Positions 1-64,000 of a DNA stretch of 64,000 nucleotides are shown one piece after another (position 1 is the stretch's first letter; the number at the start of each line of letters is the position of its first letter). Where the stretch lies: positions 7,750,001 through 7,814,000 of the forward strand of contig NC_135260.1 in assembly GCF_964204865.1 (NCBI RefSeq), in the 5' to 3' direction. The notes below the pieces were generated by a model. It saw nothing but the letters and a program-made list of their open reading frames with translations, made no database searches and had not been told where the DNA came from. Both the position numbers and the translations under genes were made by a program. The DNA comes from Styela clava (Eukaryota > Chordata > Ascidiacea > Stolidobranchia > Styelidae).

Positions 1-4326
<4,326 letters not shown>

Positions 4327-4424
4327 AAACGAAAGTACTACCATAAATTAAATTATTACATGAATGGTGTAAACAATAGTCAAATTGGTAAAAAGTGTTC
4401 TTATATTAGTTTATATAACTTATT

Positions 4425-4430
4425 AATAAA
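4425..4430 (+). promoter_or_regulatory. Poly(A) signal of the phosphoglucomutase gene
   Basis: AATAAA lies about 100 bases after the stop codon and is the first canonical hexamer downstream, followed by AT/T-rich sequence. Position and motif only; cleavage site not known. Confidence 0.5.
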
Positions 4431-6058
4431 TGCAGTATATAATTGATAGGTGCAAAATTTTTCCATTTGTTGGTGTTATAAATATTTATTAAAAAAAAAA
4501 ACAGTTACCCTAAGTAATAAACACTGTTATCTGTATGTTGTACTAAGAAAAATAATATGCCTATGTTTAGGAGACTTTAATTTTCCATTTTATTGAGCAG
4601 AGTTGCCGTGTGGATGATATTTTCAATTCAGAAAAGGGCATATAAATGCACTACAAAATTGTGCCAAAGAAAGTACAACATATTTTGTAAAAACACTAAC
4701 CTCTGTATTTGGAAATAACTGTACACAGATGTTGCAAAAATGCAAAATATGTTTCTCCCACTACACAGAAATTTTTTTCTTGTTTTGGATAGACTACAAT
4801 CATGCAATACTGTCTTAAACGACAATACACTGGGGATATTTACTATTTTTCGCTTTATGTAGAAATAATTTGGTGTCCATGGCCTTGTTTTGTTAAGCTT
4901 AATGAGATTTAGTTATCAGAATCCTCAAAGTTTTTTTTAATGAATATATGGACATCCATGACTTGATAGATACTATTCAGTTCCTTTTTGTTGCAATATA
5001 TATGAATGAAAGTACTACACTGTAATTATCGATATTTCACAGCGAGTAATATCCAGTGCCAAGAGTGTACAATAATTGAAACTGTTTTCAAGTGACGCCA
5101 CCCAAATTCCCCACGCTAGGGTTATTCATAAATGCATATATTTTTTGTGGGGTGATATAATGAAATAATAACATATGCACATTTTTCGTTTTTGGTACTA
5201 TTAAAGTTTACAAAGTTTATATTATGCTTAATCAAAAGCACTAGGTAATGTTCTCAAAGTTCCAATATATAACATTTGCAAGTTTATGCCATTGTAATAA
5301 TGACAAATAATAAATAGACTTCCAGTGCTACTGATGTTGTATTTGTGGAATATTGGGAGGTTTAAGCGAAAGAATTTAGATTAGTGTGAGTCGGTTTGAG
5401 AAGAGTAGTATTTGTTAGACTATTTCAGAGTTCGGACCGCACGAATTTGTACTATTTTTTGGTTCCATCACATTGGTATCGTCGGGGTATGAAAAGGTTA
5501 TCTTAACACAAATCCCTGAAAATTGAATCGAAATATAATACATTATAGCTATCTGTCTAGTAGGCAGTGAAGCCCCGATCATAGATTGAAAGCGGACGTT
5601 AAAACAAAAAACGTTTATTATTTTTCTATCACCATAGTGTAAAACCTTTCTAAATAAAGCCGCAGGAACGTATACGTATAGCGGTGTATTTGCAACTGCC
5701 GGCTCGCATATCTCCGTGACAGCTGCAGTAGTCGCGCCAACAAGCTTTCGATGTTTTGTTGACCGATCGCATACAGTCAAATAAAAATCAAATACTTCAC
5801 AGGCAGGCTGCATTTCAACAAACTACGTATCCCAGTGATTAATCAGTAACTCAGGTTGTAGGCTCAGGAATATTACGGCACATTTGTTGAAGGCAGAGGA
5901 TTTTTGAGTCTATACTTTTTAGGTAAAAGATTATGTCGCTACAGGTAACTTGGGATGTGTCTGCTGCAGACATTCTCCTAATCTGTGTGCCAAAGTGTGC
6001 TCGAAAGTTTTGTGCTATAGCTCAAACAATATGGATAATATATAAAGATTTTGTGTTT
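4431..6058. other. Intergenic DNA after PGM1, no gene seen
   Basis: AT-rich sequence with no splice-bounded coding exon that I recognise. A 132-codon minus-strand frame at 5415-5813 resembles no family I know and has no supporting homologous exon, so I do not call it a gene. Confidence 0.5.
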
Positions 6059-6267
6059 AGCCGATGGAGAGGACAGCCTATTCACATGGAGAAAGATGGC
6101 CTCTCATCTGCTTACCAGTGCTTGTTCCGATATGGGAATTGTTAACCAGTTGTTCCAGACGCATGAACTTAATGACGTATGAAAATGTAACCGACAATTA
6201 CGTGAACCGCCCCGCGACCACGGAAAGTCCCAGATAATCTTTCCTTTTTAATAGTGGCTATTTTACA
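6059..6267. repeat. Interspersed repeat, copy 2 of the SINE-like family
   Basis: Diverged copy: GCCGATGGAGAGGACAGCC, a TTCCGATATGGGAATTGTTAACCAG segment in part, a GATTACGTGAACC-like segment and AGTCCCAGATAATC match the copy at 54832-55085 in order. It ends where a Tc/mariner-like element is inserted (6270-6708). Confidence 0.5.
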
Positions 6268-6269
6268 TA

Positions 6270-6708
6270 CCGTATTTCCCGACGAATAAGTCGAGTTTCT
6301 AGACCCGAATTTTTGGCTTAATGGGGGGGAGGCGAGTCGTCTTATTAGGCGAGTATGATAACTTTTTGGTGTTGCCTTATTATTTAATTCGTACCATAAA
6401 ATACCAAATACCTTCGGCGATAGCATCTCCACGTCCTCATCATTGCCGTGTTATTTTATATCGGTAATGTTCTCATATGGTGGCCACAATCGCGAGTTAG
6501 GTTGAACAAAATTAGATTGAAATTGAAAGACAGTTTGAATTCACGTAGTTGTTATGAATTGAATACTACGCTACAAGAAAAGTCATTATGGGCTATTTTA
6601 ACCAATGCGCAAGTCTTATTGGCAGGTTATATGCAAAAACCCATTTTTTCAGGCTTAAAAACGGGTCTCGTCTTCTTGTCGGGTAGACTTATTCGCCCGG
6701 AAATACGG
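6270..6708. mobile_element. Tc1/mariner-like MITE with CCGTATTTCC ends
   Basis: Imperfect inverted termini: CCGTATTTCCCGACGAATAAG at the left and the complement of CTTATTCGCCCGGAAATACGG at the right, each followed by TA, as expected of TA-targeting elements. Length 439 bp with no transposase frame. A possible relative is at 51590-52114. Confidence 0.75.
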
Positions 6709-6975
6709 TAATCCTCGTTCACAATCATCAGGACCAGAATCGCGAATCATAAAATGGGGACGTTTAATTTCAAAGTACTTCACAACTGTGCCTACGCGTC
6801 CAAAACGTTTTATCTGTTTTAATTGAGCTATTGACAGTGATTTGCAAATTTACCCGTTTGGGCACAACTAAATTTGCTATTATCAAAGTTAAGTAACGAG
6901 CCTTTAATCGAGAGTGATAACAAATAATTATTTTTTATTTGAATAAAAATCCATATATAGATACCTAGCCTAACA

Positions 6976-9900
6976 ATGGAGCCGGAGAAGAAACATCGTC
7001 TAATAAAATACAGCATTGCGGCGATAGCTATTTTAGTGGCTGTTGGATTCTGTGTTGGAATAATATACGCCGTTGCTGACTATTACGCTAACGAAGATGA
7101 CACAACTGCAGGTAAGCAATAATAGACTATTCCAAAGAATTTGGACACTGATAGTATGGGAGGAAGCCAACGTTTTCTCTATTTGACACATTTTCTACGA
7201 TGAATTTGCTTGAACCGAATGCTGTTTGCTAGATAAATTCTGAATTCAATAAGTCAAAGGCAAGAAAAATATGAACATTTCGCCCTTTATCGCATGTTGT
7301 TGAACGAGGAAAATATCTAAGCAAAGTTCGCCTGTGCGCAGTGGTGGGATTCAGCCGGTTCGCACCAGTTCTATAGAACCGTCTCACGGAACTTTATGAG
7401 ATCAGAGAATCGGTTAGCATTACATGACTTTTTGTAACAGAACCGCCTGAAAATATGACATTTGTATGATGGAACCGGCTGACAAAAAATTTGAATCCCA
7501 CCACTGCCTGTGCGCAATTCCTGATGAATGTAATCACCCATCCATGACACATAATGAACTATCACAAGAAAGTAACTCATGCGCAGTAACGCATATGTTA
7601 ATGTGGCTTTTCTTCTTGGTATTTTGTAGTAACACAGAATCCAGTCCCAGAAATTACTGGAGGAGACATTCTTGATTACTTTGTGGATGCAAACGATGAC
7701 GGTCTGTACGTTTCATTTGTTCATGGAGCTAACTCAATTTCGGAGATGGAAAAAGCATTGAGTGATGGTAATTCGTAGATAAAGAATCAATTTCAAATTC
7801 TCAAATCCATGCTTTCGAAAACAAATAACTGGCTCATTTATCCCATACCCGACATGAACTGGTAACCGAATGAGAGGCCGTGGTTCGTCATATGACTTTC
7901 CTCTCCACATGAATAAATATGTAAATCCCATCCTAAATATGTAAATCCTATACTATATTTCTTTCTGGAATTCAGAAATTGAAAAACTTAAAAGGTAGAC
8001 GAATTGCGACCTGTTTTATTTACTTGGCAGTTAAGTCGAACGTTAGTGGTTTAGTTATTTAACTTTACCAAGGACGGGACTTCAAAATGTCGTGTTGGTT
8101 GTTATAAGGTGAGAGACTATGCATACGGCTCATCGAGCTTGAAGATAAATAGGGGTCTGTGACTGAGCTATGCTATACAACCTACCTATGGTATATTTGA
8201 TGAAGATTTTATTTATTAGATTTGATTGACATGCTCGAAGCAGATATAACACTTCGATATTACGGGCTTGAAAACCAAACAACAGAACCTATTATGGCCC
8301 ATCCTCCTGCCTTTAACAGCGATAACACACTTGCTAATTGGTTCGAAAACGTTATTCCATCCAAGAAGGGAATAAAAATGGACATAAAGGTTAAAGACGT
8401 CATACCTCATGCTCTCAAAGAACTACAGTACGTAATTGAATAACATTTTTGCTATGAACACCAGCAGCCAAAATGAAAGCAAGCTTCGAGGCAAAAAATG
8501 GAGACTAATTTCGGTCGTTATTAAAAATCAATCTATTTTTATTGAAACAATAGCTGATTCAGAAGTATTTGTACTCTTAGTGATTTCCTTTTAGTAAGCA
8601 GCTGAACAAGCATACGGGGCTATCATAATTTGGGAGTTTCACAGTATATATTACATAACTTGAAAACGAATCATATCTGTTTGAAGATTTAAAGATATCT
8701 TTATCTATATATATATACTGTATTTGATTGACTGTATATTTTAACTGCAATTCAGATTGCACAGGAGCAAATTGATGCAGCCAGTGTGGATCAATGCTGA
8801 TGTAATACAAGGACCTAATACATTGTCGATTCCGATAGATGGAGAATATTTCCTTCATAACGTCAACCAATACTTTCCTAATGTTACATTATCCTTAGGA
8901 TGGACGACTGGGTACAGGTACACAAATACATTTTTGAAATACGTATTTGGCCCAAATAGCTACCGTTGTAAAAAAAAAAACCTGATATTCTCGACTGGGC
9001 TTATCCCTATCCCAAGCACTTTGGCTGAGTATTGTATTGACATCAACACTTAATTGTAATATCGTGTATGTGACTGATACACTCAAACCATTACACTTGT
9101 TTTTTTTATTTATAATTAGATTTATTCTTAACTATATGTTATAAATTTATTGTTAGGATTGCTCTTGAAAATGAAGAATATTCGTGGGAATCAATGGATG
9201 ATATGCTCCGCCTAGCATCCAGTACAAATCAAAGAATAACTTTCCCGATTCGCGCTGCTCTTGCAAGACAGTCGTGGTATAAGTTTCTCTGGCTTTTAGA
9301 ACAAGATAAAAGGTATGTATGGAAATTAGGCACATAATTTTCTCGGAATATGAAAATCTATCGAACTGTATTTATCATATAAATCTGAAAAAGGGATGTA
9401 TTTAATTAAAAAGTGAGTTTGCGTAAAGTGAACACGTTGCAACAACTATGTAACAGTGGGGATGGGTATCGGGCTGCCATACACACAACGGATTTGAGTT
9501 TTAGGGCATCTACGCAATATGTGTGTTGCCAATCATGCACAGTGTTTTCTGTAAGGAGTTCACTATAGAAACTATTTTGATAAAAAACGTCGGTCTTCGG
9601 ATCAATGCTAACTTAGCTCAATTGTTATAAACGAATCGAATGGGAAAATATATATACGACTATTGACGTTCAACTGCGGTATTGACCTAGGAGCCTGAAA
9701 GTCTTAATCCGGCCCTGCCTGAATCTGAAGGGGTAGAATACAATAAAAGACGTTTAATCCACTGGAGCGAAGTCATATTATCCTACTTCTCCTAAGTTTA
9801 TCGCAGTACATCGATCATGACATGATGATGGCATGGTATGAGCTTTAAGCTGCAAATCTGTTTTGTGTAGGAGGCAAAATTAAACAAATAAGCTAACTGC

Positions 9901-10176
9901 GTCATTTGAATAAGTAAGCATTGAATCATACGTTGATTACATATAAGCCTGAGAACTACATACATTTTTCATTTGAGATTCTCTTTAACGGTGTGGAGCG
10001 CAAGCGTCGATCCCGTATCTTTGGAAGATAAAGTGTATCTACGAGACAATTACGACACGTCAAGAGTTTTTTACGACACTGATCCAAATTTTGTGGAAGA
10101 CATAAAAATGGAAGGTAAGCATATAAAATATAATTTGAACAGAAAAGACATACACGGTGTAATCACACAAACATAA
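6976..10176 (+). CDS. FAM151/menorin-family protein, first tandem copy
   Basis: Six exons: 6976-7111, 7630-7767, 8220-8427, 8756-8917, 9157-9312 and 9978-10176, joined in frame to about 332 residues. The start is the ATG opening MEPEKKHR, followed by one hydrophobic helix (about residues 12-36), which suggests a type II membrane protein. The DUF2181/menorin domain shows VHGANS, MLEADI, IMAHPPAF, GIKMDIK and PVWINADV. These match the conserved His/Glu/Asp blocks of FAM151, which has a fold related to PLC-like phosphodiesterases; its substrate is not established. A good donor (GTAAGC after 10114) lies inside the last exon, so the true C-terminus may differ. Paralogue of the next gene, same intron order apart from one extra 5' intron. 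Confidence 0.9.
7339..7506. mobile_element. 168-bp hAT-type MITE in a FAM151 intron
   Basis: Ends are CAGTGGTGGGATTCA and its complement TGAATCCCACCACTG. A perfect 8-bp duplication, CCTGTGCG, flanks it (7331-7338 and 7507-7514). A copy of identical length lies at 54302-54469. Confidence 0.93.
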
Positions 10177-10363
10177 TTGAGGTGTCTGTTTCATGACCGG
10201 TCTAGCAGCCATAAGTCAAATTTAGGTCACTGGTCTGACAACACATAGAATGGGGACGATAAAAATAACCTTTTTTCAAATATTGCCTGCATTATATTCA
10301 ACCACCACTTCAAATATAACTATATACTGTATATATGCAGGTTTATTACGACGTATGCTACAA

Positions 10364-10863
10364 TGGACCTTTCCCCGACCTTTGACCCCCGAAAAATACT
10401 TCCTATACTTTACCATTGCAAAATTTTCGGGGTTTTTTCAAAAGTGCTTTTGCGATTTAGCGCCTGTGAAATATTTATGTGTTTCAAACCATCATTATGA
10501 TTCATCGCATACAACAATCTGCTTTTCTAAAAGTACCGGTAAAGAATTTTAGCCTAGTCTATCACAGCTATTTCTACACTAATTTTTACTACTGCAATTA
10601 AATAAAAACTCCTAGGAAGACAGAGTGATCATTGAATTATCTGATTTACATTTAAGTTTCCGAAACACAACTGAAAACTAACGAATAGAGTTCTGAAACA
10701 CGAAAACGAGGTAATGTTTACGACCACGCTTGAAAACCTGTCTGAGTGAGAAAAGTGTCTGAGCGAATGCGAAAAGGGAGCATTGTTACGTCACTTTTTG
10801 CATCTTGTTGATTGGCCAATATCACGGAGTAAACAAGGAAGTCGATGCTCAGGGAAAGGTCCA
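10364..10863. mobile_element. 500-bp MITE with TGGACCTTTCCC ends
   Basis: The left end TGGACCTTTCCCCGA is mirrored by the right end GGGAAAGGTCCA, and the flanks repeat TACAA (10359-10363 and 10864-10868). A second copy in reverse orientation lies at 17070-17552 and a diverged relative near 47003-47490. Confidence 0.85.
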
Positions 10864-11033
10864 TACAAAACACGCCACATCCATTCTCACGAAAATATTT
10901 TTAACAGTTTAGCAGGTTTGCTGATGTTAGAGGGAATCTACAAGGAACGATCCCTTTTTCAAACGTATTTTTTAGTCTCAAAATCGAAAAAGGTCAGCCC
11001 CCAAGACACAAAAAGTTGCTGTCAAAAGCAATG

Positions 11034-11920
11034 ACTTTCCCCATAAGTGTTGTAAATTGTTTGTATATTTGTCTTTTATTTTGACGCGTGGGTTGGATTT
11101 TTTATTATAGTCTTTCTATGGGGAATTCCCTATTTTCGTGGATTGTATATTTTAATACGACAAGATATCGTCGCTACGTTATTCATCGCACGAATACAAC
11201 TAATAAAGCGATCAACTGTGGGCAGATGCATACTTTCTGCATGTTACTTTGCAATTTGAGTGTCATAACACTGTCGCAGATGTCACGCAAGTCTTTGTAT
11301 AGGGTAAATTGTTGTGGTGTTTTTTTTGCATGAACTGAATGATAGAATTATTCGAACCAGCCAGGACAGTCATAATCTAGCGTGTTAGTGGGTTTAGAAA
11401 TAACATTTTCAGTATAAAATTCTTTCATACATGAATAAATCTGTGAGTTTAGAAACAAATTGGATGTAACTGGTAGTCCTTTTTTAGGTCTAGGCTGTCG
11501 ATGGGCGCCAGATGCTTCCAGTCACTTCTTTGCTCCTGTTTATTTGGCCTTAGCTGCTGCCTTTGTTTCTTTCACATTCCCGGCCTTTTTGTAGTTTCCT
11601 TGATGACTCCAACAGCAACAGTCTGTCGCAGTATTGAAGTTTTGACACAGCTTTTTTTTTTTATTGCCACATAGTTATTAAATTGTTGGCTATTAGTTGG
11701 TAGATGACCAACATTTTTTTTGAACTACCAGTGTTTAAAAGACTGGATTTAAAATATGCTCTTAACTTTGGTATAGATATATGCTAATATTTTTAATGGT
11801 AATGATATACCTGATACATGAAAAGTTCTAATTGAACATACTTTTAGGTCATATTACTGCACTGGATGAATTTCAATTTGTTCATCCGGCGCGCTGTAGT
11901 TAACTGATGCGCTTTACAAG
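11034..11920. other. Spacer between the two FAM151 genes
   Basis: No exon recognised. A GC-richer stretch around 11490-11640 reads on the minus strand as a short coding-like sequence (DWKHLAPIDSL) and may be an old transposon fragment. The rest is AT-rich, and the promoter of the second FAM151 gene should lie in its last few hundred bases. Confidence 0.4.
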
Positions 11921-14130
11921 ATGACAAAAATTGCTATCAAGCCCATTCCGGCCTTAATGTTGTTTGTAGCGACATTAGCTGCATGGTACAAATATTGGTA
12001 TTTGCCCCATTATTTCAACAAACCATATATTTCTAAAGTGGAAGGTGATCGCACGGTGGAAAAAGTGTTCTATACTGGAGGGAATGCCCTCGACTTCTTC
12101 AGAATTCCAGGAAGAGATGCCATGAAAGTAACATGGGCACATAGAGCAAACAACAAAGCTGATTTGGAAGCAGCTTTAAAAGGTATGCACACTTGTTTTA
12201 GAGGTTTACAAGACTGAACAAATAGTATCTAAAACATGATAGCATCACTTTGAAATGGTTGAAACTAATGAGGGATTTCTAGAAGTCGATTCAATTATTG
12301 TGATCAATCACAAGAACAATTCTATTGCTGCAAAGCAGATATCTAACAGTATATGCCTAGAAAGTAAATTTTTTATCACAGTGGGAATCTATCATCTATG
12401 ATAACATATTTTTTCGCTACAGATGAGTCAATAATGATGCTCGAAGCTGATGTTAGAACTCGTCCATCAGATGGAATTCCTGTAATGGCCCACACTCCTG
12501 CAGATATTCCACTGACTGATCAGACTTTAGAAGAATGGCTGCAAAGAGTGAGGCATTTCATACTAATTCACTCAATTGCAGATCGTTATCATAACCAATT
12601 CCTCAAAATGATAGAATAATGTAGGTTGTTCACTCTGAAATCCCTACATAATTTTGGTATGAATTGTTTCACATACACACTGTTTCATATTCGGAACGAG
12701 TTCTTAAAACCTTGCACAGATAGCTATTTGAGACGGTTCCATTACATTTAAACCCACGTACATTTGAACCCATGACAATTGCACCTGTATGTTATTGCAC
12801 CTATGAAAATTTTTTTTGTTTCACGGATAGTTAAACCCATACTAACCCTAACCCATGGGTTTTAGCACCCGCATATAGATTGAACCCGTGGATATACGCA
12901 TGGGTTCAAATGTACGGTCACCATTTGAGACATGATGATATTGTCCGAGAATATTCGATACCCAAAGCATAGAGTCATAATGCCATTCAACACAAAGGTT
13001 TCATAATACATAGCTGTTCTTAGAATAACAAACATGTTTTCAATCGCATGGATCAAGATAAATATCAAATCAATCTTATATTGCATTGCATCCGTTTTGT
13101 TCTCGTAGGTATCCAATGTAACAACGAAGGGAATAAAATTGGATGTAAAAACAACAGACACTTTAGAAAAGGCTTTTACAATCATTGCAAAGGAATCTCC
13201 AGTAGTACCAGTGTGGTTAAACTCTGATGTATTGAGGGGACCAAATTCTGTGTCTATCCCAGTGAATGCAACAATTTTCTTCTCAAAAGCTGAAGAAATA
13301 TTTCCACATGCAACACTCTCACCTGGATGGACAACTTGTAAGTAATTACTTTAGCTCTCAACTATTTTGTATGATGCTGATTTTTTCAAGTTTGCTCATA
13401 GCAAGCACATACTCACCTTAATGATAGAAGAAGTCATACACATAATCATTATGCATTACCTTAGATAAGCTAAAATCCTGACGATAAATCTGATAATTTT
13501 AGAACACTCGTACTGTAGCTTTTCTCTCAAATGAATATAAAATCCTAGAAAACCCGAGTACTACAGTATCAAGTTACCATTTTCAATCCACAGTTTACAA
13601 TGTCATTGGTGAGAATGAAGGATATAGTCAAGCTATGGTTGAAGAAATGTACTCGTATTGCAAAAGTTCACGTCAAGCGATAACATTTCCAGTCCGGGCA
13701 TCTCTAACAGCGCAATCCGTGACTGAACTCCAATGGCTTATCAAAAAATCAAACAGGTAATCAACAAACAATTCTTGCTCAACACAAAAAACAGAACCCA
13801 CTCATTTCTTAAATGATATCATAATATGATGAAAAGCATAACTAAGTCTATTCAAAACAGGGCAGTACCTTATTTCAATAACTGCATTTTGCACGAGACA
13901 CAAAAAAACATAATATATAATCAAATTTCTGTTTATATACTTCAAGTATTAGTTTTTAAATGCATATAATTACTTTCAGGTACACTTTGACTGTCTGGCA
14001 CAGTGGCTCGGAGAATGTACCTATTGAAGACTTGCTAAAAATTCACGACGGATTCACAAAAGAACAAGTATATTATGATTTGCCAGAAGATATGATGAAT
14101 GAATTCGTTCAAGCATTAGAAAGCAGATAA
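11921..14130 (+). CDS. FAM151/menorin-family protein, second tandem copy
   Basis: Five exons: 11921-12182, 12423-12547, 13109-13337, 13594-13756 and 13980-14130, in frame to a 309-residue protein. The N-terminal segment PALMLFVATLAAWYKYW is a probable membrane anchor or uncleaved signal. The DUF2181 domain is complete: TWAHRANNKADLEAAL, MMLEADV, VMAHTPAD, GIKLDV, PVWLNSDVLRGPN, SPGWTT and a C-terminal LTVWHSG..EDLL block. It is closer to the usual FAM151 consensus than the upstream copy (WAHRANN versus FVHGANS). Both genes face the same way and share later intron positions, so they arose by tandem duplication. Function inferred only from family. Confidence 0.93.
12758..12915. mobile_element. 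158-bp palindromic MITE in a FAM151 intron
   Basis: Seventeen-base perfect inverted ends: GTACATTTGAACCCATG at 12758-12774 and its complement at 12899-12915. The interior repeats AACCCAT and GCACC motifs. No clear target duplication, so the superfamily is unknown. Confidence 0.7.
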
Positions 14131-14190
14131 CTAGAACTTCAAACGTGAATAATTATTTAATTTTATACAGCGAACATTTTTCTGCCATCG

Positions 14191-16155
14191 TCACCATGGT
14201 GGTGTCATAGGCGCTGGATTATGAAGATAAGTCATCACAACAGATGATACTGATAACCTGTAAAAAGCATATTCTATATTCAAGAGACTACATGTAAAAT
14301 TATCGCCCTATTTTGTAGTCTTAAGAAAATTCAATCAGTCACATGGGTTCTATCTTTGGTGCATTCTATAGAAAATTACTATACAGACTCCAATCCCTTA
14401 TTGCTGCATAAAAAGCTGTTAGGGTTGGGTTTTAAGCTGTTAACATACCGGTGCCTATTTCAAGTTTAGTAGAGCCACTATATTAAACTTCTAATTGTCA
14501 ACTAACCGAATGTTTAAATAATTACTGTATATTATCTACTATGCAATTGTGATGTGAACAAATTATTTAAAAAAAATTGTCTATAAATATTGCATAACTT
14601 CCTTTTATGTCAAAAAAGGTTGGAGGGCAGATACTGCACCTACAATGGTTTATAATATTTGAAATTTAAATATAATAAAGAATAATATTAGAGTCTGTCA
14701 TTTATCTGCTCTAAATGGACTCAGATCAACCCCGCTTAGCATTCAATAAAGTGGAGGAACTTTGCGAAACCTTTGGTGAAATTGGTGTTCACGCAAAGGG
14801 ATGTGACTTATTACTACTACAAGATTGATGTAATTCACTCTACACAACCTAAAGACATAGCTTTAAACACCATCGTGGCAAGGCTCAGTATTATACAATT
14901 GCAGCTACATCCAGACAATGAGCCTCAAAGTAAACAGCCAAAAGGTTGTGATTTTTCATATAATTGGCAATGTTTTTTTCGTCCTCCATATATGTGAATT
15001 GCATACATCTCAATTACAGCTGAAGGCTAGGCTCATTTTTTTTTTAAATTCAAACACTTACATAAAACTGCTAAGAACTTGTCTTCCATCATCATTTGAC
15101 CTTGAATTTGCAAAACTTACTAATGATCCAAAGATAGATGCCCAAGCACACCATTTAATCTAAAGACAAATGAAAACATTGATAAAAAAAAGAAGCGAAA
15201 TCATTTAACTAGAAATTGAGGACACTGTTGACTAGCAATATTCAACATGATGACAAGAGATAACCCAACAGTAAAGATTACATTATTATGCATCCTTGAA
15301 TTATACGGATCCGCTAGCGAAAAGACATTGAGGAAGGATTGGGAGTTAGTCTCGCGTAACCTCAACTGATAGTAAAGATTACAGTTTGAAAAGTATGTAT
15401 CACAATCACAGTATTCACAAAAAATGATGATGCCGAATCATTATAGTTATTGCTGATATTGACGGCTCAACTGTATACAGTATTCATGAGTTAGGATTTT
15501 CATATTTATCTCAATTTGAGAGAAATTGCTCAGGGTTTACATGAATGACATCACATTGGGGGAGTCCGGCAATCCTCTCTCTCACATATTATTATCCACC
15601 ATGGGAAGCAGACCCACATCGGGTAATCAGAAGCCATGTTCTGATGTTCCAGCCCCAGAGTAACTTATAAAAATGAATTACCTTTAGCATGAGTCCACAC
15701 ATGCTGAATATCATCGATACCAGGTTGATATAATCAGGTAATGGATCATCCCCAAGATTTCCAGTTTGAGGTTTGTACCTAAGGAGAAATAAAGTAATAA
15801 CTAGATAATGCTGAGATGGGAAATTATATCAAAAACTTAGATATAATTGAAATGGGATTCGTTAGAAGAAACATTACTCTCATATGGTACCGGTACTGTA
15901 ATTAATACAGTAATATTAATTTTAAGAATTTAACCTAAAAACAATTATTTCAGTATTTGAAACATGTGCTATCACTGCTATACAGTGCCGGTATTAAGTT
16001 AGTATGACTACCGTACCGGTTGACCGTCACCAACTTCAACATGGTACCGGTACCATTGTAAACTTCAACAAAAACTGTTTAAATACGGTACAGTACCGGT
16101 ATGCTAACCTTACAATCTTTGAAGAATTTTTCTTTTTTGTATCTACTACTTCCAT
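14191..16155 (-). CDS. WDR83OS: Asterix, subunit of the ER PAT membrane-protein chaperone complex
   Basis: Four exons on the minus strand: 16155-16109, 15778-15682, 15159-15062 and 14257-14191. Phases fit and give a 102-residue protein, near the usual length of about 106. Conserved blocks: KIVRYKP across the first splice, [42 protein letters not shown] and the terminal MTPPW. In other animals Asterix pairs with CCDC47 in the ER membrane to protect transmembrane helices with exposed polar residues. Three hydrophobic stretches are visible. The individual exons are short, which makes the gene easy to miss. Stop codon is 60 bases from the convergent FAM151 stop. Confidence 0.95.
14674..14679 (+). 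promoter_or_regulatory. Possible poly(A) signal of the second FAM151 gene
   Basis: First AATAAA after the stop at 14130. It lies inside the last intron of the opposite-strand Asterix gene, so use of it would make the two transcripts overlap. Motif only. Confidence 0.35.
14715..14941 (+). other. Unrecognised coding-like stretch inside the last Asterix intron
   Basis: An ATG at 14715 opens 37 codons ([20 protein letters not shown] and on) before a stop at 14826-14828. A second frame then reads [20 protein letters not shown] up to a possible donor near 14942. The composition looks protein-like and the two parts could be one sequence broken by a frameshift, such as an old retrocopy or a nested gene. 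I do not recognise the family. Confidence 0.25.
15885..16105. repeat. Cluster of TACCGGTA-type palindromes near Asterix exon 1
   Basis: GGTACCGGTAC, TGCCGGTATT, CGTACCGGTTG, GGTACCGGTACC and GTACCGGTATG occur within about 220 bases, in the first Asterix intron just inside exon 1. Single copies of TACCGGTA occur elsewhere in the window (for example near 10535, 32452, 44527). Function unknown. Confidence 0.6.
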
Positions 16156-16882
16156 TGTTGATATTATCCCAGATCCTACAATCTACTTAGATGATTGAAA
16201 TGACTAGATTGTCACAATAAAGACGGATTTCCAGTCAAAAGACTACAGAAAAAAATAATCAATGCTGCGAAACGGTGAGGTAGTGCGCGGAGTATTGAGC
16301 TCATAAAAATTATCATTTGTTTTATTTTTCATGCAAAACCCGGTTCTGTTATGGTGATCAGTAATGTACTCATTTTTTACATGTCTCCTAAAGTTTAAAC
16401 CAGAGGTGGGCAAAAAACGCACTGAAGTGTTTCATCCGGCTCACTTGTGTCTGCTGAAATTCCCACTATAGTTTTTATGAATATAAATTTACGTGGAAAA
16501 TGTCGATGAAAATACCGTCATGATGCCCCGATTGTTACAGTGTGCTTCTTATAATTACATGAACGTTAACCTAGTTTATTTTAAACTCCATCGTAATCCT
16601 GGAGTTAAGTATCGAATCATGGAGCTAAATTATCTGCTGACTCTCTTCCTGCATTTTGTATAGCGTAATTCATATTTATATTGTAGTAACCAATTCTGAC
16701 AGTTTGATTACAGTGTAAAATGGTCAGGAGCCTTCATTACCCTCAACGGTCTTGCATACTTTTTTAGTGCTTTTCCTAAACTCACTCCCCCAATTTTGGA
16801 GTGTGAGACCACACTTTTAATTCCTTACCTAAGTATAATTGAATTTAAATATTCAGGGAGTGGCGTATTCATCTATGTAGAT

Positions 16883-17808
16883 CAGGGGTCTCAAACTCAA
16901 TTTACCTGGGGGCCGCCGAGACGGAGCCTTAGTGAGTCCGGGCCGCATCCGGATTTTCACAATAAAAGCATTCATAAAACTTAAAAAAGGTAATAATTTA
17001 TTTGAAATTTTTTCCCCAATTTTCTATACGCAAAACATGTCAAAAACATAAATGTAAATAATTCCGCGATGGACCTTTCCCCGAGCATCTACTTCTTTGT
17101 TTATTCTGTAACATGGGCTAATCAACAAGATGCAAAAAATGGCGTAACAATAGACTTTTTCGCAAACGCTCAGACACTTGTCACTCAGAAAGATTTTCAG
17201 GCATGTTTGTAAACTTCACCTCGTTTTTGCATGCTATTTGTTAGTTTTGGGTTGTGTTTCAGTAATTCAAGTATGAATCAAAGAACCTAATGATAATTCT
17301 GATTGCTTGGGCGTCGTAGCTTAATTGCCGTAATCGAAAATTAGTCTTGAAATAGCTGTGATAGACTAGGCTAAACTTCTCTACCAGTACCGTACTGTTG
17401 AAAAACAGGTTGTTGAATGTTTTGAATCAAAATGATGACTTGAAACATATACCCCAGTTTATAGGGTACAACTCGCGAAGCCACCTCTAAAATAAGCACC
17501 AAGAATTTGCAATGGTAAGGTATAAAATAATTTCTTCGGGGTCAAAGGTCCATCGAATATCATGCCTACAGGCACGATAGTAGTAGCTTAGTGCTTACCG
17601 TACCGCATATTTCTTTCGGGGGATAGATTATAAAATATTTTGTTTTGCTCTACTTGTCTTGATCATATATTAAATGCATCAATCATTCTAACTGAGCTGA
17701 GTGACTTACGGGCCGCACTAACATTAAACTTTCATACCAAGGCGGGGGCCGCAAACTATCGTCCTGCGGGCCGCAATTGGCCCGCGGGCCGTGAGTTTGA
17801 GACCCCTG
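16883..17808. mobile_element. Non-autonomous hAT element, 926 bp, carrying a nested MITE
   Basis: Ends CAGGGGTCTCAAACTCA and the complement of TGAGTTTGAGACCCCTG, followed inward by GGCCGC-rich subterminal repeats. A perfect 8-bp duplication ATGTAGAT flanks it (16875-16882 and 17809-17816). A copy of the TGGACCTTTCCC MITE is nested at 17070-17552, which dates this element as the older insertion. Confidence 0.93.
17070..17552. mobile_element. TGGACCTTTCCC MITE, second copy, nested
   Basis: Ends TGGACCTTTCCCCGA and CAAAGGTCCA. The interior matches the 10364-10863 copy in the opposite orientation, for example GAAATAGCTGTGATAGACTA. No clear 5-bp duplication at this site. Confidence 0.85.
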
Positions 17809-17902
17809 ATGTAGATGGTCAGTTAGGTACATAATACATTTTATAAGTTACTTATTGTTTTATCGCTATAACAAAATATCTACAAATCTCTAAATAACTT
17901 AT

Positions 17903-19317
17903 GTGCAGATATCTAAATCAGCATTAGATTTAAGGTAAAAATAAAAAATTGTGTATGAGACGGAGACGACGAGGCGCCAATACTATTGAAACCACTTCTA
18001 TTATGGCAATTAGCAAGTTACCCGTTCAATGTAAATAAATAAGTAACTCGGAAACTTGACCTGATGACTTCGAAAAATCCAAAATTTAACGCTAATGTAT
18101 TTGCGTATGTTAAGCACAGTTTCAGCTTTAGACTTTCACTCAAGATCCCTCGGAGACAAAAATTTCTCTTCTTTTATATTGAGAAATTCGAATATTGACT
18201 CCGACACAAAACAATTTGGGAACCCTTTTAAGAATAAAGCGATGTGTTTTAAAGTATTCCGAAAGCGAAAATAACATGTCATGAAATTCTTATCACGGAG
18301 AAAAGGTCAGGTGGAGAGCACTCTTCACGATATCAGTGTAGGTAGGCCACCATTATTACAATCGTCATGGCCGGTAAGAATATATATACATGGTTAAGCT
18401 GATGGTATGCCTGCACAGAACTCTCCCTAAGAAGCGCGCAAATGTGCGGCATGTACCCCTCCATAGATAGCATATCTTACAAATTCCCACATATCCAGAA
18501 AATTTGTCGGTGATAATTATTTACATATATGAATTATGAAAATAGGCGCTATTCGAAAATTGGATGTATCGTCGTAGTCAGTCCATTTACAAGTCTGATA
18601 TAAACTAGGCACTGTACAAGCACTTATTGAGCAGTTCTCTAGGCACTACAAAAGTTTTTTAGTAGCAATTCACATAGCTACTTCAATTATATATATATGT
18701 GAAAATTTGTAAGATATACTGTTTATGGATGATGGGTACACGCCGCACATTTGCGTTTTATTTTAAGGGCATTCCTGTGCATATATACGGCATCCCGTAT
18801 ATAACCATGTATATTTCTTACCATTCCTGACGAAAGTAACGATGGCACTTCCACTGATATCGAGGGGAGTTCTCTACATCTGGCATTTTCTCCATAGTAG
18901 GAATTTCATAACATGTTTTTTTCACTTTCGGAATACTTTGAAAACCCATGGCTTTATTCTTAATTGGATTCTCAAATTGTCTGTGTCAAGAGTCGGTATT
19001 CGAATAGCCCAATATACAAGAAGGGAAATTTTTGTCCACAAGAATTTAGAGTGAAAGTCGTAAGCTAAAATTTACAACTTTTTCAGAATGCTTAACATCG
19101 GCAAATACATTAAAGTTAAATTTTGGATTTCTCGAAGTCATCAGAACCCCGTCGAAGTTTCCGAATTGCTTATTCACATTGAACGGGTAACTTAATAATT
19201 GCCATAATAGAAGTGGTTTCAATAATATTGACGCCTTGTCGTCTCAGTCTCTTGCGATGTTACCAATACACAGCTATTTGTTTTACCTCAAATCTAATGC
19301 TGTTTTAGATATCTGCA
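17903..19317. repeat. Large inverted repeat, about 600-bp arms around a 200-bp spacer
   Basis: The sequence from GTGCAGATATCTAAA at 17903 onward returns as its complement ending near 19317. Arms run roughly 17903-18493 and 18698-19317 with scattered mismatches and small gaps; matching blocks include ACCACTTCTATTATGGCAATT, TCCAAAATTTAAC and the ATCTTACAAATT stretch. Flanks show no clear target duplication. Likely a foldback-type element or an inverted segmental duplication. No coding function seen. Confidence 0.85.
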
Positions 19318-19319
19318 CC

Positions 19320-19943
19320 CCCACTGTCTGGCTACGAACACGCGACACAAGAAGGATGATAAAAATACAGCAAAGAAAAAAACAAAATAGACGGATAAAA
19401 CAACACAATTAAATAAACAAATAAGAAATACCGAAAATGCAGCGTACTTTCCCATGGTAAATGACCCAAAACACCCATAAATGTCTATTGGACTTGCTTA
19501 TAAGTTCAGTTGTGTAAAACATGAATCAGAATTGAAAAAAAACTTGAAATTTGAATAATATTAATAATACCCATATTTATTATACACAATGAACTGGAAT
19601 AAATAGCTAACTGAACTTAGTACAAATCGGTTAAGTGTTAACTTTGCGCCACCGATTGTCAAAATCAGAATTTGCATAAAGCATAAAATTGCATCTGGCA
19701 AAAACATTATGATAATCATCAAATATTTCAGAAGAACCAAAGGTTTCTCTCTACATCGTCTTTCTCTGTGCTGACATTTTCACAGGATCGTCATCCAGCC
19801 CATGCAGTGAAGTCTATAGTTGACCCTATCTGCAAGATGAAGAAAGGAAAGTGATGTGTAAGATATGGAAAGTTACTTTGTTTTATCGGTGTTTTATATT
19901 GTTTTTAAGGTGTTCAGTTCGATGGTTATTATTATTCAGAATC
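19320..19943. other. Spacer between inverted repeat and tandem duplication
   Basis: AT-rich DNA with no recognised gene. A short minus-strand stretch after an acceptor-like site near 19832 is open for only a few codons and is not supported. Confidence 0.4.
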
Positions 19944-21891
19944 AAATTGAATTGTGTGATCTATTTCTGGTCATTACCCAACTAGACACAATAGCTCAAT
20001 GAAATTTAAAACTCGAAATTTTAAAGTAAAATTTGACGAAGTCTACTTTTAAATGAACAATTGACCGCAAATAATTAACATGCAAATCGACAAAATGCGT
20101 TGGTGTATGTGATTAAAAAGACAAAATGGATCGATAAAATGAGAATAGTAAAACATAATTGATAGTAACACTTTTTACAAAATATCATATTTCACTATGG
20201 TGACTCTTCAGTCTAGTTCCCAAAATCCACCTTGAGTTCATGACACAATAACATTTGATGTTCCAGCAGCTTTCAACCAGAATAAATTTGATAAAAGGGC
20301 AGAGTGAATATTACCAAATTATCAGTTGCATTCAAGTACAACGGTAAAGGCAAATAATTTACTTCAGTAAAATCGTGTAAATTTCGAGAAATCAACTCAA
20401 AGGCCAAACAAAGCATAGTCGACAAATTATCAGCAAGACAAATATTCAAGTCATAGCTCAGTTTATCTCTGATTTAAGTCATCTGAAGTGAAGCAAATGC
20501 AAAACCATGGTATAGATCGAATGCAACTATACTATATAATATGATACTTCTAATGTAATTAATTAAGTTATTGCTGAACTGCTTGTCGAATCGTTGATAT
20601 ACACCTCAGTAAAAGTTCACGTTTTACAAGAAAAAAAATTGTAAAATGTTCAATAACAAATCTAATTTATTTTAAAAGTACGATTTAAGATCACCAATTA
20701 CAGGCCACTCAAATATTTAGCATTTCATTTCAACATATTCATCAGTTTTCCATACGTTCTAAATTTTGTTGTATGGACAACATATTAACGATATTCATCA
20801 CGACAGTGTGAATAGATTGAGTCCTTGTTTAATCAGGTATTAATTTTTTTTTTACTGCTTCAAATAATAAAACACGCCCGAGAAAAAGTAAAAACATACC
20901 TCTTCATTGATTAGTGGCAAACATAAACCTATTAGATTCGTTTTTTTATGTCTATTTCAAATAATAATAAACATGAATGTACATGAAGTACATGAATGTA
21001 CATGAATTATTGCTAGTCTAAAATGTTTTAGCGGGTTATCTCTAGGCTCAGACCAGAGATTATATGCCTCTTCAGTGGCTGGCCAGATGAGCTGTACATT
21101 ACCTATTACATAACCTTAGAGTGTAATATTTACCCCTGTGTAGCGACAATCGTCGCATGTTTGCAAATGTATTTACTCCAGCAGTCTACAGTCGATATTT
21201 CTTCGTACAACGATGATCCATACAATTGTCAAATCCCGTAGCATATCTAAATAGAAATACTTTTAAATTTCTTAAAATATGTAATACGTTTTAAGTAAGA
21301 GGTTTCGCGCATGCTCTCAATTTTGTACAATGAAGCATAAATGATTTGTGCTAAAAATTAAATGCTATGAAACGCGTGTTGCTAACGAGATATTCATATT
21401 AGTACCAAGAATGATAAAAATCATTTTTAAAACATCGTTGATTGCAATTACGGGTAGATGAACGGAACCTATATACTAATACTGATATACACCTACATTT
21501 TGAATGCAACAGATCACCAAATTACAAATGTGTATTAAACAAGAAATATTGAGCAAATGAAAAAAAGAATGTCACTTCGGGTAAACAAGCGCCGCTTGAT
21601 TAGTTCGTTAAGTTTGTATGCTTATCTGATTATTTTAAAAATCTTGTCTCATCTGGTAATCAAACTCTGGCAAAGTCAAGTTTTAAATTTAGAATTTAAA
21701 TTGGATTTCATATAAAATTTTCATTTTATCTCGAAAGGTCCATGCTTCAACCATTTGATTATGTTGTTAAAATTCGCTACCCCCAAAATCTCGATTTGGC
21801 GGAACCCCACAAGGTATATAATTCGTCATTTATGAAACATATATATAGCGGCTCGATATTTCTATTTTATTAATCAAAAAACATCTGCTTA

Positions 21892-22050
21892 CCTTAATGT
21901 TGCGTCAAAAGAGTCAATGACTACGTTGAATAGCCCGAGCTCCTACATAATAGACAATCCGTTTGTCATCGCGCACCCCAGTGACTGGTTGAGAAAAGCG
22001 ACGCGCTTCTCCACATTCCCGCTTAAACTGATTAGCGATATCACATAATT
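21892..22050. other. Ambiguous open frames in the duplicated unit
   Basis: On the minus strand a frame reads FKRECGEARRFSQPVTG to a stop, after an acceptor-like CAG; another reads ELGLFNVVIDSFDATLR between TATGTAG and GTAAGC. On the plus strand IIDNPFVIAHPSDWLRK is open to a TAA. They overlap and cannot all be coding. None matches a family I can name with confidence. The same sequence recurs 3373 bases downstream. Confidence 0.2.
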
Positions 22051-22600
22051 AATTAACTGTAATCAAACTAGAAAACGATCGGAGAAAGAATTGAGTAATT
22101 ACTCGGATTACATGAGGTCGATCCCTTGACCCGTCGATATCGTGCATCTGGAGAGGTTTTGCGGAATGCTTGTTGTTACACGATGCAAATTTTGCTTGGC
22201 ATGTGATTAAGAAATGGTAAATATAATCCTTTGGTTAGGGTATTCGAAGTTTAAGTACGTTATTCATTTTCCAACGTAAAAGTGGGGAACCTAAATTTAT
22301 CTTGAAATCAGTGATATTTAATTGAGGCAAACTTTTCGAATAATATACTGCTACTGCTAATCTAAACCTGGGGATTTCCTTATAATAGCTTTATTCCTAG
22401 GGTTACGCTTGACACATGAGTATGATGCCAGACTGTACTTGACTTTATGATTGCTAGTACGTGAGTAAAGCTCGCATAATGGTGCTATTGGTTTCTAATA
22501 TGCCCGAGTTTGTTCTATACTGTGAATAAAAATAAGGTCGTCTAATTCTAGTCATAAACGCGAGACTTGACCAATGTGCAGTATGTTTTGTACATCGAAG

Positions 22601-22984
22601 TCAACGTAGCTTAGTTTCATTTCCGTCCCGCAATTCTATCGAGCAAATCTCATCCTTCATTTTGTTAATCCTATTAGTATCGTCTATTAGTCGCTCGAAA
22701 ATCTTGTACTCGTTGTCGGAGTTATACTCTTTCTGAAAATGAGAAGCCGAGTAGGCTAGCAGACGGAAGTCGTATGCTTTGCGTTCCTCGAGAACACATC
22801 GATAAATTTAATAATAATTATTTTTTAAATCATTATGAATTTTTGACCGGTCTATGACAAGTTGAGTTACCAACTTTGGCAAATTTTTATAACACTGTGA
22901 ACACACACATATATAACATATGAACTACTTACTGGTTTAGTCAGCCAGGCTACTCCTATTACGAGACTGAAATAAGGTTCATAC
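22601..22984 (-). CDS. Unrecognised gene, last two exons (copy 1)
   Basis: Exons 22984-22933 and 22732-22601 have consensus sites (CAG acceptor, GTAAGT donor, TTTTCAG acceptor) and join in phase. The product ends YEPYFSLVIGVAWLTKP, then KEYNSDNEYKIFERLI and a highly charged tail to a stop. YFSLVIGVAWL could be a membrane helix. The upstream exon must end with two bases of a codon; I could not find it within the repeat unit. I do not recognise the family. Splice consistency, absence of stops and an acidic/basic helical tail argue for a real gene end. Confidence 0.45.
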
Positions 22985-23316
22985 CTGAGAACAGAAATTC
23001 ACAATCATATGTAGATAAAATATGGAAAGTAATGCAGTTGTATAGTTAATAAAATTATCAGCTTGTTTTCTTGTTATGCTAACTACCGATGATTTCTCTT
23101 TTATCGTCGTTGCTTCTATTATTTATGTTAAAAAAAAGTGTCTTTTCGCCGATATATTTTACAAACAATCGTTCCGAAACAGAGAACACACAAAGCTTTT
23201 TCAATTACACCAACTATTTCAGTCCTCTTCTGTAGTTTTGGAATATTCTGAAGTGGGGTGATCTTGTTTTCAAAGCCTCAAGTACCGTGAAGCTGTGACC
23301 GTATTGAATTGACCGT

Positions 23317-26300
23317 AAATTGAATTGTGTGATCTATTTCTGGTCATTACCCAACTAGACACAATAGCTCAATGAAATTTAAAACTCGAAATTTTAAAGT
23401 AAAATTTGACGAAGTCTACTTTTAAATGAACAATTGACCGCAAATAATTAACATGCAAATCGACAAAATGCGTTGGTGTATGTGATTAAAAAGACAAAAT
23501 GGATCGATAAAATGAGAATAGTAAAACATAATTGATAGTAACACTTTTTACAAAATATCATATTTCACTATGGTGACTCTTCAGTCTAGTTCCCAAAATC
23601 CACCTTGAGTTCATGACACAATAACATTTGATGTTCCAGCAGCTTTCAACCAGAATAAATTTGATAAAAGGGCAGAGTGAATATTACCAAATTATCAGTT
23701 GCATTCAAGTACAACGGTAAAGGCAAATAATTTACTTCAGTAAAATCGTGTAAATTTCGAGAAATCAACTCAAAGGCCAAACAAAGCATAGTCGACAAAT
23801 TATCAGCAAGACAAATATTCAAGTCATAGCTCAGTTTATCTCTGATTTAAGTCATCTGAAGTGAAGCAAATGCAAAACCATGGTATAGATCGAATGCAAC
23901 TATACTATATAATATGATACTTCTAATGTAATTAATTAAGTTATTGCTGAACTGCTTGTCGAATCGTTGATATACACCTCAGTAAAAGTTCACGTTTTAC
24001 AAGAAAAAAAATTGTAAAATGTTCAATAACAAATCTAATTTATTTTAAAAGTACGATTTAAGATCACCAATTACAGGCCACTCAAATATTTAGCATTTCA
24101 TTTCAACATATTCATCAGTTTTCCATACGTTCTAAATTTTGTTGTATGGACAACATATTAACGATATTCATCACGACAGTGTGAATAGATTGAGTCCTTG
24201 TTTAATCAGGTATTAATTTTTTTTTTACTGCTTCAAATAATAAAACACGCCCGAGAAAAAGTAAAAACATACCTCTTCATTGATTAGTGGCAAACATAAA
24301 CCTATTAGATTCGTTTTTTTATGTCTATTTCAAATAATAATAAACATGAATGTACATGAAGTACATGAATGTACATGAATTATTGCTAGTCTAAAATGTT
24401 TTAGCGGGTTATCTCTAGGCTCAGACCAGAGATTATATGCCTCTTCAGTGGCTGGCCAGATGAGCTGTACATTACCTATTACATAACCTTAGAGTGTAAT
24501 ATTTACCCCTGTGTAGCGACAATCGTCGCATGTTTGCAAATGTATTTACTCCAGCAGTCTACAGTCGATATTTCTTCGTACAACGATGATCCATACAATT
24601 GTCAAATCCCGTAGCATATCTAAATAGAAATACTTTTAAATTTCTTAAAATATGTAATACGTTTTAAGTAAGAGGTTTCGCGCATGCTCTCAATTTTGTA
24701 CAATGAAGCATAAATGATTTGTGCTAAAAATTAAATGCTATGAAACGCGTGTTGCTAACGAGATATTCATATTAGTACCAAGAATGATAAAAATCATTTT
24801 TAAAACATCGTTGATTGCAATTACGGGTAGATGAACGGAACCTATATACTAATACTGATATACACCTACATTTTGAATGCAACAGATCACCAAATTACAA
24901 ATGTGTATTAAACAAGAAATATTGAGCAAATGAAAAAAAGAATGTCACTTCGGGTAAACAAGCGCCGCTTGATTAGTTCGTTAAGTTTGTATGCTTATCT
25001 GATTATTTTAAAAATCTTGTCTCATCTGGTAATCAAACTCTGGCAAAGTCAAGTTTTAAATTTAGAATTTAAATTGGATTTCATATAAAATTTTCATTTT
25101 ATCTCGAAAGGTCCATGCTTCAACCATTTGATTATGTTGTTAAAATTCGCTACCCCCAAAATCTCGATTTGGCGGAACCCCACAAGGTATATAATTCGTC
25201 ATTTATGAAACATATATATAGCGGCTCGATATTTCTATTTTATTAATCAAAAAACATCTGCTTACCTTAATGTTGCGTCAAAAGAGTCAATGACTACGTT
25301 GAATAGCCCGAGCTCCTACATAATAGACAATCCGTTTGTCATCGCGCACCCCAGTGACTGGTTGAGAAAAGCGACGCGCTTCTCCACATTCCCGCTTAAA
25401 CTGATTAGCGATATCACATAATTAATTAACTGTAATCAAACTAGAAAACGATCGGAGAAAGAATTGAGTAATTACTCGGATTACATGAGGTCGATCCCTT
25501 GACCCGTCGATATCGTGCATCTGGAGAGGTTTTGCGGAATGCTTGTTGTTACACGATGCAAATTTTGCTTGGCATGTGATTAAGAAATGGTAAATATAAT
25601 CCTTTGGTTAGGGTATTCGAAGTTTAAGTACGTTATTCATTTTCCAACGTAAAAGTGGGGAACCTAAATTTATCTTGAAATCAGTGATATTTAATTGAGG
25701 CAAACTTTTCGAATAATATACTGCTACTGCTAATCTAAACCTGGGGATTTCCTTATAATAGCTTTATTCCTAGGGTTACGCTTGACACATGAGTATGATG
25801 CCAGACTGTACTTGACTTTATGATTGCTAGTACGTGAGTAAAGCTCGCATAATGGTGCTATTGGTTTCTAATATGCCCGAGTTTGTTCTATACTGTGAAT
25901 AAAAATAAGGTCGTCTAATTCTAGTCATAAACGCGAGACTTGACCAATGTGCAGTATGTTTTGTACATCGAAGTCAACGTAGCTTAGTTTCATTTCCGTC
26001 CCGCAATTCTATCGAGCAAATCTCATCCTTCATTTTGTTAATCCTATTAGTATCGTCTATTAGTCGCTCGAAAATCTTGTACTCGTTGTCGGAGTTATAC
26101 TCTTTCTGAAAATGAGAAGCCGAGTAGGCTAGCAGACGGAAGTCGTATGCTTTGCGTTCCTCGAGAACACATCGATAAATTTAATAATAATTATTTTTTA
26201 AATCATTATGAATTTTTGACCGGTCTATGACAAGTTGAGTTACCAACTTTGGCAAATTTTTATAACACTGTGAACACACACATATATAACATATGAACTA

Positions 26301-26677
26301 CTTACTGGTTTAGTCAGCCAGGCTACTCCTATTACGAGACTGAAATAAGGTTCATACCTGAGAACAGAAATTCACAATCATATGTAGATAAAATATGGAA
26401 AGTAATGCAGTTGTATAGTTAATAAAATTATCAGCTTGTTTTCTTGTTATGCTAACTACCGATGATTTCTCTTTTATCGTCGTTGCTTCTATTATTTATG
26501 TTAAAAAAAAGTGTCTTTTCGCCGATATATTTTACAAACAATCGTTCCGAAACAGAGAACACACAAAGCTTTTTCAATTACACCAACTATTTCAGTCCTC
26601 TTCTGTAGTTTTGGAATATTCTGAAGTGGGGTGATCTTGTTTTCAAAGCCTCAAGTACCGTGAAGCTGTGACCGTAT
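23317..26677. repeat. Tandem duplication, copy 2 (3361 bp)
   Basis: Direct repeat of 19944-23304, apparently identical. After 26677 the sequence diverges at once (ACCAAGTTT versus TGAATTGAC in copy 1). The lack of visible substitutions means either a very recent duplication or a false duplication in the assembly. Confidence 0.97.
25974..26357 (-). CDS. Unrecognised gene, last two exons (copy 2)
   Basis: Exons 26357-26306 and 26105-25974, identical to those at 22984-22601. This copy still has unduplicated DNA upstream, so if the gene is real it is the likelier one to be attached to its 5' exons, while copy 1 would be an orphan 3' end. Confidence 0.42.
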
Positions 26678-26906
26678 ACCAAGTTTATCACGCGTGCCAG
26701 GGCGTTATTCACCCCAGAGTAAAAGAGAATAGATTTTTTTCAGTCAGGAGGGCGTTTGTCAATGGAAAAGAAGTCGTCCAAATTCGCTGCTGGAAAAATG
26801 TTTGGGAAACACTGATCTACCATATAATCTCTGATAAGCAGTGTTAGTTAGATAATTCATATTGTACTCACCGTCAATGTCAGTAGTTTCAAAACTCTAG
26901 AATTCC

Positions 26907-27067
26907 AACTTTTTCAATTAGATATTAGAACCTCGGCTGTCGCTGCTTGATAACCAGCTTTGGTTCCCCGCGACTTACTTTCCCCAATAAAACTGTGTAA
27001 TTATCATTTTCTCATAATTTGTGCTCATGTGATGTTTTTTACTGGTTGAAAAAAATAAACTTGAACT
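26907..27067 (+). repeat. Retroposon-like 3' end, copy 1
   Basis: Contains GATAACCAGCTTTGGTTCC and ends in TTTTACTGGTTGAAAAAAAT followed by AAACTTGAACTTGA. The same sequence lies in reverse at 39311-39470. A short terminal TTGAAC repeat is typical of CR1/L2-like LINE tails; the class is inferred. Confidence 0.6.
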
Positions 27068-27140
27068 TGACCTAGCATCACGTAACCAAATTCACTAATA
27101 AAGTCTATACTACAATCTCCACTGAATACTAGGACCGGAA

Positions 27141-27236
27141 TACGAGACTGTTATCATTAAGGCGGCTTCTGATTTTATTTGCAAAGTAGCCAAAGTCAAG
27201 AAGCTGCAAGAGCACGTTCAGCTTCGACTGATGTAG
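27141..27236 (-). pseudogene. hAT transposase C-terminal (dimerisation) domain remnant
   Basis: The minus strand reads TTSVEAERALAAS, then after a stop or frame change DFGYFANKIRSRLNDNSL. The block S(V/S)EAER..S followed by K.RSRL is the hallmark of the hAT dimerisation domain. It is broken, with no transposase core nearby, so it is a dead fragment. Confidence 0.7.
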
Positions 27237-27239
27237 TAC

Positions 27240-28361
27240 GAGTTTAAAAAGCTACAAATATGTCGAGGTTATAGGCCTGTATACAGCGCTGGATTAATTA
27301 AGCAATATAAGCACGTGCTTAGAGCACCATGCAAAAGGGGGCACCGCGGAAATTTTGATAGCAGAATTTCATATTGTGCATCACTATTATTACGAGTTGG
27401 TCAGACGACACGGACTTCAGAATGTTCGCTTATTTTTCCTCTTGAGCTTCTCTACTAATGTTTGTTGGTTTTCGAACTATCTCCAAAAAATCATGGTAAA
27501 TAATCGTAGCTTGGTCATCAATTAGTAATGAACACTGAAACTCACTTAGAGTAAGCGAAGTGGACCTATGGATCGTTTTGTTAAATTGTTGTTGATGTTT
27601 TTCTTAGTATTCTCCTTGTTGTTGTATTTTTGTTTCAAAAAAATCTATTTACTCTTTAACTATTGAATAAATTAATTGGTCCCATGGATTTCGTTTTAAC
27701 TCTGAAGTTTTTTGTGACGACATCATCAAAATTGAGAATCGCGCACTACGTGGCAGTTACGCGAGGTCGTGGTTGAGACGGCGTATGTTTCTGTCACAAA
27801 CCATAATGTCCGTGTTTGTATTGTGTTAATATATTTCTCTGTATGCTATAAACCAGACCTTTGATTTAGGCAGGTTTGACCGGGCCTGGACTCTGACCAC
27901 CCATTACAAGTACGAGAAAAAATATATCTCTCTTTCTCCGACCGTTGGGCTGTAGATCGGATGCGTTTTGTTGTGGCCTGTTTTTGCTGTGTTAAGTTTT
28001 AAATTGTGGAGTTGCCGTACAATAATCAACTAATCCGTAATTCTTGAGTCTTCTGACTTATCTACAACCACAGTAGCAAAATCTTATCTGTGACGGTTAA
28101 TCAAGTGACTCATGAAAAAACGTGTAAGCAATCAATTTTTGCGCCAAAAATATGAAAATATGTGAAAGTCGTAACATGGATAAAATATTGTTACGAAAAA
28201 CCAAACATATCCCCATGAACACACACATGTAATGCAGCTGAGTGTCAAGAGATACCGATGGAGGAATGAATAAATCTGATTGCAAGTAATGTCTATTTCC
28301 TGCACATTTTTGTATCTTTTTCGGTTTTTCTATATTTCACCGAATGTTCAGTTCTCTAACA
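27240..28361. other. Gene-free stretch downstream of NANS
   Basis: Holds a possible transposon end near 27297 (CAGCGCTGGATTAATTAAG) and otherwise AT-rich DNA. No exon recognised. Confidence 0.4.
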
Positions 28362-28640
28362 CAAGTGTTTTCCAACCTATAGGTTTCGACCCAACACTGG
28401 GTCGCCTAAAAATCATCTGGGGTCGCCTGTATTTTCAACGAAAACTTAAAAGTTGCTGATTCCATTTCCTAGTAGATTTACTGTTTATTTTATATTTGGT
28501 ATTGAAGTGTTGCTCAATAGTAATTGTATATGTGGTTAGTATCTAACCATAAAAATTTGGCAGCGTCTATTTTGCTCAAGTAAACCTATGCCACAATTTT
28601 AAAAACTGGCTGATTGCTAACGAACGCAGCTTTGTCGAAA
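28362..28640. mobile_element. Truncated hAT-like MITE related to 50502-50956
   Basis: The start CAAGTGTTTTCCAACCTATAGG and internal blocks GGTATTGAAGTGTTGCTCA and TCTATTTTGCTCAAGTAAA match the 50502 copy. The right terminus present there (GGGTCGCTTG..GGGAACCATTG) is missing here. Confidence 0.65.
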
Positions 28641-28857
28641 ATAAATGTCAGATAAAAAAGAACTTAAGTTAATAACTTAATATTAGTAATTTTTTCCGTA
28701 TCGCTTACGTTTCTTCTTTGCGGGCATTGCGGTAATTTTTGTAACGTTTCTAAATATTTCCACTTTCTAGAATTCTCACATAGTTTAAATTTCCTTTTTG
28801 AAAAAAATGCTTATCGCTGGTCTTCTCTGTAACTCATCTCAAAGGTCGATTGACTCT

Positions 28858-31800
28858 TTATTCTATGTCGTCATCAATGATCGATTCATCTTCTTCAATA
28901 TTTCTCTTTATTCTCCGCCCGATGATTTTCTCACAATTCTCCGTTCTTATGCCTTTGGGTTCCGCAACTTTCATAGCGAGATCATTTTCAGTGATGACAT
29001 GACCGGCTGTTAGTTTGTGAGAGGCTACGACAGTTTTTCCAAGCTGACAATGTAATGTATTGATGGATACATGAAATATGAATATTTCTCTTATTTCTAG
29101 AGGTATGCATTTGTTGAATTCATAATAAAATAAAAACTGCTATTATTTAATTTTCAAATTATGCACTGCTATACTTCAAGGCAAATCCTAAACGGTCAAA
29201 ACTAACTGTAATTTAATGAGGTAATTCCTGCTTGTTGAACGAACGTGCTTTTAATAAGTTGTAAGTCGGTTTAAGTTATTTTTTATTTTCCTCACATATA
29301 TATTCAAATCACCTTCAAATAACACGGTTCTTCACTTTTTCTGATCTTCTTTTCTGTTGTCCCCAGTGCTTTTTCTACTGTTCGAATATCCTCAACCAAC
29401 TGTTTCAGCTCACGAGGTTCAAGTGATGACATGTGATCGTTACCTTAATTGAAAATAAGCAGTTTCTAAAATAGATTTGAACGTGAATTTTGAACAGTTA
29501 GTTTTAAAAGATATTTTCCGTCTAATACCATAATTAATTTCCAAATTCATGCAATTGCTGTGAGTAAAGTTAACTAGGAATAGCATACAAGTAAAACTAC
29601 TTTATTTATGAAGTAACCTTTCCAATTCTTGTCCAAAGTAACGTGTCGCTCAACAATCTTAGCTCCCAGTGTAACAGCCGCTATTGTTATTGCAGTTCCT
29701 GCTTCGTGACCGGAATATCCAATGGGTACTTCTGGAAATTCTGTTTTGTAGGACTGTAGAAACCAACAAGATTTCAAGAGTTACGTATCAGATTGAACGG
29801 GAACGTTTTAGTGGTTAGAAGTGGGAATACGAAGGCGAATTTGCGCGGCAGGCGAGGATATTTCAATTTTGTATTGAAAAGCGCTTCAACAATCGATTCG
29901 TGAATGTGCTATGCATAAAAAAATACAACAACTAATTTCAATGTTTCAGTCATGCAATTAATAAACATTTGACTTTTGGGGCGCCACAAAGCAAACTAAT
30001 GAGCTACATATTTGTGGCTCCGTGTTGTTGTGATAGCGAAATTTCTACTGAAATCACAGCTAGTTTACCTGAGCTTTTCATCAAATGTGTAGCATGTTTT
30101 GGGTATTAGGGTGCATAGTGGAGGTACCCGATAAAAGGTAAAATTCTACCTGTATCACACGTAAATGCGTATCTTCTACTGGTTGTGGATAGGTGCTTGT
30201 GCACTGTAGAATGCTGAATTTGGGGTTTATCTTTTTCATTCTTTGATAAACTTCTCTGACCGTATCCATGTTCTGCATGCCAGTTGATATAATCAAGGGT
30301 TTGCCTGGTTGGATTATATAATGGTTTCAAATGTTTGGATATATTCAATATGGCTCTATGTTACAATACCTTATACCGAAATGGATTACATCCCACTTGC
30401 CATGTTGTTATGAAGCTACCATGAGCAAAATTTATTTGAATATCCCCCGTAAGGAGAGCTTTATTAGTCATTCGCCATTATGCGTGTAACTCTAACGTCT
30501 AAATCAAGTGTAGAATAGATTTTTAAAATTATCCTCATAATGAGTAATACAACCTGCAAAATCAAAGCTCTCGGCATTACAATGGCACAATAACGTTCCC
30601 ATAAAACATACCTTTAGAAGCAGCATGTTGAATGAACTGGTAATTCCCTGCATCGACTGAAGCTATTTTGAAGAAAGGTACCCCGATTCTATCAAGAAGG
30701 TCAATGGATGACTAAAACATGATTGGTGATATTAGTAATCGAAAGAGATTTAAAATATGCTCAAAGCTTCCTCACCTCGCTAGTCGCCCATTTTGTCATC
30801 ACCTTTTTGTAGGACAGAAAAGAATTTACCTAATTATTCCAGGGGAGAGGAAAGTGGTAAATATGTTTGTTAGTCAATAGAGACTGCTGAATTTACAATT
30901 CACGAAAATAAAAAAGTCTTTATTGAGCACAGACGAGATTTTCAATTGATATCGTACCCATAAATGACCAGAGGAAATATTCACAGATATATGTACCCAC
31001 CGCATCCCCAGCCGATGAACTGAAAATAATTCCTATCTCATTTGCATAATTTCTCAGATCAATGAACTGTTCTTCAGTAAATTCAATAAATGCTTTGTGT
31101 TCACCATATGTGGCTCCCCATGAGTGCTTGCTACATGTGAATAAAAATAAAGTATGGGTGTTGATTTTTATATAAAAAGAAAAGCAGCAACTGAGGTAAC
31201 TTTGCAGCTTGTTGTTTCATTTAAGATCGCGTTATAGTGTTTGGTATATATGGTAGTCATAAATATATTGCTAAGAAACAGTGGGTATTCGCCCCTTACT
31301 GCGGTTCCATGGAAAACTCAAGTGAAAGGACTTTGTTTATTATTTGAGTACCCGAATAATAATCATTGGACCAATAAAAAAAAAAAATTGGCGCATCGAA
31401 CATCAACATTGTTTATTTTATTTCAATTGCTTTGGAGATTTAGAGACTGATCTTCATTTCAAGAATGTAAGCTACTTACCCACCATATTTTATGGCATCG
31501 TAATCAAGGCAGTTTTAATTCTCAATTTTCGAGGGGAGGGGTTTAATATCTTTGCGAATAGTCTAGTATACTCGCATGTTAATCATATCACTTTAGGGCG
31601 CTCCAGAAGTGTGTGTACCATTATAGAGGTAACAAATTTTGTTTGTCTACTTTACATCAAGTTGTGTAAATGGACTGAAATCTATGGGCAGGGGTATATT
31701 CACTTGGCTAACACAGACAGTCTCCGAACTTGCAATAGAACTAAAATAAGAGAAATCGGAATAAAATTATGGCCTAACCCCCTATACACACTACGGGAGT

Positions 31801-33734
31801 ACCCACTTTAGTATATATACAAGAGGTCTTTTAAATAAAGATTGATGCAATATGCCCATCTCTATTTAAATAAATGATTCCGATCACGTTTCAAATTGAA
31901 CAAAGGCCGTGTTCTTTTTTCAAGTTTCTTCATTGGTAAATATCACGCATTTCGCGTCAACTATCTAACACTCAAACGCCACAACTACTTCTTTTAAAAA
32001 TATGAATTTAGTATCATATTACCTATACCCCAATACTGTGTAGAATAAGCGCGCATTGGATCAACCAGTTAAGATTTTGAATAAATCATACTTTCGCCTT
32101 ACTATCTGTTATTTGTAGCTTATTGGACACGTTCAGTGGCCATAACGATCGTTTCAATATTATGTTGTTGTTGTTCTTTGACACGTTTTTAAAAAGTCGC
32201 TTTTCTCTTCGAATGCTGGACCAATTGCTTTGAAATTTTCAGTGGTTAAAGATTAATTTTTTCGCTAGAAGGCTATTACTTTTATTTATTTCAAAATTTT
32301 GCGTGAATTCTATGAAATTTGATATTTCGTTTAAAATTTCGCTGTATTATTTTTTATCCATGGGAACACGGATTTTAGTCAGTGTCGTGACTGGCTGTAC
32401 GTTTTGATTCTGCAAAATTCTTGCTACTGGAAATTCAGAACTTTTTTGAGGGTACCGGTAGCGTCAAAGGTACCGGTAAGGACTGATTCGCTCTGGTCTA
32501 ACGTGTCCATATATTTGTGCGTAGGTCTCTTGTTGTTAGCTAGAGTTATTATTGAAGTGGGCGCGAGACTTGGCAAATTCTAAAAAGGGGGCTTAAAAGT
32601 TTGAGAACCACTGTATTAGTTTGTCATTGACTAATTACTGTGTCCGCCTTAACATATTTATTTGCCCGTGCATGGTACAGTATGTAAATACAGTTTTGAA
32701 TTGTTTAATTCTTTAGTAATAATCTCCGCATCAAACAGTGACATATGCCAAAACGTTAACAACAATATTTATTTACGTGCGGTAGTAGATATCTTACGTT
32801 TGCCAATATACACGTAATGAACGTATACTGTTTACTTTGATAGCTTATGGCGTTTGATTTCAGAACGAGGATATATTTGGTGGGTGAGGTACCTTGTGTA
32901 TGGTCTTTGTAAAGCCTTTTTGTTAAATTTTTGATCAAGCTGACATTTCTGAAATTTCGCACAATCTGCACCACAATCTTTTGCCATCTTTATCATTTCC
33001 TTTGCAATTTCAATGTCACCCTGAAAGCAAGCGAAACATACACTATTCAATTCACTATTTTACTCATTGTTTACATGGGTTATTAAGGTGGTGGCGTGCC
33101 GGTGCCATGGAGTTGTAATTTGCCTCACTCCACGCGGAAACATGATTTCATATTGATATTTTCAATTGCGATTTTGTATCAATAACCTTAACATGGTGCC
33201 AAATATAGGAAAATATTGAGCGTCTAAATTCAGATAGAAGTTTGACCCTTTTGCCAATATCGACTATTCAGTTTTTTTTTTCATATCAAAACCAATGGAA
33301 GATACAATTAGGTAAAATACAATGCTTATTAATTAATTTGCATAATTTGAAAACTATGAAATGAATAAAATTATATTCGTTGTGCAAATTTGGATAGTTC
33401 TCCTAAGATTTTCATTTAATTTTTTTTATCAGTTACTCTCAGTTAATTGCCGATGAACATTATCAGTAAATACTATCACACTAATTATTGGCATTGAGGA
33501 TAACATGCGATTGTGTACTTGATTCGCAAAAAAATGGCAATCTTACTTAAATACTTGAAACATTGGAATGAAAACTTTTGAGTTAGTTGAAAGATAAACG
33601 CATGGAACAGTTTTAAATCTTTAATTAATAAATATAACAGTGCCTACCTGATGGTTCTGTCCAATTTCTGCGATTATAAAGCATGGATGCTCTCCACCAA
33701 TCCATCTTCCCGGGGATATTTCGAAGGTCGCCAT
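28858..33734 (-). CDS. NANS: Sialic acid synthase (N-acetylneuraminate-9-phosphate synthase)
   Basis: Condenses phosphoenolpyruvate with N-acetylmannosamine(-6-phosphate) in the cytosol. Eight exons on the minus strand: 33734-33648, 33020-32893, 31130-31001, 30711-30612, 30304-30150, 29753-29618, 29443-29313 and 29043-28858; phases all fit, giving 350 residues (human about 359). The start MATFEISPGRWIGGEHPCFI and AEIGQNHQGD match NeuB/NANS. Also visible: CGADCAKFQK, VPFFKIAS, STGMQNMDT, LQCTSTYP, IGYSGHE and the metal-ligand region ERHVTLDK. The last exon encodes the antifreeze-like SAF domain (LGKTVVASHKL, VAEPKGI). If exon 7 were read past its donor at 29312 the SAF domain would be lost. 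Long intron 2 carries a MITE (31597). Confidence 0.97.
31597..31803 (+). mobile_element. Complete 207-bp MITE (GGCGCTCC/GGTACTCC family)
   Basis: Left end GGCGCTCCAGAAGTGTGTGT and right end ACACACTACGGGAGTACC are partial inverted repeats. A perfect 8-bp duplication CACTTTAG flanks it (31589-31596 and 31804-31811), so it is hAT-mobilised. Reference copy for this family in the window. Confidence 0.93.
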
Positions 33735-35185
33735 ACTAGTGCTGATTATCTGATTTCCCAGTAACTATTATGATATTAAACTAGACTACCAACTATCTGA
33801 TTTTGATAAAATGCTATAAATCTTGCTTCGAAGTTTGCTATTATGAGTGTGAAACTACACTATTACGACCACGTTTCTTCGTTTCACAATCGATTGGTGA
33901 CGATATGTCTAGATGAATGTTTGAGGAACAGTTATCAGGAAGGCGTCGCACATAAAACAAATAAAATTATGACCACATAATAAACAATATTAAGTGAGTG
34001 TTTGGACACTAACGAACGATAATTTAGATGTAAGGTAAATAAGATTTGATTTTTGTCGAATTTCTGCACCGCATAAAACGCTGAAACGAATAAAAGAAAC
34101 ATGGGTGCCAAATGTAAATCGCAAGTGTACAGAGTTTTTTTATTGAAATATTGCGTAACATGAAAACAGTAAACGTTTGTGGAATATGTAAAAAGTTGCA
34201 TGATGCGGGGTTTCAAAATATTTATATTTGAATGAGTTATACATGACTTGATAGTGCGGCCAACAAAGAAAGAATCGACCAATTTCGCAAATTTTAGTTT
34301 TACTATATCACGATCCGGAAAAATATCTGATTAAATTTTATTTTGCTTTCAATTGCAAAATTATTTCGGCAAAAGTTAATCAAAACGTTGACGTATCTCA
34401 AAATTATATTCTTGGCAATTTGCAAGAGCGGTTGATGGTAGATCTTACATAAAACAACATAAGTAAGCTGAAACAAATATTGATACATCTACAACTCGTG
34501 AATCCATTTCTTACTTATATGTATCATATAGAATAGATATCTCGATTTTTGACCTTGTTCGAATATATTCATCCATTTTCTCATTTGTTTCCTTGACAAT
34601 GTAAAGTTCAAGTCTTGCACGAATGGATATGATGAACATAATGGCATTCATATATTAGATTCAAAATGGCGGTTAAATTTTGAGTATTTGTTCTGATTAA
34701 GATTTCGAACTGAGATTTGAATAAAAATATCGATGATTTGTTTAAAAAAATAAATGTATGCCTGGCTTTTAATTTTTAAATATATCCTGAAAATGATATA
34801 GGTCGGTCAATTTATTGAACTACGTTTTTTAGACTTTGTTTTTCATATGCTTGACCATTGCTTTGTTGTTTGGTAAACTAGGAAATATCTGCAATTGGTA
34901 CAATAAATATTCAACACTATGTTATATTTTGAAAATTATACAAATACACATTAAATCAAAAATACATTTTATGATGTGATCATCATTTACAATAAAAAAT
35001 TTATTGAATACTACAAGAAAAATTACATTCATATCCTCAAAATTTAATTTATTCAAATCCATTCAGATGCATAAAAAATATTACATGAGTATATGACTTG
35101 AAGAATAGAATCACCATTATTAATAACAGACATGACTGAGTTGATTAGCACATATGAATAAAGTCGACAGCTGATTTACAAGATC
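33735..35185. other. Spacer between NANS and the P450 gene
   Basis: AT-rich; no exon recognised. It should hold the NANS promoter next to 33734 and the P450 3' untranslated region before 35186. Minus-strand frames at 33935-34282 and 34303-34488 are low-complexity and unsupported. Confidence 0.5.
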
Positions 35186-38100
35186 TCAACAATTTCCGTC
35201 TACTCGTTCTGTAACTCTCATTTCAAACGGCGGTGGCAGGTAAAGAACGCCATGCTCACCGTCGTTCAGATTCGGGATGTTTTTTTCATCATCCGCTGCA
35301 ATGTCAAAGGATCGGACAAGATTAACCAGAATGACGAATATTTCAACATGGGCCATCTGATATCCTGCACAACTTCGACGTCCCAGAGAGAAAGGCATCC
35401 AGTATTTTGATTTCTGAAACGAACCATCGGTCGAATTGATAAATCTTTCCGGTCTGAATTCTTTTGGTTTTTTGAAATATCTTGGGTCGTTGTGAACAGC
35501 AGATGTCACCGATAATATCTGAAGAAAATCAGATTTGCGATTAAAAACTGCAAATTTTGTAGAGTCCAACTTGAAAAAAAAAATAATAATGTAAACGCAA
35601 TAGTACCGGTGTGTTCTTCGGTAGCGTGTATCCGTTAACTTGAACACCTTCCTCGACAGCGCAAACATGACTCAAAGCAACAATTGTGCATGTTCGCATC
35701 ACTTCGAATATGAAAGCTTGAGTGAATGGCATTTTATCGCGATGGGTCATCACCACGGGGTTGTTTTGACCTGTAAATGGATAAGTATGTTTATCATATT
35801 TTGTGTAATTCTTATTTTACTGCTTGGGAACAGTAATCATGACTCGAGTTGCTTTCTTATTGCAACCTAAAGCTTTTATGGCATATATGACAAACATTAA
35901 TTCATACTATTCATTGAAATATACTCAATAAAACATTTACACATAAATTCGTGTCACAATTTAAAAAATGAGTGGAGTATGTGTCCTGACCATGAAACGT
36001 ATAGAGATGTCATCGCTGGAATGACTAATTTTATCGATGGAATGACTAATTTTATAGTGGAAATCAGTTGACCCACCTACTATTGCATCAGACTCTTCTC
36101 TTATCTTCTTTTGATATTCAGGTTTCTTCGCGAGAATAATCATGCACCACTCAAGGGTAAAAGACACCGCCTGTGATCCGGCATCTAGAAAATCACGTAA
36201 TAAGAGAGCCAACTGATCCTCCTAGAAATTAAATAGTAAATTGGTAAAATTGATAAAAATTGACTTCGATTAAGAGAGATTGGCGTGTGATGTTGTATTC
36301 AAACTGCCCGACGGTTTAAGGAAGTCGAGTGCATCGCGCCTTCCGTCCGGCGCGAGCGCCCCCTTTTACTTTATTCTAAACTTTCCGTTACGTTCTCCCT
36401 CACGGGTAGCGACGCAGGAGCGACCTCCCGTGGATTTGGATGAATGAACTCTGTTGACAGAGGAAGCCAACGACAACACTAGGCTTGCACGTAATTTACG
36501 GATTTACGGAATTACGTAATTATTTAGAGTTACGGAAGGGAAGTTACGAATTACGTAAAGTCGTAATTTTGCATTGAAACGAGCTTTCTTCAAAGCAGTC
36601 AATTTCGTCGATTGCGAAAAATGAAAGCTCAACAAGTAGAAGAAGTTAGCTTTCCGGTATTCGCAGCTGTTTATTTCTCTTTTCTCTCTCTTGTTACATA
36701 GGTGAAGGAAGGCATGACGCGTTGCCATTTACTAACCTATTATCAACTTATCTGGCATGGCCAATGTAAATTATTAACGTAGTTAAGGGGGAAGAACTGA
36801 GTAGGGCCGTTTGACGCCAACACACCTGGTTTTAACTTCTCCCGCAACTTAACCGTAGATAAGGGATTGCGTTGAGACCGATTGACGCCAACACACCTGG
36901 TTTCAACTTCTCGCGCATCTCATCTAGCATGGCCATGGCCAATGTACATAATAACCGTAGATAGGGGGAAGAATTGTGTTAAGACCGATGGACGCTAACA
37001 CGCCCGGTTTCAACTTCTTCGGGTGAAATGACTAATGAACGCGGGAGATCAATCTATCAAACATTTGTATCCATTTTATTTACTTGTTCCAGTTTTCCGT
37101 TACTTATGGTATATATGTTCCGTTTCTATTTTATTCTATTTTATAGTCACGCGGGGAATAGTGGGAAATTCCCCACAAAGTGTGGATTAGCAATGCTTAA
37201 CCATTCTTTATTGTTAATATCAACACTTGATATATGAACATGGAATATCATACTGTTTTTGGCTGTTTTATTTCGGAGTTGGGGTATAAACAGGAAAATA
37301 TCCATAACCTTTCAACACGACGATCTTGCGAAATTTAACGAAGAGCTTTCGCGAAGAATTGGAACCAAATAAACGAAAAGAGCGATTGATCACTCGCGCC
37401 AATACCTCGCCGTGATAATTAATGTCGCACTTATCAAATAGCAATATGACGACAAAAGAGAGATTGCGTAATGAACCAACGCAACTTCGTCTTCTCGGCA
37501 TCGGTAAAGCGATTGAGACGGCAGAGAAGCAACAAAACGACGAGGACCGCTAAAAATTTAACTGCTATCATATATAATCAAATATGAGCCAGTGTGTTTA
37601 TTCTGTGCGAGATCCATTTTCTATTACAAAATCTTGATGTTCTGTTAACGGTTTTATCGTTATATATCAGTCCGGACTTGGCCTTGCTCATGATGTTTTT
37701 CACAATTCCTCTCAATATTTCGGCCATATATGATTAACTGTCTTACCAAATGCGGCAACTTATTTTGATTTATCGTCGACTTTAATACCACCGGCACTAG
37801 ACCAAACTTGTGTCAATCTTGGCCGATAGGATCGCCGACTTGAGTTAGCAAATAAATGTCGTGAGTGTAAAATAAATGTCACAAAATGCATTGTGTTGCG
37901 ATATAACTTTGTATTTTCGGAGAAGGCATATCATATAAGTTCGGTATTTAATATACGCAAATAAATAATATTTGATCTAAATTTATCGCAAATAATGTTA
38001 TAAACATTCAGTCCGCGAAATGATTAAATGTAAAATGAAGCATGGTAATCGGAATATCGTCAATAAGTCGACATCAATAATTATTATTATAAAATGCTAA

Positions 38101-41100
38101 CAAGGCAGTAAGGTCGGATAATGCAGAAGACGCTGCAAAAACAAGTCTTCGTCGCGAGGAAATCGCAAGTATAATCAAACGAGAGAATACGCTCGTCGTT
38201 GGTTAATAAATTAGAAACCCGTAATTTTTATTCAGTACTAAGGTGGTTTTAAAAAACTATCGTTTCCATAAATATCCGTATACCAGTGTCGCCGTGTCGG
38301 TAATGATAAAATAAAATTGATCGCATAAAAATGGGACGGTTAATTTGCGAAGGGGATAAAGGAAAACCAAAGCTAACACAAAAGATAAAAATCAGAATAA
38401 AATTAATTTGAATTCACTCCTTGATATTTGTCTTTAACATCTGCCGCCGGCGTGTAGTACTGCCAAGAATATGAAAACCCAACTTCAATGTCCCATTCGG
38501 AAAAGAAGTGGATTCAATTGGTTGTTATGATAGGTTTAAATGCGTGAAAAAATATCGCAATTACGGGGTCATTACGTAATTGATTTTGCCGTAATTACGG
38601 AATTGAGTTTTGTCAATTACGTGCAAGCCTAGACAACACAGAAACACAAGGACGAATCAAGCAATTATTTTTCATGCAAGTATTTTGAATTTGATTCTGC
38701 AAACATTGACAAGGGTTATCATCGCAGTCGCGAGAAATATCCACACCTCAAGACGAGTTCGAAATTTTGGTTAAATATATTTTGTACATAAGGAAATACG
38801 AAACTTTATATATTTAATATTTTGCATAGTATATATATATGATGAAAATTTATATTTTTTTTACCCGGAATGTTTCATCATGATCTTCTTTTTTCATCTC
38901 TTCTATAAAAATATCAATGAAATCTCGAATTTCTCCTTTTACATACGTTCTTTGATGTTCTTTAATTCTGTCCATGCACAAATCTGAATTAGAAAAATCA
39001 AATATTTTTCAAAATGTAGTAGTAGAATTTGCAGATAAGAATTTATTTGCGATTTGATGACCTAAAAGCAGGTTAGGATTTTTTTTTTAAATGAGAACAA
39101 AGAGACGAAACGAATAATATAAGTCTTACCCCGGAGGTGGTCGAAGTCTTCTGCATATCTTCTCATCGCCCCGGTAAATGGAGGAAACATTGATAGATAT
39201 CCACAGTAACTCATCATATGAACCTTAAAGGCGTCACCGTCCACACTAGAAATTAAAGGCAAAATAGTTTTCTGTGGCTTGACGTACAAAATTGTTCAAA
39301 TAAAAAAAATATTTTTTTCAACCAGTAAAAAAGGTAAGTTTCACACAAAATACGAAAAGAAAAAATAATTAAACACTTCAACTGGGGAGGGGAAGTAACG
39401 AGGAACCAAAGCTGGTTATCGAGCAGCGACACCCATGGAACTAATATCTAATTAAAAAGATCGAGAAGTTCAGTTACTGTTTTTGACGAGAGTATAGCTT
39501 TTATACTGTATAGAAAATTAATAAACTAATATATTTAGGTATGCATGAATATTTGAGATTATATTAGAAAACCATCAGATCATAAGCTTATCAAGGTATT
39601 CCCCTCTTTGGTTACATCCTTGAAATAATAGTTCGGGGAAAGTAATATAAGGAAACATCGCCAATGAATCAATGATACCTTCTCACTAGCCGACGAGCAA
39701 GCTCCTTCGTGGTAGGTTCTTCGTACGGAAACCTCTCGCCCATGCAAACCAAACTCACTACATTTACCACTGCTGATAGAAATAGAGCCTGAAATAAAAT
39801 TAGCATTTTGATTATAAAAAGATAATAGTTAAAAATCCAACATGTATTTTCTATTTGCATTCTCCGTATAAGAATCGTACGAGCTCTTGCGTATCACATT
39901 TTTACTAAGCCTATTTTATATTTCATGTGTTGAGGGAATATAGAAAACTACTCGACAACACACATTCCAGTATTGCAGTCACAGCTCGCCTATTGCATGC
40001 TGTGTAGAGTGCAATCGAAAATAAAACACATACTTTTGGATCAAATGGCTCCCGAGTCCTTTCGCGAAAAGCTTCGACTAAAGCGGTTGCCTCTACTTGA
40101 ATTTTTTTTTCCATTATCTTTTTACCGACGCCAAGTCTAGAAAAACGAAAAAAAATCACATTTATTAAACAAAGTTAACTTAATGGCGTTGGAAATGGAA
40201 TTTATGGCTTCGCACTTATACGGTTAGCAGTTCAATAGTCAGGTTGATCAAGTCGATATATCAGCACAGCTCCATTTTATATTTTAGTTTTTATGTATTT
40301 CTAGAAGTCTACGCGCTTGTGTGTGATTGTGTAATATATTAGCCAACAAAATCCCAAGCTATCGCACAGGAAAACCAGTGAGTTCCAATGTCGAAATGCG
40401 CAGTACGACAGATAGTGCAATTCTGAGGTTCCCAGACTTCTCAAACTCCATACACTTTCACGCTCGATAGCAGTACGACACACTTGAAATAAGATTCAAT
40501 TTAGTAACATTGTATTGATGCATCGCGGTGCATTCAAAATTATCTCGTGACAAACAGATGCTTCGGGAACCACTGATGTTATCAAATACAATTTCTGATT
40601 TACCTTCTCATGGCAGACAGTGTGAAATGTCTTTGGGCATCAGATACTGCAGTGGAAGCCCAAATTAGTCCGTTCTTTTTTGTACAAACTTCGTAGATAT
40701 GCATCGGTGCTCTTCCGCGGGTTTTAAAACCTTGTTTGACTAGAACCTGGAATGAAAATTTCTCTTTCTACTCTTGGCTCTATTTTTATTTTGCAAAATT
40801 TCAAGGTAAAATATTCTTTGATTGCCAAGTCAATAATAATTTATTGTTATATAAGATATAAACAGGGTTGTCATCACCGTTTGTCATGTGTGCTGTTTTG
40901 TGTCTCTAATGAACAACAGCCCCAAGCTTGGACACACCCATCCATATATCAAGTTATCTTGTTGTTTGTTATCGTATTCAGGCTAACGTCGTAATATAAT
41001 TTCTAAACGGCGTGCATTCGACTAATGTAATAAAATTAAATAACTGAGTGAACATTCTATAGATTACAAAAACAACCAAGTTATTCATTTACCTGATTGA

Positions 41101-41329
41101 TAGCTTCATAGTCTGTGAGCACTACACAGGTATGTTGTCCAATTTTAACGGTATAAATTCGTCCATATTTTTCGCTCCATTCTTCAAATCGTTTTGCTGC
41201 ATGCCCCTTTAGAAAAGGAATGACCCCCAGAAGCGGAACACCTTTAGGGCCTGGTGGGAGTCGCTTGTCTGTGCGATACCAGTACAAGCAAGATATGGTA
41301 ATTATTAAAAGGGTAATTTCGATGAACAT
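35186..41329 (-). CDS. Cytochrome P450, CYP2-clan-like, microsomal
   Basis: Haem monooxygenase. Nine exons on the minus strand: 41329-41093, 40746-40604, 40136-40034, 39788-39679, 39245-39130, 38983-38865, 36221-36077, 35770-35607 and 35518-35186; all phases join to 489 residues, normal for the family. In order: an N-terminal ER anchor (FIEITLLIITISCLYW), proline-rich hinge LPPGPKG, I helix LDAGSQAVSFTLEW, K-helix EVMR (ExxR), FRPERF and the haem loop FSLGRRSCAG with its cysteine ligand. The nine-exon layout and PPGP hinge fit the CYP2 clan. The usual acid-alcohol pair of the I helix (as in AGTET) reads Gln-Ala, which may alter oxygen activation. A 2.2-kb hAT element lies in the intron between 36221 and 38865. 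Substrate unknown. Confidence 0.95.
36480..38631. mobile_element. 2152-bp hAT element in a P450 intron
   Basis: Terminal repeats TAGGCTTGCACGTAATT and its complement, with an 8-bp duplication GACAACAC (36472-36479 and 38632-38639). Subterminal regions repeat ATTACGTAATT and TTACGGAATTACG, likely transposase-binding sites. Reading frames inside are short and broken, so no intact transposase is seen. Confidence 0.92.
36745..37020. repeat. Three-unit minisatellite inside the 36480 hAT element
   Basis: Units share GACGCCAACACACCTGGTTT followed by AACTTCTC, starting near 36813, 36885 and 36990, and AACGTAG/ACCGTAGATA(A)GGG blocks between them. Units are unequal in length and diverged. Confidence 0.7.
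39311..39470 (-). repeat. Retroposon-like 3' end, copy 2
   Basis: Reverse complement of the 26907-27067 repeat: TTCAACCAGTAAAAAAGGT, GGAACCAAAGCTGGTTATCG and CTAATATCTAATTAAAAAG. Lies in a P450 intron. Confidence 0.6.
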
Positions 41330-42177
41330 TTTAGAAATTTATTCGACTAAACAGGCACCCGAGTGCACAAGCTGGAAATTGAAAGAATATAAGTGTGATC
41401 ACCTAGCGAAGGAAGACAATACATGTAGCATAGTCAGAAATTCAGAAGATATTTTCAAGGCGGTATGCAACTGCGAAAGCAATATCCTGTTATAATTACT
41501 CAAACATATATATGAGATTTTATAGAATCTTTGCATCATATATATATTAAAATATTATGTTTCAACTAATTATCGATTTTCTTTGAATGCCAAAAGTTAT
41601 GGCTCATTTTCTACCGCACAGTGAAAGTATTCACAATAGTCATTTAGAATATCTACAATTTAAATGTTAAATGTATTTCTTTTTGCAATCTTTAATTACC
41701 GTATTTAAATATACATGTACAACAAAGTACATTAGGTATGGTACAACGAGTTACCCATATCATCACGAATACCTATCGTTAAAGAGTAAATGCTGAAGAT
41801 CATCTGACAATCTGAGTCATGCCCGCGACTATATATACAAGCAATGTGTTCGACAACAGCGTGATAAACATTTGGATAGTGACTGTAATGTGTTTGCAGC
41901 AGATTTCATCACTTTTAAGTTTTCGAAATTTGAGGTTATTTTTCTATAAATCCTTGCAAATTTCAAATAAATATCCGCTCATTCAATTCTGAATTAGTTG
42001 ATAGTCCAGGCATGTGCTAGCAAAAATTCAACTTAAAACTGTATTGTAAAAATAATCGATTAAATAAGGCCAGTTGAATATGTACTAAATATTGGACGCT
42101 ATAAAGTAAATAGAACGAAAAGCCAAATTTTCTCTTTTTTTCATTTGTTTTGGACATACCAAGGCCATATTATAGTA
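41330..42177. other. Region upstream of the P450 gene
   Basis: AT-rich; should contain the P450 promoter. No recognised gene or element. Confidence 0.4.
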
Positions 42178-44430
42178 ATCGCTGCTACAAATCATTAACA
42201 GATAAAGCTAAGCCGTTCATCAATTCAATATAAAGTCTCTTTATAATAAAAATACGCAAAACAAGTGAAAACATGTTGGCCGGTATGAATTATAAAAAAT
42301 GTCCAGGAAACGTGGAAATGGAGGGATCGTCCACAGAAGGTTGAAATCCGATGTTTCTGTCTGAACAAGTAGCTTAACTTAGCAAATTGCCTTGATATTT
42401 TACAATATCAATAACGCGACGATTGTTGGAAATATTACACTTTTTTTCACGTGTTTTCGTCATTTTCTCGTTAACAAATGCGAAATTGAAATTCCGAGAA
42501 CGCTACCTCCACGAAAGTAAATATTCTTTCTAACAATTTTTCATCTTTAAAATCCATGAATGAGGGAAGCCTTAGGAGGAAAGAGGAAACATGAATTGAG
42601 GAAGAAACACAACGACCACGATTGCGTTTATATTTGACTTTCAATTTCTCAAGAAACACAAGTTTTAGAGTAGCATTCATATGCAATATGCATAATTTGT
42701 TGTTACTTGTGACTTCTTCCCTTAAAATTATGTCTAAATAAACTTCGTCCTCAACAGACTGGTGGGTAAAAGCTACATGTTATTAAATATTAAATTGAAA
42801 CATTATAAAATAGTTCTTATTAATTGATTTACCTACTTTAAATTACAGTCATAAGCGACACAAATTATAATCAGCTGTTTTGACGAATATATTCTTTACG
42901 TAACAGAATTTATTATGTGAGACACGTATAGACTAAATTAAATTATTTAATTAATTAAATTGAAATTATGATCTAACAAGAATAAAATTCACAATTGCTC
43001 GTTTATTGAGCTTAATAATTTGATTAGAATTAGACGAATGGCAACAAAACACAGAAAAGTTGATGCCAAGGGTTCAATGGCGCTGAAAATATTCAAATGA
43101 AATTATTTGAGATGCAATGCAATGAGGAAATAAATCTATATTCTATTCGATAGATGTATCACTGCTTGATTTTTATTATAAAAAGTATCATCCGTTCGGT
43201 TTTCAATTTTCTAAAAATATGTGTGGCCCGCCAATGACTTGCAACCCTTAATTTTGTACCGCGAGCGACAAAAGGTTGCCGACCCCTGCGGCGGATGGCG
43301 GATATATCGTATTTTGCACATGCACAGTACTGTAATCATCTTGTTTTAAAACGCACAATAGGCGCTGTATAAAACTGGTTCAATGCCAATATTGGTTCTA
43401 TGTTATATAGACTCAACATCTGACGTGGCGATCGCGGTCGACGTGTTGGCCACCCCTGGATTACGTGAATTGCTAAATGATATTTCAGAATTGTTGCTCT
43501 GGCCTACTTTGGGGCATATCAAACAATATTATTGCGTCGCGAGGTATTATTAATCGCTGTTACAAATCATTGACAGAAAGAGATGAGCCGTTCATCAATA
43601 CAATACAAAGTCCTTTTACGATTAAAATAGACAAAACAAGTGGCCGGTATGAATTATAAACTTTTATATAAGAATTTCGAATCACTTTCATAATGTCCAT
43701 TGTCGGTGTTTATTGGATTTCCGCTCTAGGAGACTGTTATTCTCAATCTAGTGATATTGTGTTCCGCCGAAAATCAATATTGCTGTTCCGTTTCCATGGT
43801 AGCAGCATAAAACCGCAACGATCGTTGCAAAATGTCGAGTGGGTGCAATTTTAAGCGGATGATAACGAATTGGTGGATTGCGGGTCGCTTCAAGTAAGAG
43901 CGAAGATCCTCAGCGTCTACCGGCTTGTGTAAATATTTTGTTCTACATTTACAGTAAGCTCACGCCAATTTCCTATCAGTGGTAGTTTGATTTGATTGTT
44001 TTCTTATATGATCCGAACTGATGATATACCACAATAACACTCTAGACTAGCATAATATTATGCTACATACTTGCGAAATGTGCCTTGTCACTGCTTTGCT
44101 GCGGAATATCTGCTGCATTCTATTTTCTTCTGTATTACAATATCATTAAAGATACAAGACACATTTTCAAAACAAAAATAAGCATTTTATATGGTATAAC
44201 TAAGATAATGGTGAAAGGAGAGTGAAGACAATATTTGTGGAATGAATGCATGAAACGGTTCCGTTCATATCTGGCCTTCAATTTATCAAGAAACACAAGT
44301 TTTAGAGTAGTACTATACACTAAGTCAAATATGGCTATTCTAAGAAGTACCAATATATGCCTAATTTGTTGTTACCTTTGACTCCTGCCCGTAAAATTTT
44401 GTCCAAGTAAACTTCGTCCTTAAATATTAT
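42178..44430. repeat. Diverged tandem duplication with coding-like minus-strand blocks
   Basis: Blocks at 42178-42296 and 42540-42775 recur in the same order at 43551-43662 and 44215-44430. On the minus strand both copies read related peptides: DEVYLDIILREEV versus DEVYLDKILRAGV, and TLKLVFLEKLKVKYKRNR versus TLKLVFLDKLKARYERNR. Frame is kept within each block but not between blocks in both copies. Could be decayed duplicated exons or a repeat family; I do not recognise the peptide. Between the copies are transposon ends (CCGACCCCTG near 43290, CCACCCCTGG near 43455). Confidence 0.55.
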
Positions 44431-45984
44431 TCTATTGAGAGACTTTATTAACTTGAGCAGTTTGGGGCATTGTGCTACAACAGAGTAATCCAATTTATTG
44501 AGTGGAATAGATAAAAGGTCCGAATGTACCGGTAGATATTGAGATATGATCAAGTAGTGTGATGATAAAATAATTGAAAACTCGAATTCAATCAGTTTTC
44601 GATTTAAGGAACTCTGAATATTTGTAATTTTATAAAATTGACAGTATATACTAAACACTAAAATAGATTTGATAATTTATACAAATTTATGCCCTTAAAT
44701 ATTCAATATTCTAAAATCTAAATGTAGGAATGATTTTCAAATATTAAAAGCAAGCACGTACCCTACCCTACAGTGGGCCCCATTTCTGTGATTGGCATTT
44801 TCGACGTGAAATTCACAATGTTTTACCTCAAGATTCCATCGCTTTTTCTGAGCTCCTGATATCAGAAGAGACAAGTAGGACACGTGGGACACGACATTTT
44901 GGAGACACCCAGAACAGAGCTCCAACTTTTCATACTTCGCACTTTCGTCCCTTGTGCAAACTTTCGGTGCATTGGTGCACCATTGGCTAAGCGAGAGAGT
45001 GCAAAGTGAGAATTTCTACCTCATCGAAAATTACGTCCTCGTCGATATTAAATGTCACAGAAAACTATGTTTAATGAATATGAAACATACCTTATTTCTC
45101 TGAAATTGTAAACCATACGTAAATCGACCGTAAATTGGTATTAGCCTTGCATTGCAAATTTAGGAGTGGAGCCCGTTCCGTATCCTTGTAGTAGACGAAA
45201 TGGTCACATGTCCCATTTTGCCAAATATCCGTATGAGATGCGTTATTTCAGTAAAAATTTACCGTTTTTCAATACAATAGAAACTCTACCTACGAAATTG
45301 ATTCATTCCGGGAGCGCCTTAAGTTTATTAATATTTGGTGTGATGGGCGATGTAGCAATGCAGTGCAAATTTTTCATCTGATCGTCATAAATTAGTGATC
45401 TCACGCGGGATATTTGACATTATTCATCCGCGAAAAAACTTGATCGTACAAGTAGCCTGAGTGCTGTCAAATATTGAGGTCATAAAACTGCTTTTCTAGC
45501 TTCACAGAAAAAAGATAGAAAAACAGATTGAAATACATGGCAGACGATGAAAATAAATTCAAACATCTCTCTCCAGCAACAACGCTCACAAAGGGACATA
45601 AAAAAGCTTTCGATAGCTGGGTAGTGCTTCTTGCGCGTTTGAAAGACGAGGAATAATTTTCTTATTAGAGGTCCCCATAAGTCCCAGATTTGTGAAAGAC
45701 ATTAGGATTCGAATAATACCGCGAGGACCACTCGGAAATCTTCGGCGGCCACAAGTGGCCCGCGGGGCCACGGGTTGAACGACTCTGCTCTAAAGTAAAC
45801 TAAATTGCAATAAAATAAAAAATCTTCTAGTTGTGTTTGGTCACTATCGAAATGAAAGGATGAAAACAATTAATTACACAAGTAGCTTTTAGATTTATTG
45901 TCGAGGCCGCACAAACCATCTCGACAAAATTGAAATATACGATAATAATTGTAAAATATTTTCAATCAAAAACATCATCTATGT

Positions 45985-46853
45985 CAGGGTGGTCCAAGGT
46001 TGTCGGCCTCGCGGGCAACACTATTATTTTTGAATTGTTCGCGTGCCACAATAGTTCAAAGAATAGGTAGATAGTGCAATACAAAATAAACACTTCTATT
46101 GTCCAAACTCATTGATCATTACGCATTAATCGTTTATCAAGCTAAAACATGCAAAAAACACCAAAAAACTTACTGAAACGTGAAAAAATCTTACTATATC
46201 TACATTTAGTGTAAGATTTCAAATTCTTCATAACGGAGGAAGTGCCATAAGCAAATAATTTTAGATTGTCACAGACACAACTTGCAGACATATCAAGCAA
46301 GCATTGTGATATTATTCACCCCATATCCAGACAAAAATCTGTTTGAATTAGTCAGCTTTTTTTCAAACTCATGTTTACAAAATAACTTATAAATAACTAC
46401 GGATTGATTGATTACGGAATTTTATCAAATTTGAGATACAGGAGGGTAATTACTAAATTTTCTGACATATAGGCAGCATTTTTTGTAATAATGTTTAGGC
46501 TGGATACAAAAAAATACCCAGCAGGAATTATATTGTTCGGCCATAGCATTAATATTTAGTTATCAGGCATAGCCAACCTAGGCTAATAGATTCCTCATTT
46601 TTTGTTTTCTATGAAGCCTATTTTTGTTAGCATATATTACCGACCAACAAAAAAATTAAAAGCCAGTTAATAATTTAGACTAGCCAAGCACATTATTCAA
46701 CTTCGCTAGTTGCCACAGATACCATAACACTAGTTAATTCAGTGACATCAGTGATGTAACAATATGTCAAAAGATTTTTTTGGTTATTTTTTTGACGAAA
46801 CAACACCAAATGCTTCGCTGGCCACAGACAATAAAGCCGTTTGGACCACCCTG
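45985..46853. mobile_element. Non-autonomous hAT element, 869 bp
   Basis: Ends CAGGGTGGTCCAA and the complement TTGGACCACCCTG, flanked by ATCTATGT on both sides (45977-45984 and 46854-46861). No intact transposase frame. Confidence 0.92.
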
Positions 46854-47002
46854 ATCTATGTGTTATAAACACTTTATGTAGACCCTTTTTGAAATTCCTT
46901 AACATCGGCTGTAATTTGAAGGAATATTTTTGCGAAAATAATTTTCGTAATTTGGATTTTTCGTATCGAGAGCCTTTAGTAGGTAGGGTTTTTACTGTAA
47001 TG

Positions 47003-47490
47003 AACGTTTTCCCGACCTTGGCCCCTAAAATATACTCCCTATATTTTATCATTGCGAAATTTTCAGCGCTGATTTTGACAGTGTTTAGAGAGTTGACGCT
47101 TACAGACTGGCCCATGTGTTCAAAACTATCATTTTTATTCAAAACAATAATCAACGTATCGATTATGGTAACGGATAGCTCATTTGAGGCTCGTCTATCG
47201 AAGCGTTTGAGGTATCAATATTTGAATTATTGTAACTAAACTGAAGATCCTCGGAAGACATAATGACCATTAAGTTATTCGAAATACAGCTATTTTTTGG
47301 AATCACAATTAAAAACGACTAACACGCAGCCCCACCGAAAGGCAAAAGTAGTAATGTTTATCTGTCCGAGCAAAAGAAGTGTCTGAGCAACGCCATTAAT
47401 TCCAATTGTGACGTCAATGATGATCTATTCTGACCTGTAATGTTGCGGAAATAAACAAGGAAATCGATGCTCGGACATACATTTTCGGCA
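47003..47490. mobile_element. Diverged relative of the TGGACCTTTCCC MITE
   Basis: TTTTCCCGACCTTGGCCCC, then TATTTTATCATTGCGAAATTT, and near the other end AAATCGATGCTCGGAC match the order of blocks in 10364-10863. Termini are degraded. Confidence 0.55.
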
Positions 47491-47559
47491 ACACTGTTTT
47501 TATTTTGCCGAGCATGACCACCTCTTTGACCCACGCCTGCCTATCCTTTCAATGTGCTA

Positions 47560-49296
47560 TCTCGAATTCGAAACTCAATGTTAAAAGATTGCCTAAATAT
47601 CAGCTACAATAATCACCTTAATTATAACTGCAAAATTGAGAAAGCGTTAAGAACATTTGGTAGATTAATAATACTTGAAGCAAGTCAAAAACATATCACT
47701 GATCAAAGGTATCAATCCTATACTAAGTAGTATCCAAGTCATGTAATAAATAAAAAGTACGGTTAACGCGCTTCACTGCCGTTAACGATTTCTGAAGAAT
47801 TGAGTATAAGTACTTCTCTATGAAGGATATACGTTAAACTGAGTCTTAAATAATGTGCGTAGGTAGATCAACATACGAGAATAGGTAAGCCCTATGGCAG
47901 TGATTCCCAACCTGTGGTAGGCCTTCCAGGTGGTACGCGAGTACATTCTGTTCGTTATTCGACCAAAGGGAGTTCTTAGTTGGGATGGGGTTGACGTATT
48001 TTCCCCCGCATATGTAACGCCATAGAATGTATAGATTAGATGCGAGCACATATTCACCTTTAGCCTAGCTAGACTCAGTCTAGACTTAGAGTGATCCCAT
48101 CGTTGCGGTTATTGCGTATAAACCGATTTATCAAAATGGTAAATTTCGTTAAAACGTCTGCTCAAAATATTCAACTCTTTAACCTGATTTGTGAACAGCT
48201 AAGACGAAACAAAAAGATTGTCCCTCTGGCTTAGCATGGTCTGCTCGTTCTCACGCTACTTCACGGTTGCTAATTTCTCATTCTCGAGTAGTGCGAGCAA
48301 GGATTGTACCACTGGCTATTGCAAACTACAGTACTGAGGAATTGAAAAATAGTGGTTTCGATATGCCTAGGCAATGTGTAGTCGGTGGTTGCACCAAAGC
48401 TAGCTTAAAGTACGATTTCGACATTATTTTCGAGAGAAAATACAAAGTGTCTTTCGTGCTTTTTATTAATGCTATATTTGCTTGCAAAGTAAGAATGAAA
48501 AATAAATTATATGTATAACTTTTTCGAAATAATGTTTAAAGACACCAAATAGATGATTATTAGCTCCAATGACGTTCCTAGCAATAAACGTGATTAAACG
48601 TCGAAAATTATAAAAACTTTGTGTAAACGTTTTTTTTTACGTTTATTTACATCTGATTTGGGCCGCACAAGAATAAATTGTTCTTGTAAGAAAGGTATAA
48701 ACTTTCCAAGAGAAATGTCTTGATTATTTTTGAGACGCATCAACTAATATCTAATATGAAAAAAAAATCGTGAATCAAAGTTTAACAACTAGCTGCGAAT
48801 TATATGCATGGAAGTTATATTAAAAGTATTATACAATCAAATGTAAAATACAAACAAATAATTTAGATTATTATTATTAATGCACGAATGTAATTACGTT
48901 ATTACCTGAATATTTATTTCATGCGATGTTTATACACAAAAAGCCGTAAACTTTACCTTCCGCCGATAATTTCTAATATCAAGGTATTTCGAGTAAAAAT
49001 TTATTACTTTTAATATTAGTATAAAGTTTTTAAATGACAATGCTACATTATTTGCATTTGTGTTTTGACATTTATATATGTACTCAAACAAAAGCATAGC
49101 TTAAAAATCAAAAATAATCCATATCAAATAAGAAATGATTAAAATAATGCCTGTGAAGTTGTACAATTTTATCAACATATTTTGAACGTATTTTTTGTAT
49201 CATGGTGGAAAAAAAATCATATAAAAAGTGAATATGTATTCTCTTTTGTCGCAACTGGTTCACGGCATTCTCGTGGACAGTTCCACTATATCACCG
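47560..49296. other. Gene-poor DNA downstream of the receptor gene
   Basis: Contains a transposon left end near 47899 (CAGTGATTCCCAACC), the THAP-like stretch at 48362-48430, and AT-rich sequence holding the receptor 3' untranslated region next to 49297. Confidence 0.4.
48362..48430 (+). pseudogene. Possible THAP zinc-finger start fragment
   Basis: Reads MPRQCVVGGCTKASLKYDF, which resembles the first residues of a THAP C2CH finger (MP..C...GC). The remainder of the finger is not found in frame, so this is at best a fragment, perhaps from a transposon-derived gene. Confidence 0.3.
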
Positions 49297-52200
49297 TCAC
49301 ATATTTGCCATGTCATCTTGCTTCCGTATTCCTGCGGTTGGTGATTGTTGAATCCCCACGCCGATTGCACTCTTTCGAGTTCCTGATCTTCTATGAGCTT
49401 CCATTCGGTCGATTTCATCTAACATTAAACTTGTGATTATCAGTTGATTTTTTTAACTCATTAGAAATAAAACTCAATTAATAAAATATATAATTAATGC
49501 ATATATATATATATAGCAAGTTTTTAATAAAAGGCGAAATCAAATCTAAGATATGCTTTACCTTTCACCCGGCGCCTACAGAATGTTGAACTTAATTTTT
49601 TCAATACAACTGAAGGCTCCAAATAGTAGATTACTGGATTAAATGCACTGTTGATGGGGATCAAGAAAAGAGAAATTGCAAGGTAGCCATCCAGTGATAT
49701 ATCAATGCCTAAATGAATATGTGAAAAAGCGATAAACATAAAATTGATTGTATATATATACGAAAATATGCAAGATAGTCGAGATAGTTGATAATATGAC
49801 AATTTCGGTGCATAGAAGGCTATGAATACAAATCTGCTGAGTAATTTTGAAATGATAAGAATAAGTTATGCGTATAAAAATACATTAATTTGGTGGATTG
49901 GGAAATTTTCGACTTGAGATTAGAGTATTTATTTATCTTGCAGAAATGAGGTGGAAATATTTGCTTATTATTAAAGTGTAAAGTACTTGGCTACGTACCT
50001 CTCAAGTAAGCCAAGTGGGAGATTTATTTCAACCTACATGGAAAACAACTTGAACCGTGCTTTTGAGAACATGGGCGCAACTATTTGCTCATTATTGCAG
50101 TATAAACTATAGTTTACTGGGTATAAAGCACAAGCCAATCGTCAATATAGCCTTTCCACCTACCGATCACTTGTAAAATTCCCATAATGCAAACTGGCAT
50201 CCAGCAGCAAAAGTCCGTTAACAAGATGAAGCTGATTTTTTTTTGCAAAGCCTTAGATCTGCCTGAACTAGTTGATTCCACGGCTAGGTTGGTTTCTACA
50301 GATTTCCTTAAAACACAATAATCTTTACATCTGTTGTAGAAATATTTTATCAATTATATTTCGACGTTATTATGTTTTTAATTACCGGTAGGCAAGATAA
50401 AAACGCAGATATTTTAATCAATAATCTGCAACATATTGATTTATGCAGTCAACTATTTCAGATCAAAATGGTTGTCTCGTCCTAAACTTGCAAAAATAGA
50501 ACATTGTTTTTCAACCTATGGGTCGCGTCACAAAACTGGGTCGACTCAAAATTCCCTTGGGTCCCTTGTTTTTCCAAAAATTTCATTTATTGATTTAAAT
50601 TTATATATATTGAATTTGTTTATTTGATTTTGATTTGGTATTGAAGTGTTACTCAGTTGTATATGTGGGAAGTATGTCAGTGTGAAGACGTCGGAAGGAT
50701 CTATTTTGCTCAAGTAAAGCCACACTACGGGTTTAAACTTGCTGAGAGCAAACGAGCACAATATTCCTAACTTTAAAGTAATTTCTGGTAAAATAAATTT
50801 CATGTAAAAACGATAGTTTTGTATTATTAATCAAATTTTTTGCCATACAAGCACTACATACCGCATATAGTTTAACAAATCCTTCGGTCGCGTAATTTTA
50901 CAAAATTTCTTTTTTAAACAATTTGGGTCGCTTGAAAAAAAGATTGGGAACCATTGAACTTGAAGTAGACATACATCTGTTTACCTGTATATTATGACGT
51001 AACTAATGAAAATAACGAAGAAAGAGGAGAAATTTATCAACATAAATATGAGCGAATAACCCCATGATTTGTTTGTTTTGGGGTCCGGGAGCAAACGAGG
51101 GAGACAAACGCTGTGTGCTGAGTAATATCCAAATTTCTTAACTATTGTGTAGTTTGGATTTATTTGCATTGCAAAATGTTCAAGCATATCCCAGGATCCA
51201 GTAATTCTGAAAAGCAAAAGAATAAAGCACATATATATAAGAATTGTTAAATATTTTGTAGAACGATTCTTTGGGAAAATAGCAATTGTCAGGATATTGT
51301 AGAAAGTAGCAGAGTACCCCCGTTTTGAGCTGATCATCTTTACAGTGTTAAAAGAATTCACACCTTGTTGTAGTAACAGCTACCCTGCCAATATCTTCCT
51401 AACTTGACCTTTCGGACAGCACGTTATGGACCACCGGGAGATTTGAAAGTATAGCATGAGAAACAGCTGATAGAATGATTTAAAATAACTTGTGAGTCTA
51501 AAAGGAAACATCGTCTGAATACGAGCTCATCTATTTTGACACTTTGATGACCCATAATAGTTGAACTGAACAGTCATCTATCTATTGCTCTGTGTTTCCT
51601 CAAAAATAAAACCTAGCCTGAATTTTAATAATAATTTTAGTAATAAGACCTCCCCTTAGAATAAGACCTAGTGGAGATTTTAACTTGGTTGGCAAATTCG
51701 TGGAACAAAATCACAGACGACTTTGTTAATTAACAACGCACTGAAATCGGTCTACCTAGATAGGAAATTCTCATTCAATGAGGTCTTTATAGCTCGACAT
51801 GAAACTGTAGGTTCAAATATTTGCCAGAAAATTCAGTTTAATAAAATTTTCGTTCAAAATTTATGAATTTAGTGACTTGCGAGACATTCCAATGGAGGAT
51901 GATATGGCCTTTTTTGGATTCTATGTTTAGCAGCTTTTTTTAAAATAAAAACGTGTTATTTATAAGTAAATTTATACCGGTTTTCCTATTTTGTGTATTT
52001 GAAAATCTCCTAATTCTTTAACTCTGTAATTATGTTTTAAAAAAATGAAAATAAAACATCCCCCGAAAATAAGCCCCAGTGTTATTTTTTGACAGAAAAT
52101 TGGGGGAAACACGGTAATGTAAATGTTCCATTTTCACCCATTGATATGTTTGAATTGACACTTATTAGATGGTTACGTCTCCTTCAATTGACGATAATTT

Positions 52201-55200
52201 ACATCAATTGATCTAATTTGATTTAAGGATAACGATGGTAAATGGATGTTAAAATGTAAAATCGTTTACGTGGAATTATTATTGTTGATAATTCCTGTCA
52301 CGAGAAACCAATTGTTCAGTTCATCAACTTCAATACTTTTGACAGTTGCAAAAAACGGATTGTCAGCAAACCTGTAACCAAGAAAACATAGTTCGTTTGT
52401 ATTAGGCTATTAAATATAGGAATGGGATAGATTTTTCACTCGCAGTCTAGTCGTTTTAAATCATGACATGAATTGGTATGTATATAAATCTTTTCTACTC
52501 TAATTCGCATTTGGGATAAATCAAATACATCTTTCATTCCAAAACTCTATATAATTTTATAGGGAAAGTCAACTAGTCCTATAGGCTGTGAAAAACAGTT
52601 ATCAATAATGAGAATAGAGTTTTAAAATGAGACTTTAGACGACCTGGATATATCGTTTCGAATACGGAATTTCTATTCATGCAACATTTTCAAAAATTGA
52701 CTACTGGCTTAGACCAGAGTAGGAAAAAAATGGAATTTTCATATTTGGGCTATTCCAAGTGACAGTACAGGACAATTCCAGAAATTTAGCATGTTGTTGG
52801 ATGCAATATATTTTCACATTTTCAGCTACATGTTTTGTTTCATTTTTCAATCAGTTGCTTTATTGAATAGGTAAAAAATTGCACAAAAATTACACCCAAG
52901 ACTTACTTAGTAGATACAAAAATATAGTAAAATATAGCGTGACACTACAGAACGGCAAATCCACCATGCACTAACAGTACGTTGTGTTGTGCTGTAAATT
53001 TTTGCGATGGTACAGCAGAAGCCCATGATATTTTCTGGTACAGTAGCCGAACAACCCATCTATGTGTTGCTCAAGTTACTTAATGTAACACTGTAAATCC
53101 ATGTCAATAATGTGCATATTGTATGTGACACTACAGGACATTTTTCCACTTCGGAATAGCGGCCTCTATCATCTCTTAAAATTCTGGTAATAAATCGTTA
53201 AATGGGTGAAGAAATGTCCTACAGCACTGCAAACATTTAAACTTTATTAACCTAAATCCAGTGCGTCAATTTCATATGAAATAACTGTACCACACAATCA
53301 AACACTTTGTGTCAGGAATCATCACAAAATATGTCAATTACACCAAAATTTCTACATTTCAGGCCATTTTTTATAAACCATCAAAAACCTGGGTGAAATT
53401 TTAAATGGTTCGATGAAAAGAATGCAGTCCAATAAAATTCCAATGCCTTTTGATATCAAAAATAAAAAAAAATACTTTCACTACACTTTTTGAAAAATTG
53501 ATGGAATTCAACTTTTGCTTGGAATGGCCCATATATATATATATTCCGAGAAAGAGGAAAGCCGATAAGGCGGCTTAATCATATGACGAACCAATGCCCC
53601 TCGTCCGGTTACCACTTCCTGTCGGGTATGCGAGTAGCTAACCAGTTATTATTATTTATTTTATTTTTCGGAAGCATGGACTTGATGTTAGAGGAAGCCG
53701 CACTTCCGCAATAAAATGAATGACGCAATAATAAAGTCCGCCACACCACACGTACCTGACACTATCAATGAAATAATCTTCAAAAACTGCAAAGGGGAGT
53801 AGCGGAAATAAGGCAAGGATGATTGAAGTAATCCAAGATAATGCTATAATTTTAAAGAACCAATTCAGTGGAAATCTCTCGAATGATCTGCAAAGTTGAA
53901 GATTGTTTTATAATTAACAAGAAAACATGAACAAAAACAAACCGGTATTTATCTTCGGTATTTTGGTTTCGCATAGTTCGTTTCTTCGAAAGCTTCAAAA
54001 CATGATTTCACTTTTGCAAAAATGAGTTTCATGTGATTCAAATAGCATGCTTGCTTATGGTATAACTAAGTTTCCCTTATGCTGCTTTTATAAACATTTA
54101 AAATGTAATATAAAAAGCCAAAGTTGCATTTTGAATTAAAGACGAATGATCACAACTAAAATCTCCTGCATTTAGTTACAAAATTGGGTACTCCCGTAGT
54201 GTGTGTACCATGTTCGGGTTAGGCCATATTTTCATTCCGATTTTTTTTTTTGGTTTTATTACGAGTTCGGGGACTGTCTGTGTTAGCCAAGTGAATATAC
54301 CCAGTAGTGGGATTCAGCCGGTTTGCACCGGCTCTATATAACCGTCTCACGAAATTTTATGAGATCAGCGAACCGGTTAGCATTACATGACTTTTTTGTA
54401 ACAGAACCGCCTGAAAATTCGACATTTGTATGTGGAACCAGCTGACAAAAAATTTGAATCCCACCACTGAATATACCCTGCCCATAGGCTTCTGTCCCTT
54501 TACACAACTTGATGTAAAGTATACGAACAAAATTAGTTACCTCCATATTGGTACACATAATTCTGGAGCGCCCAAAATTGTATCAAATTTGACTTACTTT
54601 AATATTGTTCTTGATCTGAAAGAACTAAGCAAAATTAATGTAAAAACTGACGATTCTGAACCGATGACTAAAATAGCTCCGAGAGCTGAACAAGTTATTC
54701 CACTTCGCCATTCCTGGTCCTCTTGGCAATAATGACCGGAAGATATATGAGATTGGATGCAGATAGAAAGGTTGTATATCTGATAAGCATGAAAATCGGA
54801 AAAGTTATGAAGATAGGATTTTCAAATGTATTCCGGGGGAGAAGAAGGTCGATATGACGACTTTATCATATGACATACTACGGCCTCTGGTCCGGTTACC
54901 ATTCAATGTTGAGTAAGGGATTACTTAGCCAGATGCATGAAATTGATGGTGGGAAAAGCCGTAACCGACCAGCGATTACGTGAACCACTCTACAGCAGTG
55001 AGGAGTCCAGAAATCCTTTTGCACATAATTACCCTTCACGGTTTTCAAACTCACACAGGGTAATCGGAGGTGCGATAGCAAGCGTACTTCTAACACTTAA
55101 CACAATTCACTATATCGCCGAGCGCATAACATTTCTCATAATGAATAAGGTATAGCTTCGACTTTAAGAAACACATGCTTACCCCAACTAATAGATCAGA

Positions 55201-58200
55201 AATTGAAAGGTTCAACAACAGCAATTTATTTTTTCGTTCGTTTCCTTTTGGTCTCCCCCGTCGACAGAAAAAATCATGAACAGAATAGATGATGACAAGA
55301 ATATTTCCTACAACAGCTGATATACCTGGATGAATATACAAATACACTATTTTAAATATTTCCACCCTCTACATTTTCACTTTTATTGCAATTGAAGTTG
55401 TGCCTGTGCGTGTCCGGATTCCGGAGTATTCAACGTAGAAAATCGCGCCACAGGACATTTTGCTGCCTAGGAAAAGTCGTCGCAAGAGCATTTTGCTCTA
55501 AAACAACTATTTGTGATAACAGTTCGAAAACAGTTATGTTTATAAGGTTAGGGTATGCTCTTGAATAACGTATCTTATTTTTAATAAAAAAGTACTTCGA
55601 AAACCTAACTGTTTTTATCACAAATACTTGTTTTACAGCAAAACGGCTCATGTAACGATTTTTCATGCGGCAAAATTCCCTGCTTGTATGCATGGCTGCT
55701 GCACAATCTGCAGGAATAATAATTTAAATTAACACACGAAATATTGATAAAATTATATCGAACATGAAAATACTTACTAATTATCCATGCTGCTATCAAA
55801 AAGTATTTATTTTCAATCATATATTCTTCGTTTGAAAAAACGCTGTTTGTGCATTCTTGACGACATTTCACTTCATCTTTCCCACTGGTGCAATCCTTGG
55901 CCCCATCACAGGCCTAAATTGAGTCGGAAATTATCCGGTACTCTCGAAGTATGTGAACCAAGATGGCGGACAACGGAACGTAGTATGTGTACCACGTTAT
56001 GGTTAGGCCATTATTTTATTCCAATTTTTCTCAATTTAGTTCTATTACGAGTTCGGGGATTAGGCAAGTGACACCCGTAGTATTTGTACCCAGAATTATG
56101 GCCTAACCTTAACCTGGTACACATACTACGTTCCGTTGTCCGGCATCTTAGTTCACATATTTCGGGAGTACCAATAATCCAATACATTCAAAGAAAGCAT
56201 TGCAATAAAATGAGATTGAATAATTATCTTTTTTTATAAATATATTTGGATCTGTGGATTAAAATTAAAAGCATATTCATATTTTCGATGTTATTGCAAA
56301 TTTATTTGTAAAATTAGTATATTTTTATTGGTATTGCAAGCTTCATCACAAATTGCCATTGCCGCATTAGTAAATATCAAACAAAATTGCTATTCAGATC
56401 ATTCCGATCACGAGTCATTAACTTTAGAAATGATTCGAACCTTATTTCTGTTTATGTATAACACTTTCCCGCCATCTTCGCAATAAAAATGTGTTTCATC
56501 AGTACAGTACATTTCATCGCTATCGTCTTCACAATCCTGAAAAATCAAATATTACTAATTAATTAATTGGCGCTCTAGAAGTATGTGTGCCAATACGGAG
56601 GTAACGAATTTTGTTTGCTTGTTTTACATTAAGTTGTGTAAAAGAACTGAAACCTATGGGCAGGGGGGTGGATATTCACCACTTGGCTAACACAGACAGT
56701 CCCCGAACTCGTGATAAAAAGGAGTACCAATATTTTACCACACTACACAATTGTATCGTATACAAATGCAAGAAGTATGTTGAAAATAAATTTAAAACAA
56801 AATTTTATTTTTTTCAATATTTTTGATTTGTTTTCCCAGATTTCTTTCAACTTCATTTTATAAATAAAATACTTCTACTTTCCGCATACGAAAAAGCGAT
56901 TCCAATTTTTATTAGTCTTCTAATGAAATTTATTAGCAATAGTTTATATTTGTCATTACAATTTTTTACTCTTCCGAGGTTTTTCTTTTTTTGGTGTGTG
57001 TATATTTTACAGTCCTCACAGTTACTCTATCCTAATTAGGTAATTTTCCAGTTGATTAATTTTCTCTCCACAATTTTATTGTGATTGTGATAAATTAGTA
57101 TTAATTAACGTCACTTTAATAAGAGTCACCTAATAAATGTTAAAATTGAGAATATTCTTTTTATATAGATAATGATACTAATAAAGGACGATATAGGAAT
57201 CCTACCTGAATCGTGTCACATAGTTTTGAATCGGGAATGTTGATCGGTAATCCGCTTTTACAGTAAAATCTGAATGAGATTATGTTTGCTAATTTTGATA
57301 GAATTCGATCGCATTCAATCATTATGCTCAAATATACTGTATATTATATTTCATAATAAACGGCATATTTGGTTATCCTTTCTACAAAGCTCCAGTAATT
57401 TTTTATTTACAAAAATCTTCAAATTATTAATATAGAGAAAAATGGAGAAAAATAAAAGTTTTGATAAAAAATGACGGCGCTCCAGAAGTATAGGCACCAA
57501 TATGGAGGTAACTCATATTGTTCGCCTACTTCACATAAAGTTGTGTGAAGGGACAGAAACCTATGGGCAGGAGGTATATTTACTTGGCTAACACAGACTC
57601 GTAATAGAACTAAAATAAGGAAATTCGGAATAAAATTATGATCTAACTGTAATCTGGTACAAACACTACGGGAGTACCAAAAAGACTTAGTAAAGAGGTA
57701 ATGAAATGTAATTGAGAAGACTGATTTGTACAACGTAAGATAGAAATTAGCGACTGATGTATTGGGAAAGATCAACAACATTTTTCAAGAGGAACGGTGG
57801 CAGAAAGATAATATACGTTATAAACTATATAGTACGACGGGTTCAAGTTTGCTTCCAAACTAATAGTTTTTAGTTGTTGTTTAAAGCATCCTTAACAGCT
57901 ACGTTATAGTTAGTTTTTGTCATATTTTTGAACTAAAATAGGTGAGCATGCAATTACCTCTTTGGGCAATTCAACTCGTCGTTAGTTTTGGTCGTTTCAG
58001 TTCTGCAATCTCTATATCCGTTACAAATCTGGTAGCCAAACAATATATCCTGGATTTGACATTGGATCCATGGACCATCCATGTAGTGCCTCTCATCACA
58101 TTCCTTACATTTAAACTTGTCTTCTCTACTATCCCTGATAAAATTATTGAACAAGATTATCTGGACGGCAGAAATATGAGTGCGTGTTATTTTACTGGTT

Positions 58201-61200
58201 AACTTTACAATTACAAATTTGAATAATAATACAAACTTGGCTAATACAGACAGTCTCCAAACGCGTAATAGAACTAAAATAAGTAAAATCGGAATAAAAT
58301 TATGGTCTAACCCTAAACTGGTACACACAAAACGGGAGTACCGAAATATGAGTTCGTGTTGTTTTACTGGTTAACTTCACAATTACAGATTTGAATAGTA
58401 ATACAAACTGATTCATTTTATCAAGTACTAAATATTATTACCCAATATTAACACAAAATTGCGGTTTGTTCAGACATCCCTCACATTCTTCATATCGGAA
58501 TTCGGTGCAGAGAGGAATTCCGTCACATCTTGTTGACCATATCCCTGAAATTACATTTATATCCCATTACCAGAAATAGGTTGTGCTCAAAACATGACTC
58601 AACAAAATATGCCATGCAAACATAACAATCAGCAATAACCATATTAAATCAGGGCTGGCCAAGATAAACTGTCATGTTTTACGTCTCTTTTGTAGAAAGC
58701 CCGGCTAAATAAACACCCCCCCCCCCCCCCCACCGCTCAACTTAAAAAAGAGTAATTGTCCAGTTACAATTTTCAATCATTGATAGAATTCAGCGATGTC
58801 AGAATTAAATAAACGAACGCGCCGCGCTATTACTTAAAATAAGGCTGGCGCAATCCGCAGTACTTAAAACGTGGCGGGGATGTTTTACTCAACTCTTTTT
58901 GCATTAGTGGCGGGAAACTTTCTACGAATGCTCCCTCTCTTTCCTTTGTTCCCTTGCCGATTTTTTTTACCAAAGTTATTGACTACGAAGTGGGTATATG
59001 GATCGATTTGTTGAAAAGCTGGTATTATTAGTCTTGTTGTTGTTGGGGCGAATGCTTTGGTAAAAAAATTGATTTTCAGCGCAACCCGCACCACGGATGA
59101 AATTTGGATATGCCATTGACAAAAATAGATGGTCCAGTAGTCAGTACAATAATATATTTATTTAACAATGGAAGAAATCCTCGTGAAAAGTATAAAGACT
59201 CACGTTCGTTAGGACATTTGAAACCGCATTTTTCATCCGGTGAGCGGTTGTTCCCAAAACCTAAAAACACAAATAATTTTGCATATTGATTGGTGTGTGA
59301 AGTGGTGGATAAACGGCACTTCTACAAATAGCAAAACCTTGTTGGGGCCTTGAGGGAAAACGCGTTTTAAAATCCGTGTATTTGAAATTTTTATATACTT
59401 TTATATATTTTTATATAATTTTTATATATTTTCATATAAATATTATATTTATATTATTTTTATATCAAAATGTCTCTCTATTTTAATTCATTTGTGTTCA
59501 AGGTAACTCGCAGTTTCGGCGACTCATGTCAAAATAAACTCATTACCGATCTAAAATACCACGCCAATCCGCGGCCATATTAAATTTAGTTTTGATATAT
59601 ATTGCACACATGCGAATTCGTTGTCGTCATTGGAAAGATCTGGTATAATATCCCAGAAAGTATATTTGATTTAGTGCAGTTAAAATACATATAAAGTATA
59701 TTAGTAGATGAAAAATACATATTCATCGACTCGAAATCCCCGCGGTACGGCTACTGAGTCAGCCCTCGAGATTACGCCAGTCCATAAAAGAGCCGACTTT
59801 TTCAATCGATATGTAATGGTTTTTCTGTTGAATAAAATATTCAATCCATGACATATATTCCCATTTAGAATGGTTGCTTTAGTCATTTGATTGTGATCAT
59901 TTAAATCTGTGATTGCGTCGATAAAATAAAAGCACCACTACTCCAAAAACCACGGTAATCCGCAACCATGAAAATGTGTGGCAAAGTGCCCGATTACATT
60001 TTGCTTTGATTTGTATTCTTGCCAATTCACCAATATGAGCTGTCTCTGCAACTCTTACTCCGCTCTATCGCAATGCCGCCACTCGATTAATTTTAAGATA
60101 TCACCGTTACAGATATTCCTAAGTCTGCGATAAATACCACGGAGTAAAATTTATTTCAAGTCGGTAGCCGCAGGCACAAGGAGTTTATGAGATTTGCAAT
60201 GTCTAAGAAAGGGTTTTTAATCTGTCGCGGTCCACCTCAAAACAAAACTCATGGTGTTTTCCGTTTTATTTTTAGTATTTTATAATGCCGCTTTTACAAT
60301 AAAGAAATTTTTGGTTGCGGATTCACTTCTTTATTCTATCTTTAGCATCTCGTCGCTGATGATTATATAACAAAAACTAACTCGGTTTCCTCATAGGTGT
60401 CATGGTTCCATTCGAGAACAAAAAAAAAGTAATTATAATCGTCTTCGCGGCACAAGAATATGTCGAGGGAAATTTCTGATTTAGGGAGAATAAACACCAA
60501 AATCAAGATTTTTACGGCTTAAATAACACGCCATGCTGACGAAAACAATTGAGATTTAAATAAAATGCAATCGCAAACGCCTTAGCGACTTTATTTTTCA
60601 GCGGTCAAGGGCCGGGGAAACGTCCACATGTATGATAACTATTGAAAAATGAACTGCTTTTAAATTTACATAAATTCATTTGCACTTCTCCATTTTGTTT
60701 GAAACGTTAGGCAAGCCAAGCAGTCTGTAATTGTTGCTTATTTTTAACACACAGTAAATAATTTTCGCATTGCTCAATAGCGATGAAGTAAACAATTGAT
60801 TGAAATTTTACGTGTCTTATGTAAACGATTAAGCAAAAAATACATTAAAGTAATATAATACATAGGTTTATTGCGTGTTTAGTTTTACTTTACCAGGTTT
60901 TGCAAACTGAGCGAAAAAACGAGAATGTATGATGAATGCGAGAATGAATGCGTTTTATGCCTAAACAATTTGAACAATGACGCTATGAGACCAAGACTCT
61001 CATAGCGCCATCTTAATATATAGCAACCTGCCCATCACAAAAGCATTTTTTCAAAGCAAAATAGGGAGGACGCGAAGTTTGTAAAATTGTTCAAAGGGGT
61101 GCGCGGCTCAAAAAGTTTAAGAACCACTGTACTAGACCCAATATTTAGAAAATGATTTTTGTAAGACCATGAGATATAAGTTTATGATTCACGAGAATCT

Positions 61201-63444
61201 ACTTACTGATATGGACAAACTACGGCCCGCGGGCCAAATCCGGCCTGTTGGGTAATTGCATCTGGCCCGCCTGATGTTGTTACAAACCCAACTAAAACCA
61301 AATTTTGATGTTTTAGCTGAAACATTGCTCAATGAATTTGTTGACATTGCGATTAAATTTACTTTTGGCCTATTGGCACGAGGCCTATTTTCCGCATTTA
61401 GTTTTGTAACACTGTAAATATTGTTCATAAAATTTATCTTTTACGTCACACTTACATTGGTCCGAACTTACTTACCCCTGATCCAAAAACCTTGCCCACC
61501 CTTGAGTCTACTACATTCATGAGAAGGTATTTAGCTTGTACATATTCAGAAATTATTTTACCTGCAAGCAACGTCATCGAACCAATTTCAACTGATTTTT
61601 AATACCGTACTCAAAACTTTTGTGCAATTTGTGTTTGTAAACATTCGCATTGAATTCATGATATTTGAATTTATGATAAATTTTCATTCAATTTCCATGC
61701 CAATCGGTATTTGATTGTTTTCATAAATCAATGGTATACACCAGGGGGGTGCAACCTGCGGAAAGATTGTGCTGCCCGCGGAAAAGTGTCAATTTTGAAT
61801 GATGTGCGGCCCGCGAAACGAGTTTTTGATCCAGAACCCAATTTTGCCGGGAGAGCATTTAAGTGCTTATTAAATATGGTCCTAATATGATTGATGAGTA
61901 AGAGTTAATATCCTTTTTGTATACATCTTATCGTGGACTAAGTCAAAAGACTGAGTCAACACAAAAGCAATAATAAACTTTTGCGTCGTTTTCAAGCATG
62001 ATATATGCTTGTCCGAGTTTTATGAACCTTGGTTGTGCGTCACTCCATTTTTGGAAAAGTTTTATATCTGTAAGTATTTGAAATCTAAGATACGCACATA
62101 CGAGTATGTTGTTACTTGAAAGAAAGCTATTTGAGCAGGCCAGTAATCGTTTTAGCTCGTAAACAAGGTAATAACCACAATAATAAAGAAACACTCAGCG
62201 TCCTCGCTGAGAATTTCTCGCTATGAACCCGCTCTTTTGTTTCCTGAATATTTAGCGTTCTACGCCATCTGAAGCGGCATGTTTGGATTTGTCTGAAAGC
62301 TTACGTAATTGTCTAATTCAAGAGACTTTGTTGTCGAGTCAGTTTCGCTTGAATTGATCACACCGATGAACAATACAAAACCTTTTTCAAAAAAATTTTT
62401 TTCTCCCATTTACAACGCGCACGGTTAAGCGAATATCGCACGCATCAAAAGACACAACTGGCATAAAGCGGCAAAATACCGCTTTCCGATGAAATTAAAC
62501 TGAAGGTTCTCGCACGTTCGAACAAAAAGTTATGACATTTTTCAGGAGGGGTATACAAAATTCTCCAGCCAGAAAGGTTAGATTGGGTAATCTTCTAACT
62601 GCGAGCAATTCCAATTCCTTTGCGTTGTAAAGGTTATACTTATGCTCGTGCAAAGCGACCAACGCATGCCAAATTATCAAAAACGAAATTTTTTGTGCCT
62701 GCGACTGCCAGAAAGCATTTTTTAAATAAAGGTGCGGTCCGCGGTTTCACCCAGTTATTTGTATCTGGTCCTCCCTTATTGAAGGTCGCACCCCTGGTAT
62801 ACACAACCGAGTACGTAAGTGAAACTGAACACTTCAGGTCTCGGCGAGTTGTACATTGGGAAAAATTTCACGATTCGTGCAATGGCAATCTACAGGCAAG
62901 TGGTATTAAAGATTCAATATATACAAAAGTGATATTCATGTTCTCAACCATACCTATTGGACAATCGCTTGTGGCGTGGCATTTTTCTTCATCACTAGAA
63001 TCTGCACAATCATCTCTGAAACAAAAATTCATCAGTTGTTTACGTTAACTCGAATGTTTAACGTTTTCTTTTTTATGTCAACTTACCTCCCGTCGCATAT
63101 CGAGGCAGTAATTCGCGAAAGACCCCCGGTCCGTGGAATACATGCAAACTCTTGTCTCAGTCGGTTTTCTGAATCTAGATTTAAAATTATGTAACTAAAC
63201 TGTGAATCTATGACTTTAAATCTTTTTACTCACCCCATGAAAACTTAGCGTGACCGCAAATTGGTGGAATTGCTCTTTTCCTGCAAATACACTCGTCTGA
63301 TGCGTCGGGACAGTTTATTGTGCCATCACATACTTTACCATTAAGTATAATAGTTGGGTGGTTCAAACATCGGAAGCATTTATCGTTGAAAAACTCTATA
63401 ATAAAAACAGAACCGAATATTATGAGAATGCAACATTTCTGCAT
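49297..63444 (-). CDS. Relaxin/LGR-like GPCR with LDLa array and no visible leucine-rich repeats
   Basis: Exons on the minus strand: 63444-63234, 63174-63087, 63015-62954, 62889-62855, 59260-59204, 58544-58442, 58134-57958, 57269-57206, 56536-56441, 55913-55778, 55325-55183, 54779-54598, 53887-53756, 52371-52270, 51206-50985, 50306-50164, 49708-49562 and 49418-49297. All junctions fit except 62855 to 59260, where the phase implies at least one unseen exon; about 740 residues are accounted for. The start MQKCCILIIFGSVFII looks like a signal peptide. Then come about seven LDLa modules (CDGTINCPDASDEC, DDCADSSDEEKC, DCEDDSDEMYC, CDGAKDCTSGKDEVKC). TM1 follows within some 25 residues. TM2 NLSISDLLVGIY, TM5 region GYYSAHSVCLP, TM7 LIPINSAFNPVIYYLEP and the loops match RXFP/LGR receptors. 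TM3 ends FRS where EKY/ERW or DRY is usual. Confidence 0.9.
50502..50956. mobile_element. 455-bp hAT-like MITE in a receptor intron
   Basis: Ends CATTGTTTTTCAACCTATGG and the complement of GATTGGGAACCATTG, each with GGGTCGC just inside. Flanks only weakly similar (AAATAGAA, AACTTGAA), suggesting an old insertion. A truncated relative is at 28362. Confidence 0.75.
51590..52114. mobile_element. Possible element with TGTTTCC termini
   Basis: Left CTGTGTTTCCTCAAAAATAA and right GGGGGAAACACGG are imperfect inverted repeats, with AATAAGACC / AATAAGCCCC motifs inside. Similar terminal style to 6270-6708. Boundaries approximate. Confidence 0.45.
52746..53531. mobile_element. Possible 786-bp non-autonomous DNA element
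   Basis: Ends TGGGCTATTCCAAG and the complement CTTGGAATGGCCCA form imperfect inverted repeats. Inside, GTGACA(G/C)TACAGGACA-type motifs repeat three times. Lies in a receptor intron next to a TA microsatellite. Confidence 0.55.
53543..53735. repeat. Interspersed repeat, copy 3 of the SINE-like family
   Basis: GAGAAAGAGGAAAGCCGATAAG, TTAATCATATGACGAACC and GTCCGGTTACC match the copies at 54832 and 63626. Lies just inside the receptor intron before exon 53756-53887. Confidence 0.6.
54187..54572 (-). mobile_element. MITE (GGTACTCC/GGCGCTCC family) with a second MITE nested in it
   Basis: Ends GGTACTCCCGTAGTGTGTGT and TCTGGAGCGCC, flanked by a perfect CAAAATTG duplication (54179-54186 and 54573-54580). 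Removing the insert at 54302-54469 restores the family length. Its edge is only 11 bases from the splice donor of receptor exon 54779-54598. Confidence 0.93.
54302..54469. mobile_element. 168-bp CAGTGGTGGGATT MITE, nested copy
   Basis: Nearly the same sequence as 7339-7506. Flanked by AATATACC on both sides (54294-54301 and 54470-54477), proving insertion into the outer MITE. Confidence 0.93.
54832..55085. repeat. Interspersed repeat, copy 4 of the SINE-like family (longest)
   Basis: Carries all blocks seen in other copies: GGGGGAGAAGAAGGTCGATA, TCATATGACATACTACGGCC, GTCCGGTTACCATTC, GATTACGTGAACC, GAGGAGTCCAGAAATCC and GGGTAATCGGAGGTGCGATA. Suggests a family of at least 250 bp. Confidence 0.6.
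55937..56172. mobile_element. 236-bp foldback version of the GGTACTCC MITE
   Basis: Both ends derive from the same MITE end, giving inverted arms of about 75-80 bases (GACAACGGAACGTAGTATGT and its complement) that would form a long hairpin. Flanks AATTATCC and AATAATCC differ at one base. Confidence 0.85.
56569..56728 (+). mobile_element. GGCGCTCC-family MITE, shortened copy
   Basis: Starts GGCGCTCTAGAAGTATGTGT and ends AGGAGTACC, with internal GGCTAACACAGACAGTCCCC. The part before the right end is missing relative to 31597-31803. Located just upstream of a receptor LDLa exon. Confidence 0.75.
57476..57678 (+). mobile_element. GGCGCTCC-family MITE, near-complete copy
   Basis: Starts GGCGCTCCAGAAGTATAGGC and ends ACACTACGGGAGTACC. 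Flanks AAAATGAC and AAAAAGAC match at seven of eight bases. In a receptor intron. Confidence 0.85.
58170..58411. mobile_element. Partial GGCGCTCC-family MITE between 67-bp direct repeats
   Basis: The right two-thirds of the MITE (58232-58340, ending ACGGGAGTACC) sits between two related direct repeats, GAAATATGAGTGCGTGTTAT (near 58170) and GAAATATGAGTTCGTGTTGT (near 58343), each followed by TTTACTGGTTAACTT. This looks like a local duplication involving the MITE. Confidence 0.65.
58716..58731. repeat. C16 homopolymer
   Basis: A run of sixteen C in an AT-rich receptor intron. Such tracts are error-prone in sequencing, so its exact length is uncertain. Confidence 0.8.
59388..59465. repeat. AT-rich TTATATATTT simple repeat
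   Basis: Imperfect repetition of TTTTATATA(T)TTTTATATA-like units in the receptor intron between exons 59260 and 62855. Confidence 0.75.
61203..61500. mobile_element. Possible decayed hAT element
   Basis: Left part GACAAACTACGGCCCGCGGG with GGCCCGCC following, and a right part GCCCACCCTTG, resemble hAT termini that start with CAGGGGTGGGCAA-type sequence. No target duplication found. Confidence 0.4.
61742..62796. mobile_element. Non-autonomous hAT element, 1055 bp, in a receptor intron
   Basis: Ends CAGGGGGGTGCAACC and the complement of GGTCGCACCCCTG. Perfect GTATACAC duplication (61734-61741 and 62797-62804). It lies in the interval where one receptor exon is unaccounted for. No intact transposase. 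Confidence 0.92.
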
Positions 63445-63625
63445 TTCATCGATAACATGATATTTTACCTGAAAATGTGTTTTTTTCCTTCGAGCAGAGA
63501 CACTCGTCTTCTCCTGAAATTGTTCACACAATGGATATAATTTCTCGTGACTGTATTATTTATATATATGTAAGCTTACAAACAACATGGCATTTTTTTG
63601 GATAGATTAGGATTTACATATTTAT

Positions 63626-63745
63626 CCCGGGAGAGAGGAAAACCAATAGGATAACTTAATCATATGGCGAACCACGGCCACTTGTCCAGTTACCAGTCCA
63701 TGTTGGGTATGGGATCAGTTATTTGTTTTCAGATGTATTGACTTT
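63626..63745. repeat. Interspersed repeat, copy 5 of the SINE-like family
   Basis: GGGAGAGAGGAAAACCAATAGG, TTAATCATATGGCGAACCAC and CATGTTGGGTATGGGATCAG match the other copies. Lies just upstream of the receptor start, so may overlap its promoter or 5' leader. Confidence 0.6.
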
Positions 63746-63889
63746 TATTATTAAGGTCTACAGCTATAGAAAAAGCAGCATATTTTGTCATTTTATACAT
63801 TTACATTCATAATAATATATTCAATCAAGAAATCGGTGAGTGCATAGACACAATATATGTGCATAAGTTAAGATTGAAGCATAATAGCG

Positions 63890-64000
63890 GTTACTGCGCA
63901 AGCGAAGGCGCATTGTGCTAAGTCATTCCCCCAGCAAACCCCCCCCCCCCCCCCCCTGATTATCCTGCGCGGTTTCGCAGGTTCGAATCCCGCGAGATGA
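63890..64000 (+). repeat. tRNA-like sequence (Ser/Leu type) with a C18 insert, runs off the window
   Basis: Near the end, GCAGGTTCGAATCCCGC has the T-loop TTCGAAT with one mismatch in the stem, and before it CCTGCG..CGCAGG forms a hairpin like a long variable arm. AAGGCGCATTGTGCTAAG upstream resembles the D-arm/anticodon side of a type II tRNA. A run of eighteen C (63939-63956) splits it and the acceptor stem does not pair, so it is a tRNA-derived repeat or pseudogene rather than a working tRNA. Confidence 0.45.

Follow-up and report, generated by a model that had tools for sequence, protein, structure and literature searches.

A predicted Styela clava receptor gene joining LDLa modules to a relaxin receptor-like 7TM domain without leucine-rich repeats

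Locus and predicted gene

The window, i.e., the whole stretch of 64,000 nucleotides of Styela clava DNA that was analyzed, carries between positions 63444 and 49297 a chain of 17 exons, all on the minus strand, with GT/AG introns and consistent phases. The chain starts with an ATG at 63444, ends with a TGA stop at 49297 and encodes 736 aa without an internal stop. Since the exon borders were picked by eye and by script, the agreement of the phases is not an independent statistic. The product begins with a signal-peptide-like stretch, which is followed by an LDLa-type array, a 15-residue linker and a rhodopsin-family seven-transmembrane (7TM) domain with seven hydrophobic segments in the hydropathy profile. 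Judged from its sequence, 63444-49297 is very probably an intact gene for a receptor of the LDLRR-GPCR type, a class named in Ciona.

The ectodomain is rich in cysteine, with 36 Cys in residues 1-321, a stretch that includes the signal peptide. Exon a (63444-63234) provides the start codon, the signal-peptide-like stretch MQKCCILIIFGSVFII and LDLa module 1. The two halves of module 2 are encoded by exons b (63174-63087) and c (63015-62954), and degenerate modules 3, 4 and 5 by exons d (59260-59204), e (58544-58442) and f (58134-57958), all three of which are also present in an inverted neighbour copy of the gene. Exon f2 (57269-57206) was spotted by eye and then ranked second by score in a phase-constrained search of its gap; it contains the first half of module 6 and thereby completes this module, and 104 nt including its flanks are 100% identical in the neighbour copy. 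Exon g (56536-56441) holds the second half of module 6 and the first half of module 7. A further half-exon candidate between exons c and d (around 62892, DCHCTNREIFPNVQLAET) was rejected because of a stop in its reading frame. Here the alignment with the neighbour copy is at 85%, with one gap of 9 nt, and the stop is kept in that copy (by eye).

Against Pfam, the 736-aa product matched Ldl_recept_a with an E-value of 7.5e-12 in four stretches. When six pieces were scanned singly, modules 6 (1.5e-7) and 7 (4.4e-7) passed the Pfam cut-off and modules 1 (0.0025) and 2 (0.011) matched weakly, and the two pieces with modules 3, 4 and 5 gave no LDLa match against Pfam on their own. The first-pass annotation of this DNA, made from the letters alone, had counted about seven modules. 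The array itself is borne out; the count is generous, with four modules that match alone, two of them above the cut-off, and three that are degenerate or doubtful. Because modules 3-5 are degenerate, calcium-binding folds in them are doubtful. A PDB search with the last two modules (57269-56441 with 55913-55860) returned TMPRSS6 (2.3e-5) and also the LDLa pair of glucosidase II beta (0.0013).

Exon h (55913-55778) runs from the end of module 7 (CRQEC) across the 15-residue linker into TM1, of which it encodes the first part. Thus, the LDLa array and the 7TM domain are joined inside a single exon, as had been read from the sequence at first pass. The remainder of TM1 is encoded by the next exon, i (55325-55183), together with ICL1 and the start of TM2. 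The remainder of TM2, ECL1 and TM3 follow in exon j (54779-54598). Exon k (53887-53756) encodes ICL2, TM4 and the start of an enlarged extracellular loop 2 (ECL2), exon l (52371-52270; 102 nt, phase 2 in and out) the middle of this loop, and exon m (51206-50985) its end with the ECL2 cysteine, and TM5. ICL3 and TM6 are encoded by exon n (50330-50164), TM7 with NPVIYY and the start of the C-tail by exon o (49708-49562), and the rest of the C-tail with the TGA stop by exon p (49418-49297).

Elsewhere, the window contains a piece of a phosphoglucomutase-1 gene at 1-1548, a cytochrome P450 piece at 41338-41084 (6.3e-9), and a Menorin-like piece at 11900-12214 (0.0053) and a NeuB-like piece at 31216-30923 (0.0048), the latter two being under the cut-offs. 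A tandem duplication spans 19772-26798, with a period of 3373 bp and 93.8% identity over 3654 compared bases, one 300-nt stretch being 100% identical. Short dispersed or inverted MITE-like repeats lie in the introns of the receptor gene (56569-56667, 57476-57574, 54478-54572) and at 31597-31695, 3337-3431 and other positions. No copies of the window's repeats were found in the prokaryote and viral collections.

Relatives of the 7TM domain and search for LRRs

The 736-aa product matched the Pfam family 7tm_1 with 7e-17, and a scan of NCBIfam gave no match. Rhodopsin-family features are present, i.e., seven hydropathy peaks, NPVIYY at the NPxxY position and aligned cysteines in TM3 and ECL2. The E/DRY position after TM3 (in 54779-54598) reads F-R (SSFRSR), not E/D-R, in the alignment. 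In the prokaryote and viral collections, 18 and 5 pattern matches, respectively, yielded no confirmed relative.

Among solved structures in the PDB, the 7TM part matched RXFP1 best (2.2e-16), followed by 8w1z (3.3e-16), LHCGR (1.7e-13) and FSHR (2.6e-13). Weaker matches were obtained for LGR4 (7.2e-10), TSHR (4.4e-9) and class A receptors outside the LGR group (4.5e-5 or weaker). The lead of RXFP1 over 8w1z was just 0.6 bit, and the two halves of the helix bundle favour different receptors: TM5-7 scored 48.5 bits with RXFP1 as compared to 28.7 with 8w1z, 21.0 with LHCGR and 15.8 with FSHR, and TM1-4 scored 38.8-42.4 bits with 8w1z, LHCGR and FSHR as compared to 22.6 with RXFP1. In an unrooted five-sequence FastTree tree, which left out LGR4, TSHR and GRL101, 8w1z, LHCGR and FSHR were split from RXFP1 and the window gene (support of 0.97). 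An unrooted 14-sequence FastTree tree likewise separated the hormone receptors 8w1z, LHCGR and FSHR from RXFP1 with ten tunicate copies (0.99); a further split (0.96) set the tunicate copies apart from these three receptors and RXFP1. Since the placement of the window gene was weakly supported in the larger tree (0.32) and the copy C8_16.2M fell toward RXFP1 and the hormone receptors (0.74), this tree is no proof of one tunicate clade. The 7TM domain had been called relaxin-receptor-like at first pass, which is in line with RXFP1 as the top, albeit narrow, PDB match, with both trees and with a paralogue (L035) that matched RXFP1 at 1.1e-23.

No LRR family was found in the 736-aa product by the Pfam scan. 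Likewise, no LRR was detected in stop-free pieces of at least 22 aa from the three minus-strand frames of 64000-55700; this is a weak test, since the gene's own LDLa exons reached just E 0.6 in such pieces. An LRR regular expression matched the minus strand of 64000-49250 once, in a stretch containing a stop, with a mean of 0.82 matches in mononucleotide-shuffled sequence.

Paralogues elsewhere in the genome allowed the same question to be asked in ORFs, which were taken stop to stop. L035 is a single ORF of 808 aa with LDLa (1.6e-32) and 7tm_1 (3.5e-18) matches, L036 one of 724 aa (LDLa 3.2e-15, 7tm_1 1.6e-16) and L042 one of 666 aa (LDLa 1.5e-4, under the cut-off; 7tm_1 1.4e-11). Since these three paralogues carry both parts in one uninterrupted ORF, the LDLa-7TM fusion is independent of splice prediction. 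L047 and L048 are single ORFs with a similar layout (by eye), and all five, which span 666-808 aa, are possibly retrocopies or intron-loss genes. The scan also included two ORFs in which an LDLa pair precedes the 7TM domain, and two adjacent ORFs with LDLa alone. No LRR was found in the seven ORFs from five paralogue regions at E-values up to 1; as the ORFs were scanned without their upstream exons, this absence holds between LDLa and 7TM, not overall. Against the PDB, L035 matched LRP2 first overall, through its LDLa modules, and RXFP1 (1.1e-23) ahead of the other GPCR chains (2e-14 and weaker). Weak side matches in the paralogue scans, e.g., to a herpesvirus glycoprotein model (0.0019), were below the cut-offs and were taken as chance.

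The first-pass annotation had seen no LRR between the LDLa array and the helices, for which the Pfam scan and the single-ORF paralogues now provide support. It had pointed to 59261-62854 as a stretch that might hide LRR exons; the regular expression stayed near the shuffle mean, and the neighbour copy has just 1.2 kb between the exons that bound this stretch. It had also considered that the LDLa and 7TM exons might belong to separate genes, and the paralogues encode both in one ORF. A receptor of the GRL101 or RXFP type with LRR exons that escaped detection or sit upstream of the window is highly improbable, the LRR scans having covered minus-strand sequence inside the window (64000-49250) and the seven paralogue ORFs. 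The upstream locus L031 was compared with the exons and the gene stretch of the window gene. Type C LGRs do combine LDLa with LRR, and short exons are hard to find, as the E 0.6 of the window's LDLa exons in the piecewise search illustrates. However, the chain starts with a signal-peptide-like stretch and the neighbour copy begins likewise, the last LDLa module is separated from TM1 by 15 residues within one exon, and the single ORFs of the paralogues have no LRR between LDLa and 7TM.

Gene family, neighbour copy and ECL2

The 7TM query gave at least 114 matches in the genome, counts for large families being lower bounds. At least 51 genomic places, including the window gene and its neighbour, cover query residues 225-270 in the central 7TM part (by eye); these places are defined by the 7TM match, and LDLa and LRR were examined in a minority of them. 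The tunicate setting is reflected in a hallmark of this group on a 23.8-Mb contig: the single cellulose-synthase match in the genome (PF03552, 2.2e-4, 26.6 bits with a cut-off of 24.7; C9:16177457-16177855 (+)) and the single GH6 match (PF01341, 1.5e-6, 35.4 bits, over the cut-off; C9:16179895-16180164 (+)) are both on the plus strand with 2.0 kb between them (L044, L045), each with a modest score. Among 14 control genomes, none had GH6 matches and three, all bacteria, had cellulose-synthase matches. Cellulose synthase has been reported from all tunicates and no other animals (PMC6523144), and GH6 genes have been reported from tunicates (PMC7464555).

The neighbour copy (C14:7825880-7837054 (+), L033, L034) is inverted, lies head to head with the window gene and starts about 12 kb past the start of the latter. 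All 17 exons map to it, with two length changes (+6 and -3 nt), both multiples of three. The two copies differ at 81 of 2208 exon positions and at 629 of 8572 positions in introns and flanks (Fisher p 6e-11). Both the mapping of all exons and their lower divergence lend independent support to the predicted exon chain. The dN/dS ratio was 0.57 (NG86) or 0.70 (YN00), which is no more than mild constraint. The neighbour copy lacks a conserved acceptor before exon n, which weakens it as a witness of constraint. The dN/dS values, the missing acceptor in the neighbour and the three degenerate LDLa modules would all fit a window gene that is a decaying duplicate, no longer expressed or useful. On sequence grounds this is nevertheless unlikely, as the 17 exons, the splice sites and the frame of the window copy are all intact and the divergence of the exons is half that of introns and flanks.

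The enlarged ECL2 is shared within the family. In the window gene, the TM4 proline is separated from the ECL2 cysteine by 83 residues. The same interval spans 81-92 residues in nine paralogues and 86 and 94 residues in two more, for which the proline was picked by eye. The measured paralogues are a non-random sample, comprising nine of the eleven places that match nearly the whole query (two copies on C19 were left out) and two single-ORF places; locus L032 did not enter the analysis. Thus, ECL2 was enlarged (81-94 residues) in all 12 tunicate copies measured, window gene included. In comparison, the interval amounts to 9-16 residues as counted in RXFP1, 8w1z, LHCGR and FSHR, with 16 in RXFP1, or to 12-16 once the 1-3 residues that are not visible at the joins are added for three of these structures. 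Relative to the four solved LGRs, the window gene carries an insertion of about 70 residues, to which exons k, l and m (53887-53756, 52371-52270, 51206-50985) contribute; exon l, with its symmetrical phase, lies wholly inside it. The insertion contains two N-glycosylation motifs, and the neighbour copy aligns across its 72 codons. No report of this loop was found among the papers listed in searches of open-access literature, an absence that is weak evidence. In Kamesh et al. 2008 (PMC2396169), the word 'loop' occurs just in background and references, and the passages with 'loop' or 'insertion' do not mention such an insertion. The enlarged ECL2 is the less expected feature of this gene and was not found in print among the papers listed.

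Possible mode of action and comparison with known receptors

The sequence directly supports the predicted gene model and its architecture without LRR, as well as the insertion in ECL2 and the large size of the family. The best explanation, which we consider probable, is a tunicate LDLRR-GPCR with a 7TM domain related to RXFP1 and the glycoprotein hormone receptors, an LDLa-only ectodomain and an ECL2 insertion of about 70 residues.

In the absence of LRRs, ligand capture must sit elsewhere, and apart from the LDLa array and ECL2 no large extracellular part is left. The LDLa array might serve to capture a ligand, either a protein or a lipoprotein, that is large or positively charged. Lying 15 residues from TM1, the last LDLa pair could cap the helix bundle together with the enlarged ECL2, and this cap would turn binding into G-protein activation, replacing the LRR and the single LDLa module of RXFP1. 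This division of labour, in which the array would capture the ligand and the membrane-proximal LDLa pair and ECL2 would pass the signal on, is proposed tentatively.

Alternatively, the gene may encode an RXFP-like hormone receptor that binds insulin- or relaxin-like peptides via the LDLa array or ECL2. Among solved structures, RXFP1 is nearest to the 7TM domain, narrowly for the window gene and clearly for L035, and GRL101 has been proposed as an insulin-like growth factor receptor, partly via its LDLa modules (PMC8286064). However, hormone binding by relaxin receptors is ascribed to LRRs (PMC8286064, PMC4837482), which are absent here, and at least 51 matching places would exceed what is expected for one hormone system. 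This alternative is thus rather unlikely.

Returning to the LDLRR-GPCR with an LDLa/ECL2 cap, its origin can be sketched with similar reserve. An RXFP-type receptor may have given rise to a large tunicate family in which LRRs were lost, LDLa modules were joined to the helices and a conserved ECL2 domain of about 70 residues replaced the LRR as a ligand-binding or self-activating element. If so, the family, with many of its at least 51 places clustered, may recognise many ligands, e.g., in immunity or chemical sensing. Its enlarged ECL2, found in each of 12 members, offers a testable clue. ECL2 also takes part in the activation of RXFP1. The LDLa module of that receptor is described as essential for activation, and hormone binding by its LRR domain is a hypothesis (PMC4837482). 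A family that naturally lacks LRRs could thus help to tell ligand capture and activation apart.

Among known systems, RXFP1 and RXFP2 (type C1 LGRs) share the 7TM similarity (E 2.2e-16) and the LDLa module with the window gene. In contrast to it, they have an LRR ectodomain behind one LDLa module and a short ECL2. GRL101 of Lymnaea and its orthologues (type C2 LGRs) likewise combine an LGR-type 7TM domain with many LDLa modules (PMC8286064); by its description, GRL101 is set apart by the LRRs that it carries in addition to multiple LDLa modules. The glycoprotein hormone receptors and LGR4 share the class A 7TM domain of the LGR group (E 1.7e-13 to 4.4e-9) but have an LRR ectodomain and lack LDLa (PMC11863921).

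The closest likeness is to the LDLRR-GPCRs of Ciona intestinalis. An unreported architecture, as implied by the first-pass annotation, is not what the gene represents, since Kamesh, Aradhyam and Manoj (2008; PMC2396169) described 14 Ciona "LDLRR-GPCRs" with LDL-A repeats (single or 2-10), a relaxin-receptor-like 7TM domain and no LRR. The suggestion of a lineage-specific type was right; the Ciona receptors represent a lineage-specific expansion in a tunicate (PMC2396169). The features by which they were defined, i.e., the LDL-A module, INSL3/relaxin-receptor-like TM helices, the missing LRR and the tunicate lineage, were all found here, and the predicted window gene agrees with the Ciona family in every feature tested. 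The genome of S. clava is larger (376.6 Mb, 379 contigs), that of Ciona being about one third of this size. Fourteen receptors with LDL-A and 14 without recognisable domains were described in Ciona (PMC2396169), as compared to at least 51 matching places (by eye) here. A further tunicate genome confirms, independently of splice prediction, a relaxin-receptor-type 7TM domain joined to LDLa modules without LRRs.
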